In this document: positions 1 to 64,000 of the stretch, in pieces
Layout: every line of letters begins with the position of its first letter
Position numbering within the stretch: the first letter of the stretch is position 1
Assembly: GCF_000429685.1 (NCBI RefSeq)
Contig: NZ_AUCI01000018.1
Span: 1 to 64,000, forward strand
Direction of reading: 5' to 3'
Origin: Salibacterium aidingense DSM 18341
GTDB taxonomy: Bacteria > Bacillota > Bacilli > Bacillales > Marinococcaceae
DNA: 64,000 nucleotides
Made by a program: the position numbers and the translations under genes
Notes under the pieces: model-generated
The model's input: the letters and a program-made list of their open reading frames with translations, nothing else
What the model was told of the DNA's origin: nothing
Database searches by the model: none

Positions 1-24
1 AAATATCAAAAGGAGGTACATATT

Positions 25-381
25 ATGATTGGATTAATCATCAAAATCTTTATTTGCCCCATCACAGTGTTGATTTCGTCTTTCATTTTTCCAAATGTGA
101 ACTTTGAAAATTTATGGCAGCCTATTATTGTAGGGCTAATTCTCGCTGTATGTGCCCACGTCCTGGAGATTTTCATCCTAAAAGAAGGTACATTTTGGTT
201 TAGTAGCATTGTTGATTTTATTGCTGCATCTATTATCGTGTACGTCGTTTCTTTGTTTTTTACAACAGCTACCGTCACCATTTTCGGAGCATTCCTCACT
301 GGTTTACTCCTTTCAATCACAGAACTCGCTCAACACAATTGGCTTATTAAGAGCGGGAAAACAGAGAAGTCCCCTACTTAG
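25..381 (+). CDS. DUF2512 family membrane protein (YndM-like)
   Basis: A 118-residue, strongly hydrophobic protein with about four membrane segments (near residues 4-22, 33-52, 60-80 and 84-104) and a short polar C-terminal tail. Length and hydrophobic pattern fit the DUF2512/YndM family of small Bacillaceae membrane proteins, whose biochemical role is not established. An AGGAGG ribosome site lies nine bases before the ATG. A Rho-independent terminator follows the stop at once, so the gene appears to be the last or only one of its transcript. Nothing in the sequence points to a substrate or partner. Confidence is high that the gene is real and moderate for the family. Confidence 0.8.
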   Translation: MIGLIIKIFICPITVLISSFIFPNVNFENLWQPIIVGLILAVCAHVLEIFILKEGTFWFSSIVDFIAASIIVYVVSLFFTTATVTIFGAFLTGLLLSITELAQHNWLIKSGKTEKSPT

Positions 382-406
382 GACCACCTCAAAGGTGGTT
401 TTTTTA
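380..406 (+). terminator. Rho-independent terminator after the DUF2512 gene
   Basis: The short inverted repeat ACCACCT/AGGTGGT is followed by a run of T directly after the stop codon of the DUF2512 gene. Confidence 0.75.
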
Positions 407-508
407 ATGCTTCTTTGCACAATATCCAACCATACCTAGGCAATCGCTCACACAAAACAGGACTGCTTAGTCATAAATTGTGACTAGCGACAATAAGGAG
501 GTGAAGAT

Positions 509-628
509 ATGAGTGCAGGTTATGGATATGGGTCTGGATTTGCATTGATCGTTGTCCTGTTTATCCTATTAATCATTGTTGGTTCATCTGGTTTCTTCGG
601 TGGATACGGTGGTGGTTACGGATATTAG
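509..628 (+). CDS. YjcZ-family sporulation mini-protein
   Basis: A 39-codon gene too short for ordinary gene callers. It encodes a Gly/Tyr-rich N-terminus (start MSAGYGYGSG), one hydrophobic helix (FALIVVLFILLIIVG, about residues 11-25) and a Gly/Tyr-rich tail ending GGYGY. This is the classic pattern of the tiny single-helix YjcZ sporulation family (TIGR01732) found in multiple copies in Bacillus genomes, where members are associated with the forespore or spore coat. A good ribosome site (AAGGAGGTG) sits seven bases upstream and a terminator hairpin follows. The family assignment rests on length, composition and order of segments. The exact role in this organism is unknown. Confidence 0.85.
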   Translation: MSAGYGYGSGFALIVVLFILLIIVGSSGFFGGYGGGYGY

Positions 629-653
629 GAGCATATCCCTATTCTCCTTTTCT

Positions 654-682
654 AAAGGGCGGACCTAATGTCCGTCCTTTTT
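654..682 (+). terminator. Rho-independent terminator after the YjcZ gene
   Basis: The inverted repeat GGGCGGAC-CTAAT-GTCCGTCC is followed by TTTTT, 26 bases after the mini-protein stop codon. Confidence 0.85.
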
Positions 683-826
683 GAACATATGAACATAGGT
701 CTTCTTTTTCACATAATCCGTCCTATTTGTCTCAGTCGGACTCTCTTGTAGAGGAACAACTTATTAAACACCGGGCATTTAGGCAATGCTGGTTGTTGAG
801 AGATTTGCTTTCAGGTCGTATTATAT

Positions 827-1465
827 TCAGAAACTGCCCTCATTTTCCATTACCACCATCTGCAGTCCAATAACGGTAAACAACGTTCCTTGCACCAGAT
901 TCATCCGCCGCGAAACTTTGGGGTTATTTTGAAGAATACGGCCGGCTTGGTGTGCGAGAAGACTGACTACGGAGAAAATAATAAAAGCCTGCAATAAAAA
1001 CAGCACACCGAGGAGGAGCATCTGCAACGTGACCGGTCCGCTGGAAGTATTGGTGAACTGCGGCAGCAGCGCCAGGAAAAACAGCGACACTTTGGGATTT
1101 AATAGATTCATGAGGATTCCTTTTTTGTACAGGCCTGCATACGGCAGGTCTGTTTTTTCCTGGTTGGTCAACGAAGCGGTCTCGCGGTTTCGAAAAGCCT
1201 GCCAGGCCAGGTAAAGCAAATAGAGGGCTCCGGCGTATTTGACGATGGAAAAAGCGAGCGAAGATTGATAGATGACCGCAGAAATGCCGACGGCGGCCGC
1301 CGTAATATGTACAAGAAGGCCGGTGCAGAGACCGCAGGCGGTGACGATGCCTGCCTTGGCGCTGCGGGCGATGCTCTGGGCAGTGACAAACAGAATGTCC
1401 GGCCCGGGGGCGAGGGTTAATGCAACGGCCGTACCCAAAAAGGCAGTTAAAACAACAAAATCCAT
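827..1465 (-). CDS. LysE/RhtB family translocator
   Basis: A 212-residue membrane protein of the LysE/RhtB export family, which moves amino acids or their derivatives out of the cell. The family signature near the N-terminus is visible (LAPGPDILFVTAQS, residues about 18-31), followed by about five further hydrophobic helices and the NPKVSLFF motif near residue 122. I chose the internal ATG at 1465 over an upstream one because it begins directly with the first helix, gives the usual family length of about 205-215 residues and has an AAGGGA ribosome site. The longer reading would add 36 charged residues that have no counterpart in the family. The substrate cannot be told. It stands alone and is transcribed away from the next cluster. 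Confidence 0.9.
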   Translation of the reverse strand: MDFVVLTAFLGTAVALTLAPGPDILFVTAQSIARSAKAGIVTACGLCTGLLVHITAAAVGISAVIYQSSLAFSIVKYAGALYLLYLAWQAFRNRETASLTNQEKTDLPYAGLYKKGILMNLLNPKVSLFFLALLPQFTNTSSGPVTLQMLLLGVLFLLQAFIIFSVVSLLAHQAGRILQNNPKVSRRMNLVQGTLFTVIGLQMVVMENEGSF

Positions 1466-1857
1466 ATATATCCCTTCTTTTCTTTTACTGGTTTTCCGAC
1501 TGTTTCTCTTATCGTACCATACCTCCTGTTTGAAAAGCCCGTACCGAGATGCAGTGCGGTTCTCCCTTATCATGTGATTCTCGCTCTTTTCCTTGATCAG
1601 ATCACGTCCCCGTCCCCATTCTTTCTATATGGATTTCCTATCGAAGACCTACGTTTATCATATGAATAAAAAGAAAACGGTTTCAAAAACACTGGGATGA
1701 CAGGGTTCTGTGTCCCCGTTCCTGAAGGAGCGGGCATTTCTTTAGTGCTTAAAAGCATTTCAGCTTTAAATGAAATTCTTGTGCGGGCAGAGGAATCCCT
1801 CTACCATTACAGGCAGTATCATTCATTTATTTTGCATAGAAGGAGGTTTTATCAGAA
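1466..1857. other. Intergenic region between lysE and the HisC-like gene
   Basis: This 392-base stretch holds the divergent promoters of the LysE and HisC-like genes. A GC-rich hairpin, CCCGTTCC-TGAA-GGAGCGGG, lies at 1715-1734 but has no T run, so it may be an RNA leader structure and not a terminator. A near-match to a CcpA cre site (GAAAACGGTTTCA) lies at about 1672-1686. No T-box specifier or antiterminator signature (AGGGTGGNACCGCG) was found, and no protein-coding ORF is credible here. Confidence 0.4.
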
Positions 1858-2955
1858 ATGGTGAAACCGAGGAAACAGATGGCAGAGGTGGCGATGTATT
1901 CCCCGGGAAAGCCGGTCGAGGAACTGCAGCGTGAGCTCGGTTTGTCTCATGTCATTAAAATGGCATCAAATGAAAACCCGTACGGTTCTTCGCCAAAGGC
2001 TCGGGACGCCATGGTAGAAGAAATGAAGAATATTCATTATTATCCGGAGGTTACAGCACCTGTGCTTGCAGAAAAGTTAAGCCGTCATCTCGGGGCACCG
2101 GCGGACACTTTTATTTTTGGAAACGGGTCGGATGAAATTATCCGGATGCTTACCAGAACGTACGTGAATCCCGGGGATGAAGCGGTAATGGCGAAGGTTA
2201 CTTTCCCGCGGTATAAAACAAATGTCATCATAGAGGGTGGAATCCCGGTGGAGGTGGCAATGAAGGAAGGGACGCATGATCTGACGGCGATGAGAGAGGC
2301 CTTGACTCCCCGCACCAAAATGATTTTTGTGTGTAATCCAAATAATCCGACAGGAACAATTATAGGGAAAGAGGAACTGCTTCACTTTTTAGAAAGTGTG
2401 CCTTCCGATGTGCTTGTTGTCCTGGATGAGGCGTACTATGAGTACGTCCATACCGATGATTATCTGGAATCATTGGATTATCTCGATCGTTTTGAAAACC
2501 TTATTGTGCTGCGTACGTTTTCAAAAGTTTACGGAATGGCTTCGGTGCGTGTGGGCTACGGCATTACACAGCCTGCTGTGGTGCAGGAACTGCTAAAAGG
2601 GAAGGAGCCTTTTAATGTAAACCGTCTGGCCCAGGCCGGCGCTGTGGCAGCACTCGATGACGATGATTTTTTGCGGGACACGAAGAGGAAGAATGAACAC
2701 GGGCGGCTTTATTTAGAATCGGCCTTTCAGAAAATGGGGTTGTCTTCTTTTCCAACCCATACTAACTTCATTATGGTCGATGTAAAACAGGAAGCAGAAA
2801 AAATCCACCACCGTCTGCTGGAGCAGGGAATTATTATCCGCCCCGGCCACGTCATGGGGTATCCGACGATGATCCGGGTCACGATTGGAAAGAAAGAAGA
2901 AAATGAGAAGTTTATTCAGGCCCTTGAGAACGTATTGAAAAAACAAGGACAATAA
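1858..2955 (+). CDS. hisC: Histidinol-phosphate / aromatic aminotransferase (HisC-like)
   Basis: A 365-residue class I/II PLP-dependent aminotransferase of the HisC family. Visible landmarks are the N-terminal SNENPYG substrate loop (residues 38-44), the NPNNPTG motif, the DEAYYEY cofactor strand and the Schiff-base lysine in FSKVYG (Lys223). HisC converts imidazole-acetol phosphate to histidinol phosphate, and in Bacillus the same enzyme also transaminates tyrosine and phenylalanine. Here it is not in a his operon but heads a run with nhaC and 2-oxoacid dehydrogenase genes next to a 4-hydroxyphenylacetate pathway, so an aromatic amino acid role is plausible by inference. The ATG is preceded by AAGGAGG at ten bases. 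The family call is firm; the physiological substrate is open. Confidence 0.85.
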   Translation: MVKPRKQMAEVAMYSPGKPVEELQRELGLSHVIKMASNENPYGSSPKARDAMVEEMKNIHYYPEVTAPVLAEKLSRHLGAPADTFIFGNGSDEIIRMLTRTYVNPGDEAVMAKVTFPRYKTNVIIEGGIPVEVAMKEGTHDLTAMREALTPRTKMIFVCNPNNPTGTIIGKEELLHFLESVPSDVLVVLDEAYYEYVHTDDYLESLDYLDRFENLIVLRTFSKVYGMASVRVGYGITQPAVVQELLKGKEPFNVNRLAQAGAVAALDDDDFLRDTKRKNEHGRLYLESAFQKMGLSSFPTHTNFIMVDVKQEAEKIHHRLLEQGIIIRPGHVMGYPTMIRVTIGKKEENEKFIQALENVLKKQGQ

Positions 2956-2983
2956 GATAGAGAATTTTTCTTCACCACAGTTT

Positions 2984-2997
2984 TGTATGCGCTTTCA
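2984..2997. promoter_or_regulatory. Candidate CcpA cre site before nhaC
   Basis: On the minus strand this reads TGAAAGCGCATACA flanked by T and A. It matches the loose cre consensus WWTGNAARCGNWWWCAWW at every position. It lies between hisC and nhaC, 24 bases before the nhaC start, which would fit roadblock-type catabolite repression. Confidence 0.5.
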
Positions 2998-3021
2998 AAA
3001 AATAAAGCAGGGGGTTTTTAA

Positions 3022-4461
3022 ATGGAGGCAAAAAAAGCAACGCTAACGGGGTCACTTGTCGTATTGTGTTTAATTATTGCTATTTTAGGGATCAGCATCC
3101 TTCATTTTGGGGTAGCTCCGCATATCCCAATTGTTTTAGCCGCTATCGTTGTTTCGCTTTACGGTCTGAAACTGAAACATGACTGGAAAACGCTGGAACA
3201 GGCAATGGTCAAAGGTATTTCTTATGGTATACCTGCCATCTTAATTCTGAGTTTAATAGGGGTGTTGATTGGGGTCTGGGCCCTGAATGGAACCGTACCT
3301 ACCATTACATTTTATGGACTTCACGTCTTGTCGCCGAGTCTCTTCCTAGTTTCGGCCGTTATTATTACAGCCGTCGTGGCCATTATGACGGGAAGCTCTC
3401 TGAGTGCGATGGCAACGATTGGTGTTTCCCTGATGGGGGTAGCCTACGGTATGGGGATTTCTCCCGAGATGACAGCCGGGGCGATCGTAAGCGGGGCTAT
3501 TTTTGGGGATAAATTATCTCCCCTTTCGGATACGACCAACTTAACGGCTGCGACGGCCAAAGTCGATGTGTTTGAACATATTCGTCATATGTTATGGACG
3601 ACTGTCCCCGCCTTAATTATTACTCTCTTCATTTTTGGAATCATTGGTGTTTCAAATAGTCAGGGCGGGGCTGATACGTCGCAGGTAGATGAGATGATTA
3701 ACACGCTGCAGTCAGAGTTTATGATTAGCTGGGTTACCCTGCTTTCCCCGCTTTTAATTATTGGCCTGGCCGTTCGGCGTGTAAAACCGCTGCCGTCTCT
3801 TGCTATGGGACTGATTGTTGCGGTGCTGACTACCTTTTACACGAACCCGGGAGCAAATTTCGGGGATATTATGAACGCAGCTCACGGCGGCTACACCGCA
3901 GAAACCGGGGTGGAATCGATTGACAGCCTGCTGTCTCTTGGTGGTCTGGAAAGCATGCTCTTTGGAGTCTCACTGATTATTGTGGCCCTTGCTTTCGGCG
4001 GTGTCTTCCGCGGTGTCGGCATTGCCCACACGTTAATTGACAGCCTGAAAGGCATTCTCCACAAAAGAGGGCACGTTATCAGTTCGACCGTTGTTTCCTG
4101 CTTTGGAGTGAACTTTATCATTGGCGAACAGTACCTGTCGATTATTCTGCCGGGCCAGATGCTCGAAGACTCGTACCGAAACACGAACCTTCATCCGAAA
4201 AACCTGTCCCGGACCTTGGAAGACGCCGGATCGATCCTGCATCCCCTCATTCCATGGGGCGTAATCGGGGCTTTTGTGATGACGACTCTGGATGTCGGCA
4301 TGGGTTATATTTTCTTTACCTTCATTAGTTTAGTCACCCCGTTTATTACCCTGTTGTATGCCTACACCGGCTGGACGCTGACGCCGCTGGATCAGGATAA
4401 AGAAAGTATCGTGAATGCAGACGAGGCAGACGAAGCAAACTCCGAGTCGAAAGCGTTGTAG
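3022..4461 (+). CDS. nhaC: Na+/H+ antiporter NhaC
   Basis: A 479-residue polytopic membrane protein with about eleven hydrophobic segments. The NhaC-family centre is clear: MTGSSLSAMATIGVSLMG followed by GAIFGDKLSPLSDTTN (about residues 155-172), which carries the conserved charged residues within the membrane region. NhaC exchanges cytoplasmic Na+ for external H+ and supports pH and salt homeostasis in alkaliphilic and halophilic bacilli. Some NhaC-family members instead exchange organic acids (malate/lactate). Because it is placed between aminotransferase and 2-oxoacid dehydrogenase genes, substrate exchange coupled to Na+ cannot be excluded. The ribosome site is GGGGG before the ATG. The tail is acidic and soluble. 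The next gene starts at the base after its stop codon. Confidence 0.9.
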   Translation: MEAKKATLTGSLVVLCLIIAILGISILHFGVAPHIPIVLAAIVVSLYGLKLKHDWKTLEQAMVKGISYGIPAILILSLIGVLIGVWALNGTVPTITFYGLHVLSPSLFLVSAVIITAVVAIMTGSSLSAMATIGVSLMGVAYGMGISPEMTAGAIVSGAIFGDKLSPLSDTTNLTAATAKVDVFEHIRHMLWTTVPALIITLFIFGIIGVSNSQGGADTSQVDEMINTLQSEFMISWVTLLSPLLIIGLAVRRVKPLPSLAMGLIVAVLTTFYTNPGANFGDIMNAAHGGYTAETGVESIDSLLSLGGLESMLFGVSLIIVALAFGGVFRGVGIAHTLIDSLKGILHKRGHVISSTVVSCFGVNFIIGEQYLSIILPGQMLEDSYRNTNLHPKNLSRTLEDAGSILHPLIPWGVIGAFVMTTLDVGMGYIFFTFISLVTPFITLLYAYTGWTLTPLDQDKESIVNADEADEANSESKAL

Positions 4462-4998
4462 ATGCTGATGACAATACGTAAAGCAGCGCAGACAGAAGCG
4501 CGGGCGATTGCAGAACTTCATGTGGCAGGCTGGAAGCAGACCTATCAAGGTATTTTCCCAGAAAACGTGCTGGCCGCCCTTGATGTAAAAGAACGGGAAA
4601 CATGGTGGCGGCATATTCTCGAGAGGCCGCGGACACTGACCGATGTAGTCCTTTCGGAATACGGAGAAGTCGTAGGCGTGGTCAGCGGCGGTCCGCTCCG
4701 GGGTACCTCCATTGCCGGATACGATGGGGAACTATATGCGATTTACCTGGCGCCGGAAGTTCAGGGGATGGGACTTGGAAGAAAACTCTTTTTGTCCATG
4801 GCGAGGCAATTATATGAGCATCATTTTTCGTCAATGGTCATATGGCTGGCGAGGAAAAACAGTGCCCGTTATTTTTATGAGAAATTCGGCCCGGTGGAAG
4901 TTGCAAGGACAATAAATCAATACGGTGTGGAAGATGCCGCTTATGGATATAACCTGAAAGACTTATTGGATAGGGACAAACAAGATAAGGGATGGTGA
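4462..4998 (+). CDS. GNAT family N-acetyltransferase
   Basis: A 178-residue single-domain GNAT acetyltransferase. The acetyl-CoA pyrophosphate-binding motif is seen as VQGMGLGRKL (about residues 98-107), after the typical beta-4 strand LYAIYLAPE. The N-terminus (IRKAAQTEARAIAELHVAGWKQTYQG) matches the common GNAT start with an aromatic acceptor loop. The acceptor substrate is not predictable. The start codon abuts the nhaC stop with no Shine-Dalgarno sequence of its own, so translation is probably coupled to nhaC; a second ATG two codons later is possible. The E1alpha gene begins six bases after its stop, so it shares the transcript. Confidence 0.85.
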   Translation: MLMTIRKAAQTEARAIAELHVAGWKQTYQGIFPENVLAALDVKERETWWRHILERPRTLTDVVLSEYGEVVGVVSGGPLRGTSIAGYDGELYAIYLAPEVQGMGLGRKLFLSMARQLYEHHFSSMVIWLARKNSARYFYEKFGPVEVARTINQYGVEDAAYGYNLKDLLDRDKQDKGW

Positions 4999-5004
4999 GG
5001 ACAC

Positions 5005-6072
5005 ATGATGCTTGATCAATTTCCAATGCAGCAAATCATAAATGAAGAAGGAAACGTCAACCCGGAGGTCCAGACAGACCTCTCTATCGAACAGATAAAA
5101 CGCTTTTATTATTTGATGCTGCGGGCACGGATGCTCGATAAAAAATCCGTTAATCTGCAGCGGCAGGGACGAATTGGAACGTATGTCCAGTATGAAGGGC
5201 AGGAAGCCGCCCAGGTTGGCAGCGCGGCGGCTCTCGAGGAAGGGGACTGGATGTTTCCAACGTACCGGGATCACGCCGCGACGCTGACATTTGGTCATTC
5301 GATGCGCAATCTCCTGCTGAACTGGCGGGGGCGTTTAGAAGGAGGACTTCCGCCGGAAGGGGTGAATATTTTTCCTCCGGCTATTCCAATTGCTTCGCAG
5401 CTTCCACACGCAGCAGGGACAGCCTGGGCCGAGAAAAAACGAGGAACAGACCGGGTGTCCCTGGTTTACTTTGGAGACGGGGCGACGTCAGAAGGTGATT
5501 TCCACGAAGGATTGAATTTCGCCAGTGTGTTTCAAGTACCGGCTGTATTTTTTAATCAGAATAACGGCTATGCCATCAGCGTGCCGATGAAAAAACAGAT
5601 GCATGCCAAAACGATCGCCCAGAAAGGACTCGGCTATGATATGGAATGTGCCCGAGTGGACGGCAATGATGTGGCTGCGGTTTACACGGCAGTAAAAGAA
5701 GCCGTTCAGCGGGCGCGCAGCGGCGGGGGTCCCACTTTGCTGGAGGCAGTGACCTGGCGGTACGGGGCCCATACGACGGCGGATGACCCGACCAAGTACC
5801 GGGATCAATCCGAAAGTGATAAACGAAGGGAAACGACCGATCCCCTGTTACGGCTCGAGCGGTATTTGAAACTAGAAGAAGCCTGGACCGATGCCTGGGC
5901 ATCTTCTCTGGAGGAGGAAATTAACGACGAGATCGAAAAAGCAATCGAAGAAATGGAGAATTATCCGGAAGCTGATATCAGCCAGCTTTTTGATCACGTA
6001 TATGACGTACCGACCTGGACCGTACAGGAGCAGATTGAGGAACATTTGGCTGTGAAAGGGAGGAAGGCCTGA
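5005..6072 (+). CDS. 2-oxoacid dehydrogenase E1 component, alpha subunit
   Basis: A 355-residue thiamine-diphosphate enzyme subunit of the pyruvate/branched-chain 2-oxoacid dehydrogenase family. The ThDP motif starts at Gly157 (GDGATSEGD) and closes with the Asn pair at 186-187 (NNGYAIS). The phosphorylation-loop region RYGAHTTADDPTKYR is also present. It pairs with the beta subunit encoded next to decarboxylate a 2-oxoacid and reductively acylate the E2 lipoyl group. Substrate preference (pyruvate, branched-chain or aryl-pyruvate) cannot be fixed from sequence alone. The operon context with a HisC-like aminotransferase and the neighbouring hpa genes makes 4-hydroxyphenylpyruvate worth testing. 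It overlaps the next gene by one base (TGATG). Confidence 0.9.
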   Translation: MMLDQFPMQQIINEEGNVNPEVQTDLSIEQIKRFYYLMLRARMLDKKSVNLQRQGRIGTYVQYEGQEAAQVGSAAALEEGDWMFPTYRDHAATLTFGHSMRNLLLNWRGRLEGGLPPEGVNIFPPAIPIASQLPHAAGTAWAEKKRGTDRVSLVYFGDGATSEGDFHEGLNFASVFQVPAVFFNQNNGYAISVPMKKQMHAKTIAQKGLGYDMECARVDGNDVAAVYTAVKEAVQRARSGGGPTLLEAVTWRYGAHTTADDPTKYRDQSESDKRRETTDPLLRLERYLKLEEAWTDAWASSLEEEINDEIEKAIEEMENYPEADISQLFDHVYDVPTWTVQEQIEEHLAVKGRKA

Positions 6073-7070
6073 TGACAACCACCGTGCAGACAAAAAGTAT
6101 GACGATGATTCAAGGGATCAATGACGCGCTGCGGATCATGCTGGAAGAAGATGAAAATGTTCTTGTGCTGGGCCAGGACGTCGGGGTGAACGGCGGCGTA
6201 TTTCGTGCCACAGAAGGGTTATATAACCAGTTTGGAAGCGAACGGGTCATTGATACCCCGCTGGCGGAATCGGGAATTATCGGTACCTCCATTGGAATGG
6301 CAGCCAATGGTTTCCGCCCCATTGCGGAAATGCAGTTTCTCGGTTTCATTTATCCGGCTTTTAATCAAATCATGACTCATGCCACAAGGATCCGGCAGCG
6401 TTCGATGGGGCGATACACGGCTCCGATGGTTATTCGTGCTCCATTTGGAGCAGGAGTCCGGGCGCCGGAGATTCATTCGGACAGCGTCGAAGCTTTATTT
6501 ACCCATATGCCCGGCCTCAAGGTGGTCGTACCTGCCAACGCTTATGACGCGAAAGGCCTGTTAATCGCGAGCATCGAAGATCCGGATCCGGTTCTTTTTC
6601 TCGAGCCGATGCGCTGTTACCGTTCTTCCCGAACCGACGTACCGGAAGAAAAATATACCATAAAACTTGGCAAAGCTGCAGTGCGCAAAGAAGGAGAAGA
6701 TATTTCTGTTTTTACGTGGGGGGCCATGACGATCGAAACGATGAAAGCAGTCGAAGAAATTGAAAAAGAAGAAAACGCCTCGTGCGAGGTGATCGATTTG
6801 CGTACGCTGTACCCGATGGATAAAGAAGCGATAGCGGCCTCGGTACAGAAAACAGGCCGGGCTCTTATCATACATGAAGCCCCGGCTTCCGGGGGAGTGA
6901 GCAGTGAAGTAATGGCAGTCATTAATGATACTTCCTTCTTATACCTGCGTTCGCCGGTAGAACGGGTCTGCGGTTTTGACACCCCGGTTCCGGTCTATTC
7001 CCTGGAAAATGAGTACATCCCAAGTCCTGAAAAAATTAAACACGCCATCCGACGCTGCATCAATTTTTAA
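6072..7070 (+). CDS. 2-oxoacid dehydrogenase E1 component, beta subunit
   Basis: A 332-residue E1beta subunit (transketolase-like pyrimidine-binding and C-terminal domains). Family markers are the N-terminal GQDVGVNGGVFRATEGL, FGSERVIDTPLAESGIIG and IRAPFGAGVRAPEIHSDS stretches, and the C-terminal CEVIDLRTLYPMD strand. Together with E1alpha it forms the alpha2beta2 decarboxylase. The stop codon of E1alpha overlaps its ATG and a GGGAGGAAGG ribosome site lies inside the upstream gene, which indicates tight translational coupling and equal subunit synthesis. No missing key residue was noticed. It is of normal family length, unlike the E2 that follows. Confidence 0.9.
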   Translation: MTTTVQTKSMTMIQGINDALRIMLEEDENVLVLGQDVGVNGGVFRATEGLYNQFGSERVIDTPLAESGIIGTSIGMAANGFRPIAEMQFLGFIYPAFNQIMTHATRIRQRSMGRYTAPMVIRAPFGAGVRAPEIHSDSVEALFTHMPGLKVVVPANAYDAKGLLIASIEDPDPVLFLEPMRCYRSSRTDVPEEKYTIKLGKAAVRKEGEDISVFTWGAMTIETMKAVEEIEKEENASCEVIDLRTLYPMDKEAIAASVQKTGRALIIHEAPASGGVSSEVMAVINDTSFLYLRSPVERVCGFDTPVPVYSLENEYIPSPEKIKHAIRRCINF

Positions 7071-7088
7071 CGGAAAGGAGACCTCACT

Positions 7089-8198
7089 ATGTTTGAAGTA
7101 AAACTTCATGATATCGGCGAAGGCATGCATGAAGCGGAAATACTGAATTATTTTGTGAAACCGGGCGATACCGTTAAAAATGATGAACCACTGGTGGAAA
7201 TTCAGACGGATAAAATGAGTGCCGAAATTCCATCGCCCCGCTCGGGAAAGATACAAGAACTGAAAGCAGCGGCTGGCGATGTCGTGGAAGTCGGAGACAC
7301 GATTCTCGTACTGGAGGACGGGAATTCCAGTACTGTTCCACATGCAGCTTCGGAAAAAGCGGTCCCAGCCAGAACGGCACCTGCCGCGGGGAAATCAAAA
7401 ACAGAAACAGCTGCCGCTGTGATGTCCCCGCCCCAAAAAAAGCGGGTTATTGCAGCACCTCATACGAGAAGAATTGCCAGGGAACAGAGCGTCGATATCG
7501 AACAGATTAAAGGAAGCGGCAAAAACGGACGTGTGCTGGATGAAGACATTTATGCGATGGTCCGCCATGGCGGAAAGGAGAGCGCAAGCCCGGAGAGACC
7601 TCAACAAGATGAAATGCCGGTTTCTGAAAGTACTAGCTTTTTTACCCTGCCGTCGGTCAGCTACCGTTGCGAAGTAGATGTAACGGAGGTGCAGAAGCGC
7701 CGGCAGGTATTGAAAGATCACGAAACCAATGTATCCGTAACGGCGTTTGTGATCAAAGCGCTGCAGACGGCCTGGTCGCGACGTTCCTTCTACCAGTCGG
7801 AAAGTTGTCATATCGGTCTTGTGACAGAAATAGACAGCGGCTTTACTGTGCCGGTGCTGCAAGACGTACAGAACCTTCCGTTATCCGGTATTGACAGTGG
7901 ACGCAGGAACGCATCCCCTGAGCCGGCGGATATAGAACCGGTATTGGCTGTGACCAATACGGATCCGGAAGAGGATATCCTGGTTCCGATGGGATATACA
8001 AAGGTTCCGACCGCTGCCCTGCATCCGATTAACAAAAAAGCCCGGATAGAAGACGGAGAATTGTCGGTGCGCGAGATAATGGAGATTGCTCTGACGATTG
8101 ATACACGAAAGATATCTCCACAAGCAGCGGGAAGCTTGCTCCGGGACGCGGCCCGCATGATCGAAAATCCGGACTTGATGATGGCGGAAATGGTATGA
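7089..8198 (+). CDS. Divergent E2-like lipoyl protein lacking the catalytic DHRxxDG motif
   Basis: A 369-residue protein with E2 architecture. It has an N-terminal lipoyl domain (residues 1-78, lipoylation lysine Lys42 in DKM), an Ala/Pro-rich linker, a peripheral-subunit-binding domain (about 122-157, [10 protein letters not shown] ... [11 protein letters not shown]) and a shortened acyltransferase-like domain (about 185-369). In active E2 enzymes the C-terminus carries DHRxxDG, whose His and Asp are catalytic. Here the aligned stretch is DTRKISP at 338-344, so His becomes Thr, Asp becomes Ser and Gly becomes Pro. The usual PLSGMRKAIA entry motif and TNIGS loop are also absent. The protein may act only as a lipoyl carrier or scaffold, like E3-binding protein. 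No E3 gene is present nearby. The reading frame is intact and well expressed-looking (GGAGA ribosome site). Confidence 0.8.
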
Positions 8199-8241
8199 TC
8201 CGAAAAAATAGTCTCTGCCCGCGGAAAAATGAGGTGAAACC

Positions 8242-9123
8242 ATGCTAGAATCACTGCCGAAAGGAACAATTCGAATAAAAGAAACCGAGCGGACGTACCG
8301 TTATTATGTTCCATCGACGGTCACGCCAGAAACACCGGCTCCGCTGATGATCAGTTATCATGGTGCCGGGAGTGATGCTGCCTATCACAGCAGATTGACA
8401 GGATTCGCGGAGCTGGCAGAGGAAGAAGGATTTATCGTCCTGTTTCCGGAAGCACTGGAAGTGACACTGGGGCAGCCTTTATCGAGACAGTGGAATGAAG
8501 ACCGGAAAGGCAGTTTGGCTGAGGAAGCAGACATTGAAGATATTCGATTTACGGAAGAACTGCTGAAAAAGTGGAAGGGGTACTATACAATAGACACCGA
8601 GCAGATCTATGCAACCGGCTTTTCCAATGGAGCCAGCTTCAGCCTCCGGGCCGCCATCGAACTTCCCGGCACGTTTGCCGGAGTCGGTGCTGTCGCAGGG
8701 CCGCTCGCGGAACCACTGCAGCGGAAAGAAACAAACGGCCTTCCTCCGCTGGTCTTTATCATGGGAGGGGAAGACCCGGTGGTGCCGTTTTCCGCCGAAG
8801 ATGCCAATGGCGAAATTTCCTATGATATTACCGGACTGCTCGGGGCCCGTGCAACGGTAGAATGGTGGACCTATCAATCGGCGTCTTCCTGGGAGCGGAA
8901 AGAAGAACGGTTCGCCCCGCGCTCGCTGCATGACCCGACCCGGGTGGAACGCCATTTATATGAGACTGACACCGGAAAGACCGCGGCAGCACTCTATATC
9001 ATCAAAGGAGGCGGGCATACGTGGCCGGGCGGACCGAAAGTGCAGCATCCCGAATTTGGCAGGGTCAGTCAGCAGTTGGAAGGCGCCAGGGAAATATGGC
9101 GCATGTTCCAGCTTGGACCGTAA
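8242..9123 (+). CDS. PHB-depolymerase-like alpha/beta hydrolase (esterase)
   Basis: A 293-residue alpha/beta hydrolase of the LpqC / poly(3-hydroxybutyrate) depolymerase-like esterase family. The oxyanion strand LMISYHGAGSDA, the nucleophile elbow GFSNGAS with its serine, the acid-strand GGEDPVVPF and the C-terminal GGGHTWPGG histidine are all visible in the right order, so the triad looks complete. There is no signal peptide, so it should act in the cytoplasm. It is the last gene of the hisC-nhaC-E1-E2 run, 43 bases after the E2-like gene, with a GAGGTGA ribosome site. An esterase or thioesterase acting on the product of the oxoacid dehydrogenase is possible but is only inference. Confidence 0.85.
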   Translation: MLESLPKGTIRIKETERTYRYYVPSTVTPETPAPLMISYHGAGSDAAYHSRLTGFAELAEEEGFIVLFPEALEVTLGQPLSRQWNEDRKGSLAEEADIEDIRFTEELLKKWKGYYTIDTEQIYATGFSNGASFSLRAAIELPGTFAGVGAVAGPLAEPLQRKETNGLPPLVFIMGGEDPVVPFSAEDANGEISYDITGLLGARATVEWWTYQSASSWERKEERFAPRSLHDPTRVERHLYETDTGKTAAALYIIKGGGHTWPGGPKVQHPEFGRVSQQLEGAREIWRMFQLGP

Positions 9124-9630
9124 CACGCTGGGACAAAAGAAAAACCCGAACATTCCGTAGTTTGTGTTAAAGAAGCAATGAACAAGCGAAGTCAAACTAC
9201 GAAGACTCCAATGCAGAACAATGCCTGTATCGTTCTCGCGGGAAGCAAAGTTTTTTGAGGCAGTGGTAGTATGGATGCACAAAAAATTCCGAACAAATCG
9301 TGGGAGAATCGTTCGGAATTTTTAATTTAAAATATCTTTGGCCAAAAAGGCATTTTGAATAAGAAGCAAGTAAATGACCTGCCTCGGTTAATGGAAGGGA
9401 ACGACAAACGGACACGCTCCGGACGAATTTGTCCGATTTATACAGGTTAAGGACATTAGAGAGAAAAAACGAAAATAAAATATTTGGAAACGAATGAAAT
9501 AAGACAAATAGCCAGTGAGTTAAAATGTCTAATAACCTGTATTTATGGAACATTCAGGAGCAATTCTGTCTCCTATGTTCGGTTGGTCAGGAAGAAGAAC
9601 CGCTTAATAGGAGGGTTTGATTCTAAAATG
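9124..9630. other. Intergenic region with possible insertion-sequence remnant
   Basis: About 500 bases without a credible gene. It starts with GCTGGGACAAAAG (about 9127-9139), which resembles the terminal repeat of IS1182-type elements in Bacillaceae. An inverted pair CGTAGTTTG / CAAACTACG follows at about 9156-9203, then a terminator-like hairpin at 9281-9324. No transposase fragment was recognised and no matching right end was found, so a decayed element or MITE is only a possibility. A 92-codon ORF at 9484 overlaps the downstream terminator and the antisense of hpaF and is taken as chance. Confidence 0.3.
9281..9324. terminator. Terminator-like hairpin
   Basis: AAAAATTCCGAAC and GTTCGGAATTTTT form a 13-pair inverted repeat with a 16-base loop; T or A runs on both sides allow action in either direction. 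It lies about 160 bases after the esterase gene. Confidence 0.6.
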
Positions 9631-9670
9631 AAAAACTCAGCCTGTAGTAACTATATCAGGCTGAGTTTTG
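9631..9670 (-). terminator. Terminator of the hpaG-hpaF operon
   Basis: AAAACTCAGCCTG and CAGGCTGAGTTTT form a 13-pair stem with a 12-base loop just beyond the hpaF stop codon. Read on the minus strand it ends in a T run. Confidence 0.85.
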
Positions 9671-9675
9671 ATGTG

Positions 9676-10065
9676 TCAGGTCTTTTTGTACCGCGGGTGA
9701 ATATTGTTTTTTTTGTATGTTCCGCCCTCTCCGAATTCCTGAAGTTCGAAGGAGAGCGCTAAATACCTTTTTTCAAAAAGGCTGGCGAAGTGGGTCTCCA
9801 TGGTTTCAAATATTTTTTCCGATATCATGGCTTTGTCTTCTTTCGAACGGCCGCCGCCGATTTTCAGCTGGGCGTGAACGAAAGCGTCATCTTCGGTATC
9901 ATCCGCAATCACATACTCGTTTAATTCGATTGCACGGGAGCGGATGCCTCCGATGGGAAAAAGATCGGGGCGGGAGATCAGTACGTCATTTATTTTTTTT
10001 AACAGCCCGCGGAGGTCGCCCTCTTCTTTCAAATTATCGGTATACTCTACAATAAAATGCGGCAT
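9676..10065 (-). CDS. hpaF: 5-carboxymethyl-2-hydroxymuconate isomerase
   Basis: A 129-residue protein of the CHMI/HpaF family, a tautomerase-fold enzyme. It starts MPHFIVEYTDNL; after loss of Met the N-terminal Pro2 is the catalytic base. The enzyme isomerises 5-carboxymethyl-2-hydroxymuconate, the HpaE product, to 5-oxo-pent-3-ene-1,2,5-tricarboxylate for HpaG. Length matches the family (about 125-130). A GGAGG ribosome site lies ten bases before the ATG. It is the last gene of a leftward operon hpaG1-hpaG2-hpaF, separated from hpaG2 by 15 bases and closed by a strong terminator. Confidence 0.9.
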   Translation of the reverse strand: MPHFIVEYTDNLKEEGDLRGLLKKINDVLISRPDLFPIGGIRSRAIELNEYVIADDTEDDAFVHAQLKIGGGRSKEDKAMISEKIFETMETHFASLFEKRYLALSFELQEFGEGGTYKKNNIHPRYKKT

Positions 10066-10080
10066 CGCCGGCAGTCCTCC

Positions 10081-10821
10081 TTATACTTTCCGGATGTAGT
10101 TGGTCAAGGCGCCAATTCCTTCAATTTCGGTCACGACGGTATCACCAGCATTTACTTGAGCCAGGCCTTCCGGAGTACCTGTCAGGATCACATCATTTTT
10201 GTTCAGCGTCATAAAGCCGCTTAGATATTCAATTAAATCCGGGATCGTAAAGATCATATCAGCCGTGGTGCCTTCCTGGGTGATACGTCCATTGATGGAA
10301 GTCTTTAACGTCAGATTCATTGGATCTCCAATATCATTCTTGTCAACGAACCAGGGGCCGAGAGGTGTGCAGGTATCCCGGTTTTTAACGCGGAGATTCG
10401 GACGGTAATAGTTTTCGAGATAATCCCGGATGGCATAGTCGTTTCCGATCGTGTAGCCGGCTATGTAATCATAGGCCTCTTCTTTTTTTACATTTTTGGC
10501 GGTTTTTCCTATGATGACACCAAGCTCACATTCGTAATGCATGTTTGTTGCTTCTTCCGGCCGTTTGGTTTCCCCGCGGTGGCCAATAAAGGTGTTGGGC
10601 CCTTTTAAAAAAACTAGTGGTTCTTTTGGCGCTTGAAAGGAAAGTTCCTTAGCGTGGTCTGCGTAATTCAGGCCCAGGGCAAAAGTAGTCTGCGGCTGTA
10701 CAGGCGGCAGCCATTCTACTTCTTCCTCCTGCAGCAGACGCCCATCTTCCAGTTTCACTTTTCCGTTTTCCTCGACGGCGTCATGGATGGTGCCGCCGGT
10801 AACGATGCGTGCTCGTTTCAT
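10081..10821 (-). CDS. hpaG2: HpaG C-terminal-type subunit (FAH family decarboxylase/isomerase)
   Basis: A 246-residue fumarylacetoacetate-hydrolase-family protein corresponding to the C-terminal half of enterobacterial HpaG/HpcE. The metal-binding region HYECELGVIIGKTAKN (about residues 91-106) with its Glu pair is present, as are the GNDYAIRD and TGTPEG motifs. In the homoprotocatechuate pathway HpaG decarboxylates 5-oxo-pent-3-ene-1,2,5-tricarboxylate and isomerises the product. Bacilli commonly have the two halves as separate genes, as here. The hpaG1 stop lies 17 bases upstream and a GAGGAGGA ribosome site precedes the ATG. It is probably the catalytic half of a hetero-oligomer with the product of hpaG1. 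Confidence 0.85.
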   Translation of the reverse strand: MKRARIVTGGTIHDAVEENGKVKLEDGRLLQEEEVEWLPPVQPQTTFALGLNYADHAKELSFQAPKEPLVFLKGPNTFIGHRGETKRPEEATNMHYECELGVIIGKTAKNVKKEEAYDYIAGYTIGNDYAIRDYLENYYRPNLRVKNRDTCTPLGPWFVDKNDIGDPMNLTLKTSINGRITQEGTTADMIFTIPDLIEYLSGFMTLNKNDVILTGTPEGLAQVNAGDTVVTEIEGIGALTNYIRKV

Positions 10822-10838
10822 CGGTTCCTGTTCCTCCT

Positions 10839-11585
10839 CTATTGAATAGTGTTTTCCAGGGTGCCAATCTGCGCAATCTTAACTTGGACTTTGTCTCCCT
10901 TTTGTACGAGGGGGGGACGGGCCGGGGTGCCGGTCAACAGTACGTCCCCTTCATATAACGTCATGTATTCTGTGACATCTGCGAGTAACTGCGGAATCGA
11001 TCTTACTAAATTTCTCGTAGTAGCCGTTTGTCTGGTTTTCCCATTAACGAAAACTTCTATAGTTACATCGTCGGGATGTGCTACTTCCTCCTTGGCCACT
11101 ACCCATGGACCGATCGGGCAGAATTTATCACGGGCTTTCTGCTTGACCGGGGGGCGGTGAAAGCTTTCAAATGGGAGGCTGATATCGTTGGCCACTGTAA
11201 AACCATCGATGTAGTCCCAGGCTGCGTTAACTTCAATGTTTGTGGCGGATTTGCCAATAACAATGCCGAGGGCCGCCCCTGTTTGGAGTTCTTCTTCCCC
11301 TTGCGGAACCGGGACAGAAGACAGATGGGGAGTCAGTGTATTCACCGGCTTGATGTACAGCACGGGAGCTGCGGGAGGGGTGTTATATGGCTTCTCATAC
11401 AGGGCATTTCCCAGTACGTCAAGTTCCTCCTGATAATTCAAGGCGGCTCCGTAAACAGTTCCGTGAACAGGAACTCTCCAGGACAGTTCTGCTTGAGAGG
11501 TGCCTGTGACCTCATTGGTTTCCGGTTGAACCTCCAGTTGCTTCGGATAGAGGTTCTGATTGTATACCGCTTTGGCGATGGCCAT
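10839..11585 (-). CDS. hpaG1: HpaG N-terminal-type subunit (FAH family)
   Basis: A 248-residue FAH-family protein corresponding to the N-terminal half of fused HpaG. The fold markers GTVYGAALNYQEE, AWDYIDGFTVANDIS and LLTGTPARPP are visible. At the place where hpaG2 has the metal-binding ECE, this protein reads TGA (ELQTGAALGIVIGKS), so the metal ligands appear lost and the subunit may be structural. It is the first gene of the leftward hpaG1-hpaG2-hpaF operon and has a GAGGAG ribosome site. A copy of the AT-rich operator shared across the island lies 44-67 bases before its start, which suggests control by the neighbouring GntR protein. Confidence 0.85.
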   Translation of the reverse strand: MAIAKAVYNQNLYPKQLEVQPETNEVTGTSQAELSWRVPVHGTVYGAALNYQEELDVLGNALYEKPYNTPPAAPVLYIKPVNTLTPHLSSVPVPQGEEELQTGAALGIVIGKSATNIEVNAAWDYIDGFTVANDISLPFESFHRPPVKQKARDKFCPIGPWVVAKEEVAHPDDVTIEVFVNGKTRQTATTRNLVRSIPQLLADVTEYMTLYEGDVLLTGTPARPPLVQKGDKVQVKIAQIGTLENTIQ

Positions 11586-11628
11586 CGTTTATCCACTCCT
11601 CTATTCATGCACGAAAACGCATTCATTT

Positions 11629-11652
11629 TATTATATATTTTATTATATATGA
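11629..11652 (-). promoter_or_regulatory. Shared AT-rich operator, copy A (hpaG operon)
   Basis: On the minus strand it reads TCATATAT, then AATAAA, then ATATATAATA. This is the same 8 + 6 + 10 pattern found before five other transcription units in the window. It lies just upstream of hpaG1. Confidence 0.65.
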
Positions 11653-11672
11653 TTTTAGCCGGAAACTCAATT

Positions 11673-11709
11673 AAAAAGAAACCTGAATCCCGAAGGCAGG
11701 TTTCTTTTT
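11673..11709 (-). terminator. Terminator of the gntR gene
   Basis: AAAAAGAAACCTG and CAGGTTTCTTTTT form a perfect 13-pair stem with an 11-base loop, four bases beyond the gntR stop codon; on the minus strand it ends in a T run. Confidence 0.9.
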
Positions 11710-11712
11710 CCC

Positions 11713-12360
11713 TTATTTTCTATTTTCATAAGCTTCCAGAGTGTTTAATTTATGCTGCCGGGCAAACGCTTCAACGGCTTCTTTTGTGGGCGGGTCTGCC
11801 AATAAATCAATTAACTGGTCATGTTCTTCCACGGAATGAGGGGCACGCATCGGAAAATAGGCGAAACCGGCGGTGCGCACTGTATCAAGCTTTTCCCAGG
11901 ATTGTTTAATATTATTAACGAGCAGCTTGTTCGGACAGTGCGAATAAATCGCAAAATGAAATGTTTTGTTTAATTCACTGAAGGTATTTAGATCATATTG
12001 CTGCAGCGCTCGTTTCATATCGTTATTTATGTCCGTGAATTCCTGAATGTGTTTCTCTTTTAAATAATCCAGACTCAGCATCGTAGCGTATCCTTCCAGC
12101 AGCGCCAGCATTTCAAGGGTCTGTTTATAGACCTTTTCATCAATTGATAAAACAAGGGCTCCAGCGTTTTGTCTGTATTCTATAAGGTTATCAGCCTCCA
12201 GCCGGCGGATGGCCTCTCTAACCGGAATGTGGCTGGATCCAACCTCCTTTGCGATCTGATCTAAGATAATCCGCTGCCCGGGGGCATAGGTGCCGTCTAA
12301 AATACGATCCTTAATTACGGTGTACGCATATTTGGTCTTGTTCATCTTATTTTTATCCAT
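11713..12360 (-). CDS. GntR/FCD-family transcriptional regulator, probable hpa regulon regulator
   Basis: A 215-residue GntR-family protein. The winged helix-turn-helix is at about residues 8-76 (IKDRILDGTYAPGQRI ... SSHIPVREAIRRLEADNLI) and an all-helical FCD effector domain fills about 85-205 (EGYATMLSL, HFAIYSHCPN, EEHDQLIDLL). FCD regulators usually sense small carboxylates. It lies between the hpaG operon and the lysR-hpaE divergent promoter, and the shared AT-rich operator covers the bases directly before its own start codon, which fits autoregulation. No good Shine-Dalgarno is seen before the ATG at 12360; the second ATG five codons later is an alternative. The assignment as regulator of the six operator sites is inference from position. 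Confidence 0.8.
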   Translation of the reverse strand: MDKNKMNKTKYAYTVIKDRILDGTYAPGQRIILDQIAKEVGSSHIPVREAIRRLEADNLIEYRQNAGALVLSIDEKVYKQTLEMLALLEGYATMLSLDYLKEKHIQEFTDINNDMKRALQQYDLNTFSELNKTFHFAIYSHCPNKLLVNNIKQSWEKLDTVRTAGFAYFPMRAPHSVEEHDQLIDLLADPPTKEAVEAFARQHKLNTLEAYENRK

Positions 12361-12365
12361 ACAAT

Positions 12366-12389
12366 TATTATATATTTTTTTGTATATGA
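12366..12389 (-). promoter_or_regulatory. Shared AT-rich operator, copy B (gntR promoter)
   Basis: On the minus strand it reads TCATATAC, AAAAAA, ATATATAATA. It ends six bases before the gntR start codon, so bound repressor would block gntR transcription or initiation directly. Confidence 0.65.
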
Positions 12390-12391
12390 TA

Positions 12392-13318
12392 TCAATAAAA
12401 TGATTGGTTTATTTCATTGATTCCCGCCTGCGCATAGGAAGTTTCGAATAAAGTTAAGAACCGCTGGGCAGCTTTTGTCAAATAACGATCTTTATTCCAT
12501 ATGATAACCGGATCGGCGGTAATAGAAAAGTCTTTTATATCCAGTACCCGGATTCTTTCATACGAAAACGCATAGAGGGTGGATTTTGGAATGATGGTAG
12601 CGCCTACCCCTGTTGCCGCAAGCGAAAGCAGCATCGAAGCGTCCGGACATTCGCAGATGACATTCGGCTCAAACCCGTGGCTGCGGCATTCGTTGACAAT
12701 CAGTTCAAACTGCCCGGCCCCGCTGATGCGGTGAAGGAGCATTAACGGCATATTCTGCAGTTCCTTCATTTCCACATTTCTGCGGTTGGGAGAAAACGTG
12801 TGCCATTCTTCGGGCACGACCAGCACGTATGGTTCAGACGGAAGACGGAGCATGTTAAATTCCTCCGGGTCAATCGGAAGCCGGACCACAGCCAATTCAA
12901 TTTCCCTGCTGCGGATACTCTCCGCCAGGAAAAAAGTATCACCTTCTCGTAATTTAAAAATAATATTCGGATGCTTTTCCCGAAGCTGATTCATTTGTTC
13001 AGGGAGAAAGGAGAAACATGATTTATTCGAACCGATAGTAAGGGTGCCGCGGATACCTTCCTCTATTTCCTGTACCTCGATAACTGTATCTTCCAGATCG
13101 TTCATTATTTTCAACGCTTTGTTGTATAAAATCTTTCCCGCCTCTGTCAGCTCTATATTCCTGCCGTTTTTCCGGAACAGCTGAATATTTAATTCCTCTT
13201 CCATATTTTTTAACTGCTGGCTTAGAGGCGGCTGGGCCATATGCAGACGGCGGGCGGCCTTGGTAACCTGTCCTTCCTCCGCTACGGCGCAGAAATACCT
13301 TAATTGTCTGATATCCAT
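12392..13318 (-). CDS. LysR family transcriptional regulator
   Basis: A 308-residue LysR-type regulator. It has an N-terminal winged helix (MDIRQLRYFCAVAEEGQVTKAARRL, MAQPPLSQQLKNMEEEL), a linker helix, and a substrate-binding effector domain from about residue 90. The internal ATG at 13318 was chosen because it has AAAGGAGG seven bases upstream and begins with the canonical LysR start; the upstream ATG would add eleven residues without an RBS. It is divergent from the hpaE-hpaB-hpaD operon, so it is probably an activator of that operon responding to a hydroxyphenylacetate-type inducer. A cre site lies 19-32 bases before its start, which suggests catabolite repression of the regulator too. 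Confidence 0.88.
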   Translation of the reverse strand: MDIRQLRYFCAVAEEGQVTKAARRLHMAQPPLSQQLKNMEEELNIQLFRKNGRNIELTEAGKILYNKALKIMNDLEDTVIEVQEIEEGIRGTLTIGSNKSCFSFLPEQMNQLREKHPNIIFKLREGDTFFLAESIRSREIELAVVRLPIDPEEFNMLRLPSEPYVLVVPEEWHTFSPNRRNVEMKELQNMPLMLLHRISGAGQFELIVNECRSHGFEPNVICECPDASMLLSLAATGVGATIIPKSTLYAFSYERIRVLDIKDFSITADPVIIWNKDRYLTKAAQRFLTLFETSYAQAGINEINQSFY

Positions 13319-13336
13319 ATGATATCCTCCTTTTAT

Positions 13337-13350
13337 TGACAGCGCTTTCA
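13337..13350. promoter_or_regulatory. CcpA cre site before lysR
   Basis: TGACAGCGCTTTCA matches the cre consensus TGWNANCGNTNWCA at every position. It lies 19 bases upstream of the lysR start codon in the divergent lysR-hpaE promoter region. Confidence 0.6.
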
Positions 13351-13360
13351 TATAGGTTAA

Positions 13361-13410
13361 TCATATATGAAAAACATATCAATAATCAATATTATTAATA
13401 TTTTTAATAT
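13361..13410. promoter_or_regulatory. lysR-hpaE divergent control region with weaker AT-rich operator
   Basis: TCATATAT-GAAAAA-CATATCAATA at 13361-13384 resembles the shared operator but its right half is shifted by one base. It is followed by the near-palindrome AATATTATTAATATT at about 13387-13401, a possible LysR-binding dyad. The region separates two divergent genes. Confidence 0.35.
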
Positions 13411-13446
13411 AAAAAAGGCCGTGATACATTAAATGTACAACGTCGT

Positions 13447-13460
13447 TGAAAGCGTTAACA
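13447..13460. promoter_or_regulatory. CcpA cre site before hpaE
   Basis: TGAAAGCGTTAACA with flanking T and A matches the cre consensus fully. It ends 20 bases before the hpaE start, a roadblock position. Confidence 0.65.
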
Positions 13461-13480
13461 AAGGAGGAGGCCGATACACG

Positions 13481-15001
13481 ATGGATGATTCACGTCTTCA
13501 GGATGTCAGTGAAGCAGGAAAACGTGCGATTGCATCTATTTCAGACGTTCCCCAGTATATTGACGGAAACTTTGTGGATTCAGAATCGAAAGAAAAATTT
13601 GAAAATATTTCCCCTTTTACTAATACGGTGATTAATCAAGTCGCTTCCGGCGAAGAGACGGATATTAACAAGGCAGTCAAAGCTGCCCGGAAAGCGTTTA
13701 ACGGAGAATGGGGAAACTTGAAGCTGAAAGAACGGCTGAACTATATTTATAGAATTGCTGATCTGATTGATGAGCATATCGATGAAATTGCCCCGCTCGA
13801 ATCTTATGACACAGGGCTTCCGATCAGCCAGACGAAAAAAATGGTAGCGCGGTCAGCTCATAACTTCCGATTTTATGCGGAAATGGTATCCAGCCGTCTT
13901 GTCGGTGATGTTTATCAGGTGGATGATGATTTCATCAACTACACAATTCATAAACCGGTGGGTATAGCAGGACTGATTACTCCATGGAACGCCCCGTTTA
14001 TGCTGGAAACGTGGAAAATCGCACCGGCCCTGGCTACTGGAAATACGGTCGTACTGAAGCCGGCGGAATGGTCGCCGCTCACGGCCCACCGCCTTGCTGA
14101 AATTATTGATAAAGCCGAACTTCCCGACGGCGTGTTTAACGTTGTTCATGGCTACGGAGAAACGGCAGGAGCCTCCCTGGTTGCCCACCCTGATGTAGAG
14201 CTGATTTCGTTTACGGGTGAAACCACGACAGGTTCCGAAATTATGAAAAACGGGGCCGATTCCCTAAAACAATTTTCGATGGAACTCGGCGGTAAATCCC
14301 CCATCATTGTATTTGATGATGCAGATGTGGAGAGGGCCCTGGATGCGTGCACCTGGGGGATTTTTTCCTTTAATGGGGAACGCTGCACCGCCAACTCGCG
14401 TCTGTACGTACATGAAAATATTGCCGAGTTTTTTACAGCGAAGCTGAAGGAGCGGGTAAACAACATTGTTGTTGGAGATCCAATGAAAACCGATACCCAG
14501 GTTGGTCCTCTCATTCATACGAATCACTATGAGAACGTGAAAACCTATTTAAAAATTGCTGAAGAGGAAGGCTGTGAAGTAATCAGCGGCAGGGTGCCGG
14601 AAGAAATGGCAGCCGGCAACTTCATTGCGCCGACGGTGCTGCTGCAAGCCGATAATTCCATGCGGGTGGTGCAGGAAGAAGTATTCGGGCCGGTCATTGC
14701 CGTCATGACGTTTAAAGAGGAAGAAGAGGTCATTGAAAAAGCAAATGACGTCCGCTACGGTCTTGCCGGCTATGTCTGGACGAAGGATATCCAGCGCGGC
14801 CACCGGGTAGCCCAGAAGGTGGACTCCGGTATGCTCTGGGTCAACTCTCAGAACGTCCGAGATCTGAGAACACCGTTCGGCGGATCTAAACACAGCGGTA
14901 TCGGCCGGGAAGGCGGCCACTATGCGTTTGAATTTTACACCGAAGTACAGATTATCCATGTTGCCTTAGGGGACCACCATATCCCGCAGTTTGGAAAATA
15001 A
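13481..15001 (+). CDS. hpaE: 5-carboxymethyl-2-hydroxymuconate semialdehyde dehydrogenase (copy 1)
   Basis: A 506-residue NAD-dependent aldehyde dehydrogenase. The cofactor loop ITPWNAPFMLETWK, the catalytic Glu in MELGGKSPI and the catalytic Cys in FNGERCTANSR are all present. HpaE oxidises the semialdehyde made by HpaD ring cleavage to 5-carboxymethyl-2-hydroxymuconate. The start at 13481 was preferred to the upstream ATG because AGGAGGAGG precedes it and the length then agrees with the second copy (502 residues). It leads a co-directional operon hpaE-hpaB-hpaD-ALDH-hpaC-FAD synthetase. A second copy at 25002 is identical at about six residues in seven by eye, while the DNA differs widely at synonymous sites. 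Confidence 0.92.
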   Translation: MDDSRLQDVSEAGKRAIASISDVPQYIDGNFVDSESKEKFENISPFTNTVINQVASGEETDINKAVKAARKAFNGEWGNLKLKERLNYIYRIADLIDEHIDEIAPLESYDTGLPISQTKKMVARSAHNFRFYAEMVSSRLVGDVYQVDDDFINYTIHKPVGIAGLITPWNAPFMLETWKIAPALATGNTVVLKPAEWSPLTAHRLAEIIDKAELPDGVFNVVHGYGETAGASLVAHPDVELISFTGETTTGSEIMKNGADSLKQFSMELGGKSPIIVFDDADVERALDACTWGIFSFNGERCTANSRLYVHENIAEFFTAKLKERVNNIVVGDPMKTDTQVGPLIHTNHYENVKTYLKIAEEEGCEVISGRVPEEMAAGNFIAPTVLLQADNSMRVVQEEVFGPVIAVMTFKEEEEVIEKANDVRYGLAGYVWTKDIQRGHRVAQKVDSGMLWVNSQNVRDLRTPFGGSKHSGIGREGGHYAFEFYTEVQIIHVALGDHHIPQFGK

Positions 15002-15033
15002 ACAGCTGATTATAAAAAAGAGGAGGAGTACAG

Positions 15034-16509
15034 ATGCCAGCAAAAACAGGAGCGGAGTATAAAGAAAGATTAAGACAGGCGAAAAATAATGTCTATATTC
15101 ACGGGGAGCGGGTGGAGGATCCTACTACCCATCCGGCATTCAAGAATGTTATTGATTCGATGGCCCATCTCTATGATCTACAGCATGAGAAGCCGGAAAA
15201 AATGCTGTACACGTCTCCGGCTTCCGGAGACAAAGTTGGAATGACGTTTTACCGGCCGCAGACCATTGATGATCTAATGAAACGCCGGGAAGCTATACAG
15301 GAATGGGCAAAAACATCCGGCGGTATGCTCGGCCGTTCCCCGGACTACTTGAACGCAGAAGTGATGGCGATGGGAGTCGCAAATGATTTGTTTGGCGAAG
15401 ATGATCCGATGTTTGCTGAAAACGCGAAAAACTATTACGACTATGCCAGAGAAAATGATGTCAGCCTGACTCACACTTTGATTCACCCTCAGGTGAACCG
15501 GCAGAAGGCCCAGCACGAACAAAAAGATGCCAATGTAGCGCTGCATTTAGTAGAAAAGCATGCCGACGGTATTATTGTAGACGGCGCACGGCTGTTAGCT
15601 ACGCAGGGCGGCATTACCGATGAAATTCTTGTATTCCCCTCCACAGTGAAAAAATCCGGAGAGCATGACGACCCCTATTCCCTCGCCTTCGTCGTGCCGA
15701 ATAACACACCTGGGTTGAAATATATCAGCCGGGAGTCGTTTGACTACGGCAAGAGTGAATGGGATCACCCACTAAGCAGCCGTTTTGAAGAAGGAGATGC
15801 CATCGTTTATTTTGATAACGTTTTCGTTCCGTGGGAAAAAGTTTTCGTATGCGGAAACTCGTCCATATGTAACCGAACGTTCCTGGAAACAAATGCTGTC
15901 GTGCATATGTCTCACCAGGTCGTTTCGAAGAATGTGGTGAAAACAGAGTTTCTTCTCGGTGTCGTATTGAAGCTCATGGATGCAATTGGTATCGATCAGT
16001 TCCAGCACGTCCAGGATAAAGGCACAGAAATCATGCTTACGCTGGAAACCATGAAATCCCACCTTTTCCGCGCGGAACACAACGCTTCCCTTGATAAATG
16101 GGGCACGATGACACCTGACTTTGAAGCGTTAAATGCGGCGAGAAACTGGTATCCAAGAATTTATCCGCGCCTTGTAGAAATTCTGCGGATATTAGGGGCC
16201 TCCGGATTGATGGGGATTCCGACAGAGGAGGACTTCCACAATGAAGAAATCGGACATCTTGTCAACCGCGGCCTGCAGGCGAAAAACCTTGAAGGCTATG
16301 AAAGAGTGAAATTGTTCCGTCTGGCCTGGGATTTAACCATGAGTGCGTTTGGCAGCCGGCAGATGCATTACGAATACTATTTCTTCGGCGATCCCATCAA
16401 AATGGGCATGGCATACTTCGATCAGTTTGATAAAGAGCCTTACAAAAAATACGTGGAAGACTTTTTGGACAGTGTGAAAACGTCCAAACCGGATTTCACA
16501 AATATCTAA
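15034..16509 (+). CDS. hpaB: 4-hydroxyphenylacetate 3-monooxygenase, oxygenase subunit
   Basis: A 491-residue FADH2-dependent monooxygenase of the HpaB/HpaH family with the acyl-CoA-dehydrogenase-like fold. It starts MPAKTGAEYKERLRQ and carries the family stretches HERxDP-like YIHGERVEDPTTHPAF, GRSPDYLNA, HTLIHPQVNRQK and VFVPWEKVF. It hydroxylates 4-hydroxyphenylacetate to 3,4-dihydroxyphenylacetate using FADH2 supplied by the HpaC reductase encoded four genes downstream. A good AGGAGGAG ribosome site precedes it, 32 bases after hpaE. It is single copy in the window, unlike hpaE and hpaD. Confidence 0.92.
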   Translation: MPAKTGAEYKERLRQAKNNVYIHGERVEDPTTHPAFKNVIDSMAHLYDLQHEKPEKMLYTSPASGDKVGMTFYRPQTIDDLMKRREAIQEWAKTSGGMLGRSPDYLNAEVMAMGVANDLFGEDDPMFAENAKNYYDYARENDVSLTHTLIHPQVNRQKAQHEQKDANVALHLVEKHADGIIVDGARLLATQGGITDEILVFPSTVKKSGEHDDPYSLAFVVPNNTPGLKYISRESFDYGKSEWDHPLSSRFEEGDAIVYFDNVFVPWEKVFVCGNSSICNRTFLETNAVVHMSHQVVSKNVVKTEFLLGVVLKLMDAIGIDQFQHVQDKGTEIMLTLETMKSHLFRAEHNASLDKWGTMTPDFEALNAARNWYPRIYPRLVEILRILGASGLMGIPTEEDFHNEEIGHLVNRGLQAKNLEGYERVKLFRLAWDLTMSAFGSRQMHYEYYFFGDPIKMGMAYFDQFDKEPYKKYVEDFLDSVKTSKPDFTNI

Positions 16510-16521
16510 GGGGTGGACCTT

Positions 16522-17502
16522 ATGAATTTTGATATTATTCGATGCGGTCGTGCTGTCCTTCATGTGACTGATCTGGAAAAGTCGAGAGCGTTTTACGATG
16601 CTCTCGGCTTCATTGAAACCGATTCTGATGACGACAATATCTTTTTCCGCGGCCTGGAAGAACACAATCATCACAGCCTCTGGCTGAAAAAGAAAGCAGA
16701 ACCGGCTCTGGAAGTGATTAGTTATAAAGTCCGGTCTGAAGAAGACCTACAGGCGCTGGCTCATTTTTTTGAAAAGCAGGACAGGAAAGTAAAATGGATG
16801 GAAGCCGGCACCCAAAAAGCAGTAGGTCGCTCGCTCCGGGTCATGGATCCAGCCGGGATGCCGGTGGAATATTATGCGGAAATGGAAACCGTGGATCGCA
16901 TGCTGCAGCGCTATGAGGTCTACAAAGGCGCCAAAGTGCAGCGCATTGACCATTTCAACTGCATGGTAAGCAATGTGGAAGCAGCGCATGATTATTATAT
17001 TGACCAGCTTGGGTTTGCCTGCTCGGAATACACGGCAGGCGAGGAAGAAAGAATCTGGGCGGCCTGGCTGCACCGGAAGCCGAGCGTGCATGATGTAGCG
17101 TTTATGAATGGACCCGGTCCTCGTCTTCACCACATTGGTTTCTGGTTGAAAGACCCGATGAGTCTGATTGACGGGTGTGATTATCTGGCTTCGCTTGGCT
17201 ACGGGCCCAGCATCGAACGCGGGCCGGGCAGGCACGGGCTCTCCAACGCATTTTTCCTCTATCTGCGCGATCCGGACGGCCACCGCATCGAGTTGTATAA
17301 CGGTGATTACCTGACGAGCGACCCGGACTTCAAACCGATCCGCTGGGATTTGAATGATCCGATGCGCCAGACGTTCTGGGGCCACGAAGCACCGGACAGC
17401 TGGTTTGAGGAAGCGACAGAGGTACTGGATATTCATACAGGAAAAATCCGGCCGCTGCAGGAGCCGTTGTTGAAAAAAAGAAAACCGAATTTTGTGACCT
17501 GA
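16522..17502 (+). CDS. hpaD: 3,4-dihydroxyphenylacetate 2,3-dioxygenase (copy 1)
   Basis: A 326-residue extradiol dioxygenase of the vicinal-oxygen-chelate type, similar in layout to the Gram-positive homoprotocatechuate dioxygenases. Likely metal ligands are His144 (DHFNCMV), one of the His pair at 203-204 (RLHHIGFW) and Glu257 (HRIELYNGD). It opens the ring of 3,4-dihydroxyphenylacetate between C2 and C3 to give 5-carboxymethyl-2-hydroxymuconate semialdehyde. The ATG at 16522 was chosen over a GTG three codons upstream because the copy at 26532 begins at the same residue and a GGGGTGG ribosome site fits. It lies 12 bases after hpaB. Confidence 0.92.
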   Translation: MNFDIIRCGRAVLHVTDLEKSRAFYDALGFIETDSDDDNIFFRGLEEHNHHSLWLKKKAEPALEVISYKVRSEEDLQALAHFFEKQDRKVKWMEAGTQKAVGRSLRVMDPAGMPVEYYAEMETVDRMLQRYEVYKGAKVQRIDHFNCMVSNVEAAHDYYIDQLGFACSEYTAGEEERIWAAWLHRKPSVHDVAFMNGPGPRLHHIGFWLKDPMSLIDGCDYLASLGYGPSIERGPGRHGLSNAFFLYLRDPDGHRIELYNGDYLTSDPDFKPIRWDLNDPMRQTFWGHEAPDSWFEEATEVLDIHTGKIRPLQEPLLKKRKPNFVT

Positions 17503-17520
17503 TCGTCAGGGAGGTTGAAT

Positions 17521-18966
17521 ATGCTCAAAAAGGAAATACCTGCTTATCAGTCTTTATTTATAAATGGAGAATGGACAGAAGCGAAGGAATATACACCGCT
17601 TTACGCTCCCTTTGATCAAAAAGAATTGACGAAGATCCCATCAGCCGGTGAAGACGAAGCGGAAGCTGCGATTGCTTCAGCGGTTCGAGTAAAAAGCGTA
17701 ATGCAGCAGATGCCCGCTCACCAACGCAGCCGGATTCTTTCCAATCTTGCGCGCCTGCTTGAGGAAAACATGGAACGAGCGGCGGAACTGATTGCCCTGG
17801 AAGCGGCAAAACCAATTACAACGGCGAGAGGCGAAGTGGCCCGCACCATTCAGACGTACACGTTTGCTTCTCAGGCAGCCAATCAGTTATACGGGGAAAC
17901 CCTCCCAATGGATGCGGCGCCCGGAGGTGAAAACCGCGTGGGATTTACGACACCTGAACCAATCGGAGTGGTCGGGGCCATCACCCCCTTCAATTTCCCT
18001 ATGAATCTTGTCGCGCATAAAGTAGGGCCGGCCATAGCTGCTGGAAATACAATTGTATTAAAGCCGGCTTCCCAGACACCACTTTCCGCTTATTTTCTTG
18101 CTGAATTGCTTGTAGAAGCAGGGCTTCCCGCCGGTGCTCTTCAAGTGATTACCGGAAGCGGACGTCTGATTGGCGATAAAATTGTTAAGGATGATAGAGT
18201 CAGCATGATTACGTTTACCGGAAGCCCGGAAGTTGGAAAGCAGATCCGCAGCCGTGCCGGACTAAAGAGAACGACCCTGGAGCTTGGTTCCAACGCAGCA
18301 GTTATCATCGACGAAGATATAGAGCTTGACAGGATGGTGCCGCGCTGCGTACAGGGAGCATTTGCCTTCCAGGGCCAGGTCTGCATATCGCTGCAGCGGA
18401 TTTATGTTCATGAAAACGTATATAAAACATTTGTTGATAAATTTACCGAAGAGACGAAGAAGTTAAAAACAGGCGATCCTCTGCAGGAAGATACGAACGT
18501 TTCAGCGATGATTTCACAAGACGATGTGGATCGAGCCCTTTCCTGGATCAAAGAAGCCGAACAGAGCGGAGCCAAGGTTGAAACTGGCGGAACAAATGAA
18601 GGAAACATTGTGCTTCCGACTGTGTTAACAGGGGTGAACCGGGAGCAGAAAGTCTCCTGTGAGGAAGTGTTCGCGCCGATTGTGATGATCAACAGGGTAT
18701 CATCAGTGGAAGAAGCTATCGAAGAAGTGAACGATTCCCGGTATGGATTGCAGGCTGGCATTTACACGAGCGATATTCAGAAAGCGATGAACGCTTCGGA
18801 AAAATTGGAGGTTGGAGGCGTGTTGATCAATGACATTCCAACGTTCCGGGTCGATCATATGCCGTACGGTGGTGTGAAAGAAAGCGGAACCGGGCGGGAA
18901 GGCATCAAGTACGCGGTGGAAGAAATGACGGAGCTGAAGCTCACCGTGATCAACAATAATTTTTAA
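17521..18966 (+). CDS. NAD(P)-dependent aldehyde dehydrogenase, possible succinate-semialdehyde dehydrogenase
   Basis: A 481-residue aldehyde dehydrogenase distinct from HpaE. The cofactor loop ITPFNFPMNLVAHK, the catalytic Glu in LELGSNAAV (Glu254) and the Cys in FQGQVCISLQR are intact. In the homoprotocatechuate pathway the final aldol cleavage gives pyruvate and succinate semialdehyde, so an operon-encoded succinate-semialdehyde dehydrogenase would complete the route. That is inference from position, as the sequence alone resembles the broad lactaldehyde/sulfoacetaldehyde-type subgroup. The start at 17521 has GGAGG six bases upstream; a TTG two codons earlier overlaps that ribosome site. 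A truncated relative lies at 27518. Confidence 0.85.
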   Translation: MLKKEIPAYQSLFINGEWTEAKEYTPLYAPFDQKELTKIPSAGEDEAEAAIASAVRVKSVMQQMPAHQRSRILSNLARLLEENMERAAELIALEAAKPITTARGEVARTIQTYTFASQAANQLYGETLPMDAAPGGENRVGFTTPEPIGVVGAITPFNFPMNLVAHKVGPAIAAGNTIVLKPASQTPLSAYFLAELLVEAGLPAGALQVITGSGRLIGDKIVKDDRVSMITFTGSPEVGKQIRSRAGLKRTTLELGSNAAVIIDEDIELDRMVPRCVQGAFAFQGQVCISLQRIYVHENVYKTFVDKFTEETKKLKTGDPLQEDTNVSAMISQDDVDRALSWIKEAEQSGAKVETGGTNEGNIVLPTVLTGVNREQKVSCEEVFAPIVMINRVSSVEEAIEEVNDSRYGLQAGIYTSDIQKAMNASEKLEVGGVLINDIPTFRVDHMPYGGVKESGTGREGIKYAVEEMTELKLTVINNNF

Positions 18967-18978
18967 CGAGGTGATAAC

Positions 18979-19455
18979 ATGGATGATCGCATGTTTAAAG
19001 CAGCGATGGGGAAATTTGCGACAGGGGTAACGGTCATTACGACGGAAGTAGACGGTCAGGTCCACGGCATGACAGCCAACGCGTTTATGTCGGTCTCCAT
19101 TGACCCGAAACTGATTTTGATTTCGGTGGCGGACAAAGCAAAAATGCATGATTTAATAAAACAGTCCGGGAAATTTGCGGTAAGTATTCTGGCAGAACAT
19201 CAACAGGAGATGTCGATGGTATTTGCGGGGCAGATCAAGGATCGAGAAATAGCATTCGCCCGTTTTGAAAATCTTCCAGTTATTGAAGATTCTCTCGTAA
19301 CCATTGCCTGCGATGTGCATGATACTCACCCCGCCGGCGACCATACACTATTTGTCGGCGCGGTACAGAACCTGCACCTGCAGGAGGACGAACCACTCGC
19401 CATTTATGAGGGAAAGTACAAAGATTTGCAGGATAAGGTAACCAGCGAAGTATAA
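18979..19455 (+). CDS. hpaC: 4-hydroxyphenylacetate 3-monooxygenase, flavin reductase subunit
   Basis: A 158-residue flavin reductase of the HpaC-like FMN-binding split-barrel family. The marker FATGVTVITTEVDGQVHGMTANAFMS is split here by position: FATGVTVITT (about 13-22) and HGMTANAF (about 30-37), with the C-terminal GDHTLFVGAV strand. It uses NADH to reduce free FAD, which HpaB then uses. It follows the aldehyde dehydrogenase by 12 bases with a GAGGTGA ribosome site and is followed by an FAD synthetase-like gene, so the operon seems to encode both cofactor supply and use. Confidence 0.9.
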   Translation: MDDRMFKAAMGKFATGVTVITTEVDGQVHGMTANAFMSVSIDPKLILISVADKAKMHDLIKQSGKFAVSILAEHQQEMSMVFAGQIKDREIAFARFENLPVIEDSLVTIACDVHDTHPAGDHTLFVGAVQNLHLQEDEPLAIYEGKYKDLQDKVTSEV

Positions 19456-19469
19456 GAAGGAGGGGCACC

Positions 19470-20351
19470 ATGAGAACCATTCATGTCAAGCATCCCATTG
19501 GGACAACGCTGCAGAAGAACAGTGAGCCCTGTGTGATGGCGCTCGGGTTCTTCGACGGCGTTCACCTGGGCCACCGGGAAATCATTAAAACAGCCAAATT
19601 GATCGCCGGCCAAAAAAACCTGAAACTGGCGGTTATGACCTTTTTTCCTCATCCAAGTACTGTTATCAAAAAAGGAAGCCAGATTACCCGCTATATCACA
19701 CCGCTGTCCGTGAAGGAAAGGATGTTTGAAAAACTGGGGGTCGATCTATTGTACGTCGTGGAGTTTGACATGAACGTCGCCAAGGTGCCGCATAAAGTCT
19801 TTGTTGATGACTACCTGTATGGCCTGCGCTGCCATCATGCTGTCGCCGGCTTTGATTACACGTACGGATTCAAGGGAGAAGGAAACATGGCTCAGCTGAA
19901 TCTGGATGCTGAAGGCCGTTTTGGGGTAACAACAGTGGAAAAAATGGAAAAACAGAGCCACAAAGTCAGTTCCTCTCTTCTCCGCGGGCTGATCTCCTCT
20001 GGGCAGGTGGAGCATGTCCCGTCCTACCTCGGAGGTCGTTATGAAATACAGGGGATTCTCAGACAAGAGAATCATCAGTACCGGATGTATATAGACGTCG
20101 ATTATTTTCTCCCTTCTCCGGGAACGTACGAGGTGACGCTGAAAAACGGACCTGTTGTCACAAAGGGAATGTGTGAAGTGAGCTCTTCAGACCAACCGGG
20201 AGAGTTACGCATCAGCACTTTTTATGATTGTCCCTTTGAAGATCACACTCCCGTCCAGCTGTTGTGGGAAAACTTTATTGCCGATTACGACATGAATGCA
20301 TTCCATGCCCAGCTTCCCCTGGATGAGATGGAATTACGTATTAGTGAATAA
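19470..20351 (+). CDS. FAD synthetase-like protein (RibF N-terminal type without a clear riboflavin kinase domain)
   Basis: A 293-residue protein whose first 190 residues match the FMN adenylyltransferase domain of RibF: GFFDGVHLGHREII (about 25-38), TFFPHPS, VDDYLYGLRCHHAVAG, and the SSSLLRGLISSG loop. The C-terminal 100 residues lack the recognisable riboflavin kinase signatures (GRxLGFPTAN) and look like a degenerate beta barrel. A one-domain enzyme would make FAD from FMN and ATP. Its place as the last gene of the hpaB/hpaC operon, 14 bases after hpaC and just before a strong terminator, suggests a dedicated FAD supply for the two-component hydroxylase. Housekeeping RibF would be elsewhere. 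Confidence 0.8.
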   Translation: MRTIHVKHPIGTTLQKNSEPCVMALGFFDGVHLGHREIIKTAKLIAGQKNLKLAVMTFFPHPSTVIKKGSQITRYITPLSVKERMFEKLGVDLLYVVEFDMNVAKVPHKVFVDDYLYGLRCHHAVAGFDYTYGFKGEGNMAQLNLDAEGRFGVTTVEKMEKQSHKVSSSLLRGLISSGQVEHVPSYLGGRYEIQGILRQENHQYRMYIDVDYFLPSPGTYEVTLKNGPVVTKGMCEVSSSDQPGELRISTFYDCPFEDHTPVQLLWENFIADYDMNAFHAQLPLDEMELRISE

Positions 20352-20360
20352 TCTTCATAC

Positions 20361-20400
20361 AAAAAGAAGCGGATGCTGCTATCCTCATCCGCTTCTTTTT
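20361..20400 (+). terminator. Terminator of the hpaE-hpaB-hpaD operon
   Basis: AAAAGAAGCGGATG and CATCCGCTTCTTTT form a 14-pair stem with a 10-base loop and a T run, starting ten bases after the FAD synthetase stop. Confidence 0.92.
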
Positions 20401-20673
20401 ATATTTGTACATATCTATGCCTGGTTTTAGCAGGGGGGAAACAGGGATAGTCCTGTTGATTTGGACTAGAATAAAACCTTTTTGAAAGGGAGCTGTTTGA
20501 TTACTTTCCCGGCAGATGTGTCGAAAAGTTATGCCAAGCAGGGGCATCACAACTTTTTAAGCGAAACAAGGCTCATGATAGGAGGAAGAAGGCTGAGTCT
20601 GCTGTGAAATAATAAGATATGTCAAATGTCTAATGAAATATGTAATAGATGAGCGGCGGTGATTCTGCTAATA

Positions 20674-20697
20674 TAATATATGAAATCATATAAATTA
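20674..20697 (+). promoter_or_regulatory. Shared AT-rich operator, copy D (Rieske operon)
   Basis: TAATATAT, GAAATC, ATATAAATTA. The core TATGAAATCATA is a perfect dyad. It lies about 112 bases before the Rieske alpha-subunit start. Confidence 0.65.
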
Positions 20698-20793
20698 GAA
20701 CTTCCAACAGCGGAATTTTTAAGCACGCTTGGGGCAGAAAAAATTCTGAAAAAAATGATTAATCCAAATGTTGAAGGCACTGTCAAAAAATGA
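20680..20793 (+). CDS. Possible 37-residue small ORF before the Rieske genes
   Basis: The frame encodes MKSYKLELPTAEFLS at its start and ends NPNVEGTVKK. Composition is protein-like and it ends 15 bases before the Rieske alpha gene. There is no Shine-Dalgarno sequence and the ATG lies inside the operator, so it may be a leader peptide or chance. No family was recognised. Confidence 0.25.
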   Translation: MKSYKLELPTAEFLSTLGAEKILKKMINPNVEGTVKK

Positions 20794-20808
20794 GTGAGGT
20801 GAACATCA

Positions 20809-22143
20809 ATGAACGCCAAAGAGCTGAAACAAGTAAAGGAACAGTTAAAGGAAGGCCACTTTCCGCAGTGGATGGTAACAGATCCCGATATTTACAAGCT
20901 GGAACAGGATAAGATTTTTGCGAAAACATGGCTGTTTATCGGGCATGAATCCGAGGTGAAAGAACCCGGTGATTACGTTACACGCATGATGGCGGAAGAC
21001 CCAGTATTGATGATGAAAAACAAGCAGGGGGAAATCAACGTTTTTCTTAATTCCTGTTCGCACCGGGGAACGCGCTTATGTACCGAAGATTACGGAAATA
21101 AGAAAGCGCATACATGCCCGTATCACGGCTGGACCTATAGTCTGGACGGCGATTTGATCGGCGTTGTCGCGGGCAATAAAGTGTTTGGTGAAAAAATGGA
21201 TAAAGGCGACTGGGGTCTTCGCCCGATCCCAAGGGTGGAAAGCTATCAGGGAATGATATTCGGAAATCTGGATCCAGAGGCGGAACCGCTGGAGGATTAC
21301 CTTGGAAACATGAAGTGGTATTTTGATATCATGCTTGGCCGCAGCGACGGCGGTATGGAAGTATGGGGGGTGCCGCACCGCTGGGTGGCAAAGGCGAACT
21401 GGAAGATGACAAGTGAAAACTTCGCGGCGGATCCGTACCACGTCCAGACCACCCACCGCTCGGCAGTCGAACTGGAATTGACCCCGAAAGACCCAATGTA
21501 CGCTTCTTACGGTCATCAGGTCGTGTTGGACAATGGACATGGTATTAACGTTATAACTTCAGAAACTGGACGCTCCCGTCTGAAATATCAGGGGATGCCG
21601 GAGGACATGTGGCCAATGTTTGAACGGAACCTGACCGAAAATCAACAAGAGGTGTTTTCAAGAGTAACGAACTTTGTAGGCGGTGTCTTTCCAAACCTCT
21701 CTTTTATCAGTACCCAGAGCGGGTCGGAAGGAAACGGGCACAATCACTTGAATTTCCGGGTATGGAGACCGCTTGGTCCGGACAAAATTGAAATCCTTGT
21801 GTGGTTCATGATTGACAAAGCCCTGCCATATGAATTTAAGAAAAAATCATATCGAGGGTTTCTCAATACGTTTGGCGCAGCCGGAACCCTGGAACAGGAT
21901 GATACAGAAAACTGGGCTCGCATCGTAGAAGCAAGTCAGGGCAAAATGGCCCGGGATCGCAGCCTGAATTATAATAATGTAATTAACTACCTTATGGGAT
22001 TTGACAACTTAGAGCCGGATAAAGAGTTTCCAGGCCCGGGAACGGCGTATCCTTCCTGTTATACGGACCATATCGCAAGAAGTATGCACCGGTACTGGTT
22101 AAGTCTGATCACAGCGGACATGGAAGAGGAGGAAAAAGTATGA
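20809..22143 (+). CDS. Aromatic ring-hydroxylating dioxygenase, Rieske alpha subunit
   Basis: A 444-residue Rieske oxygenase large subunit. The [2Fe-2S] ligands are Cys83 and His85 (CSHRG) and Cys103 and His106 (CPYHGW). The mononuclear iron site is the D-x2-H-x4-H block ENFAADPYHVQTTH, with Asp208, His211 and His216. The N-terminus (DPDIYKLEQDKIFAKTW) places it in the naphthalene/biphenyl/phenylpropionate-type group of alpha3beta3 enzymes that add both atoms of O2 to an aromatic ring. The substrate is unknown; a phenylacetate- or phenylpropionate-like compound would fit the surrounding hpa genes. It overlaps the beta-subunit gene by four bases (ATGA) and is preceded by the shared operator. 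Confidence 0.92.
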   Translation: MNAKELKQVKEQLKEGHFPQWMVTDPDIYKLEQDKIFAKTWLFIGHESEVKEPGDYVTRMMAEDPVLMMKNKQGEINVFLNSCSHRGTRLCTEDYGNKKAHTCPYHGWTYSLDGDLIGVVAGNKVFGEKMDKGDWGLRPIPRVESYQGMIFGNLDPEAEPLEDYLGNMKWYFDIMLGRSDGGMEVWGVPHRWVAKANWKMTSENFAADPYHVQTTHRSAVELELTPKDPMYASYGHQVVLDNGHGINVITSETGRSRLKYQGMPEDMWPMFERNLTENQQEVFSRVTNFVGGVFPNLSFISTQSGSEGNGHNHLNFRVWRPLGPDKIEILVWFMIDKALPYEFKKKSYRGFLNTFGAAGTLEQDDTENWARIVEASQGKMARDRSLNYNNVINYLMGFDNLEPDKEFPGPGTAYPSCYTDHIARSMHRYWLSLITADMEEEEKV

Positions 22144-22640
22144 ACGCTCAATTGCAATATGAAGTAGAGCAGTTTTACTATCATGAAGCATATCTGCTGG
22201 ATCACCGCCGCTATGAAGATTGGCTGAACCTGCTGGCGGATGATATTCAGTATGCGATGCCGCTGCGGGTCACGGTGGATAATAAGGAAGGTTCAAATAT
22301 TAATGAAAACATGACGTACCTTGATGAAAGGAAACCAGATCTGGAATTGCGGGTCGAACGTTTATTTACGAAGTCCGCGTGGGTGGATAATCCGGCGACC
22401 CGTCAGCGTCATTATATCCATAATGTTGTCATTCACGAGGGGGAAGCCCCGGAGGAATACCATGTGCACAGCTGCTTTTTATATAAACGCAGCCGCAGTT
22501 CAGAAATAGAAACAGAGGAGTTATTCGGAGAACGGGAAGATGTCCTCCGCAAAACAGAGGGAAAATTTACCATTGTTTCCCGTCGTATTTATCCGGACCA
22601 ACCCGTGTTAACGGTCAAAAACCTTGCCATGTTTCTCTGA
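22140..22640 (+). CDS. Aromatic ring-hydroxylating dioxygenase, beta subunit
   Basis: A 166-residue small subunit of the SnoaL/NTF2-like fold. It starts MNAQLQYEVEQFYYHEAYLLD and has the typical YEDWLNLLADDIQYAMP stretch and the C-terminal RRIYPDQPVLTVKNLAMFL end of this family. It is structural and supports the alpha3beta3 assembly. It shares four bases with the alpha-subunit gene, so the two are translationally coupled. It runs towards the araC gene on the other strand with only seven bases between the stop codons and no clear terminator. Confidence 0.92.
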   Translation: MNAQLQYEVEQFYYHEAYLLDHRRYEDWLNLLADDIQYAMPLRVTVDNKEGSNINENMTYLDERKPDLELRVERLFTKSAWVDNPATRQRHYIHNVVIHEGEAPEEYHVHSCFLYKRSRSSEIETEELFGEREDVLRKTEGKFTIVSRRIYPDQPVLTVKNLAMFL

Positions 22641-22647
22641 CAACAGG

Positions 22648-23544
22648 TTAAATATGATCTCCGTTGCGCCGGTACTCAGCAGGGCTGACTCCGACCGTCT
22701 GGCGGAAAGCTCTGCTTAACTGACTCTGCTCGTCAAAGCCGATTGTTTCAGCAACCTGTTTTAGGGGCATGGTGGTTGATAGCAGCAGTTCTCTCGCTTT
22801 TTGCATCCGCACCATTCGTACGTACTCCATAGGTGCCATCTTTAAGTGTTTGCGAAATAAGAGGCTTAAGTGGCTTTCGCTTAAATACACTTCATCGGCG
22901 AGTCTTTTTAACGTTAACTTTTCAGCAAGATGATCGTTAATAAAGTAAAACAGTTGTTGGAAACGGGTATCCACGGTTGGAAAAAGTTCCTCCGCGTAAG
23001 GCTGCAGCAGAGAAAGTACAGTTTGAAGCCAGTTCAGGGTCAATGCATTAAAAGTTAAAAGGCGGATGGTTTGGTTTAAATCAAACTGAAGCTTCCCATT
23101 TTCAGGAGAAAAAGGGTTCCGCTTCTCTGGAGACCATTCCTGCAGCAGCTGCTGCCATAAATCCAGAAGCTGTTTGGTTTCAGGTGTTTCTGCAAGTCTG
23201 GTGATAATAGGAAACTGGTATAAAGACATGAGATGAAATGGACCAAGCCGATTTTCCAGGGCAATTTCAAAATGATCGAGGCCTTTTTCTTTGGACTTAA
23301 GTATTTCAAACGGCACTTGAGACGGGAAAACAACAAGCTCTCCTTCTTGTACATGATAGGACACATCATTAATTTTGACAGTTTTTTCCCCCGCGTGCAC
23401 ATACCAGAACACAGTATAAGGACGGTCCGTCTTGTCGATGCTCCATTCCGGTGCTCTTTTGTTCCGGTCAATGCGGTGAATGCGGAAATAGGTTTGGTGC
23501 AGCTCGTTAAATAATTTTGAATGGGGGTGAAGGTCGGCAGCCAT
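22648..23544 (-). CDS. AraC family transcriptional regulator
   Basis: A 298-residue AraC/XylS regulator. It has an N-terminal cupin sensor domain ([28 protein letters not shown] region, about residues 45-75) and two C-terminal helix-turn-helix motifs ([21 protein letters not shown] and [22 protein letters not shown]). The ATG at 23544 was chosen because the upstream extension would be a proline- and phenylalanine-rich hydrophobic stretch overlapping the divergent reductase gene. It lies between the dioxygenase genes and the divergent reductase-ferredoxin pair and is the obvious local regulator of that system. Confidence 0.85.
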
Positions 23545-23632
23545 TGGTTCGAAACACTCCTTTAAGAAAAGAATGATAGAAACAGCGGAGGCTGTCAATA
23601 AGAGAAAAAGATGGGGAAGGAGGAAAAATAGA

Positions 23633-24661
23633 ATGACTGAGAAAAAGGAGAAGTTTGACGTTGTGGTAATCGGAGGCGGCCCGGCCGGTCTCTTCACAGC
23701 GTTTTACGCCGGCATGCGGGGATTGTCCGTGAAAATTATCGAAAGTCTGCCCCACCTGGGCGGTCAGTTAACAGCCCTTTATCCTGAAAAATTCATCTAT
23801 GATGTGGCTGGCTTTCCTAAAGTTCGGGCTCAGGAATTAGTGAATCATTTGATAGAGCAGATGGAAGAATTTCATCCGGAGGTTTGTCTGGAGCAATCGG
23901 TCGAAAAAGTTGAGAAACTGGAGGATGGTACCTTTTTCCTTCAGGCGGCAACCGGTGATATTCATTATACGAAGACAATTATTATTACAGCAGGGAATGG
24001 TGCGTTTCAGCCTAAAAAGTTAAAACTGAAGGAAGCGGAACAGTATGAAGGACAAAACCTTCATTATTTCATTAATGATCTGACTCAATTTAATGGGAAA
24101 CGGGTCGCTGTATTCGGCGGAGGCGATTCCGCCGTGGATTGGTCTTTGATGCTGGAGCCGATTGCAGAAAAAGTGACCGTAGTTCACCGGAGAGAAGCGT
24201 TCCGGGCTCACGAACACAGTGTCGAAAATTTAAAAGCGTCCAGCGTAAATATCGAAACACCATACGAGCCTGTACGTCTGGAAGGAAACGATAACATCGA
24301 AAAAGTCATGCTGAAGAAAGCAAAAGGGGAGAAACAAAAAACCATCCACGTAGATGAGGTAGTAGTTAACTATGGTTTTGTTTCAAGATTAGGTGCGATT
24401 GCGGATTGGGGATTAAACATTGAAAAAAATTCAATTGTAGTGAACAGCAGAATGGAAACGAATATTGAAGGAATATACGCGGCTGGGGATATTACGACCT
24501 TTGACGGCAAAGTAAAATTAATTGCCACCGGTTTTGGAGAAGCTCCCACTGCTGTCAGCAGTGCGAAAGTATATATTGAACCAGAGGCAAAACTGCAGCC
24601 GGCCCACAGTACGAGTATCATGGACCAGCCGGGTGATAAGAAAACAGCAGGGATAAAATAA
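23633..24661 (+). CDS. Ferredoxin-NAD(P)+ reductase, thioredoxin-reductase-like type
   Basis: A 342-residue flavoprotein with an N-terminal FAD-binding GGGPAG (residues 14-19), the GGQL motif, a central NAD(P)-binding GGGDSAVDW, and the C-terminal GIYAAGDIT. There is no CxxC redox centre, so it fits the YumC-type ferredoxin-NADP+ reductase and not thioredoxin reductase. It would pass electrons from NAD(P)H to the ferredoxin encoded 17 bases downstream. The start at 23633 follows an AAGGAGG site; an ATG 20 codons upstream has none. The surrounding genes suggest that it serves the Rieske dioxygenase. Confidence 0.87.
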
Positions 24662-24678
24662 AAGGAGGGATTATTACG

Positions 24679-24927
24679 ATGGCTTGTTATACAAAAGTAG
24701 AGAAAGAGACTTGTATTGCCTGCGGAACGTGCGGTGCCATAGCCCCGGAAGTATTCGAATACGATGATAGCGGCTTCTCCCAAAGTGTCCTGGACAACAA
24801 TAAGGGAGTGCAGGCTGTACCGGAAGAAGTGGCTGAAGATGTCGAAGAGGCTTACGAAGGCTGTCCATCCGGCTCCATTAAACTAAATGACACACCGTTT
24901 AAACCAAAAACACCAGTCTCCAGTTAA
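24679..24927 (+). CDS. fer: Bacillus-type single-cluster ferredoxin
   Basis: An 82-residue acidic ferredoxin. Cys12, Cys15 and Cys18 (CIACGTC) plus Cys62 in GCPSGSI are the ligands of one [4Fe-4S] cluster, the arrangement of Bacillus Fer proteins. It has the usual acidic helix region and a short extra tail (PFKPKTPVSS). It follows the reductase closely with an AAAGGAGGG site. Most three-component Rieske dioxygenases use a [2Fe-2S] ferredoxin, so a [4Fe-4S] carrier here is unusual. It could alternatively serve a general metabolic role. Confidence 0.9.
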   Translation: MACYTKVEKETCIACGTCGAIAPEVFEYDDSGFSQSVLDNNKGVQAVPEEVAEDVEEAYEGCPSGSIKLNDTPFKPKTPVSS

Positions 24928-24938
24928 TAATAAAATAA

Positions 24939-24972
24939 GCAATATTATATATGATGAAATATATAATATTGC
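24939..24972 (+). promoter_or_regulatory. Shared AT-rich operator, copy E (second hpaE), perfect palindrome
   Basis: GCAATATTATATAT and ATATATAATATTGC form a perfect 14-base inverted repeat around GATGAA. Its core (24945-24968) reads TTATATAT, GATGAA, ATATATAATA, the shared pattern. It lies 30 bases before the hpaE2 start. No T run follows, so it is an operator more likely than a terminator. Confidence 0.7.
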
Positions 24973-25001
24973 TGAAATAAAAATAATAAAGGAGTGAAAA
25001 C

Positions 25002-26510
25002 ATGCCAAGTCAGGTTGAGACAAAAACAAAGTCTATTGAAAAGAATGTGAAAGATATTCGGCACTATATCAATGGTCAATTCGTGGATTCTCATAGTAAT
25101 GAATGGTTCGATAACTATAATCCCTTTACGAATAAAAAAATTAATCAAGCTGCTTCCGGGGATGAAAAGGAGATTGATGAAGCTGTACAGTCGGCACGCA
25201 AGGCTTTTCAGGGAGAGTGGGGCAGTTTAAAGCTGAAAGACCGTCTGGCTTACATTTATCGGATCGCCGATTTGATTGATGAATACATTGATGAAATTGC
25301 ACCGTTGGAATCGTATGATACAGGTCTTCCGGTCAGTCAGACGAAGAAGATGGTGGCCCGTGCGGCACATAATTTCCGCTTTTATGCAGAAATGGTATCC
25401 AGCAGGCTTGTAGGAGATGCTTATCAAGTGGATAATGAATTTCTCAATTATACGATCCATAAGCCGGTTGGAATTGCAGGACTGATAACGCCCTGGAATG
25501 CTCCGTTTATGCTGGAAACATGGAAGATCGCCCCGGCTCTTGCGACAGGAAACACGGTTGTATTAAAGCCGGCGGAATGGTCCCCGCTGACAGCGAACCG
25601 TCTCGCGGAAATTATCGACAAAGCGGAGCTTCCGGATGGTGTCTTTAATGTTGTACATGGTTACGGTGAAAGGGCAGGAGCATCCCTCGTTGCTCATTCT
25701 GACGTGGAGCTTATTTCCTTTACCGGGGAGACAACAACCGGCTCTGAAATTATGAAAAACGGTGCGGATTCTCTAAAGCAGTTTTCGATGGAGCTTGGCG
25801 GCAAATCGCCGATCATCGTTTTTGACGATGCAGATGTAGACCGTGCTCTTGATGCATGCACCTGGGGTATTTTTTCCTTCAATGGTGAACGCTGTACGGC
25901 GAACTCCCGTTTATATATCCACGAAAACATAGCTGATTCTTTCATTGAAAGATTAAAAGAAAGAGTACAAAACATCGTCGTTGGTGACCCGATGAAGGAA
26001 GATACACAGGTAGGGCCGCTCATTCATGCGAACCACTATAATAATGTGAAAAATTACTTGAAAATCGCAGAAAAAGAGGGTTGTCAGGTATTCAGCGGCA
26101 ATGTTCCGGAAGAAATGAGCAGTGGTAACTTTATCCCGCCTACGATTATCCTGAATGCTGATACGGAAATGACAGTAGTTCAAGAAGAAATCTTCGGTCC
26201 TGTGATAACGGTGATGACTTTCAAAGAAGAAGAGGAAGTTATCAAACTGGCAAACAACGTAAGGTATGGTCTTGCCGGTTATGTCTGGACGAAAGATATC
26301 CAACGCGGGCACAGGGTGGCGCAGGCAGTAGATTCCGGGATGCTCTGGGTGAATTCACAGAACGTCCGCGATCTAAGGACCCCGTTTGGTGGTTCCAAAC
26401 ACAGTGGTATCGGCCGGGAAGGCGGCCACTATGCCTTTGAATTTTACACGGAAGTGCAGATTATTCATGTCGCTCTGGGAGAGCATCATATCCCGCAGTT
26501 CGGCAAGTAA
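25002..26510 (+). CDS. hpaE2: 5-carboxymethyl-2-hydroxymuconate semialdehyde dehydrogenase (copy 2)
   Basis: A 502-residue aldehyde dehydrogenase that aligns along its full length with the hpaE copy at 13481. Catalytic Glu (MELGGKSPI) and Cys (FNGERCTANSR) are intact and the central 200 residues are almost unchanged, while both ends differ more. At DNA level many synonymous positions differ, so this is not a recent duplication. It has its own AAAGGAGTG ribosome site and is directly preceded by the best copy of the shared operator. It probably catalyses the same step, perhaps under different induction. It starts a three-gene unit whose second and third members are damaged. Confidence 0.9.
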   Translation: MPSQVETKTKSIEKNVKDIRHYINGQFVDSHSNEWFDNYNPFTNKKINQAASGDEKEIDEAVQSARKAFQGEWGSLKLKDRLAYIYRIADLIDEYIDEIAPLESYDTGLPVSQTKKMVARAAHNFRFYAEMVSSRLVGDAYQVDNEFLNYTIHKPVGIAGLITPWNAPFMLETWKIAPALATGNTVVLKPAEWSPLTANRLAEIIDKAELPDGVFNVVHGYGERAGASLVAHSDVELISFTGETTTGSEIMKNGADSLKQFSMELGGKSPIIVFDDADVDRALDACTWGIFSFNGERCTANSRLYIHENIADSFIERLKERVQNIVVGDPMKEDTQVGPLIHANHYNNVKNYLKIAEKEGCQVFSGNVPEEMSSGNFIPPTIILNADTEMTVVQEEIFGPVITVMTFKEEEEVIKLANNVRYGLAGYVWTKDIQRGHRVAQAVDSGMLWVNSQNVRDLRTPFGGSKHSGIGREGGHYAFEFYTEVQIIHVALGEHHIPQFGK

Positions 26511-26531
26511 ATATATTGAGGAGGAATAAAT

Positions 26532-27511
26532 GTGAATTTTGATATTATCCGCTGTGGACGTGCCGTTCTGCATGTCACCGACCTGGAAAAATCGAGAGCT
26601 TTTTACGAAGCTCTCGGTTTTATTGAAACGGAATCTGATAAGGAAAACATCTTTTTCCGTGGGCTTGAAGAGCATAACCACCACAGCCTCTGGCTGAAGA
26701 AAAAGGACGAAGCCAATGCGGAAGCTATAGGATATAAAGTAAGATCAGAAGATGATCTTGATATGTTGGAAGCGTTTTATAAAAAACAGGGAATAAAAGT
26801 GAAATGGCTGGAAAAAGGCACACAGCATGCTTTAGGACGGGCCTTGCGGGTGCAGGATGTTTCCGGACTGCCGATCGAGTATTATGCCGAGATGGAATCG
26901 GTGGAACGGATGCTTCAGCGCTATGATGTGTACAAAGGTGCGAAAGTGCAGCGGATTGACCATTTCAACTGCATGGTGTCAGATGTGGAAAAAGCGTACA
27001 ACTATTACATCGATGAGTTAGGTTTTGTCTGCTCGGAATATACGGCGGGGGAGGAAGAAAGGATATGGGCTGCCTGGCTGCATCGGAAACCGAGCGTTCA
27101 TGATGTGGCATTTATGAACGGGGCAGGGCCGCGCCTGCATCATGTCGGGTTTTGGCTGAAAGACCCAATGAGCCTGATTGACGGCTGTGATGTCCTTGCT
27201 TCGATGGGATATGCCCCGAATATAGAACGTGGGCCGGGACGACATGGTCTTTCCAACGCTTTTTTCTTGTATCTCCGAGATCCGGACGGCCACCGTATTG
27301 AACTGTACAACGGCGATTATCTAACGAGTGATCCGGATTTTAAACCGATCCGCTGGGATTTAAATGATCCGATGCGGCAGACGTTTTGGGCCATGAAGCA
27401 CCGGATAGCTGGTTTGATGAAGCATCCAGGGTTCTGGATGTACACCACGGTAGAAAATTAGAACTAACGGAACCGACCTTAAAAAAACGGAAACCGACAT
27501 TTGTGATTTAG
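26532..27511 (+). pseudogene. hpaD2: Second hpaD, frameshifted near the C-terminus
   Basis: This gene matches hpaD at 16522 through residue Trp286, including the metal ligands, then loses one G in the run at 27388-27390 (GGG where copy 1 has GGGG). The actual reading ends early at 27461 with an unrelated 23-residue tail, giving 309 residues. With one base restored the frame continues to 27511 with a tail like copy 1 (KKRKPTFVI). It uses a GTG start; the overlapping ATG would hit TGA at once. All catalytic ligands precede the shift, but the C-terminal segment of such dioxygenases closes the active site, so activity may be reduced or lost. A sequencing error cannot be excluded. Confidence 0.75.
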
Positions 27512-27517
27512 AAGAAG

Positions 27518-28225
27518 TTGGGAGGGGATAAGACTATCCTGGAATTGGGGTCAAATTCAGCCGTTATTATTGACCGAGATGTCGATCTTGAAAAGGCTGC
27601 TACCAGGTGTGTGGAGGGAGCATTTGTCTATCAGGGTCAAGTCTGTATCTCCTTACAGCGTATTTATGTACACCATCATGTCTATGAATCGTTTATCGAA
27701 AAGTTTGTCGCAAAGACAAGAAAATTAGTAACTGGTGACCCATTAGAAGAAAAGACGGATGTTTCCGCCCTTATTTCTGAAGGCGATGTAGAGCGTGTTT
27801 TGTCCTGGATAAACGAAGCTGAAAATGCAGGAGCAGAAAAGAAAACAGGTGGAGTATGTGAAGGAAACATTTTATTGCCGACTGTTTTAACAAACGTCTC
27901 TCCAGAATTAAGGGTATCCTGTCAGGAAGTTTTTGGGCCAGTTGTTGTGGTGAACCCGACAGCTTCTGTAGAAAAAGCGATGGAAGAAGTGAACCATTCC
28001 CGGTTTGGCTTGCAGGCAGGAATATACACGAATGATATTCAAACAGCAATGGAAGCATCTGAGGCACTTGAAGTTGGGGGAGTCATGATTAATGATATTC
28101 CAACGTTTCGTGTGGATCACATGCCATATGGCGGGGTAAAAGAAAGTGGGACAGGAAAAGAAGGCATTAAGTATGCCATCAAAGAAATGACAGAAGAAAA
28201 ATTAACTATTATTAATCTCAGTTAA
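27518..28225 (+). pseudogene. Truncated aldehyde dehydrogenase (C-terminal half)
   Basis: A 235-residue remnant of an aldehyde dehydrogenase closely similar to the one at 17521. It begins just before the catalytic Glu (ILELGSNSAV) and keeps the Cys motif YQGQVCISLQR and the whole C-terminal part, but the first 250 residues with the NAD-binding core are missing. The bases before it (GTTGGGAGG) look like the ribosome site of the intact relative joined directly to internal sequence, so an internal deletion of about 740 bases is the simplest explanation. It cannot bind NAD normally. A rare TTG start could still give a protein fragment. Confidence 0.85.
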
Positions 28226-28252
28226 GAAAAACGGCCGACAGCGGACGTTTTT
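28226..28252. terminator. Bidirectional terminator between the ALDH remnant and the sigma-54 activator
   Basis: AAAAACGGCCG-ACAG-CGGACGTTTTT, a hairpin with one mismatch and T runs on both strands, lies between two converging genes. Confidence 0.8.
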
Positions 28253-28267
28253 CATTTACATGGTTCG

Positions 28268-30037
28268 TTAGGAAGAGGGCTTTAGATTGTATTGATTTAT
28301 TTTGCGATAGAGCCTGGTTCTGGTGATATTTAAACGTTCTGCTGCTTTTTTTATGTTTCCCTCCGTATATTCCAGCGTACGTTCTATTGTTTCTTTTTCT
28401 ATTTCTTCCAACGTTTTGGCTCCCCCATATTCCCGGCCGGCCTCAGGTGCAATACTCAATTGTAGATCCTCTGATTTGATAACGCCGCTCTCCGCTAAAA
28501 AGACACCCTGATTTAAAACACTGATTAGTTCACGAATATTCCCTGGCCATTGATAACGTACAATGGCTTCTTTTGCGTTTGAACTAAGCATGGTCAGGGG
28601 GTCAATTTCCTCCAAAAAAGCCTCAGCCAAATAAATACAATCGGTTCTTTCCCGTAAAGGAATAAGATCTATAATAATTCCCTTCAGCCGGTAAAATAGA
28701 TCTGCCCTAAACTGTTTGGAGTTCACTTCCTCTGGAAGCCGGCAGTTGGTTGCAGCAATAATCCGGACATCAATGGTCTTTGTTTGGTTTGAACCCAACG
28801 GGGTAATTTCTTTTTCCTGCAGGACACGTAAGAGGGCAACTTGAGCTTGCAGCGGTAATTCTCCAATTTCGTCAAGAAACAAAGTTCCCCCATGAGCAGC
28901 TTCAAATTTTCCTTTTTTACCCTGGGGATGAGCTCCTGTAAACGCTCCCTTTTCATACCCAAACAGTTCACTTTCAATTAAATGTTCCGGAATGGCCCCG
29001 CAATTCACCGTGATGAAAGGTTTGTGTTTTCGGTCACTGTGTGCATGTATCGATTGTGCAAATACTTCTTTTCCTGTTCCGGTTTCTCCCTGTAATATTA
29101 AAGGAAGATCTGTTACAGCTACTTTGGCAGCAAGTTTTATTTGCTTTTCTACATGATGACATTTTCTTTTTATATCAGAAAATGTATAAGAATTTGGCTG
29201 ATTCCTTTTATATTCGCTGGCAGGGGTTTTTAAAGTATAGGAACGCCACCATTTATTCCATTTATCACCGATTACCTCCACAGGATATTCATTATTATAC
29301 AGTCTGCCGACGCAGTCTGTCCCAAGTATACTCTTTGCTGATTCATTGGCCCGTATAATATAGGAATCCTGGTCCAGTGAGATAATAGGTTCATGATAAT
29401 GATCGGATAGATGATTAAGTTCACGGAAAGCCAATATTTTTTCATTTGTTACATTCTGAAACATTAATTTATGTTGAATGGTCTCAGCTGCTAATTTCCC
29501 CATAGTTAAAGAAGATTCATTAAAAAGAGAAGCAATGCTGTAAATATTAATCACTCCCACGGCTTCCCCGGTAGGGGCAATGATGGGATTAGCTGCACAG
29601 GTCAAGGCAGCATTCTCTTTATAGAAATGCTCTTCGCCAAAAAGTATAATAGGTGTTTGTTCCTTTAAAGCAATACCTGCAGCGTTTGTTCCTTTATAAT
29701 GTTCATTCCAATTGATACCTTCCCGAAGGTTCCCCTTTTGTTTTAAATCAGCCAATTCTTCTTGCTCTGCCAATTGATCACTGCCTATTGTATATATGAC
29801 ATGTCCATGACGATCCAATAAGGAAGTGACATGGTTATTTTTAACTAAATAAGGTCGAAGTTCATTAAGTATAGGAACAGAATACTCCAGAAGGATTTCA
29901 TTTTCTTCTTTTATTTCTTTCACTTGATTAAGGGAGGGATTTTGGGCCATAGGTGCTTCCGCACGTTCGAGGTTTCTTTCTAAACAGCGCCCCCATGATT
30001 GGTTAATGAGTTCATCTCTTGAAGAAAGTTGTTTCAT
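28268..30037 (-). CDS. Sigma-54-dependent transcriptional activator (AcoR-like)
   Basis: A 589-residue enhancer-binding protein. N-terminal region: the AcoR-type [10 protein letters not shown] start, a GAF-like sensor to about residue 190 and a PAS-like stretch ([19 protein letters not shown]). Centre: AAA+ domain with Walker A GETGTGKE, the sigma-54 contact loop GAFTGA and Walker [14 protein letters not shown]-terminus: Fis-type helix-turn-helix ([21 protein letters not shown]). The ATG at 30037 was chosen because CAGGAGG precedes it; the longer reading adds a hydrophobic stretch over the operator. It is divergent from an operon with a canonical -24/-12 promoter, so it surely drives that operon. 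The inducer is unknown. Confidence 0.93.
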
Positions 30038-30108
30038 TTCGATTACCTCCTGAATGAAAGCCTTTTCAACAATTATATCATTAAACTGATAATTAAAAAA
30101 TATTAAAA

Positions 30109-30132
30109 TAATATATGATATCATGTATGATA
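30109..30132 (+). promoter_or_regulatory. Shared AT-rich operator, copy F (sigma-54 activator promoter)
   Basis: TAATATAT, GATATC, ATGTATGATA. The centre ATGATATCAT is a perfect dyad. It lies 72 bases before the activator start, so it most likely controls the activator gene. Confidence 0.6.
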
Positions 30133-30140
30133 TATATTTT

Positions 30141-30177
30141 GTATCAAATTAGGACATCAACTGTTTTAATTTGATAC
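30141..30177. promoter_or_regulatory. Candidate upstream activating sequence for the sigma-54 activator
   Basis: GTATCAAATTA and TAATTTGATAC are an 11-base perfect inverted repeat 15 bases apart. It lies about 55-90 bases upstream of the -24 element, a normal position for an enhancer bound by a Fis-type activator. Confidence 0.6.
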
Positions 30178-30229
30178 ATTATCCTTTTTTTCGACTTACT
30201 AATGTTCCCGCGCGATCACTGTCTAAAAG

Positions 30230-30246
30230 TTGGCATAAAAATTGCA
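30230..30246 (+). promoter_or_regulatory. Sigma-54 (-24/-12) promoter of the ALDH-TRAP operon
   Basis: TTGGCAT-AAAAA-TTGCA matches the sigma-54 consensus (TGGCAC-N5-TTGC). The invariant GG and GC are 12 bases apart as required. It is 35 bases before the aldehyde dehydrogenase start and faces away from the activator gene. Confidence 0.88.
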
Positions 30247-30280
30247 TTTTGAAAGGGGAGTATAAGAAGGAGGAATGAAG

Positions 30281-31750
30281 ATGGGAGCAGATTTTCAATT
30301 ATTTATTGGAGGCAAGTGGGAAGACAGCGTTTCGAAAGAGACAATGGAATCTATCAACCCTGCTACGGGATCGGGGTATGTTACCGTATCGAAAGCAAAT
30401 GAACAGGATGTGGATAAAGCCGTAAGCGCTGCCAGGGAAGCTTTTGAAATTGGACCATGGGCAGATATGGCTCCGGGAGACAGAGGACGTCTGCTTTATA
30501 AAATCGCTCAAAAATTGTGGGAAAACGTGGATTACTTGGCGGAAGTAGAATCCAGAGATAACGGTCTTCCTATTAATGAAACAAAATTTATTGCTATTCC
30601 TGCCGCCATCGATGTGCTTGAGTTTTATGCAGGTCTTGCCAACAAAATACAAGGAGAAACATTGGCTTCTCCAAACGACCGATTTAATTATACACTGAAG
30701 GAACCGCTTGGTGTAATAGGTGCTATTGTGCCTTGGAATCACCCAATCATGATATCCATGTGGAAGATAGCCCCAGCATTGACAGCCGGGAATACCATTG
30801 TCATCAAGCCGCCTGAACAGACACCGGTTAGCGTGCTTGAACTGGCCAGACTATTTAAGGAAGCCGGTCTACCGGACGGGGTCCTGAATGTTGTACCGGG
30901 GGATGGAACTCATGCCGGAGCTGCATTATCCTCCCATTCCGGTGTAGATAAAATTGCGTTCACCGGATCAACCAATACGGGACGGCTCATCATGCAGGCA
31001 GCCAGTAAAAATTTAAAGCCAGTAAGCTTGGAGCTTGGCGGCAAATCTCCTAATATCGTTTTTGAGGACGCTGATATAGAACAAGCTGTAAATGGATCCA
31101 TGTTTGGTATTTATTTTGGCCAGGGCCAAGTGTGTGCTGCTGGTTCCCGTTTGTTTGTCCAAGATAGCATTTACGATAAATTCATGGATGAATTCAGAGA
31201 GAAAGTCCAGAAAATAAAAATAGGGGATCCACTAGATGGGACGACACAAATGGGACCGCAGGTATCACAAGGTCAGCTGGAACAAGTAGAGTCCTATGTA
31301 GCCTCGGGGATTGAGCAGGGAGCCACGGTGACAGTTGGAGGAGAACGTCAGAAGGATAGAAGCGGCTATTACTATACCCCAACCATAGTTGAAAACGTTT
31401 CCAATAACATGAAGATAGCACAGGAAGAAATTTTTGGTCCCGTTGTTTCAGTTATTCGTTTTACAGATGAAGCAGATGCCTTGAAAAAAGCGAATAATAC
31501 AATCTATGGACTTGCTTCAGGAATGTGGACCAACGATGTAAAAAGAGCTCATCGTATGGCTAAAAAGCTCCAGGCTGGGACGGTGTATGTAAATACTTTC
31601 AGCATGCTGGACAGCGCAGCTCCATTTGGGGGGACGAAACAGAGTGGATTTGGCAGAGAGTTAGGTACAGAAGCGTTAGATATGTATACAGAAACAAAGC
31701 ATGTTTGGGTAGATTTAAGTGAAGATGGATTGAACTGGTACGGATTGTAA
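30281..31750 (+). CDS. Aldehyde dehydrogenase, sigma-54 operon
   Basis: A 489-residue NAD-dependent aldehyde dehydrogenase with intact loops IVPWNHPIMISMWK, SLELGGKSPNIVF (catalytic Glu) and FGQGQVCAAGSR (catalytic Cys). It is of the betaine-aldehyde/phenylacetaldehyde-like broad class and is clearly different from the hpaE copies. It is the first gene behind the sigma-54 promoter. The ATG at 30281 is seven bases after AAGGAGG; another ATG two codons earlier overlaps the ribosome site. The neighbours suggest it oxidises an aldehyde made from, or leading to, the compound imported by the TRAP system. The substrate is not predictable. Confidence 0.88.
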   Translation: MGADFQLFIGGKWEDSVSKETMESINPATGSGYVTVSKANEQDVDKAVSAAREAFEIGPWADMAPGDRGRLLYKIAQKLWENVDYLAEVESRDNGLPINETKFIAIPAAIDVLEFYAGLANKIQGETLASPNDRFNYTLKEPLGVIGAIVPWNHPIMISMWKIAPALTAGNTIVIKPPEQTPVSVLELARLFKEAGLPDGVLNVVPGDGTHAGAALSSHSGVDKIAFTGSTNTGRLIMQAASKNLKPVSLELGGKSPNIVFEDADIEQAVNGSMFGIYFGQGQVCAAGSRLFVQDSIYDKFMDEFREKVQKIKIGDPLDGTTQMGPQVSQGQLEQVESYVASGIEQGATVTVGGERQKDRSGYYYTPTIVENVSNNMKIAQEEIFGPVVSVIRFTDEADALKKANNTIYGLASGMWTNDVKRAHRMAKKLQAGTVYVNTFSMLDSAAPFGGTKQSGFGRELGTEALDMYTETKHVWVDLSEDGLNWYGL

Positions 31751-31773
31751 TACGAAAGGAGAGAGAATCAGAG

Positions 31774-32172
31774 TTGGCAGAGAATAACATGTATAAAGAA
31801 GGAGAAAGAAACTTCAGGAAGTTATTTGGAGACGCGAGAGTAGATCCGGTTTTAAATAACGTAAATCAATTTGATGACGAGTTTCATCGTTTCTTATTAG
31901 AATATTGTTTTGGTGAACTGTGGGGAAGAGAAGGGCTTCCCTGGAAGCAGCGTAGTCTTAACAATTTATGCCTGTTAATAGGACTGAATCGCCCTAACGA
32001 GTATGAAACGCATTTACGTGGAGCTGTCAGAAATGGCTGCACCATGGAAGAAATTAAGGAAACCCTGCTGCAGGTAACGGTTTATGCCGGTATCCCTGCC
32101 GGAGCGGAAGCTTTTAAAATAGCAAACAAAGTGTTCGAAGAAGAGGGGGTGAATGTAAATGGGGACGCCTAA
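31774..32172 (+). CDS. Carboxymuconolactone decarboxylase (CMD) family protein
   Basis: A 132-residue all-helical protein of the CMD/AhpD-like superfamily: FRKLFGDARVDPVLNNV, CFGELWGREGLPWKQRSLNNLCLLIGLNR and ETLLQVTVYAGIPAGAEAF regions. The residue pattern is that of PcaC-type proteins without the AhpD CxxC. True PcaC decarboxylates 4-carboxymuconolactone; many relatives have other roles. A TTG start at 31774 fits the AAAGGAGAG site, and an ATG at 31789 is an alternative. Its end overlaps the next gene by 14 bases. In this operon it may act on a ring-derived or keto-acid intermediate. Confidence 0.8.
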   Translation: MAENNMYKEGERNFRKLFGDARVDPVLNNVNQFDDEFHRFLLEYCFGELWGREGLPWKQRSLNNLCLLIGLNRPNEYETHLRGAVRNGCTMEEIKETLLQVTVYAGIPAGAEAFKIANKVFEEEGVNVNGDA

Positions 32173-33031
32173 AGTAGGTTTTATAGGGTTGGGACACATG
32201 GGAGCCCCTATGGCAGCTTGTCTTGTTCAAAGGGGGTTTGAAACCGTTGTCTTTGATGCTGCTGGTACAGAGGAACGAGCGCCAGCCGGTGCCATGGCCG
32301 TATCTGGTTTAAAAGAAATGGCCGAGGTCGAAGTAGTATTAATGAGCCTGCCAAATGGAGAAGCCTCTATTTCCGTGTGCCGCCAGTTGGCTGAAACTAT
32401 GACGGAACATGTAAGGTACGTGGTGGACCTATCGAGCATTGGAGTCCCTGCAGCTGAAAAATGTGCTAAGATTTTAAACCATTCTAATATGAAGTATATT
32501 GATAGTCCCGTCAGTGGCGGACAAAGAGGAGCCGCTGCCGGAACGTTAACTCTTATGGCAGCAGCGGAACCACAGGATCTTGATTTTGTAAGACCCGTGT
32601 TGTCAGCTTTTAGCACTAATATATTTCATATGGGGAATCATTCTGGCCAGGGGCAAGCTATGAAATTCATCAATAACTATTTAGCCTCCTCCATCTTAGC
32701 CGCCACCAGTGAAGCCGCAGCAGCTGGAGTACATGCAGGCCTGGATTTAAAACAAATGATAGAAATTATAAACGTGTCTACCGGGAGCAGTTTTATGAGC
32801 AATAATGTTTTTATGGAAAGTGTGATTCCTGAAAAATTTGATGCGGGTTTTTCAAGTTCTCTATTATTAAAAGATTTAAAATTATATGGAGATAGCATAG
32901 AACAGGAAACTCCAGCCGACTTATTTCGAGTCGTATTATCTTTGTGGGAAGAATTTGAAGAAACGCAGCCTAACACAGATGTTTCGCAAATGTACAAGTA
33001 TTTGTTGAATAAACGTGTTCCGGCCAAATAA
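32159..33031 (+). CDS. 3-hydroxyisobutyrate dehydrogenase-like NAD(P)-dependent oxidoreductase
   Basis: A 290-residue beta-hydroxyacid dehydrogenase. N-terminal Rossmann motif GFIGLGHMGAPMA (about residues 7-19), the substrate-site DSPVSGGQRGA (about 116-126) and the catalytic-lysine region GQAMKFINNYL (about 164-174) are all present. The family oxidises 3-hydroxyisobutyrate, tartronate semialdehyde-type or other beta-hydroxy acids. It overlaps the CMD gene and is part of the sigma-54 operon, where with the aldehyde dehydrogenase it could handle a hydroxy acid and its semialdehyde. The substrate is unknown. Confidence 0.88.
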   Translation: MGTPKVGFIGLGHMGAPMAACLVQRGFETVVFDAAGTEERAPAGAMAVSGLKEMAEVEVVLMSLPNGEASISVCRQLAETMTEHVRYVVDLSSIGVPAAEKCAKILNHSNMKYIDSPVSGGQRGAAAGTLTLMAAAEPQDLDFVRPVLSAFSTNIFHMGNHSGQGQAMKFINNYLASSILAATSEAAAAGVHAGLDLKQMIEIINVSTGSSFMSNNVFMESVIPEKFDAGFSSSLLLKDLKLYGDSIEQETPADLFRVVLSLWEEFEETQPNTDVSQMYKYLLNKRVPAK

Positions 33032-33050
33032 CGAAAAGGGGAAGTCAGCT

Positions 33051-33353
33051 ATGTACCGTTTAAAAGTAATGTACCCGCCGCCAGAGGATCCTAATCATTT
33101 TCGTCAGTATTATCAGAATCATCATATTCCGTTGGCAAATACTCTCCCTTATTTGAGGGATATGAGATATGGATTGAATGTTCAAGGAATGGAATCACCA
33201 AGCCCTTATTTCTGTATATGGGAAGGGGATTTTGACAGCAAAGAAGATATGGAAAAAGCTCTTCAGTCTGAAGAAGGTCAAAAAGTAGCGAATGACGTTT
33301 CAAATTATGCCACTGGCGGAGCTGTTTTAGTTCATTATGAAATTTTACCATAA
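33051..33353 (+). CDS. EthD-domain protein
   Basis: A 100-residue ferredoxin-like (dimeric alpha/beta barrel) protein. It starts MYRLKVMYPPPEDP and carries HFRQYYQNHHIPLANTLP and a C-terminal GGAVLVHYEI strand, which is typical of the EthD family. EthD proteins occur in oxidative degradation clusters; their chemistry is mostly undefined. The ATG at 33051 follows AAAGGGG and gives the normal family length; the longer frame starts inside the preceding gene. It lies 19 bases after the dehydrogenase and 32 bases before the TRAP genes. Confidence 0.82.
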   Translation: MYRLKVMYPPPEDPNHFRQYYQNHHIPLANTLPYLRDMRYGLNVQGMESPSPYFCIWEGDFDSKEDMEKALQSEEGQKVANDVSNYATGGAVLVHYEILP

Positions 33354-33385
33354 TTATATTTAAAAGAAAGAGAGGTTAGATTTTT

Positions 33386-34522
33386 ATGAATCAAGTTACA
33401 GGAAAGGTGCTATTCGTTAGTATATTTTTATTTCTGTTAACCTTTGTTTCTTCCTGCGGCAGTGAGGAGCAGTCGGAAGGAGCTGATTCAAATGGAAGCT
33501 CTGAAGATGGAGGGGAAACCAATGCAGAAGAATCGTCAGGAGAATCAATAGAATTCAAATTCGGCCATATGAGTTCGCCGGAGCATGTACAGCACACTGG
33601 AGCAATGGTGCCTTTTACAGAAGATGTGGAGGACTTAACAGAGGGGCGGGTTACATTTGAAATGTACCCGGGAGGAGCCCTATCGTCTGAGGAAGAAACC
33701 TTCAATAACACTGTGGATGGTATTCAAGATGCGAGCTGGGCCCCAGCCGGGTATTCTCCGGGACAGTTCACCACCCATTCTATCATTAATTTACCATTTG
33801 TGGCGCAAGGTTCAGCGGAACATGTGAGTGTAGTGGCGCAAAAAATATATGAAGAGTTTCCATCCATTCAGGAAGAGTATGAAGGGGTAAAACCATTATG
33901 GTTTCATGGGACCGATGAATACGTCATTATGACAAACGGGCAGCCTGTTCGAAGTTTTGAAGATGTAAAAGGGCTGCAGTTAAGAGCCCCTAACCCGGAA
34001 GGAGCAGATATGATTGAAGCATGGGGAGCAACATCCGTGTCTATTCCAGCTACAGAAGCCTATGAGGCTATGCAGAAGGGAACGGTAGATGGAACCGTTC
34101 TTCCCATTGCAGCTTTAAAAGATTTTGATCTCTTTGATGTTGTCGATTATGTTACACATGGCAATTTTACCAATAGTGTTTTTTGGACAGCGATGAACGA
34201 GAACAGCTGGAATCGTATTTCGGAAGAAGACCGGGCGGCTATAGAGGATGAACTTATTAAAACGCAGATGACTAAAAGAGCCGGAGCAGCCTTTGACGGT
34301 CGTTCCCAGGAAGCCAAACAGGAAGCAGAAGCTGAAGGAATAGAATTTATTACATTACCAGAAGAGGAGTTGCAAAAGTTTGAGGAGAAAGCCTCGCCAA
34401 TTATTGAAGAATGGATTTCAGACAGAGAAGCGGAAGGTTTGCCGGGACAGGAAATTTATGATAGAACCACGGAATTGATGGAACAGAACGAAATTACAAT
34501 CGAGGAGGAGAGCGATGAGTGA
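33386..34522 (+). CDS. TRAP transporter solute-binding lipoprotein (DctP family), sigma-54 operon
   Basis: A 378-residue extracytoplasmic binding protein. A lipoprotein signal peptide ends at FVSSC (Cys24), followed by a very acidic Ser/Glu-rich linker (to about residue 50) of the kind seen in salt-adapted bacilli. The DctP fold is shown by KFGHMSSPEHVQH, the LQLRAPNPEGADMIEAWGA arginine motif that usually binds the substrate carboxylate, and EAMQKGTVDG. It delivers an organic acid to the DctQ-DctM permease encoded next. The DctQ start lies inside its last codons. Confidence 0.9.
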   Translation: MNQVTGKVLFVSIFLFLLTFVSSCGSEEQSEGADSNGSSEDGGETNAEESSGESIEFKFGHMSSPEHVQHTGAMVPFTEDVEDLTEGRVTFEMYPGGALSSEEETFNNTVDGIQDASWAPAGYSPGQFTTHSIINLPFVAQGSAEHVSVVAQKIYEEFPSIQEEYEGVKPLWFHGTDEYVIMTNGQPVRSFEDVKGLQLRAPNPEGADMIEAWGATSVSIPATEAYEAMQKGTVDGTVLPIAALKDFDLFDVVDYVTHGNFTNSVFWTAMNENSWNRISEEDRAAIEDELIKTQMTKRAGAAFDGRSQEAKQEAEAEGIEFITLPEEELQKFEEKASPIIEEWISDREAEGLPGQEIYDRTTELMEQNEITIEEESDE

Positions 34523-35081
34523 TAAAAGGAAGGAGTCTTTGGATGCGTCGGCATCCAAAGCACTCTCTTTTACTGATAAAGTCCTTCATAAATTTGAGAT
34601 CATTGTATATTCTATTAACTCTATTATGCACGATGTTTCTAAGGTGCTTCTCTTATTTATGATGTTATTAATATCTGGAGATGTTATAGGAAGGTATTTT
34701 TTTAATTTTTCCATTGCTGGCGCTCATGAGATGACTGGACTTGCATTAGCTGTCCTTGTTTTTTTCAGTTTGGGATCAACTCAGCTCGCAAATGATCATA
34801 TCTCTATCGATTTTCTAATGAGTAAATGTCATTGGCGCCTGAGAGAGATAATAAACGTTATTTTTAATATTATTATATTGATATTACTTTTTTTTACCAG
34901 CTTTCAACTTTTTAGATCTTCCATTCGGGCTTTTCAAGGAAATGAACAAACAGGTGATTTAGGCCTGCCTATTTATTTATTTCAAATTTTTGGCGGTACT
35001 GGAGTCATTATATTTGCTCTTCCTTTTGCTCTGTTACTTATGAAAACCTTTATAAAGGGGGTTGAAAAAAATGAGTCCTGA
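34515..35081 (+). CDS. TRAP transporter small permease (DctQ)
   Basis: A 188-residue protein with four membrane helices (about 44-62, 74-94, 113-133 and 152-172) after a hydrophilic N-terminus. The DctQ signature is visible: LLISGDVIGRYFFNFSIAGAHEMT. It bridges the binding protein and the large permease. It overlaps dctP by eight bases and the large-permease gene by eleven, so the three are translationally coupled. Confidence 0.9.
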   Translation: MSDKRKESLDASASKALSFTDKVLHKFEIIVYSINSIMHDVSKVLLLFMMLLISGDVIGRYFFNFSIAGAHEMTGLALAVLVFFSLGSTQLANDHISIDFLMSKCHWRLREIINVIFNIIILILLFFTSFQLFRSSIRAFQGNEQTGDLGLPIYLFQIFGGTGVIIFALPFALLLMKTFIKGVEKNES

Positions 35082-36375
35082 ACTTACGGGTATCATTGGT
35101 ATTATCATTTTATTATTTTTAATATTCCTTCAATTTCCAGTAGGGCTTGCTTTGTTCTTAGTAGGATTTCTCGGGGTAATGTTGATTTCCGGCTGGGATG
35201 TAGCTGTTTCACAACTCAGCACTTCTACTTTCAGTACAGTTAACGATTACGGCCTTAGTGTAATACCTTTATTTGTTTTGATGGGAATGTTCATGACGAA
35301 TACGGGCCTTGGAAAAGATTTGTTTGAAGCGGTAGATAAATGGATGGGGCACTTACGGGGGGGACTGGCTATGGCTGCCATAGGTGCCAGTTCAATCTTT
35401 GCTGCGATTTCCGGTTCAACCAATGCGACCACAGCTACTCTAGGTAGAGTCGCTATTCCTGAAATGGATCATTACAACTATAATTCTTCTTTCTCTGCCT
35501 CTGCAGTAGCTGCAGGCGGCACGTTAGGAATTCTTATCCCGCCCAGTGTCATACTCATATTGTATGGAGCGTTGACATCGGAACCTATTGGGCCTTTGTT
35601 AATTGCAGGGTTAATTCCTGGTTTAGCCCTTGCCTTCCTTTTTATGCTGACAATTAATCTACAAGTTAGAATAAATCCGGAAAAAGCACCAAGAAAAGAA
35701 GAAAAAGTGTCTCTATCCTCAAAATTCAGCTCCCTGAATAAAGTGTGGCCGTTTCTAGTCATATTTATTATAAGTATCGGCGGTATTTACTTCGGGGTCT
35801 TTACTCCAACGGAAGCTGGCAGTATAGGTGCAATGGCAACCTTTGTGTTAACACTGCTTACAGGAAAATTATCATTTTCTAAGTTGAGATCTTCTTTAGA
35901 TGAGGCGATTCGTCTATCGGTTATGATTTTTTTAATTTTAATAGGGGCCACATTGTTTGGAAGGTTTTTGGCATTGAGTAAAATTCCAATGCAGTTAGCG
36001 GCTAACGTCAGTGGGTTAGAAGTGAACGCTTATATTATTATATCTCTTATATTAATCGTGTATGTACTTCTGGGCATGTTTATGGAAGGGCTAGCGATTA
36101 TGGTATTGACCCTGCCGATTGTGTATCCGATTGTAATAGAATTAGGATTTGATGGAGTCTGGTTCGGTGTGATCATTGTGATGGCATTAAACATTGGACT
36201 TCTCACCCCCCCTTTAGGATTAAGTGTTTATATTATCAGCGGGATTCTGAAAGACACTCCTATAGAAAATATTTTCAAGGGAGTTCTTCCTATGGTAATA
36301 ACCATGCTCATTTTTACTGTTATTTTAATAATATTCCCGGAAATCGTAACGTTTGTCCCTCAATTAATGAACTAA
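35071..36375 (+). CDS. TRAP transporter large permease (DctM)
   Basis: A 434-residue polytopic membrane protein with about twelve hydrophobic segments. DctM landmarks are PLFVLMGMFMTNTGLGKDLF, the GGTLGILIPPSVILILYG re-entrant motif, FTPTEAGSIGA and NIGLLTPPLGLSVYI. It uses the Na+ or H+ gradient to import an organic acid. The ATG at 35071 was chosen because AAAGGGGG precedes it; the TTG three codons earlier overlaps that site. It ends the sigma-54 operon and meets the polysaccharide operon head-on at a shared hairpin. Confidence 0.92.
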   Translation: MSPELTGIIGIIILLFLIFLQFPVGLALFLVGFLGVMLISGWDVAVSQLSTSTFSTVNDYGLSVIPLFVLMGMFMTNTGLGKDLFEAVDKWMGHLRGGLAMAAIGASSIFAAISGSTNATTATLGRVAIPEMDHYNYNSSFSASAVAAGGTLGILIPPSVILILYGALTSEPIGPLLIAGLIPGLALAFLFMLTINLQVRINPEKAPRKEEKVSLSSKFSSLNKVWPFLVIFIISIGGIYFGVFTPTEAGSIGAMATFVLTLLTGKLSFSKLRSSLDEAIRLSVMIFLILIGATLFGRFLALSKIPMQLAANVSGLEVNAYIIISLILIVYVLLGMFMEGLAIMVLTLPIVYPIVIELGFDGVWFGVIIVMALNIGLLTPPLGLSVYIISGILKDTPIENIFKGVLPMVITMLIFTVILIIFPEIVTFVPQLMN

Positions 36376-36390
36376 GGGAAGGAAGAACAG

Positions 36391-36420
36391 GAAAAGGACT
36401 GAATAAAAATCAGCCCTTTC
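36391..36420. terminator. Hairpin between converging operons
   Basis: AAAGGACTGA and TCAGCCCTTT pair with one mismatch around ATAAAAA. It lies between the dctM stop and the stop of the membrane TIM-barrel gene, so it probably ends both transcripts. Confidence 0.55.
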
Positions 36421-36430
36421 AGCGGTCCTG

Positions 36431-37372
36431 TCATCCGTTTTGATTTGATTTCCAGTAATGGTAATCGTGAACGGCTACTCCACCATAACCCGGATGGCCG
36501 GAAAAACGGTTGTCGAGGGAGTTCAATTCATGTTTCATGTAGCTTAGGGAATTATCGTGGAAAGTTGTGTGACTGCCTTCGTCGGTTTCAATGACGTTTA
36601 CGGCAATAACAACCGATTTGCTGCGGTTGGCTGCCTGTTCCACGAGGGGGGACACAATTCCTTTTATCCCATTCTCCCCATCTGTGTGATCCCGGTAGGC
36701 CATCACTGTAATGGAATCCAGCGTGGATATCATCCAGTCTCCCACGTATTTATTTTTCCCCGGGATTTTCACTTGATTAATCCAAAATGGCACATCCCCG
36801 CTGATCGTGAGTTCGGAACCAGGCTTCACCTGATTTTTCAAATGTTCCAGGTTATTGATCCACTGCGTTACCACATTTTCTCTGTCGGATTTCCATTCGG
36901 GCAGCAGATAAGGCTCTATATCAACATGGATGCCCTGGAATTTTTCTTCAACTTCTGCTTTGCGATTGTAGTCTTTGACGGTAGAAACAAAGGTATCCAG
37001 GCTTTCCTGGTTTTTCGTTAAGGCCCAGTTCGGATCCCCGCCAAGCGCGTAGACCTCAATATTTTTATCGGACGCCCTTTTGATAAAAGATTGAAACGTA
37101 TCGGAGTTAAAATTCTTCAAGTCAATATGCAGATAGACTAGGTTCACCCCTTGATTGTTTAGAAAGGAAACCGCCTCTTCCTGGTTCTCCTCCAGGTTCT
37201 CAAGGTCCCATATCCATGTTGCTTTCACTTGGTTTTTCTGCCCCATAAAAATCCCCAGTGCTGTGAAGAGTGCTGCCAGAACACAAAGGAGGATCAACCC
37301 TTTTTTGGTGCAAAATAGAGAGATAGCACGCTCTTTGACTACTGATTTTTTCCCTTGATAATTAGTGGACAT
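36431..37372 (-). CDS. Membrane-anchored TIM-barrel-like (putative glycosidase) protein, last gene of polysaccharide operon
   Basis: A 313-residue protein with an N-terminal membrane anchor (about residues 24-44) and an outside domain from about residue 50. The domain has the motif GIHVDIEPYLLPEW (Asp151, Glu153), reminiscent of the catalytic strand of GH18-like barrels, and paired stretches VYALGGDPNWAL and ITVMAYRDHTDG. The same domain occurs twice in the protein at 47799. I do not recognise a named family; a secreted polysaccharide hydrolase or transglycosidase role is inference. The ATG at 37372 overlaps the end of the upstream gene, so translation is coupled. Confidence 0.75.
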   Translation of the reverse strand: MSTNYQGKKSVVKERAISLFCTKKGLILLCVLAALFTALGIFMGQKNQVKATWIWDLENLEENQEEAVSFLNNQGVNLVYLHIDLKNFNSDTFQSFIKRASDKNIEVYALGGDPNWALTKNQESLDTFVSTVKDYNRKAEVEEKFQGIHVDIEPYLLPEWKSDRENVVTQWINNLEHLKNQVKPGSELTISGDVPFWINQVKIPGKNKYVGDWMISTLDSITVMAYRDHTDGENGIKGIVSPLVEQAANRSKSVVIAVNVIETDEGSHTTFHDNSLSYMKHELNSLDNRFSGHPGYGGVAVHDYHYWKSNQNG

Positions 37373-38336
37373 AAGGTTCCGCATGAGAATTTGAAGAAGA
37401 ATGATGGACATGAGTATGATCGGCAGCCTTATAGTCTATCAGGTCGACGTCAGGTCCAATTTTACAACCCTCTCCAATTTGAGTGTGTCCTCGTAACCGG
37501 GTACGAGGTTCGATGATAGTATGGCGCCCGATGGCGACTCCCGCTTCGATTAAAGTAGAAGAGGGGTCAGTAATAACCACATCACGGCGGCGGTGATGTT
37601 CCATGATTCGTCTTTGACAAATTTCTTCGGCCTGGGCAAGCTGTGTTCTATCGTTAATGCCGAAACATTCTTCCGTATCTTCTGCCGGGAATGCCGATAT
37701 TGTTTCTCCCATACGTTTTAAAATTTCAATCACATCCGGAAGATAATATTCCTGCTGCTTATTATCCGTGGATACCTGCTCCAGAGCTTGAAACAGCAGT
37801 GTATTATCAAAACAGAAAATGCCTGAGTTGACTTCCTGGATTTGTAATTGTTCCTCTGCTGCATCTTTATGCTCGACGATCCGTGCGACCTGTCCTCGTT
37901 TGTCCCGGACAATCCGCCCGTAGCCTGACGGGTCTTCCGGAACCATCGTTAAAATGGTAGCTGCTGCATTTGCGCGGTGGTGATGGTCCAGGCACTTTCT
38001 TAATGTTTGTTCTGTAATGAGGGGAGTATCCCCGGTGAGGATGAGGGTGGAACCTTGCTCCTCCTCCAGCTTTGTTTGGCACATTTTTACCGCGTGAGCT
38101 GTGCCCAGCTGCTCTGCCTGGCAGGCATACTCGGAAGAAGAGCCCAGCTGTTTCTCAATCATTTCGGCTTTATGACCGACCACCGTAAGAATTCGTTCTA
38201 CAGCCATATCCTGGAGCTGTTCAATGACGTGTTGCACCATCGGTTTGCCGCAAACGTGATGAAGAACCTTTGGCAGCTCGGACTGCATTCGTGTTCCCTT
38301 ACCGGCTGCTAATACAACTGCAAATGTCTGAGTCAC
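37362..38336 (-). CDS. Shortened GlmU-like UDP-GlcNAc pyrophosphorylase
   Basis: A 324-residue paralogue of GlmU (normally about 455 residues). The uridylyltransferase domain is complete: VVLAAGKGTRMQSELPKVLH at the start, GTAHAVK, GDTPLI, GYGRIVRD and EVNSGIFCF. Only the first coils of the left-handed beta-helix remain (TLIEAGVAIGRHTIIEP ...) and the acetyltransferase active site is gone; the protein ends in a His/Ser-rich tail. It should convert GlcNAc-1-phosphate and UTP to UDP-GlcNAc, while acetylation must be done by the housekeeping GlmU. It uses a GTG start overlapping the stop of the small gene upstream. It belongs to the polysaccharide operon. Confidence 0.85.
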   Translation of the reverse strand: MTQTFAVVLAAGKGTRMQSELPKVLHHVCGKPMVQHVIEQLQDMAVERILTVVGHKAEMIEKQLGSSSEYACQAEQLGTAHAVKMCQTKLEEEQGSTLILTGDTPLITEQTLRKCLDHHHRANAAATILTMVPEDPSGYGRIVRDKRGQVARIVEHKDAAEEQLQIQEVNSGIFCFDNTLLFQALEQVSTDNKQQEYYLPDVIEILKRMGETISAFPAEDTEECFGINDRTQLAQAEEICQRRIMEHHRRRDVVITDPSSTLIEAGVAIGRHTIIEPRTRLRGHTQIGEGCKIGPDVDLIDYKAADHTHVHHSSSNSHAEPYVH

Positions 38337-38527
38337 TGGTGTTCCTCCTGTTCTTTGGCGTTGGTGATGGAGGAATGGAGCAAGGGTTTCAGTCCATTCC
38401 TGACCTCAGCTAATAACTGCTGATCTGTTTCAATAGTTTGGTCTTCTACCTTGTGAAAAATATGAAGCATCAGGTCTTTCAACTCTGTTTCATTCCAAGT
38501 CGTTTCCTGTCGCTCTAGTGTCTTCAT
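38333..38527 (-). CDS. Small acidic protein of unknown function in polysaccharide operon
   Basis: A 64-residue, highly charged, probably helical protein starting MKTLERQETTWNETEL. No family was recognised. It is likely real: it sits 14 bases after glmS and overlaps the GlmU-like start by four bases (GTGA) within a tight operon. A regulatory or adaptor role for the neighbouring sugar-nucleotide enzymes is possible but not shown. Confidence 0.65.
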   Translation of the reverse strand: MKTLERQETTWNETELKDLMLHIFHKVEDQTIETDQQLLAEVRNGLKPLLHSSITNAKEQEEHQ

Positions 38528-38541
38528 TACCGAAGGGCCTC

Positions 38542-40374
38542 CTATTCTACCGTGACACTTTTAGCAAGATTTCTTGGTTTATCCACGTCGTTGCCAAGTG
38601 CCAGTGAAGTATAATAAGAAATTAACTGTAACGGAATCACCGTCAATAGCGGGGTTATCAGAGACAAAGAATCAGGAATGCAGCAGCCTTCATCCACGTA
38701 CTCCAACATTTCCATATTTCCCTTCTTTGACACCCCGAGGACGTGAGCTCCCCGCGCTTTTACTTCTTGTATATTCCCCAGCATTTTTTCGCTTACTTCT
38801 TCCTGGGTAAGAAGAGCAATCATGGGTGTTCCTTCTTCAATTAAAGCAAGCGTGCCGTGCTTTAACTCACCGGCAGCATAAGCTTCGGAATGAATATACG
38901 AAATTTCCTTGAGTTTCAGCGATCCTTCCAGCACAACGGCATGATCCAGACTTCTTCCGATGAAAAATACGCTCGATGCCTCCTTAATGGATTCACTATA
39001 CCGGCGGAGTGCTTCGGAATATTCGAGTAATTCTTCCATTTTATTTGGAATATCAAGGACCGTTTCAAGCAAATGCTGGCGGTAGTCTGCTGTTATCTTT
39101 TGTTTTAGATCGGCAAGGTAGATTCCCAGTAAATAGAAGACGAGGACCTGGGTCGTATAAGCTTTTGTTGAAGCCACTGCAATCTCAGGGCCGGCCATGG
39201 TCAATATGACCTCATCGGCTTCCCGGGCAATGGAGCTTCCTACTACATTCGTAATGGCGAGAACATTGGCTCCAAGATGCTGGCTCTGCCGGAGAGCTGC
39301 CAGTGTATCCGCCGTTTCTCCAGATTGACTGATAACAATCACCAGGGTCTTCTCATCCACGATCGGCCGGCGGTAACGAAATTCGGAAGCCACTTCTACA
39401 TCCACCGGGGTGCGGGTTAGTTCTTCCATCACGTGTTTTCCTATTAAACCGGCGTGATAGGCAGTTCCGCAGGCCACAATTGTAATTTTATCCCACTGTT
39501 CCACGCGCTCCCGGGTCCACTGCAGTTCCTCAAATAGGACCGTCTTTGTTTCCTGATTCAACCGGCCTGCCATCGTTTTTTTCAACGCTTCCGGCTGCTC
39601 GTGAATCTCTTTCAGCATAAAATGGTCATACCCATTCTTTTCGGCCTGCTCTACGTCCCAATTCACTCGGAAGATTTCTCGGCTTAACGGTTCGCCGGTT
39701 TTTGTCTGCAAAAGCGTAATATCGTCTTTCGTCAGGATGGCCATTTCTCCATCCTCTACTATATAAATGTCGCGGGTGTGCTCCAGAACAGCGGGTATAT
39801 CAGAGCTGATCAATGCTTCTTCGTTTCCGGCTCCGATAATCAGCGGACTGGCTTCGCGTACTGCATAAAGACGGTCTGGTTCATGTTTGGATACAATTCC
39901 TAACGCATAGGCTCCTTTTAAACGCTGGACTACCTTTTGAATAGCTGCCGTCATGTTCCCTTCATATAAGTAGTGGAAAAGGTGAGAGATGACCTCGGAA
40001 TCTGTTTGAGAAGAAAAAGTATACCCTTCTTCTGTAAGTTCCCGTTTGATCTCTAAATAGTTTTCGATAATACCGTTATGAACAATCGCAAATTCTTGAC
40101 CCGTGTCTGTATGGGGATGAGAATTTTCATCCGAAGGGGGGCCATGGGTGGCCCATCTTGTGTGGCCGATGCCCATCCGTGCTGAGAAGGGAGAGGGTTC
40201 AAGCTGCTGATGCAGCTCGTCCAGCCTTCCTTTGGATTTATTTACTTGAACAGAGTCCCCGTGATGCACCGCAATGCCCGCTGAATCGTAGCCGCGATAC
40301 TCTAATTTACTAAGCCCTGTCGTTAATACCTGCTGAATATCTTTTTCTCCGATATAACCAATAATTCCGCACAT
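38542..40374 (-). CDS. glmS: Glutamine-fructose-6-phosphate aminotransferase
   Basis: A 610-residue GlmS. The N-terminal nucleophile is Cys2 (MCGIIGYIG) with the GIGHTRWATHG and HNGIIENY glutaminase motifs. Two SIS domains follow (VISQSGETADTL, and the C-terminal HSEAYAAGELKHGTLALIE and KPRNLAKSVTVE end). It makes glucosamine-6-phosphate from fructose-6-phosphate and glutamine. It is inside the polysaccharide operon, 32 bases after the UDP-sugar dehydrogenase gene, and has no room for a glmS ribozyme, so this is probably a second, pathway-dedicated copy free of the normal glucosamine-6-phosphate feedback. Confidence 0.93.
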   Translation of the reverse strand: MCGIIGYIGEKDIQQVLTTGLSKLEYRGYDSAGIAVHHGDSVQVNKSKGRLDELHQQLEPSPFSARMGIGHTRWATHGPPSDENSHPHTDTGQEFAIVHNGIIENYLEIKRELTEEGYTFSSQTDSEVISHLFHYLYEGNMTAAIQKVVQRLKGAYALGIVSKHEPDRLYAVREASPLIIGAGNEEALISSDIPAVLEHTRDIYIVEDGEMAILTKDDITLLQTKTGEPLSREIFRVNWDVEQAEKNGYDHFMLKEIHEQPEALKKTMAGRLNQETKTVLFEELQWTRERVEQWDKITIVACGTAYHAGLIGKHVMEELTRTPVDVEVASEFRYRRPIVDEKTLVIVISQSGETADTLAALRQSQHLGANVLAITNVVGSSIAREADEVILTMAGPEIAVASTKAYTTQVLVFYLLGIYLADLKQKITADYRQHLLETVLDIPNKMEELLEYSEALRRYSESIKEASSVFFIGRSLDHAVVLEGSLKLKEISYIHSEAYAAGELKHGTLALIEEGTPMIALLTQEEVSEKMLGNIQEVKARGAHVLGVSKKGNMEMLEYVDEGCCIPDSLSLITPLLTVIPLQLISYYTSLALGNDVDKPRNLAKSVTVE

Positions 40375-40406
40375 TTTAAAACTCCACTCCTTTGTTTTTT
40401 GTTTAT

Positions 40407-41768
40407 TTATAATGCAATCGAAGCATGCTGCTTCTTGTGCACTTTTGATGCGGTTCCCAGCTTGTGAATGTGGGAAAGGTCATATTCCTTGAAAGCATTT
40501 CGGGTATCTACAATCGGTACCCCGAGGTGGGCCAGCTCGTCATAGTCAAAATCGCTGTGGTTTGTTACCAGCACCATGCAGTCATACTGTTTCAATGTTT
40601 CTTTATTGTAGGCTATGGAATGAACAACATTTTCTTCATTATCTAAAAAGCTGTGGGCATGAGGATCATAGTAATCCACATCGGCGCCATGTTCCTTGTA
40701 GAGTTCATAAAGGTAAAGGCCGGGAGACTCTCGTAAATCGCTGATATCCGGTTTGTAGGCCATGCCTAAAATAAGAATGTTGGAACTGTTAATAGATTTT
40801 CCGTAAATGTTCAGAGCTTGAGATGTTTTGCTGACGACAACATCGGGCATATTATTATTAATAGATTGAGCGAGGTCAATAAACTTGCTGTAGAAGCGGA
40901 AGCCTTTTGCTTTCCAGGATAGATACATAGGATCCAGCGGTATGCAGTGGCCGCCGATCCCCGGTCCCGGCTGGAATTTCATGAAGCCGAAGGGTTTTGT
41001 TGCAGCCGCATCTATCACTTCCCAGACATCGATATCCATCCGTTCGCTCATCATCGCGATTTCATTGACGAAAGCGATATTGATACTGCGGAATGTATTT
41101 TCCAAGAGCTTGGACATCTCCGCAACTTTTGGAGAAGAGACCGGCACGACGTGTTCTATATAATTGCTGTACAGAAGTTCCCCTACAGCATTACATTTTT
41201 CTGTCATACCGCCCATCACTTTCGGCATATTATGCGTGTGGAAAGAATCATTGCCGGGATCCACTCTCTCGGGGGAGTAACAAAGGAATATATCCTTTCC
41301 TGCCTCGTATCCCATCCGCTTAAATTCTTTTAAAATCAATTCTTCTGTAGTCCCCGGGTACGTTGTGCTCTCTAACGTAACCAGCATTCCTTTCTTAATA
41401 AAAGGTTTGATGTTTTCCATTACCCGCGTAATGAAAGAAGTATCCGGATCTTGATTTTCACTAAGAGGAGTTGGGACACAAATACTGATAGCATCTAATT
41501 CCTTTACCACGTCATAGTTCGTGGTAGGAAAGAAACGATGTGTATTTAAGCCTTCCTGCAGGTCTTGATCAGAAATGTCATTAATATAGGATTTCCCGTC
41601 CCGCAGGGCATTGATTTTTTCTTCGTTTAAATCTATTCCGCAAACAGGGAAGCCTGCTTTTACCATTTCCATCGCAAGCGGCAGCCCGACATATCCTAAA
41701 CCGATAACACCAATGTGAGCTTCTTTCATTTCAATTCGCTGACTCAATCGTTCAAAATACCCCATCAT
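40407..41768 (-). CDS. UDP-N-acetylhexosamine 6-dehydrogenase
   Basis: A 453-residue nucleotide-sugar dehydrogenase. The NAD-binding GVIGLGYVGLPLA, the ICVPTPL strand, the ESTTYPGTT loop and the catalytic cysteine in GIGGHCIPLDP are visible. The GGHCIP-type active site and length fit the WbpA/WecC group that oxidises UDP-GlcNAc or UDP-ManNAc, and not the UDP-glucose group (usually GGSCFP). Its product would be a UDP-aminouronic acid. With GlmS and the GlmU-like enzyme in the same operon this gives a coherent supply line for an amino-sugar/uronate polymer. The GAGGG ribosome site is five bases before the ATG. Confidence 0.88.
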   Translation of the reverse strand: MMGYFERLSQRIEMKEAHIGVIGLGYVGLPLAMEMVKAGFPVCGIDLNEEKINALRDGKSYINDISDQDLQEGLNTHRFFPTTNYDVVKELDAISICVPTPLSENQDPDTSFITRVMENIKPFIKKGMLVTLESTTYPGTTEELILKEFKRMGYEAGKDIFLCYSPERVDPGNDSFHTHNMPKVMGGMTEKCNAVGELLYSNYIEHVVPVSSPKVAEMSKLLENTFRSINIAFVNEIAMMSERMDIDVWEVIDAAATKPFGFMKFQPGPGIGGHCIPLDPMYLSWKAKGFRFYSKFIDLAQSINNNMPDVVVSKTSQALNIYGKSINSSNILILGMAYKPDISDLRESPGLYLYELYKEHGADVDYYDPHAHSFLDNEENVVHSIAYNKETLKQYDCMVLVTNHSDFDYDELAHLGVPIVDTRNAFKEYDLSHIHKLGTASKVHKKQHASIAL

Positions 41769-41804
41769 AACATCCCTCTTTTTTATAGAATTTAATACAT
41801 TTCT

Positions 41805-42623
41805 TTATTCTGTTACTTCCACAAGGCGTTTGATCCGTGCCTCCAGTTCAATCAGGGAAAATGGTTTGGTAATATATTCTGCTGCTCCGTATTCAAAAGT
41901 TCGTTTAATGTCTTCTTCCAGTTGTTTATTTGTCAGCACCATGATTTCGGAGTGACCTTTCGTTTGTTTATCAATATTCTTAATCTGATTTATAAATTGA
42001 TATCCCCCGATACCGGATAAATTAATTTCTGTGATAACTAAATCAGGAAGCAGATTTTGATACTGTTCGAGTCCATGCTTTCCATCTGTTGCAGCATGAA
42101 CGATATAACCCTTGCGCTGTAGATAATTCGTCAAAAGATGAACAATACTGTTATCATGGTCTACAATCAAAACAGATTTCTTATCTGTTTTCTGTATGGT
42201 TTCGTTGTCAAATACGCGGATTTCTTGTTTATTCGTTTGTTCAATCATCATTTCATTAATCATACGGGAGAGCATCTGTTCTGCATGATCACTGTTTTCA
42301 GGAAAATTCCCTACAACCATTTCTCCCATCAGCCGGTCTTTTTCTTCTAAAAAGTCTTTCACATGTAAGGCGTAAAAGTGGGTATAACCAAGGTCGCAGT
42401 CATCCAGCAGCAAACCGAGAATATGATGCTCTGTGTCATAGTTTACTTGGAAGGCCGTAGCAGGTTCTTCTTTTTCCAAATGTGTTATTAACGAGTGGAT
42501 GCCCTTCTGGTCGAGTGCCGCATGGGCAATAATTAGTCCGCAGGGCAGGTTACTTGCTTGATAGTAATGAAGAAAATGCTTGAAAGATTGAATGATACTA
42601 GAATTCATACGTGTTTCTGTCAT
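41805..42623 (-). CDS. Pseudo-response regulator with C-terminal receiver and degenerate GGDEF-like N-terminus
   Basis: A 272-residue protein. The C-terminal receiver domain (about 148-270) begins VLIVDHDNS and keeps the conserved Lys in YITKPFSL, but the phosphorylation Asp is replaced by Glu199 (LVITEINLSG), and one of the acidic pair is His156. It probably cannot be phosphorylated and may be locked in an active-like state. The N-terminal 130 residues have the secondary-structure rhythm of a GGDEF domain (IIAHAALDQ ... GEMVVGNFPENSDHAEQML) without its catalytic motif; that reading is tentative. The ATG at 42623 follows AAGGAGGG. It lies 19 bases after the GT2 synthase gene and may control the synthase. 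Confidence 0.75.
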   Translation of the reverse strand: MTETRMNSSIIQSFKHFLHYYQASNLPCGLIIAHAALDQKGIHSLITHLEKEEPATAFQVNYDTEHHILGLLLDDCDLGYTHFYALHVKDFLEEKDRLMGEMVVGNFPENSDHAEQMLSRMINEMMIEQTNKQEIRVFDNETIQKTDKKSVLIVDHDNSIVHLLTNYLQRKGYIVHAATDGKHGLEQYQNLLPDLVITEINLSGIGGYQFINQIKNIDKQTKGHSEIMVLTNKQLEEDIKRTFEYGAAEYITKPFSLIELEARIKRLVEVTE

Positions 42624-42642
42624 TTCGGAACCCTCCTTAGTG

Positions 42643-44073
42643 TTATGCAGCTTCTTCTTTCTCCTCATCCTCATTCCAGCTGGTTCTAGTCATCGTTCCC
42701 CATGAATTGTTTTTGCGGAAAAATTGAATGTGTCCCATAAATCTCCATAGGATGCCAAGCTGCCGGTATCCAAAGAACATTAAAATGGTATAGAGTACCA
42801 TCTTGAAGTAATCCCTGATCCTTGGGAAGCGCCGGAATGCCAATTCTTCGATCAATAAAGAACCCAATCCAAGCAACGTTCCATACAGTACATTAATGAG
42901 CATGAAGACGGCTACGATCTTCCATCCAGTCATATCTATCAAACTATAGCCAACAAGAGCTAGAAAACCAGTGATTCTAAAATAGGGGCTTAATGTTTCA
43001 AATATGATGTTGTAAGGGATGGTGAGCCAGCCCATTACTTTATATCTGGGACGCATAAACATACGCGTTCCTAATTCCAGCATATTTTTTAAATTGCCTC
43101 TGCCCCAGCGTTTTCGCTGACTACCAAGGATCTTGAAAGTGTCAGGTGCCTGCGTCCAGCATACGGCATCCGGGCAGAAGTCGATTTGATAAGGAAGGTT
43201 ATGATCCAGCATGTATCGGTGCAGTTTGATAATAATATTCATGTCTTCGCCGGGGTACCCACCGCGATAACCCCCGACTTTGATAATGTAGTCTTTTCTG
43301 AAAACGCCAAAAGCTCCGGATACGATGATTAACCCATTAATATCACTCCAGCCGATTCTGCCTCCCAGAAAGGCTTTTATATATTCCACGGTTTGAAGCA
43401 TAGGTAATAATTTTTTGGGAAGTCTGACTTTCTGCACCATCCCGTTGGAAATTCTGCATCCGTTGGCAATTCTGACATTTCCCCCGATGGCTACATATTC
43501 CTCCGGGTTCTCCATATACTTTCTCGCAATTCGAATCAAAGCATCGTTTTCCAGCAGCGAATCCGCATCAATAGATGAAACAAGCGAGTAGTGGGAGAAG
43601 TTAATCCCAGCGTTCAAGGAATCCGCTTTTCCGCCATTTTCTTTATCAATGAGGTAAAGGTTAGGAAATTCAGGATTATAATAGACTCCTCTCACCTCTG
43701 CTGTAGACAGTGTGTTCTGCTCTACGGGGGTAGGCTTATAATAATTTAAGCGGAATTCATCTATTAAAACTTTTGATGTGTTATCTCCGGATCCGTCGTT
43801 AACTACAATCACTTCGTGGGCGGGATAATGCAGAGCCAGCAGCGACTGGACGTTTTCTTTAATAGTCAGCTCTTCATTAAATGCCGGTACGAGAATGGAG
43901 ATAGGCGGCATGTGTTTAGAGCCTGAAAGAAATTCATATTTGGAATAGAATGTTTCCTTCATAATCCGGGTTATTTTTCTGAAGGAAAACATGATAATTC
44001 CAAAATAAATGGTATTAATCACAATCACGTAATACATGGCAAATATCCCATAAACTAGCAGAAAATCTCTCAC
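42643..44073 (-). CDS. Processive family 2 glycosyltransferase, probable polysaccharide synthase
   Basis: A 476-residue membrane glycosyltransferase. N-terminal helix at about 5-28, then the GT2 catalytic domain with the D, DxD, D, QxxRW set of processive synthases: VVNDGSGD, SSIDADS, PGEDMN and SQRKRW. Several C-terminal helices follow (about 345-460), which make the export channel in hyaluronan, cellulose and PNAG synthases. The NGGKADSLNAG loop is also typical. It would polymerise UDP-activated sugars made by the same operon. It uses a GTG start with an AAGGAA site. The exact polymer cannot be read from sequence. Confidence 0.9.
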   Translation of the reverse strand: MRDFLLVYGIFAMYYVIVINTIYFGIIMFSFRKITRIMKETFYSKYEFLSGSKHMPPISILVPAFNEELTIKENVQSLLALHYPAHEVIVVNDGSGDNTSKVLIDEFRLNYYKPTPVEQNTLSTAEVRGVYYNPEFPNLYLIDKENGGKADSLNAGINFSHYSLVSSIDADSLLENDALIRIARKYMENPEEYVAIGGNVRIANGCRISNGMVQKVRLPKKLLPMLQTVEYIKAFLGGRIGWSDINGLIIVSGAFGVFRKDYIIKVGGYRGGYPGEDMNIIIKLHRYMLDHNLPYQIDFCPDAVCWTQAPDTFKILGSQRKRWGRGNLKNMLELGTRMFMRPRYKVMGWLTIPYNIIFETLSPYFRITGFLALVGYSLIDMTGWKIVAVFMLINVLYGTLLGLGSLLIEELAFRRFPRIRDYFKMVLYTILMFFGYRQLGILWRFMGHIQFFRKNNSWGTMTRTSWNEDEEKEEAA

Positions 44074-44088
44074 TATCGTTCCTTCTTT

Positions 44089-45255
44089 CTATAGAGCCTT
44101 GGTCAATTCATGATTTTTTCCAAAGTATTTCTGATAAATAAATACATTGTGGTTGTATTCCGTAATATCATTGACTTGAGAAAAGCCATGGATGGTTTGT
44201 TTTAACTTCTCATGAATATATTCTTCAGCTGGTTCTTTTCCTTGTTCGCCGTGGAGTCCGGCGGCTATCTCGCAGAGAATTTCAAATCCTTGCTCTCCCA
44301 ATCGCGCCAGGCTTTTTGCACTGGTACGGGCAACAATCCAATGAGATTCCTGCATTCGTTCTTTTAATAGTTCCGTATATTGGACAAGCCCGGCATAACC
44401 AATCCAATCGGCAAACAGATTACGAATCTCCCAATCTGGAGATTGGAGATAGTGGTGGATGTCCTTTTCCGTTAAGTCCATAGCAGCCATACGTAGTTGT
44501 AAGGCAAGAATCTTCGTTTCCTTATCCTCCGACTGGACAAAGGATTGAACAATTTCCGGCAGCTCTTGATCTACCTGGTCCTGAAGTCCAATCAGCCCGA
44601 TTTTATTTAGTTTCGGGTGAGTTTCATAAAGAAAGTCGACGTACACCGGCCTTATATCTAAAGAAGATTCTTTAGAGATGTCTGCAATCAAATGGAGATG
44701 CTGTTTTCCATTGTTCACAAGATATTGAATGAGATGTTTTATTTCCTCCGGGTTTTCTGAGGTTTGAGCTATCGAGCGGGCGATGATATAAACGGAAGAA
44801 TCAAAATTACTGCGATGTAACATAGAGATTAATTGAGATGTCGCCCCATGGTCTCGAAGGATTCCGAGGTGGTACGCAGCATCAAGACGAACCATGGACC
44901 ATGGGCTTTGCAGCCGCTTTTTGTTATATTGATTCAATCCAATGTCTTCGCATAACGTAAGCAGTTTTTCTCGGTGAACTCCTTTCAACCGCTCGACCCA
45001 TGGCAATAATGTATTTTGCAGCACCTTCTTTTCAAAAGGGGACAGTGTTTTTACAGGCGGTCTCAAAATGGCCTGATTATCTAATTGAACCTGAAGATAA
45101 TGAAGATAGCTATGGAAATCAGCCAGGCACTTTTCTTCTTTTTTAGCGCTTATTTTCTTACTCACCTTGATACTTAACGTAAGAAACATAAAGATTATCA
45201 TTAGGATGAGTAAGATTGCTATCATCCAATAAGCAGCCTGCAAGTTAATAAACAA
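44089..45255 (-). CDS. Membrane-anchored HEAT-repeat protein
   Basis: A 388-residue protein with one N-terminal membrane helix (about residues 8-29) and a long helical cytoplasmic part. Repeats of HEAT/PBS-lyase type are visible, for example SPWSMVRLDAAYHLGILRD and SPDWEIRNLFADWIGYAG, and ESHWIVARTSAKSLARLG. HEAT arrays are protein-binding scaffolds, so it may assemble the synthase complex. The start is TTG, eight bases after GGAGGG. It is 15 bases before the GT2 gene and 17 after the lipoprotein gene, well inside the operon. Confidence 0.8.
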   Translation of the reverse strand: MFINLQAAYWMIAILLILMIIFMFLTLSIKVSKKISAKKEEKCLADFHSYLHYLQVQLDNQAILRPPVKTLSPFEKKVLQNTLLPWVERLKGVHREKLLTLCEDIGLNQYNKKRLQSPWSMVRLDAAYHLGILRDHGATSQLISMLHRSNFDSSVYIIARSIAQTSENPEEIKHLIQYLVNNGKQHLHLIADISKESSLDIRPVYVDFLYETHPKLNKIGLIGLQDQVDQELPEIVQSFVQSEDKETKILALQLRMAAMDLTEKDIHHYLQSPDWEIRNLFADWIGYAGLVQYTELLKERMQESHWIVARTSAKSLARLGEQGFEILCEIAAGLHGEQGKEPAEEYIHEKLKQTIHGFSQVNDITEYNHNVFIYQKYFGKNHELTKAL

Positions 45256-45272
45256 AGGTGATCCCTCCCTCC

Positions 45273-47417
45273 TTAATCTTCGATGTTCTTGAAGACGTCT
45301 TGCACGATATAGTAGCTTTGTTTCAACTGTTCATCATATTCTACCTGCTGCCAGTCCGCCCAGTCATAAAGCGGATAGTCTTGTACGGAAATAGGGGAGG
45401 ATTGATTTTCTAATCCGTGCACCGTATCTGAATTATCAACGGTCCATGGAACGAACCGGATCCCTTTAGTATTTTCAGCAGGCATTTGCTGCGCTGTGTC
45501 TTTTACAGGGCCGTAACTCACCACCTCCTTGGTACTGGGATCTGTGAAACCAAGCAACGCCCACGGAATTTTCATTTCAACGACTTTGCCTTGATAGGCC
45601 CAGGAAGCCCGGGAATTCGGAGAGGAAGAGGCCTGTTCCATGCTGCCCGCCGACACTTCCTTAAAGGGGAGGACTTCATTGGACTCAGGAAGTTCCAGCT
45701 CATGACTCACGGCAAGCTGCCAGGGGTTCATGGTATCCTCTTGAACATCGCCGGCCTTGCTGCCGTACAACCTCTGATGAACATCATAGCTTGGGGCGAT
45801 TAGAATCCCGCTCTCGGTTTCTTCTCCCAGCCGAACCACGGTCTCCAATCCTTCATCCAAACGTCTTCCCTGTAGAAAATCTGGATCTTCGATTCCTCCG
45901 GCAATGGTATGGGCACCAAGATAGAAGGTGTCAGTTGACAAATCGGTTGATTCGGGAAGACGGGCAGCAGCATAGATATATCCTTCGTCTTTGGTTACCA
46001 TCAAATCCGTCAGGGGAGTGGAAAGCCTTTCGATTTCGCTCTCCTCCAAGCTTTCCCAATCTTCCACTGATCCATCTATAGTGAGCTCCTCATGTTTACT
46101 TGGATACATTCCCAGCAGACCGTAGGACGTTTCTGCCGATAACGCATTGAACCAGTAAGGCTGCCGTCCTGGATTTTCGAAAGGCATCGTATTCCAGGTT
46201 TTTTTGAACCACTCATCCTGCCATGTAAAAACGATAGCGCCGGCATAATCTTCCTGATGGATATGCTGCAGCATATCAGCGTTGTGTTGTCCCTGTTCTG
46301 TTTCCGTGTGGCCTCCCTGATCCCTGCCAAGCGGCCCCGGGTGGGCGTTCCCGCGGGAAGAAGGAACCCCGAACTCTGTGATCATTACCGGCATATCCTG
46401 ATGATAGTTTTTAAGCTCCTGCAGGTAGCCCTTATATGTATCAATTTGCCCCTCCTCATTTTTGACATCATCATACTTATCCGTGATTCTTAAGAAATCC
46501 GGGTAATAAGGATAAGCGTGAAAAGAAGCAAAATAACCGGCTTCTCCCCTTTTTCTTTGAATATTCGTCGCATCAACACTCACGGCATCCTCCATCGCGA
46601 GCGGCTCCTTTGGATGAGTAAGTGGGTCCGTCGTTATCCAATTAGTAAAGGTGACCGGGTGCTGCCAGCCTGTTTTTTTCTCATTTTCAGCTGTGTAATT
46701 CATAAGTTCAGCCAGCCAGCTTTCAAATGCTGAAGCGTCCGGAGAAGTTTGAAAAAAACTGCCGTCGAAATCCGTATTGTTGTGCTGCTTATTTGTATTT
46801 TCCACCACCTCAGGATCCCACTCTGTCCCAAGATGCCAGGCTGCCAGGTAAGGGCTGGCATCTGCAGAATATTTTCCGCTGGCTTTTCCATCTTCAGGCG
46901 GCAGGACGGCGTCTCCGTTAATGGCATCAATCGCGCGGGATATTTCTTCTTTGAATTGCTTGGTTACTTCATTGGATTTGGCGTCCTTTGTCTCCGCTAG
47001 TTTGTTCACCGGTGACCAAACTCCCTGCATAAAGTAGAGTGGGTTGTCCGGATTGTTTTGATTGTGCTCTACTAAAGCTTCGTAAAATTCTGGTTCGTGA
47101 ATGGTATAAATTCGAATCGTATTAGCACCCAATTGTTGAATGCTATCGAACCAGCGAAGGTAATCTTCTTTTTTGATGGAGAGCTCCCCCGGAAAATGTC
47201 CAGGTAACGCTGCTCCTAAATTAACTCCTTTTACAAAAAAGGGATCCCAGCTGTTTTTCTCGTAAATTTCGAGCTGATTTTCATTGGTCCGGAATTTAAT
47301 TTGAGATCCATCATCCATTTGTTTGCTTTCTGCCTCTTTCAAGGTTTCAGATGATTCACACCCTCCAAGTACTAGAAGCAAAAGGAGTATTCGAAGCGCG
47401 AAACCATTTCCATTCAT
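45273..47417 (-). CDS. Glycoside-hydrolase-like lipoprotein, first gene of polysaccharide operon
   Basis: A 714-residue lipoprotein; the signal peptide ends LVLGGC (Cys19). A TIM-barrel domain of clan GH-A character fills about residues 35-430: FVKGVNLGAALPG and ANTIRIYTIHEPEFY at the start, a possible acid/base Glu in HLGTEWDPEV and a possible nucleophile Glu in MITEFGVPSS. A beta-rich C-terminal domain (about 455-700, LTIDGSVEDWESL ...) resembles CBM9-like carbohydrate-binding modules. It probably acts on the polymer outside the membrane, as a processing or trimming enzyme. It has a GGAGGGGG site and leads the nine-gene operon. Confidence 0.8.
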   Translation of the reverse strand: MNGNGFALRILLLLLVLGGCESSETLKEAESKQMDDGSQIKFRTNENQLEIYEKNSWDPFFVKGVNLGAALPGHFPGELSIKKEDYLRWFDSIQQLGANTIRIYTIHEPEFYEALVEHNQNNPDNPLYFMQGVWSPVNKLAETKDAKSNEVTKQFKEEISRAIDAINGDAVLPPEDGKASGKYSADASPYLAAWHLGTEWDPEVVENTNKQHNNTDFDGSFFQTSPDASAFESWLAELMNYTAENEKKTGWQHPVTFTNWITTDPLTHPKEPLAMEDAVSVDATNIQRKRGEAGYFASFHAYPYYPDFLRITDKYDDVKNEEGQIDTYKGYLQELKNYHQDMPVMITEFGVPSSRGNAHPGPLGRDQGGHTETEQGQHNADMLQHIHQEDYAGAIVFTWQDEWFKKTWNTMPFENPGRQPYWFNALSAETSYGLLGMYPSKHEELTIDGSVEDWESLEESEIERLSTPLTDLMVTKDEGYIYAAARLPESTDLSTDTFYLGAHTIAGGIEDPDFLQGRRLDEGLETVVRLGEETESGILIAPSYDVHQRLYGSKAGDVQEDTMNPWQLAVSHELELPESNEVLPFKEVSAGSMEQASSSPNSRASWAYQGKVVEMKIPWALLGFTDPSTKEVVSYGPVKDTAQQMPAENTKGIRFVPWTVDNSDTVHGLENQSSPISVQDYPLYDWADWQQVEYDEQLKQSYYIVQDVFKNIED

Positions 47418-47798
47418 CCTTCCGACCCCCTCCTTACAGCATCTATTTTTGCCTTAATGAAAACTACTTTCCTTGTTGAAAATTGTTGAAAATTTAAGGT
47501 CTCCATGATTAAATAGTGTTGTGCTTTGTCCTCCACGTTTTTAACGCTAACATGAGGGGTTTCCTTCTTCATCGAAAACTGTATTTCGGAGGTGCGAATT
47601 TTTCTTTCGGGACCCCCGGGTCATGCTTCGACAGAAAGCATTGTTTTTGTTTGGCGAATGATTAGGCCAAGACGCTGAAAGCCGTATGACTGCTGGAGAA
47701 TATCAATGTCGAAAAATCCGCAGGGAGTATTGCGGAACCCCCTGGAAACCCCCGGGCTATTACCCGGGAAATGTAGTAAAAAAATGGGAGGATTAGAA
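47418..47798. other. Divergent promoter and leader region of the polysaccharide genes
   Basis: A 381-base gap between divergent genes. It has several GC-rich dyads unlike the surrounding AT-rich spacers: GACCC/GGGTC at about 47610-47621, TCCGCA/TTGCGGA at 47717-47736 and CCCGGG-CTATTA-CCCGGG at 47751-47768. The last two would lie in the leader RNA of the gene at 47799. A TTGCGG at 47730-47735 equals half of a ComA box, but the second half does not match. No known riboswitch signature was recognised. Confidence 0.45.
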
Positions 47799-49487
47799 AT
47801 GAAGAAAAAGTTATTATTCTTTCTGCTTACTGTCACTGCCTTTTTATTTCTAACAGGATTTTCTGATTCCGAAGAGTCCAAAAAGGCAATGTGGGTAGAG
47901 AACACAGATTTAAGTGAAAACAGAGAATCGATTCTGACAAAAGCAGAGGAAAATGATGTCAACGTATTGTATGTGAAGATGGAGGAAGAAACCTCTTCAG
48001 CTGCTTATTCCGATCTTATTCGTGGAGCAGATGAAAAGGAAATCGAAGTTCATGCTTTGGGAGGAGAGCCTGCATGGGCTCTGGCGGAAAACGAGCAGCA
48101 AATCCTTGATTTTATAGAACGGGTAAATAACTATAATGAAGGGGCGGCAGAAGAAGAGAAATTTCAAGGCATACACTTTAAAATACAGCCCCAGTATCTT
48201 CCGGAATGGTATGAAGATAAAAGTACTGTCTTAAAGGAATGGAAAGATAATCTGAGCACGGCGTTGGATACCTTTTCGGAAGATACCCCGCTCGAAATTA
48301 GCAGTTCCATCCCTTTCTGGTTAGATGAAATGGACACGCCTGGCGAGACGGACACTCCCTTTAGTACATGGCTGATTCGTCATTTTGATCATACGACGAT
48401 TCTGGCCTACCGTGATACATTGGAAGGTCCTAACGGCATTGTTAGTCTCACAGAAAATGAATTTGAAGCAGCTGATAGCTTAAATAAACAAATTTTAGTT
48501 GGAGTCACCATGGCGGATACGGGCCAGGATCACACCACTTTTTTTGAAGAAGGGACAGCGGACATGGATATGCACCTTAACCTGGTGGATAAACACCTTG
48601 GGGCGTATGATTCCTATAAAGGAACGGCGGTAGATGATTTTTCAAGCATGGAACAACAGGAAGACCAGGCTTCTGCGCCGCCGGAAGAAAATAAAAGCTA
48701 TCGGGGGACCTATATCTGGGAAGCGGAGACACTGATCAACGAAAAAGACAGTATTATTGAATTTGCCAAGGAGAAAAATATTAATCTTCTGTATACACGC
48801 TTGGATCTGACCCGTCCTCACAGTGCTTATTCAGACTTCGTGGAAAAGGCAAATGCCGAGGGTATTGAAGTGCACGCCATGGGAGGCCATCCTTCCTGGG
48901 CCCTGAAAGAAGAAGAGTCCCGGATGCTCGACCTCGTGGATTATGTGAAAACGTATAATGATTCGGTGGAGGAGGGTCAGAAGTTTTCGGGGATTCATCT
49001 CGATATCGAACCGTATACCCAACCATCATGGGCAGAAAACCAACAGGATATTCTTTCTCAATGGATGGATAATATCGAGTTATTTGTGAACGAAACCAAG
49101 CGCGAATCCAATTTGGAAGCCAGTATGGATCTTGCTATGTGGTTTGATAATACAGAAACGCCGGGTCAACCTGATACTCCTTTTAACGAATGGGTCATCG
49201 ACAAAATGGATCATACCTCTGTGATGGCGTTTCGAGATAAGGCGGAAGGATCCGGAGGTATTCTGGATATGGCCCAAAATGAAGTGGACTATGCGGAAAG
49301 TATCGACAAAGACGTTATTATTTCGGTGGAGATGAAAGAAAATAAAGCGAATCCCCACATTTCCTTTCATGACGAAGGAGAAGCTGTCATGGAGGAAGAG
49401 CTCGACCTTGTAGATGAGGAGTTACAATCCTATTCCTCCTACCAGGGCTATATTGTTCATGCTTACCGATATTGGAAAAACCAATAA
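47799..49487 (+). CDS. Secreted protein with two tandem TIM-barrel-like domains, first one degenerate
   Basis: A 562-residue exported protein; signal peptide LLFFLLTVTAFLFLTGFS at residues 5-22. Two homologous domains follow (about 28-290 and 310-562), both related to the outside domain of the protein at 36431. In the second domain the motif GIHLDIEPYTQPSW keeps Asp402 and Glu404, while in the first it reads GIHFKIQPQYLPEW, so Asp and Glu are Lys128 and Gln130. The first domain is therefore probably a non-catalytic binding copy. No named family was recognised. It is divergent from the polysaccharide operon and ends near comA. The ATG at 47799 follows GGGAGGA. Confidence 0.78.
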   Translation: MKKKLLFFLLTVTAFLFLTGFSDSEESKKAMWVENTDLSENRESILTKAEENDVNVLYVKMEEETSSAAYSDLIRGADEKEIEVHALGGEPAWALAENEQQILDFIERVNNYNEGAAEEEKFQGIHFKIQPQYLPEWYEDKSTVLKEWKDNLSTALDTFSEDTPLEISSSIPFWLDEMDTPGETDTPFSTWLIRHFDHTTILAYRDTLEGPNGIVSLTENEFEAADSLNKQILVGVTMADTGQDHTTFFEEGTADMDMHLNLVDKHLGAYDSYKGTAVDDFSSMEQQEDQASAPPEENKSYRGTYIWEAETLINEKDSIIEFAKEKNINLLYTRLDLTRPHSAYSDFVEKANAEGIEVHAMGGHPSWALKEEESRMLDLVDYVKTYNDSVEEGQKFSGIHLDIEPYTQPSWAENQQDILSQWMDNIELFVNETKRESNLEASMDLAMWFDNTETPGQPDTPFNEWVIDKMDHTSVMAFRDKAEGSGGILDMAQNEVDYAESIDKDVIISVEMKENKANPHISFHDEGEAVMEEELDLVDEELQSYSSYQGYIVHAYRYWKNQ

Positions 49488-49831
49488 ACAATATGGAAGG
49501 ACATGGCGGATCCGTTCTCTCGGCGAATGCCACGCGCAACGCAAAGTATGAGGGGGCAGCCACCGTTATTGCAGATAGTGGAAAGGCTATCCTTCATAGA
49601 AACAGGAGGACATTTATTCCGCTATTTCCTCGATTTTTCTCATTTTGGAGGGGGCATCGGACATTTATTCCGTTATGTCCCCTTTTTAGCGTAAAAAAAG
49701 CAGCCCAGAGCCCGAATAGCGGAACAAATGTCCGCCAAGGCTGCCATAGACCGCATATTCTGCCATATAACGGAACAAATGTCCGCGAGGCATTCTTAAA
49801 ACCCAGCGCATCTCCTCCAACGGCAGTTATT
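49488..49831. repeat. Cluster of four 18-bp repeats, two in each orientation
   Basis: GGACATTTATTCCGCTAT at 49608-49625 and GGACATTTATTCCGTTAT at 49659-49676 are followed by the reverse-oriented ATAGCGGAACAAATGTCC at 49716-49733 and ATAACGGAACAAATGTCC at 49767-49784. Spacings are 51, 57 and 51 bases. The inverted pairs can form a large nested hairpin between the secreted-protein gene and comA. An ORF through the region is a chance reading of the repeats. Confidence 0.8.
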
Positions 49832-50494
49832 TTATTCTGCTTCATCCGGAATAATTCCCCATTGTTTTGATTTCAAGACGGCTTCGGCTCTTGTTTTCAC
49901 CTGAAGTTTTTTAAAAATATCCGTCAAATTATATTCAATGGTACGGGGGCTGTTGTAAAAAATACTGGCAATTTCTTTGTTGCTTTTCCCTTTTGCGACT
50001 TCGGTGAGAATTTCCTGTTCCTTGGAATTAATGGATATCTCATGTCCGGCTTCGATGGGGGAGGGTTCAGTTTCTTCTACCCGCACCTCCATTTTTCGTA
50101 ATTGCCGGAGTAAGGAAACCGGTACAACGGCTTTCCCATCTACAGCATAGCGGATGGCCTGAATAAGTTCCTCTCTGGTCGATGTTTTACTGATGAAACC
50201 AGATATTCCTGCTTCCATGAGGCTGTTAAAATACGGTCCTACCTCATGGCCGGTATAAATTAAAACAGGGGCCTCCCGTTCCATCCCACGAACATGTTTC
50301 GTTAACTCAATCCCATTCATTCCTTTCATGCGTAAATCAAATAACATGAGAGAAAAGTCATCCCGATGAAGAATGTCGATGGCTTTTCCTGGACTATCGA
50401 CAATGGTCACTTCCATATCTTCTTCTTTCTCAATCATTAGTTTTGACCCTTCTCCTACGGCTGGATGATCATCGACTAATAAAATGCTGATCAT
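49832..50494 (-). CDS. comA: ComA, quorum-sensing response regulator
   Basis: A 220-residue NarL-type response regulator. The receiver starts LLVDDHPAVGEGSK and has the phosphorylation Asp in LMLFDLRMKGMNG, YTGHEVGPYF and ISKTSTREEL. The DNA-binding domain is at the C-terminus (KGKSNKEIASIFYNSPRTIEY, LTDIFKKLQVKTRAEAVL). These stretches track Bacillus subtilis ComA closely, including DDHPAV.EG, YTG.EV..YF and RTIEY.LT.IF.KL. It should be phosphorylated by ComP and activate density-controlled genes. The GGAGGG site is seven bases before the ATG. It lies 13 bases after comP. Together with comX, comQ and comP the identification is firm. Confidence 0.93.
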   Translation of the reverse strand: MISILLVDDHPAVGEGSKLMIEKEEDMEVTIVDSPGKAIDILHRDDFSLMLFDLRMKGMNGIELTKHVRGMEREAPVLIYTGHEVGPYFNSLMEAGISGFISKTSTREELIQAIRYAVDGKAVVPVSLLRQLRKMEVRVEETEPSPIEAGHEISINSKEQEILTEVAKGKSNKEIASIFYNSPRTIEYNLTDIFKKLQVKTRAEAVLKSKQWGIIPDEAE

Positions 50495-50507
50495 GGCGGT
50501 CCCTCCA

Positions 50508-52847
50508 TTACATTACTTCAAAATAATTTGTGAATTCCTGCTGCGATGGAAATAGAATAACAACTTCCAGCCCCGATCCTTCCGGGGAAAGAATCTCGAT
50601 GGTTCCATGAATACTGTTGACACGCTGTCGAATACCAGCCATTCCCATCTTTTGGGTGGATTGAGGCTCCCCCTTCGACGAAAGGCCGACGCCGTCGTCC
50701 TTGTAGGTCATAATAAACTGGTCTCCTTCATTTCTCACTTCGATATCTACATTCCGGGCTCTGGAATGCTTTGCTGCATTATTTAACAGCTCCTGAACAA
50801 TTCGATAGAGTGCCAGGCCCTGTTCATCACTAAGAATAGAATTAAAATCACAAGATTTAAAATGAATTTCAAAACGTTCCCTCGTCTGATAATGTTCAAT
50901 CAAATAGGAAAGGGCTTCTGCTATACCGGTATCCTTTAAAAAGGGGGGACGTAATAATGTGCATGTTTCCCGGACTTGATCCACCACTCCAAGCAGCCCT
51001 TCCCGCAGTTCTGATAACTGCCTTTTTAACGAATCAGAAAGCTGCTCCTGGGTAAGCATCTCCTCTACTTTTCGATACCAGATTAACTGTTCTTGCAGCG
51101 CGGAATCATGTAAATCATAGGAAAGCCGGGCCCGTTCTTTTTCAGACAGCCTAAACAACAGTCTTAACATCCAGGAAGGCATGGCGTGGCCATTATAAAG
51201 GGAGTGATTCAATTCTTCGGTAACGTCTTCGAGCAGCTGGAAATTTTCATAGACAATACTTGTATAGTGAACAAGTACTTTTATCCAATGCTGCTCATCC
51301 TGATTAAACGGGGTATGATTCACTTTCTGTTCAATCCATAAAATTTGGATAGAATCATGCTGCACACTAATAACGGAGCATAAACCGTCTTCAATTAAGA
51401 ATTGGGAACCGATAGTAAGCAGAGACTGGTGATGCATTAAGTACATTTCTATTAAGTATTTAGGATACTCCTCCTCTCCTGAGGATAAGCGTGCCATACC
51501 TTCCTGTTTGGAAAATGTGATAATGGAGGTATGGTGAACCGGAAGCACCTCTTTCACCTCTCGGATCAATCTTTCGTTTAACTCGTCTTTCTTCAAGATT
51601 TTTGCTATGTCATAGGAGAAGCGGTCCAGACTGATTTCATAGTTATGTTGACTTTTGAACAGGGCCCGGATATTCAGTTTATCTTCTAAATAGAAAAATA
51701 AGATAAACGATCCGTAAGTGAGAATGATAAACCTCGCCCATTGAATATACGTTAAATTTGTAAAAAACACAGCCAGCCCGATAACCAACCCTGTCAGGAT
51801 CAACGATTTAAACGCATAGTAACGCAGCCGGCTGTTGATAAAATCAATATCAAACACTTTATTCGTTAACACGAAATACAGGAAAAATACCGGCAGCACT
51901 GTGAGGAAAGCTGCTGTAACCGATGCTGGCAGCAGTTTTATACCAAACAGGGTACCTGGCAGAGCCGTCAGAAAGATAAATGGAAAAAAGGATACAATGA
52001 TGCTGAATATAGTATTTTGAAATATCGTTTTATGGATCGTTTTACGAAATTTTAAATAATAGTAAATAAGGACGCAAAATCCAAACAACATCTCAGCCGA
52101 AAACAGGAGCAGCTGGGCATTACGAATCCATCCATATATACCGCCGAAAAATACAAAGTTGGACAGCCCATCAAGGACAACGACAATTATATTAACAGTA
52201 TAAACGATCACAAGTACTTTCCATTGGATCAGCTGGATACGATACTTTAAAAAATACTGAAAATGAAAGTGTAAAAATAAAGCAGGGACCATCATGAGTG
52301 AAAAGCTGTTCACGATGCGGGCAAACGCGTCCAGCCTTGCAGAAGCTCCTGCACTTAAATAGCCGAACCCTACTGCTGACAGGAAAGCAATGAGAAATAA
52401 GGCAATGGGTTCTCCGCGTTTTTTCCAGTAGATATACAGGGAAAAACCTAACAGTATTAAAAACACACCCAGTGGCAGCAGCGTGTGGTACAAAAGGGTA
52501 TTAAAATTTAGTGGAATCTGCACCTTATATTCGAGTTGATTTCCGTCCCGGAGCACTTTCATTTGTTCTAATCTGCCAATGACTTCATACTGCTGAATGG
52601 AAGAAAAAGAAGCGGGATCCTGCCCGTTTACTTCTACGACAATATCTCCCGTCTGAATATTTCGCTGTGCGGCCCAACCTATTGGGTTTACATTTGTAAC
52701 TTCCCACTGATCCCCGTTCTTTTTCTTGACGTCCAGGCCTACGTAGGTTTCACTGGTGGTTATGTAAACGAGATAAACAGCGGTGAAAGCGGTAAGTATT
52801 AAAAAAAAACCAATCGGAAGCGTGTAATATTGAGCATACTTATTCAT
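50508..52847 (-). CDS. comP: ComP, quorum-sensing sensor histidine kinase
   Basis: A 779-residue membrane kinase. One N-terminal helix is followed by an outside PDZ-like loop (about residues 35-105, NPIGWAAQRNIQTGDIVVEVNG), nine more hydrophobic segments to about residue 390, a cytoplasmic linker, a HisKA_3 dimerisation domain with the phospho-accepting His in SYDLHDSALQ, and a HATPase domain (QELLNNAAKHSRA, DDGVGL). Size and layout match B. subtilis ComP (about 769). It would sense the modified ComX peptide and phosphorylate ComA. The start at 52847 was chosen because the longer frame runs through a strong terminator hairpin. Its own ribosome site (GTGGGGGA) is very close to the ATG. Confidence 0.92.
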   Translation of the reverse strand: MNKYAQYYTLPIGFFLILTAFTAVYLVYITTSETYVGLDVKKKNGDQWEVTNVNPIGWAAQRNIQTGDIVVEVNGQDPASFSSIQQYEVIGRLEQMKVLRDGNQLEYKVQIPLNFNTLLYHTLLPLGVFLILLGFSLYIYWKKRGEPIALFLIAFLSAVGFGYLSAGASARLDAFARIVNSFSLMMVPALFLHFHFQYFLKYRIQLIQWKVLVIVYTVNIIVVVLDGLSNFVFFGGIYGWIRNAQLLLFSAEMLFGFCVLIYYYLKFRKTIHKTIFQNTIFSIIVSFFPFIFLTALPGTLFGIKLLPASVTAAFLTVLPVFFLYFVLTNKVFDIDFINSRLRYYAFKSLILTGLVIGLAVFFTNLTYIQWARFIILTYGSFILFFYLEDKLNIRALFKSQHNYEISLDRFSYDIAKILKKDELNERLIREVKEVLPVHHTSIITFSKQEGMARLSSGEEEYPKYLIEMYLMHHQSLLTIGSQFLIEDGLCSVISVQHDSIQILWIEQKVNHTPFNQDEQHWIKVLVHYTSIVYENFQLLEDVTEELNHSLYNGHAMPSWMLRLLFRLSEKERARLSYDLHDSALQEQLIWYRKVEEMLTQEQLSDSLKRQLSELREGLLGVVDQVRETCTLLRPPFLKDTGIAEALSYLIEHYQTRERFEIHFKSCDFNSILSDEQGLALYRIVQELLNNAAKHSRARNVDIEVRNEGDQFIMTYKDDGVGLSSKGEPQSTQKMGMAGIRQRVNSIHGTIEILSPEGSGLEVVILFPSQQEFTNYFEVM

Positions 52848-52886
52848 TCCCCCACGTATTGCTGCTTTCTTTTCAACTTCTAATCC

Positions 52887-52924
52887 GTGTAAAAAAACCA
52901 GAGGAACTCTGGCTTTTTTACACG
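52887..52924 (-). terminator. Terminator/attenuator between comX and comP
   Basis: GTGTAAAAAAACCAGAG and CTCTGGCTTTTTTACAC form a long stem with a GAA loop between comX and comP. It has a T run on the minus strand. It would end most comQ-comX transcripts and let a fraction read into comP-comA. Confidence 0.85.
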
Positions 52925-53009
52925 AACAGGAAAGATACATTTCCAATTTTACAAGAAAAACATCGGCAGCCGCCGGTTGACGGCTTGCCGGGTTTTCCGA
53001 TTATTTATA

Positions 53010-53183
53010 TTATTTCCAGTAAGATTTATTGACGTTAATTCCCTGAAATTCCTTATCTGTCAAGACATCCACAACGGCAGCTTTTTCTGTTTCCGATATG
53101 CCGGCTGCCTTCAGTTTATCCTCTTTTAACTGCTCCAGGAGATGAGGCTTTTCTGCTAATTGTTCCACTACTTTTTTTAACAT
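53010..53183 (-). CDS. comX: ComX pheromone precursor
   Basis: A 57-codon gene read directly from the DNA. It encodes a precursor beginning MLKKVVEQLAEKPHLLEQLK and ending FQGINVNKSYWK. ComX precursors are 50-75 residues with a conserved start region rich in Leu/Lys and a Trp three or four places or fewer from the C-terminus, which ComQ prenylates; here it is Trp56. It sits between comQ and comP as in B. subtilis, has a perfect GGAGG site seven bases before the ATG, and is followed by a terminator. Expected mature pheromone: a short C-terminal peptide around NKSYWK with a prenylated Trp; its exact ends cannot be told. Confidence 0.9.
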   Translation of the reverse strand: MLKKVVEQLAEKPHLLEQLKEDKLKAAGISETEKAAVVDVLTDKEFQGINVNKSYWK

Positions 53184-53210
53184 GATAATCCTCCTTACGT
53201 TTTAATGAGC

Positions 53211-54155
53211 TCACACTTGTTCTATATACTCTTGCATACGGCTTTTCCAACCTTGACTTACCTGAAGTTCATTCATTTTATCGATAGCTTTTCTTTGATA
53301 GACACGTTTCAGCACACGCATGTATAAGAGGACGGAAGACTGATGAATCCATTGGAACAGGGATTCCTCCCTCTCTACCATAAACGCTTGATCTACGTTT
53401 TTCGCATAATAATCCTGAATCCACTGGGCTTGTTCACTGTTTTCCTTGGAAAGAAGCATGATAGGCAGTGTCCATTGTTTCTGCAGCAAATCATTCTTTG
53501 TATCCATACGCAGAAGCCCGTCTATGTCATTGGCTAATTGGGCTGTCACCCCAAGACTTTCCGAATATTCCTGAATAATAGCCAGTTCATCACGCGTGGA
53601 TTGGCAGAGGATGGCCCCGATAAGAGTGGAACAGGCCATCAAGGATCCGGACTTGTATTTAATCATCCGTAAAAAATCGTCCTCTGTCTGATAGAGATGA
53701 TTGAGATCTTGATGCTGGCCTTTTACTGCCTGTAAAACTTGTTGATAAAGGTGCTGAAGGGCGGATGACTTCAAATTGTCACCATAAGGAGCTTGTTTTA
53801 GGACAAGCGTGCTTAACGTTAAAAAACCTGTGGATAAATTCATGGAAGTAGAAAATGGAAAAGTAGACCAGGGTTTTTCTGTGTCATCTTGATCCTGCAG
53901 GTCATCGAGTATGTCCAAAGCTAAAATTAAGAACTCTACTGCCGCAGACACATGGAACATCCCATGACTCTTTTCACATTTGTCGATGTGATAATGCAGC
54001 TGTGTTAATTCTGAGAATAAAAAACCTTCCTTCATCTTATACATGATGAACAGGGCGGCCTTTTCTCGGAGATCATGATCATCCAAATGCGTATTCACCA
54101 TCTCTAGCATCACATCTGTTGTTTGGCGAAAAGAATAATTTGGAATTTTTTCCAT
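53211..54155 (-). CDS. comQ: ComQ, isoprenyl transferase for ComX
   Basis: A 314-residue isoprenyl-diphosphate-synthase-fold protein. The first aspartate-rich motif is LDILDDLQDQDD (about residues 80-91) and the second is reduced to NDIDGLLRMD (about 212-221), with KSGSLMACS before it. This altered second motif and the low similarity to chain-elongating synthases are typical of ComQ, which attaches a farnesyl or geranyl group to the ComX tryptophan. It lies 27 bases upstream of comX and begins the comQXPA locus. The AAAGGGAAG site precedes the ATG. Confidence 0.92.
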   Translation of the reverse strand: MEKIPNYSFRQTTDVMLEMVNTHLDDHDLREKAALFIMYKMKEGFLFSELTQLHYHIDKCEKSHGMFHVSAAVEFLILALDILDDLQDQDDTEKPWSTFPFSTSMNLSTGFLTLSTLVLKQAPYGDNLKSSALQHLYQQVLQAVKGQHQDLNHLYQTEDDFLRMIKYKSGSLMACSTLIGAILCQSTRDELAIIQEYSESLGVTAQLANDIDGLLRMDTKNDLLQKQWTLPIMLLSKENSEQAQWIQDYYAKNVDQAFMVEREESLFQWIHQSSVLLYMRVLKRVYQRKAIDKMNELQVSQGWKSRMQEYIEQV

Positions 54156-54248
54156 AAATCACTTCCCTTTCAATAATATGTGTACTTCATAATTCGGGTT
54201 TAGCTTATCATAAGTAGGAAAAGTGGGAAATGGGAAGATAGTATTGCG

Positions 54249-54277
54249 CAGATAGTTAAATTACTTTGTCTATACAA
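54249..54277 (-). promoter_or_regulatory. Possible sigma-A promoter of comQ
   Basis: On the minus strand TTGTAT and TATCTG are separated by 17 bases, ending about 94 bases before the comQ start. Both hexamers are imperfect. Confidence 0.3.
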
Positions 54278-54747
54278 GTGTTAACATTCTTTTAGGATGA
54301 AGTAGAATTTTACAGTTATTTTTGTTTTATTGTAATATTTCATAAAATTATAAATGCAGCTGGATTGCGGGAAAATTTACCAGATAGACAGGCATAGTGC
54401 TGCACCATTTATTCAAAAACTTTTCTCATTTTGATTAAACTTTACATCAAATTTTAATTAATTGTAATACTGCATTTTCTTTATATTAATAAAAATAGGG
54501 TAACCGGGACGGATTCAAATTTCGTAAAAAGGTAGTAAAACATTATATATTTTTTACCAAAATGTGGGACATAAGTAAGGTTTCTTTCTTGAAACAAAGA
54601 AAGAAAAACTATGTGAAATTTTTATAAATTCTTGTTTATTTTTTTGATAAATCGTTCCCTATTTTAGCCCGGGAACGGTCGATTTTAATCGAAAGAATCC
54701 CATTCCTACGGTTTTCCAACCTTAATAAAGAATATTTATACTTGTAA

Positions 54748-54771
54748 TAATATATGAAAATATATATAATA
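54748..54771 (+). promoter_or_regulatory. Shared AT-rich operator, copy G (DapA-TRAP operon)
   Basis: TAATATAT, GAAAAT, ATATATAATA, the same pattern as the sites in the hpa island. It lies 56 bases before the DapA-like start. Confidence 0.65.
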
Positions 54772-54785
54772 AAATATAAATCATA

Positions 54786-54799
54786 TGAAAGCGATTTAA
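54786..54799. promoter_or_regulatory. Near-match cre site before the DapA-like gene
   Basis: TGAAAGCGATTTAA differs from the cre consensus at one conserved position (A for C near the end). It lies between operator copy G and the ribosome site. Confidence 0.3.
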
Positions 54800-54827
54800 A
54801 AATTTTGTAGGAGTAGGAGGAATTGTA

Positions 54828-55748
54828 ATGGCGGTAAAGGTTGAAGAAGTCAAAGCTAGGTTAAGAGGTTCAATGGCCCCGGTGGTTACACCATTTAAAA
54901 CAGATCATGATGTCGATTATGAAAAGCTTTCTGAACTAATTGAATTTCAGCTGGAAAATGGCAGCCACGCAATCTCCGTAACAGGTACGTCCGGAGAGCC
55001 TAGTTCTTTGACTGTAGAGGAACGGGAAAAAGTGATGGAAACGGCCGTTAAAACGGTAAACGGGTGGGTCCCGGTGGCTCCAGGCACCGGTTCCACCAAT
55101 CATGCTGAAACGATGCGTTTAACGAAAAGCGCTGAAGAACTGGGAGCCGACGCTGCACTTGTTATTGTGCCTTATTATAATAAGCCCAATCAGGAGGCTT
55201 TGTATAAGCATTTTAAAACAGTAGCGGATTCGGTGGAGATTCCTATTATTATCTACAATATTCCGGGTCGCACCGCGCAGAATCTGCATGTTTCTACGCT
55301 GGCGCGTCTGAACGAAGCCTGTCCGAATATTGTGGGAGTGAAAGAATCCAATAAGGACTTTGAACATGTCAATCGCGTCTTACTTAACTGCGGCAGGGAC
55401 TTTTTGCTGTTCTCCGGTATTGAACTGCTCTGCTACCCGATGCTTGCGATAGGCGGAGCCGGTTCAATCAGTGCCACCGCCAATGTGCTGCCGGCCAAAG
55501 TCGCTGAACTGCATGATGCCTGGTTTGAAGGAGATGTGGAAAAGGCCCAGCGTCTGCATTATGAATTGATGCCATTAAATGATGTGTTATTTAAAGATAC
55601 TAATCCCGCCCCGGTAAAAGCAGCACTTGGGATGATGGGGAAAATTGAGCCGGAGTTACGGCTCCCGATGGATGTTCCTTCTCAAACTCTTCAGGAAGAA
55701 ATTCGCAAAACTCTCCAAGAGTATGGTATTGGACTGCAGCATGTGTAA
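54828..55748 (+). CDS. DapA/N-acetylneuraminate lyase family class I aldolase
   Basis: A 306-residue (beta/alpha)8 aldolase of the dihydrodipicolinate synthase family. The Schiff-base lysine is in VGVKESNKD, the conserved Tyr is in IIYNIPGRTAQN, and GTSGEPSSLTVEER is the substrate-binding loop. Family members condense or cleave pyruvate-derived 2-keto acids. It is followed by a TRAP transporter and preceded by the operator shared with the hpa genes, so a catabolic aldolase is more likely than lysine synthesis. Cleaving 4-hydroxy-2-oxoheptanedioate (the HpaI step) is an attractive but unproven role, as no HpaI homologue is seen in the window. The AGGAGG site is good. Confidence 0.85.
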   Translation: MAVKVEEVKARLRGSMAPVVTPFKTDHDVDYEKLSELIEFQLENGSHAISVTGTSGEPSSLTVEEREKVMETAVKTVNGWVPVAPGTGSTNHAETMRLTKSAEELGADAALVIVPYYNKPNQEALYKHFKTVADSVEIPIIIYNIPGRTAQNLHVSTLARLNEACPNIVGVKESNKDFEHVNRVLLNCGRDFLLFSGIELLCYPMLAIGGAGSISATANVLPAKVAELHDAWFEGDVEKAQRLHYELMPLNDVLFKDTNPAPVKAALGMMGKIEPELRLPMDVPSQTLQEEIRKTLQEYGIGLQHV

Positions 55749-55805
55749 TGGACGGGGGCTTTGCTCCCTTTTTCAGAAAAATAGGAAAGCGTTTTAAGGG
55801 GGAAA

Positions 55806-56909
55806 ATGAAAGTGAAAAGAAGGAATCTCTGGTTGATATCTTTGTTATTGCTGATAGGTATGACAGTACTCGCTTCCTGTTCGGAGGACACCGGCGGAAG
55901 CGAGTCCTCGGCAGAAGAAGGGGAGGCAGACACTGTGGAAGATTCGGGGAATGCAGAAGGTTCCGGAGAATCCCGGGAGCTGGCCTTTTCTCACTTATTT
56001 CCAAATAATCATGTAATGGAAACGGATGTTGTTCAAGTTTTTGCAGATGAGGTGCAGGAAGCCACAAATGGAGAAGTTCAAGTGGAATCATATCCTGGTG
56101 CCCAGCTGGCGGCTCCGGACGGTCAATACGAAGCAGCAGCCACGGGAGTTGCAGATATGGGCTTTAGTGTTCACAGCTATAATCCGGGCCAATTCCCGCT
56201 GACTTCTGTGATGGAACTGCCTTTTATGGAGGAGACGGGAACCGAAGGATCGCAAGTACTGTGGGATTTATATGAGGAATTTCCGGAACTTCAGGATGAA
56301 TATTCCGATGTGGTGCCATTATGGTTATCTACCTCCGAAGCTGGTCAGATTTTCACTGTCGGCGAACAGGTGAAAAGCGTGGAAGACTTAGAAGGAATGA
56401 GAATCCGTTCCCCGTCTCCGGAAGTAAACGCGTGGCTGGAGGAAATGGGAGCTACACCTGTTTCCATGTCTATGAACGAAGTCTATGAAGCGCTGGAACG
56501 AGGAGTTGTAGACGGAACGGTTGGTCCGATTCATACTTTATTAGACTATAGTCTTCAAGAAGTAATCGATTATGTCACGGTAGGCGATTTCTATATGACA
56601 ACATTTTTTGGCGTAATGAATCAGGAAAGTTATGATTCCTTAAGCGAAGAGCAGCGGCAGGCAGTCGATGAAATAAGGGGAGAGCACATGTCACAGGTAG
56701 CCGGTGAGGCGATTGACGCTCGTTCCGAGGAAGCTGTCCAGGCCGCTGAAGAAGCAGGAGCGGAATTTTATGAACTAAGTGAGGAAGAATTACAAGAATG
56801 GAAAGAAAAGATGCAGCCAACCATTGACGCCTGGATTCAGGACAAAGAGGACAGCGGTCTTCCTGGACAGGACGTGTATGATAAAGCAGTAGAATTAAGC
56901 TCAAAGTAA
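55806..56909 (+). CDS. TRAP transporter solute-binding lipoprotein (DctP family), DapA operon
   Basis: A 367-residue binding protein with a lipoprotein signal ending VLASC (Cys24) and a long acidic linker (to about residue 55). DctP features: LAFSHLFPNNHVMETDVV, MRIRSPSPEVNAWLEEMGA with the carboxylate-binding Arg, and EALERGVVDGTVGP. It is close in layout to the protein at 33386 but clearly a separate copy. It lies 57 bases after the DapA-like gene and probably imports an organic or aromatic acid that the aldolase pathway uses. Confidence 0.9.
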   Translation: MKVKRRNLWLISLLLLIGMTVLASCSEDTGGSESSAEEGEADTVEDSGNAEGSGESRELAFSHLFPNNHVMETDVVQVFADEVQEATNGEVQVESYPGAQLAAPDGQYEAAATGVADMGFSVHSYNPGQFPLTSVMELPFMEETGTEGSQVLWDLYEEFPELQDEYSDVVPLWLSTSEAGQIFTVGEQVKSVEDLEGMRIRSPSPEVNAWLEEMGATPVSMSMNEVYEALERGVVDGTVGPIHTLLDYSLQEVIDYVTVGDFYMTTFFGVMNQESYDSLSEEQRQAVDEIRGEHMSQVAGEAIDARSEEAVQAAEEAGAEFYELSEEELQEWKEKMQPTIDAWIQDKEDSGLPGQDVYDKAVELSSK

Positions 56910-56922
56910 TGGGGTTACAAAG

Positions 56923-57426
56923 ATGAAACCATTTCTGAGAAAAATAGATGAAGGCATAGACATCCTAAGTACAATTCTGCACCATATTGCAAATGCAGTC
57001 TTATGTTTCATCATGGTATTAATAAGCTTTGACGTAATCGGCCGGTATTTTTTCAACCAGCCGATTACAGGTTCTTTTGAGTTAACAGAGCTGGGTTCGG
57101 CCATATTAGTATTTTTTACGTTTGCGATTGCTCATAAATATAAAGAACATATTGCCATAGGATTTCTGGTGGATAAATTCCCGGATAAAATGAAAAGTGT
57201 TATAGAGGGCGCCATCGAACTCCTGGTTTTCGTAGTTATCTTTCTCATGAGCTGGCAGATTTATAATGATGCCGTCCGGATGATGGGACGGGGGACGACC
57301 ACAAGTGATTTGGGCCTTCCTGTTTATCCTTTCATTATGTTGATAGGAGCAGGCTCCTTCTTATTTGGGTTAATGGCTCTAGCAAGCAGTGTTAAACATT
57401 TTGCCAGGGTGGTGCATAAGCAATGA
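56923..57426 (+). CDS. TRAP transporter small permease (DctQ), DapA operon
   Basis: A 167-residue protein with four membrane helices and the family signature MVLISFDVIGRYFFNQPITGSFELTE near residues 27-52 (given in two parts: MVLISFDVIGRYFF and NQPITGSFELTE). It is shorter at the N-terminus than the DctQ at 34515. It lies 13 bases after dctP and overlaps the dctM gene by four bases (ATGA), so it is translationally coupled to it. Confidence 0.9.
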   Translation: MKPFLRKIDEGIDILSTILHHIANAVLCFIMVLISFDVIGRYFFNQPITGSFELTELGSAILVFFTFAIAHKYKEHIAIGFLVDKFPDKMKSVIEGAIELLVFVVIFLMSWQIYNDAVRMMGRGTTTSDLGLPVYPFIMLIGAGSFLFGLMALASSVKHFARVVHKQ

Positions 57427-58733
57427 GTCCAGAGTTAATAGGAATTCTTGGTGTTCTCGCCCTGCTGTTATTATTTTTAGTAAAAGTACCTGTCAGTATT
57501 GCTCTGATTATTGTGGGGACGGCTGGCTTTAGTCTGGTGAGGAGCTTAGATACCGGCCTTGTACAACTAGGCAGTACTCCGTTTGGAACGGCCTCTTCCT
57601 ACTCACTGAGTGTTATCCCATTATTTATTTTTATGGGAATGGTCCTTTCCTACAGCGGGTTTGGTCAGGATTTATTCCGGGCGGTGGACTCGTGGATTGG
57701 ACATGTCCGAGGCGGCATGGCCCTGACAACCATCGGGACGAGTGCTATTTTTTCATCCATTTCCGGGTCCGTGAATGCCACCACCGCTGCCATGGCTCGT
57801 ATCACCCTTCCTGAGATGAGCCGGTACAAATACAGTCCAACCCTGTCCACTGCTTGTGTCGCAGCAGGCGGGACTCTTGGAATATTGATACCGCCAAGCG
57901 TTATTTTAATTCTATACGGAATTCTTACAATGGAGCCGATCGGACAGCTGCTGGTTGCCGGGATTATCCCTGGGATTCTACAGATGCTGTTGTTTATGAT
58001 AGTGATTTTTCTGTGGGTGAAAAAAAATCCCGATGCCGGTCCGCCCTCTGTTAAATCATCTTGGAAAGAAAAATTCCAATCTCTATCAAAAGTATGGCCG
58101 TTTGTGCTGCTCTTTATATTGACGATCGGCGGTATATACTTAGGAATATTTACACCGACAGAAGCAGGCGCGATGGGAGCATTTGGGGCATTAATACTTG
58201 CTGTACTAACGAGAAGGCTGAATTGGAAAAAATTCGTTCACGCTCTCAGTGAGACCACCCGATTATCAGCGATGATCTTTTTAATATTAATCGGAGCTGA
58301 TATTTTCAGTCAGTTTTTATCCATCAGCCGCATTCCTGCAGAGGTAACAATGTTTGTAAATGAATTGAGCTGGTCCCCGATGATGATTATGGCAGCCATC
58401 TTGATTGTCTACTTTGTGTTGGGACTATTTCTGGAAGGTATTGCGATATTAGTGCTCACCCTGCCTGTCATTCATCCGCTTGTGACCCAATTAGGATTTG
58501 ACGGGGTTTGGTTTGGGGTTATTATGGTAATGGTTATGAATATTGGGCTGATTACACCACCACTTGGTATCAGCATTTATATTATCAGCGGAGTAATGAA
58601 AGATATACCGATCGAAAGAATATTTAAAGGAGTCACCCCGATGCTTGCTGCGATGATCGCAGCGGTAGTCCTGTTTACTGCTTTTCCCGAACTTATTACA
58701 TTCCTCCCTGATTATATGAGAGGAGGAAATTAG
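57423..58733 (+). CDS. TRAP transporter large permease (DctM), DapA operon
   Basis: A 436-residue permease with about twelve membrane segments. GGTLGILIPPSVILILYG, IFTPTEAGAMGAFGA and NIGLITPPLGISIYI are the conserved blocks. It aligns along its length with the DctM at 35071, so the two TRAP systems are paralogous but diverged. It ends the DapA-TRAP operon and is followed by two hairpins. Confidence 0.92.
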   Translation: MSPELIGILGVLALLLLFLVKVPVSIALIIVGTAGFSLVRSLDTGLVQLGSTPFGTASSYSLSVIPLFIFMGMVLSYSGFGQDLFRAVDSWIGHVRGGMALTTIGTSAIFSSISGSVNATTAAMARITLPEMSRYKYSPTLSTACVAAGGTLGILIPPSVILILYGILTMEPIGQLLVAGIIPGILQMLLFMIVIFLWVKKNPDAGPPSVKSSWKEKFQSLSKVWPFVLLFILTIGGIYLGIFTPTEAGAMGAFGALILAVLTRRLNWKKFVHALSETTRLSAMIFLILIGADIFSQFLSISRIPAEVTMFVNELSWSPMMIMAAILIVYFVLGLFLEGIAILVLTLPVIHPLVTQLGFDGVWFGVIMVMVMNIGLITPPLGISIYIISGVMKDIPIERIFKGVTPMLAAMIAAVVLFTAFPELITFLPDYMRGGN

Positions 58734-58755
58734 AGCTGATTAAGGGACAAAATCA

Positions 58756-58852
58756 CTGGCAGGCGGAGCAACGTCACCGCCTGCCACGCCGTCCCTTCTT
58801 CCATCTTCTCATTATGGAGAGGGGCTGCCCTTTTTGAGCAACCCCTCTTTCT
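58756..58852. terminator. Hairpins ending the DapA-TRAP operon
   Basis: GGCAGGCGG and CCGCCTGCC pair at about 58758-58785 without a T run. GAGGGGCTGC and GCAACCCCTC pair with one mismatch at 58818-58852, with T runs nearby. The second lies between converging genes and may serve both. Confidence 0.6.
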
Positions 58853-58873
58853 GCGTAATAAAAGGTACTCCAT

Positions 58874-59509
58874 TTATTTACTTTCACCGACAATCGTAAA
58901 CCGTTCGTTGATATGTTCTTTGTTCTCTATTTCATCCAGTACGGCAATGGCATAATCAGCGTAACTGATGTAGCTGTTCCCTTCGGAATTAGTAATAAGG
59001 TGATCTTTGCCTTTCTGATAAGTGCCGGTACGTCCTCCCTCATAGTCAAACTCAACCGCCGGGCTGAGGAAGGTCCAGGTCAGGTCCGCAGCGTTCTGGA
59101 GCTGGGCGAGCGCTTTTGCCATGCCGCCGGCCATAGGTTTAATGGCATCAGGAAAATCAGGGGTATCGATCACCTGAGTGGTTTTGTCTTCATCCACATA
59201 CAGACTTGCCGCACCTCCCACCACAAACAGACGCGTATTGGTGCCTTGAAGGGCCTTTGTTAGTACCCGGGCAGCATCAATATGAGGCTGTCCCTGATCT
59301 GGACTGGTTCCAAAGGCATTGACGACCACGTCAAAATTGGATAGATCCTCCTTTGTCAGGTCAAAGATATCTTTTTCGATAACCGGAACGTCATGCTGCA
59401 GTTTCGTGCGGTTCCGGACAATCGCTGTCACCTCATGGCCGCGTTCCTGCGCTTCTTTTAAAATAAGATCCCCTGCTTTGCCTGTTGCGCCAATAATACC
59501 GATATTCAT
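58874..59509 (-). CDS. NAD(P)-binding oxidoreductase (YwnB-like)
   Basis: A 211-residue single-domain atypical SDR/NmrA-like protein with the N-terminal dinucleotide motif GIIGATGKAGDLI (about residues 4-16) and the conserved DVVVNAFGT and WTFLSPAVEF stretches. In Bacillus subtilis YwnB-type proteins are encoded next to the Rrf2 regulator YwnA, as here. The function is probably quinone or aldehyde reduction under thiol stress, but this is not settled for the family. The ATG at 59509 follows GAGGAGG; the longer frame overlaps the operator. A TGTAAC-N7-GTTACA dyad lies just upstream. Confidence 0.82.
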   Translation of the reverse strand: MNIGIIGATGKAGDLILKEAQERGHEVTAIVRNRTKLQHDVPVIEKDIFDLTKEDLSNFDVVVNAFGTSPDQGQPHIDAARVLTKALQGTNTRLFVVGGAASLYVDEDKTTQVIDTPDFPDAIKPMAGGMAKALAQLQNAADLTWTFLSPAVEFDYEGGRTGTYQKGKDHLITNSEGNSYISYADYAIAVLDEIENKEHINERFTIVGESK

Positions 59510-59536
59510 TAGAATTCCTCCTCTGATGATGAAATT

Positions 59537-59555
59537 TGTAACTTTATTTGTTACA
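59537..59555. promoter_or_regulatory. Rrf2-type operator before the YwnB-like gene
   Basis: TGTAAC-TTTATTT-GTTACA, a perfect 6-base inverted repeat with a 7-base spacer. The same dyad with the same spacer lies before the rrf2 gene at 60007. Confidence 0.75.
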
Positions 59556-59579
59556 GGGAGCGGGTGAAAAAACACCTTT

Positions 59580-59990
59580 TCAGGCAAAAAGGTGTTCCAT
59601 TGTTTCTGCCAGCGTCTGCCGGGCGAGTTCGTTCTTCATGGCCTGTTCCGCCCGCTCAAAGCTTGCATTCAGCGTCCGCTGGATGTTTTGGCCGATCGGG
59701 CAGCCGGGGTTCGGTCCGCTATGAATGGAAAATAGATTCTCTTCCGCAAATATCGCTTCATACACCTCGAGCAGGGTGATAGCTTCCGGCGGTTTGGCAA
59801 GTAAAGCTCCTGGTATGCCGGGAGCTGATTCAATCAGTCCGGCTTTGCGGAGCAGGCTGGACAGGCGGCGGATGACCACAGGATTCGTCTGGACACTGCC
59901 TGCAATGTACTCGGATGTCACCCGTTCGCGCGGATGTGACGCGAGTAAAGATAATATGTGAATGGCCACACTGAGCCGGCTGTTAATCAT
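59580..59990 (-). CDS. Rrf2 family transcriptional regulator (YwnA-like)
   Basis: A 136-residue Rrf2 regulator. The N-terminal winged helix (SRLSVAIHILSLLASHP, SEYIAGSVQTNPVVIRRLSSLLRKAGL) is typical. A single cysteine in NPGCPIGQN may be the sensor; there is no three-Cys iron-sulfur set as in IscR or NsrR. It matches YwnA in size and context. The ATG at 59990 was preferred as it starts directly with the first helix; the ATG four codons upstream is possible. The operator dyad TGTAAC-N7-GTTACA just before it suggests autoregulation and joint control of the oxidoreductase gene. Confidence 0.85.
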   Translation of the reverse strand: MINSRLSVAIHILSLLASHPRERVTSEYIAGSVQTNPVVIRRLSSLLRKAGLIESAPGIPGALLAKPPEAITLLEVYEAIFAEENLFSIHSGPNPGCPIGQNIQRTLNASFERAEQAMKNELARQTLAETMEHLFA

Positions 59991-60006
59991 GATGCCCACC
60001 ACGCTT

Positions 60007-60025
60007 TGTAACGAATTTAGTTACA
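60007..60025. promoter_or_regulatory. Rrf2-type operator before the rrf2 gene
   Basis: TGTAAC-GAATTTA-GTTACA, identical in both half-sites and spacer length to the site at 59537. It lies 17 bases before the rrf2 start. Confidence 0.75.
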
Positions 60026-60086
60026 TTTATAATGATAGCATAATAGATAAACGCGGCGTAGTCAATTTATCAATGCAGAGACGGGG

Positions 60087-61022
60087 TCAACTCGTTACAC
60101 ACCGGAAGCCCATATTACCGGTAGAGCTGTCGGGGGTATTCGAACTTCTTGCGGCTACCCGATAACGATTGCAGTATGAATGGTGACATAAGTAGGAGCC
60201 TCCCCGTATAACCCTGGAAGTTTCGGTGTGCGGCTGCCAGTTTTGTTGGAACACATCGCTGCACCACTCCCATACATTGCCGGAAACGTTATATAACCCA
60301 AAAGCATTGGGATAAAAAGCATCTACAGGCGCTGTCCCCATATACCCATCCCGTCCTTCGTTTTCTGTCGGAAAGGCGCCCTGCCATATATTACAGTAAT
60401 GTTGGCCATGCGGGTGAAGCTCATCGCCCCATGGATATTTTTTTTGAGTTAATCCGCCTCGTGCGGCGTATTCCCACTCGACCTCGGTCGGAAGCCGCTT
60501 TCCGGCCCATCTGCAATAGGCGAGAGCATCGTTAAAGGAAACATGGACCACGGGATGGTTCATTCGTTCGGATATATCGGATCCTTTTCCTTCCGGTGCA
60601 TACCAATAAGCATCTTTGACTGGAAGCCACCAGGGAGTTTCCGGGAGATTGGCGTTTAATATCTCCACTTTTTTCCGATGGACAAACTGATAAAAAACAA
60701 ACGACCATTGAAACTCTTCGGCTTCCGTCGTGTACCCTGTCTCTTCTACGAATCGGGAAAAATCTGCGTTTGTGACGGCGAAGGGGTCTATATAGAAAGA
60801 ATCTATAGTTTTCTCCCGTACCGGACCTTCCCCATCCGCCGGAAACCCTTCTTTATCATTGGTGCCCATCAAAAAGGAACCTCCAGGGATGAATACCATC
60901 CCTGTTTTATCTGCCTGTTTGGCTTGAATATTTCCATGTACCGGTTCTATCTCTGTTTTTTCATTATTTGGCGGACGGGATGTGGAACAGCAGGGACTTG
61001 GACTGCGATATTCGTTGGTCAT
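60087..61022 (-). CDS. Formylglycine-generating enzyme (sulfatase maturation)
   Basis: A 311-residue FGE-sulfatase-domain protein. Markers: MVFIPGGSFLMGTND (about residues 42-56), the AYCRWAGKRLPTEVEWEYAARGG block, GNVWEWCSDV and the C-terminal RGGSYLCHHSYCNRYRVAAR (two parts: RGGSYLCHHSYC, NRYRVAAR) with the cysteine pair that binds copper and activates O2. It oxidises the cysteine of a CxPxR motif in a sulfatase to formylglycine. The sulfatase at 62119 has exactly such a motif, so this is its likely partner. The N-terminal 35 residues are polar with a CC pair and are not conserved. The ATG at 61022 follows GGAGG. There is no signal peptide. Confidence 0.92.
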   Translation of the reverse strand: MTNEYRSPSPCCSTSRPPNNEKTEIEPVHGNIQAKQADKTGMVFIPGGSFLMGTNDKEGFPADGEGPVREKTIDSFYIDPFAVTNADFSRFVEETGYTTEAEEFQWSFVFYQFVHRKKVEILNANLPETPWWLPVKDAYWYAPEGKGSDISERMNHPVVHVSFNDALAYCRWAGKRLPTEVEWEYAARGGLTQKKYPWGDELHPHGQHYCNIWQGAFPTENEGRDGYMGTAPVDAFYPNAFGLYNVSGNVWEWCSDVFQQNWQPHTETSRVIRGGSYLCHHSYCNRYRVAARSSNTPDSSTGNMGFRCVTS

Positions 61023-61173
61023 GCAGATACCTCCGTGGGACATATTTCATTGGAAACGCATACAAAAAGCTAAAAAAATATATTGACGAATGTATATAAA
61101 AATTATAACATTAATACAAATCATAATACAAATATTGTTTTTAGCCTTATTCGTTGTATTAGGGGGAAGACCA

Positions 61174-61944
61174 ATGCCCAAAAAAACACCCACTTCTTCT
61201 CACCGTTCCGTAGACTTTGAAAGCGGAATTCCTCTGCATCTGCAGGTGAGAGAAATCATAAGAGAGGAAGCACTGGAAGGAAAACTCATCGATGAAAATG
61301 GAAAAATGCCTACTGAATCTGAGCTGACAGAAAGATTCAACGTCAGCCGGGTGACGGTACGAAACGCCTTGCAGACCTTGGTCAAAGAGGGCATGTTGAT
61401 AAGAGAAAGAGGACGCGGCACGTTTTTGAAAACCAATCAGGCGGAAAACTGGGTTGGGCGTTTAATGGGTTTTACAGAGACGATCCGGGAAGCTGGATAC
61501 AAACCAGATGCAAGAATCCTGGAAAAGGGAATGACAGAAGATTTAACAGAACAAATGAAAAATGACCTGAAGTTTCCTTCAGCCTGGGCTCTAAAAAGGC
61601 TGCGTTATGCCGATGACATTCCCATTGCTATAGAGCATGCCTTTTTCCCGCCAAATATAGGGTGGAAACTCGATCAAGAAGATCTGACTTCGATTGCGAT
61701 GTATCGTTTTTTTGAAGAAACATTGGGAATGCCGCTGAAAGAAGCCCGGCAGGCTATTAGTGCCGTTAACGCCAGTGAATATGAAGCTGAATACCTAAAT
61801 GTTCAGCAGAATCAAGCACTGTTGTATATTGAAAGACTATCGTTCACGGAAGATAAAACACCAGCTGAATTTCTGAGGGCAGTCTACCGTCCTGAGTATT
61901 TTCAATATATGGTACAACTCTCGAGAAAAGTATCCTTTTGGTAA
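61174..61944 (+). CDS. GntR/HutC family regulator with UTRA domain
   Basis: A 256-residue GntR regulator of the HutC subfamily. The winged helix (IPLHLQVREIIREEALEG, PTESELTERFNVSRVTVRNALQTL) is followed by a UTRA effector domain (about residues 105-250, with ALKRLRYADDIPIAIEHAF and LLYIERLSFTEDKTPAEF). The long frame upstream encodes a chance hydrophobic leader; the ATG at 61174 has GGGGGAAG before it. It is divergent from the FGE gene and upstream of the sulfatase gene, so it probably controls both in response to a sulfate ester or its product. Confidence 0.88.
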   Translation: MPKKTPTSSHRSVDFESGIPLHLQVREIIREEALEGKLIDENGKMPTESELTERFNVSRVTVRNALQTLVKEGMLIRERGRGTFLKTNQAENWVGRLMGFTETIREAGYKPDARILEKGMTEDLTEQMKNDLKFPSAWALKRLRYADDIPIAIEHAFFPPNIGWKLDQEDLTSIAMYRFFEETLGMPLKEARQAISAVNASEYEAEYLNVQQNQALLYIERLSFTEDKTPAEFLRAVYRPEYFQYMVQLSRKVSFW

Positions 61945-61946
61945 CG

Positions 61947-61977
61947 GGAGGAAGAAAGAGGTTTTTTGCCTCCCTCT
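61947..61977 (+). terminator. Weak terminator after the GntR-UTRA gene
   Basis: GGGAGG and CCTCCC pair around a 17-base loop, followed by TCTTATT, directly after the stop codon. Confidence 0.4.
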
Positions 61978-61988
61978 TATTTGAAATT

Positions 61989-62002
61989 TGAAAGCGCAAC
62001 CA
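61989..62002. promoter_or_regulatory. Near-match cre site before the sulfatase gene
   Basis: TGAAAGCGCAACCA, flanked by T, differs from the cre consensus at one W position. It lies about 120 bases before the sulfatase start. Confidence 0.3.
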
Positions 62003-62118
62003 CTTATTCCTTTATTCTGTATATTGCTAATATTCGAACTTTATGTGGGAGGTGATGCTTATTCATTTTTACAAAGAAATCACGAGTGTAGGGAAAACCA
62101 TAAAGGAGGTATCCATGG

Positions 62119-63741
62119 ATGACAAATAAACCAAATGTACTTTTGATTCTAAACGATGATATGGGGTATTCCGATATCGGCTGTTATGGCGGGGAGGTGA
62201 ACACTCCCAATCTGGATGAACTGGCAGAGAATGGCTTGAGAATGTCACAGTTTTATAATACCGCCAGATGCAGTCCATCGAGAGCTTCTCTGTTGACAGG
62301 GCTTCACCCGCACCAAACCGGAATTGGGATATTAACGTATGACACAGGGCCGGAAGGATACGCGGGAGATTTAAATAATGAGTGTGTCACGATGGCCGAG
62401 GTATTAAAAGATAATGGATATAAAACGTATTTGAGTGGAAAGTGGCATATCGCAAGCAGTCTGAACGAACCTTCAGATGCCTGGCCGCTGCAGCGGGGAT
62501 TTGACCATTTTTATGGGACGATTATTGGGGCAGGAAGTTTTTATGACCCAAATACATTAACACGGGGAAACGAGAATATAGAACATGAACCAAAAGAAGA
62601 CAAAGACTTTTTTTACACCGATGCGATCAGTGATCAAGCGGCGGAGTATATAAAGGAGCATACCAAAAATAATCCGGACACTCCATTTTTTCAGTATGTG
62701 GCTTATACGGCGCCGCATTGGCCGCTTCATGCTCACGAGGAAGATATTGAAACGTACAAAGGCCGCTTTGATGAAGGGTGGGATAAACTGAGAGAAGAAC
62801 GGATGCAGCGCCTGAAAGACCTTGGGCTTATTGATTCGTCCTGGGAGTTGTCAGCCAGGGATCCCTCTCAGCCGGAATGGAAGCAGGCGGAAAATAAAGA
62901 ATGGCTGCTTCGCTGTATGGAAGTGTATGCTGCACAAATTGACAGGATGGATCAGGGGATCGGACGAATTATAGATTCGTTGAAAGAAACAAACCAGCTG
63001 GAGAATACCGTTATCATTTTTCTTTCTGACAATGGAGCCTGTGCCGAAGATATACCGGATCATGTCACTGCAGAAGAATTGGTAGACCAGCTGCAAATTG
63101 CTAAAAGATATACCCGGAGCGGGGAAGAAGTCATGTTCGGGAATGATCCTGAAATAATGCCCGGCCCTGAAAATACGTATCAAAGTTATGGGCAGGCGTG
63201 GGCGAACCTATCCAATTCTCCGTTTCGTTTATATAAACACTGGGTGCATGAAGGAGGAATTGCGACCCCATTTATTGTTCATTGGCCGGAAGGTATTGAA
63301 GAAAAAGGATCCCTCCGGCATACGCCGGCTCACCTGCCGGATGTGATGGCCACCATTATTGATATGACCGGTGCCGAGTATCCGGGAACTAGAAAGGGGG
63401 AGCCTGTTCTTCCATTGGAAGGCCAGAGTATGATGCCGATTTTTCTTCAGGACAGTTGGGACGTAAAACCCCTTTGCTGGGAACATGAAGGAAATGCCGC
63501 AATACGCATAGGAAAGTGGAAACTAGTAAGAGATTATCCGGGAGACTGGGAATTGTATGACATGGAAAAGGACCGCACGGAATTACATGATCTGGCAGAT
63601 CAATATCCAGATAAGGTCAAAGAGATGAGTGCTGAATATGAAAAATGGGCCGAGCGTTGTCGCGTAGTCCCGAGGGAAAAAATCTTAGAGCTGATGAGAG
63701 AAAAAGGGGCGGCCGCTTTTTGGGAGGAAGAAGATCTCTAA
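62119..63741 (+). CDS. Type I sulfatase (arylsulfatase family)
   Basis: A 540-residue sulfatase. The formylglycine motif is CSPSR starting at Cys51 (ARCSPSRASLLTG). Metal ligands are likely Asp13 and Asp14 (LILNDDMGYSD) and the later FLSDNGAC Asp-Asn pair; SGKWHIA carries the usual Lys and His. There is no signal peptide, so the enzyme is cytoplasmic and the sulfate ester must be imported, fitting the TRAP-type binding protein encoded next. The start at 62119 was chosen because an ATG four bases earlier in another frame stops after four codons. The substrate is unknown; choline sulfate and aryl sulfates are both possible. Confidence 0.92.
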   Translation: MTNKPNVLLILNDDMGYSDIGCYGGEVNTPNLDELAENGLRMSQFYNTARCSPSRASLLTGLHPHQTGIGILTYDTGPEGYAGDLNNECVTMAEVLKDNGYKTYLSGKWHIASSLNEPSDAWPLQRGFDHFYGTIIGAGSFYDPNTLTRGNENIEHEPKEDKDFFYTDAISDQAAEYIKEHTKNNPDTPFFQYVAYTAPHWPLHAHEEDIETYKGRFDEGWDKLREERMQRLKDLGLIDSSWELSARDPSQPEWKQAENKEWLLRCMEVYAAQIDRMDQGIGRIIDSLKETNQLENTVIIFLSDNGACAEDIPDHVTAEELVDQLQIAKRYTRSGEEVMFGNDPEIMPGPENTYQSYGQAWANLSNSPFRLYKHWVHEGGIATPFIVHWPEGIEEKGSLRHTPAHLPDVMATIIDMTGAEYPGTRKGEPVLPLEGQSMMPIFLQDSWDVKPLCWEHEGNAAIRIGKWKLVRDYPGDWELYDMEKDRTELHDLADQYPDKVKEMSAEYEKWAERCRVVPREKILELMREKGAAAFWEEEDL

Positions 63742-63779
63742 TTTGAAAAGCTCGCTAAAAACAAAAGGGGGAAGATGTG

Positions 63780-64000
63780 ATGAAAGGAAAAACGGTATTT
63801 TTTCTGCTGGTGATAGTTCTGACTTCTGGATTGATCATGGCATGTGGTTTGGATACGACAGAAGAAGCTCCTTCTTCTGAAGAAAATGCTGGTTCCAATG
63901 AGGAAGGTGCTACAGAAGAAGAAACAGCAGATAACACGAATCAGGAAGCTGAGTATACGTTTGAGATGGCTAACGTTCTGCCGGAAGATGATGTCACCGG
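63780..64000 (+). CDS. Partial lipoprotein, probably a TRAP solute-binding protein (DctP), cut by the window end
   Basis: The first 73 codons of a gene that runs off the window. A lipoprotein signal peptide ends LIMAC (Cys20) and is followed by an acidic Glu/Ser/Asn-rich linker, then YTFEMANVLPEDD, which resembles the first beta-strand of DctP proteins. The same layout is seen in the proteins at 33386 and 55806. AAAGGGGGAAG precedes the ATG, 38 bases after the sulfatase stop. It probably imports the sulfate ester used by the sulfatase. Confidence 0.7.
   Translation, partial: MKGKTVFFLLVIVLTSGLIMACGLDTTEEAPSSEENAGSNEEGATEEETADNTNQEAEYTFEMANVLPEDDVT

Follow-up and report, generated by a model that had tools for sequence, protein, structure and literature searches.

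The ComQXPA circuit of Bacillus subtilis is usually regarded as a global regulator of competence and surfactin. The com locus of Salibacterium aidingense DSM 18341 raises the question of what such a circuit serves elsewhere; the literature found names no target of comQXPA outside the B. subtilis group. The locus lies on the minus strand at 49832-54155 of the window, the stretch of 64,000 nucleotides that was analysed, and forms one end of an island of about 18 kb (36431-54155). The island also holds an eight-gene operon (36431-47417), which from its gene content would make an exopolysaccharide. The answer proposed here, considered fairly probable, is that ComQXPA and the adjacent operon are a self-contained, horizontally acquired quorum-sensing module dedicated to that operon. 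The original prediction had missed the linkage to the polysaccharide operon, the terminator between comX and comP, and the prior catalogue of loci outside B. subtilis given in PMC4008528.

Table 1. Features of the island, in positions of the window.
Feature	Position	Strand	Basis
dup326, single-domain homologue of dup593, last operon gene	36431..37411	-	homology to dup593 halves
glmU-like, UDP-GlcNAc pyrophosphorylase part	37362..38336	-	TIGR01173 357.3 bits, cut-off 366.85
glmS, glucosamine-6-phosphate synthase	38542..40374	-	TIGR01135 800.6 bits, cut-off 418.05
nucleotide-sugar dehydrogenase	40407..41768	-	TIGR03026 410.7 bits, cut-off 189.8
receiver-domain protein RR289, 289 aa	41805..42674	-	PF00072 only; no recognised DNA-binding domain
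membrane glycosyltransferase family 2 (GT2), processive-type, distant PgaC/IcaA-like	42643..44073	-	PF13641 65.6 bits
HEAT-repeat protein, 388 aa	44089..45255	-	PF13646; hydrophobic N-terminus (by eye)
GH714, 714 aa, first operon gene	45273..47417	-	lipoprotein-like (by eye)
conserved element ahead of the operon	47572..47610	-	CCGAAA-N5-ATTCGN-N4-CCGAAN-N6-TTTCGA, ComA-site layout
dup593, two tandem copies of one domain	47706..49487	+	probably secreted (by eye)
comA, response regulator, REC and LuxR-type HTH	49832..50494	-	domain profile matches
comP, membrane histidine kinase, N-terminal PDZ	50508..52847	-	HisKA_3, HATPase_c and PDZ all above cut-off
intrinsic terminator (hairpin) in the comX-comP gap	52886..52924	-	gap z -6.28
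comX, pre-pheromone, 57 aa ending NKSYWK	53010..53183	-	PF05952 55.9 bits, cut-off 25
comX ribosome site AAGGAGG	53190..53196	-	sequence; 6 nt before ATG
comQ, ComX-modifying isoprenyl transferase, 314 aa	53211..54155	-	PF00348 57.6 bits

Genes of the com locus

A complete comQXPA locus had been predicted and is borne out: the four genes are adjacent, on one strand and in the order comQ-comX-comP-comA. The small open reading frame taken for comX has the length, ribosome site and C-terminus claimed for it. Checked against the Pfam profile of ComX (PF05952), it scores above the cut-off (Table 1), is covered over residues 1-56 (E 3.8e-15) and is the sole match in the 4.4 Mb genome. It is kept near comQ, comP and comA in three of the four genomes of the genus.

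ComQ belongs to the polyprenyl synthase superfamily, stands apart from the ordinary housekeeping synthases and groups with other ComQ proteins. The Asp-rich motif is present; D84, D85 and D88, together with N209 and D210, are invariant in 47/47 ComQ sequences. Relatives encoded beside comX within the genus share 82-84% identity with it (559-582 bits); the remaining polyprenyl-synthase matches in the four genomes reach just 31-39 bits at 24-27% identity.

The N-terminal half of ComP is hydrophobic on inspection of the sequence. Its PDZ domain may lie outside the cell, by analogy with the PDZ loop predicted earlier for ComP of B. amyloliquefaciens in the available passages of PMC9620489. The PDZ domain was considered as a special trait of the island ComP and rejected, PF00595 being found in 20 of 31 ComP N-termini (E at most 0.01). 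For the DNA-binding domain of ComA, the best solved structure is that of B. subtilis ComA (2krf), similar over 59 residues.

Tryptophan is next to last in 40 of the 52 ComX sequences collected, and the tail YWK ends 12 of them. Among the 11 island ComX, eight end in YWK and three in FWK, and the residues ahead of YWK vary between species, like pherotypes. ComX of S. aidingense may be a new pherotype; YWK tails recur in its relatives. The order Q-X-P-A on one strand is seen in 44 of the 52 com loci, and all eight deviating loci are included in the tail counts. Five of the eight have no ComQ match and two no ComA match (one of them also without ComQ); in G040 and G067, both without a ComQ match, comX is near a contig end. 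The opposite strand carries the best ComA match in G053 and all three partners in G106. PF05952 matched none of 14 control genomes, with B. subtilis among the named controls, so counts made with it are minima.

Terminator between comX and comP

The hairpin between comX and comP is present in 11/11 island loci, and its pairing is preserved through A-U/U-A and G-C/A-U swaps. The thresholds for the terminator were chosen after the sequences had been seen; the shuffles were run with identical thresholds. A start of comP at TTG 52946 (812 aa) was rejected because its reading frame would span the hairpin. The true start is probably ATG 52847, giving 779 aa, to judge from the sequence; the G-rich stretch upstream of it is unusually near the start codon. 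No description of a comX-comP terminator was found in the titles and abstract openings of the literature.

Polysaccharide operon

The operon combines a membrane GT2, genes of sugar-nucleotide supply and extracellular-type proteins (Table 1). The GT2 scores 140.9 bits against the poly-GlcNAc synthase model PgaC/IcaA (TIGR03937), under its cut-off of 422.3, and falls short of the threshold in each of the 15 NCBIfam models matched. The glmU-like product falls just below the cut-off of TIGR01173, with positions 3-313 of 452 covered, and has a short C-terminus. The nucleotide-sugar dehydrogenase would convert a UDP-sugar to the uronate. GH714 has no match in Pfam, NCBIfam or PDB. Dup593 is a distant match to the solved glycoside-hydrolase-like protein 10yv, and dup326 shares 28-38% identity with the halves of dup593 genes in nine relatives. 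ComA is the only conserved island protein with a recognised DNA-binding domain.

Candidate ComA site

Upstream of the operon lies an element conserved in 10/10 aligned regions; its 27-nt core is found in 11/11 (G001 included), and at one mismatch or fewer the element is present at 11/11 island loci. Across the genus it occurs at this stringency once in each of the three island-bearing Salibacterium genomes, and the fourth genome has just a 3-mismatch site. Nineteen GH714-homologue loci outside the island, the best-scoring among the non-island GH714 matches, were fetched as controls; the element is absent from 19/19 at up to three mismatches. Of these 19 control genomes, 18 have no comX match (PF05952), and one (G360) has a weak match elsewhere in the genome.

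Its reading as a ComA-like site was made after its discovery. The arms of its inverted repeat are 4 nt apart, as in the ComA site of B. subtilis, and a third element comes next, oriented like RE3; there is no evident counterpart of RE4 from the B. subtilis direct repeat. The layout of the B. subtilis site was taken from the available part of PMC4797271. The half-site is TTTCGG, with T for G at position 3 of the B. subtilis consensus TTGCGG. The strict box TTGCGGN4CCGCAA is absent at up to three mismatches from the operon promoter region of the window; in the corresponding region, seven of 10 island loci have none and three have a 3-mismatch match only. The B. subtilis box was rejected as a genome-wide marker, with 124 sites against 127 in the reversed control at up to two mismatches and thus no excess. 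A site of the new type before comQ was considered too: at up to four mismatches the 11 island-type com loci have no match besides the operon site, and so there is no sign of comQX feedback through this element. On its position and layout, the element would serve ComA in the control of the polysaccharide operon.

Distribution and transfer

At 9/9 loci the eight operon genes and dup593 adjoin comA with order and orientation unchanged; these loci comprise the S. salarium-type locus (G003) and 8/8 loci of family f36, each read over 20 kb downstream. Dup593 is beside comA in all nine loci inspected, with an extra copy in between in two. GH714 (at least 50% identity, full length) marks 11 of 397 genomes, and these match the 11 with this type of comQXPA; the surveys for GH714 and for comX each drew on 397 genomes from the order, and wherever genomes are listed they agree between the two. 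A member of the same genus (G002) has neither comQ, comX, comP nor GH714.

The two families that carry the island, f1 and f36, are not grouped by RpoB, whose tree rejects their union (p 0.00018). In the ComP tree they come together with support 100, and an RpoB-like arrangement is rejected (p 1.8e-10). Both trees come from short searches under LG+G4 only. Their conflict points to horizontal transfer.

Proposed working and alternative explanations

The module reading has its observed basis in the gene identities, the synteny, the co-occurrence, the tree conflict and the conservation of element and hairpin. Its predicted parts are prenylation, sensing, ComA binding, operon control, termination efficiency and the exopolysaccharide product. 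ComQ would prenylate the Trp in the C-terminal NKSYWK of ComX, and the released pheromone would bind the PDZ or membrane part of ComP. ComP would then phosphorylate ComA, which would bind the CCGAAA/TTTCG repeats at 47572-47610 and switch on the divergent promoter of the operon, possibly of dup593 too. The hairpin after comX would stop most transcripts, with comP and comA relying on read-through, so that the signal genes would be in excess over comP and comA.

An ordinary comQXPA with a general late-growth or competence regulon, next to which the polysaccharide operon is a neighbour co-inherited by chance, is considered rather unlikely. ComK, found in 4/4 genomes of the genus including one without comQXPA, makes other targets possible, and six of six comQXPA loci from other families have no operon gene in about 20 kb on the downstream side (tblastn, E 1e-12), which makes the com-operon link a lineage trait. 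Chance co-inheritance fits poorly with a gene order kept across two families, with the matching sets of 11 genomes and with a promoter element of ComA layout that occurs, at one mismatch or fewer, only once per island-bearing genome. An operon that belongs to the module but has its element bound by another regulator, so that com genes and operon share a history only, is judged very doubtful: the altered position 3 of the half-site and the want of a clear RE4 speak for it, comA as sole conserved gene with a recognised DNA-binding domain and the missing element at all control loci against it.

Descent without transfer would make the island ancestral to both families and lost elsewhere. Gain and loss are indistinguishable by presence and absence alone, and comQXPA has a patchy distribution, in 24 of 135 genera; even so, descent is held to be unlikely, as RpoB rejects the f1+f36 clade that ComP fully supports, and only one of the 12 genera of f1 has a comX match. 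The dedicated, horizontally acquired module is the reading preferred. Its extension is given an even chance: a cassette transferable between bacterial families, in which ComQXPA travels as one unit with its only promoter target and the entire polysaccharide operon.

The conserved neighbouring operon and its one putative site offer a direct, testable candidate target, and the host is a harmless halophile related to Bacillus. The case would be a simple example of a quorum-sensing circuit that was rewired and travels together with its public good. No link of comQXPA to such a polysaccharide operon is made in the titles and abstract openings found, or in the available passages of PMC12167742 and PMC8389477; papers on Pontibacillus and Halobacillus mention comX in passing only, in their available parts.

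Comparison with known systems

Loci of comQXPA outside B. subtilis were catalogued already in 2014 by Dogsa et al. (PMC4008528). Those loci are alike in being divergent comQXPA of other Bacillota and in having the ComX tail as the most variable part; the main text of that study, in its available passages, names neither Salibacterium nor the linkage to an operon. PgaC/IcaA-type operons likewise join a membrane GT2 to genes of sugar-nucleotide supply; the operon described here differs in its nucleotide-sugar dehydrogenase, GlmS, GlmU-like protein and extracellular proteins of two kinds, both without a family.

The ComQXPA system of the B. subtilis group is alike in gene order and strand, in the four protein families, in a Trp near the ComX C-terminus, in the PDZ loop of ComP (B. 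amyloliquefaciens, available passages of PMC9620489) and in the DNA-binding domain of ComA. It differs from the system of Salibacterium, in which the Trp of ComX is next to last, the half-site is TTTCGG instead of TTGCGG and an adjoining polysaccharide operon is the presumed target. Here the terminator lies between comX and comP; in 13/13 loci of family f43, presumed to be Bacillus-like, it follows comP and precedes comA. The putative ComA site and the comX-comP terminator are two separately testable cis elements; if the cassette reading is true, the re-coded site and the terminator after comX separate the cassette from the B. subtilis circuit.

Organization of the com genes

All four genes (comQ, comX, comP and comA) are present where the original prediction placed them, and the 57-residue reading frame it took for ComX is confirmed by the profile check (Pfam ComX, 55.9 bits, cut-off 25). 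Pfam assigns ComQ to the polyprenyl synthases (57.6 bits) and ComA to the receiver-HTH regulators; ComP combines HisKA_3/HATPase_c kinase domains with a PDZ domain at its N-terminus. ComQ is 84% identical to that of Salibacterium salarium DSM 16461. Across the whole genome (4.4 Mb), PF05952 matches comX and nothing else.

PF05952 has matches in three of four genomes of the genus, in 3 of 29 genomes at family level (all Salibacterium) and in 51 of 397 at order level (24 of 135 genera; 48 of the 51 above the cut-off). These counts are lower bounds: the profile is silent in every control genome, although B. subtilis is among the controls named for other searches, so genuine ComX proteins escape surveys based on it. 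Among 52 compared loci (the window and 51 others), relatives of ComQ are found in 47, of ComP in 52 and of ComA in 50; the order Q-X-P-A is kept on a single strand in 44. Trp is penultimate in 40 of 52 ComX and absent from two. One genome (G088) carries two comX loci (L047 and L060; 73 and 44.9 bits); at the second, the best ComQ match stops ~1.6 kb upstream of comX.

In the genus alignment (three loci), identical columns number 35 of 57 in ComX and 515 of 779 in ComP. ComX varies at 17 of columns 1–48 and at five of columns 49–54; the terminal YWK is unchanged. The least conserved 40-column blocks of ComP are 1–40 (25%, lowered by the shorter start of one row), 441–480 (37%), 81–120 and 201–240 (50%) and 41–80 (52%), a pattern extending beyond the sensor part. 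As a sequence pattern, the variable ComX tail is compatible with pherotype divergence but no proof of it.

Features of the window
Feature	Position (nt)	Remarks
First TRAP-transporter-like gene set	33386–36375	beside island; called by likeness
Island	36431–54155	~18 kb; comQXPA, polysaccharide operon, dup593
Promoter element	47572–47610	before polysaccharide operon
Short repeats, several copies	49600–49800	between convergent comA and dup593 ends; both orientations, GGACATTTATTCCG / CGGAACAAATGTCC; by eye
Terminator hairpin	52886–52924	between comX and comP
DHDPS-family gene	54828–55748	precedes second TRAP set; Pfam
Second TRAP-transporter-like gene set	55806–58733	other side of island; Pfam
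Sulfatase-family gene (PF00884)	62119–63741	~8 kb from comQ; possibly linked to the polysaccharide
Genes with relatives in G002	19437–20348; 54789–55745	~230 bases apart in G002

Adjoining probable polysaccharide operon

Past comA lie convergent dup593, encoding a two-domain protein, and a minus-strand series in the order GH714 (714 aa), HEAT protein, processive-type GT2, receiver protein (RR289, 289 aa), nucleotide-sugar dehydrogenase, GlmS, GlmU-like and dup326, a single-domain homologue. Spacing is 15–36 nt or overlapping, with a single exception of 205 nt. With these genes the processive synthase would be provided with UDP-GlcNAc and a uronate.

dup593 and all operon genes adjoin comA, order and orientation kept, in the congeneric G003 and all eight loci of family f36; RR289 has only 135–137-residue matches in two of these loci. 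G160 and G102 (L034, L039) have an additional dup593-like gene, of single-domain type, separating comA from dup593. In the congeneric G001 the com contig stops ~200 bases past comA and GH714 lies near the start of a different contig, so linkage is not demonstrated there. In other families, six comQXPA loci are without any operon gene over ~20 kb downstream. Relatives of GH714 occur in 137 of 397 genomes; full-length matches of at least 50% are confined to the 11 that carry comQXPA of the island type; the others reach 28–46%, except for a 71-residue fragment at 52% (G349).

G002, sister of G001 in the RpoB tree, lacks comQ, comX, comP and GH714. The closeness there of the two tabulated relatives means that the absent stretch, whether lost or never present, exceeds the island.

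The closest comQXPA outside the genus is that of f36 (ComP 47–51%, ComA 63–66%), with which Salibacterium groups in the ComP and ComQ trees. In the RpoB tree the neighbours of Salibacterium (family f1) are f26 and f6, those of f36 are f14 and f37. On 21 matched genomes (short searches, LG+G4), RpoB rejects f1+f36 (p-AU 0.00018); in ComP f1+f36 has a support of 100, and it is f1+f6+f26 that is rejected (p-AU 1.8e-10). Horizontal transfer would be the simplest reading of this conflict between trees.

Promoter element

CCGaAA-N5-aTTCGt-N4-CCGAA-N7-TTTCGA is common to the dup593-GH714 intervals of all ten aligned loci, with 22 of 46 columns invariant. The 27-nt search version, TTCGN3TTCCGAAN5GTTTTCGA, matches all 11 island loci with at most one mismatch; among 19 fetched non-island loci with GH714 homologues, none matches with up to three. 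At three mismatches or fewer, 0.02 chance matches are expected in the window. Matches with four mismatches occur in one of the 19 and twice in non-island com loci; G360, one of the 19 genomes, shows a weak comX match at a different place. Within the genus the element occurs, at one mismatch or fewer, once in each of the three genomes that bear the island, and G002 has none. At three mismatches each genome gains 1–2 sites, the control likewise 0–2. Among conserved island genes, comA alone encodes a recognised DNA-binding domain. Upstream of comQ no such element is found in the 11 com loci of the island type, with up to four mismatches allowed.

Intergenic hairpins

The comX-comP gap folds strongly (z -6.28 against shuffles), much of this being due to a hairpin with a U run behind it. 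A similar hairpin lies there in all 11 island loci, with 12–14 of 14 positions paired, pair swaps included; the loop-closing pair is broken in three. Over all loci, terminator-like hairpins occur in 16 of 26 comX-comP gaps of at least 35 nt (shuffled sequences would give 0.1), 0 of 15 comQ-comX gaps and 14 of 22 comP-comA gaps. Thirteen of the last are from family f43 (L062, L063, L067–L072, L074, L076, L077, L079, L082), whose 13 loci all conserve ACTTGGC...GCCA[AG]GT with a T-rich run; the f32 locus L064 has the same hairpin. In these loci it is absent between comX and comP. In G209 comP is estimated to start 48 nt past comX, so that a promoter would hardly fit between the hairpin and comP. 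Transcription of comPA may thus depend on read-through past comX, which would keep the signal genes in excess of the receptor genes.

Comparison with known systems

A dedicated module, comQXPA and the polysaccharide operon acting as a unit, is the likeliest reading, held with moderate confidence. Prenylation, sensing, ComA binding and termination are predicted from family knowledge and the conserved layout. comQXPA outside B. subtilis was catalogued already in 2014 (PMC4008528); the unusual loci described there resemble L080 (G106), where a weak comX match (23.2 bits, below cut-off) lies on the strand opposite to comQ, comP and comA. B. subtilis ComA sites comprise TTGCGG-4-CCGCAA and, after it, this hexamer once more as a direct repeat (PMC4797271); the island element has an equal spacer (4 nt) and a third half-site oriented likewise (RE3) but T instead of G at half-site position 3. 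ComQXPA signalling is of a kind already known; distinctive here are the operon linkage, the altered putative ComA half-site and the relocated terminator, none of which is described in the title or abstract opening of the papers that literature searches listed.
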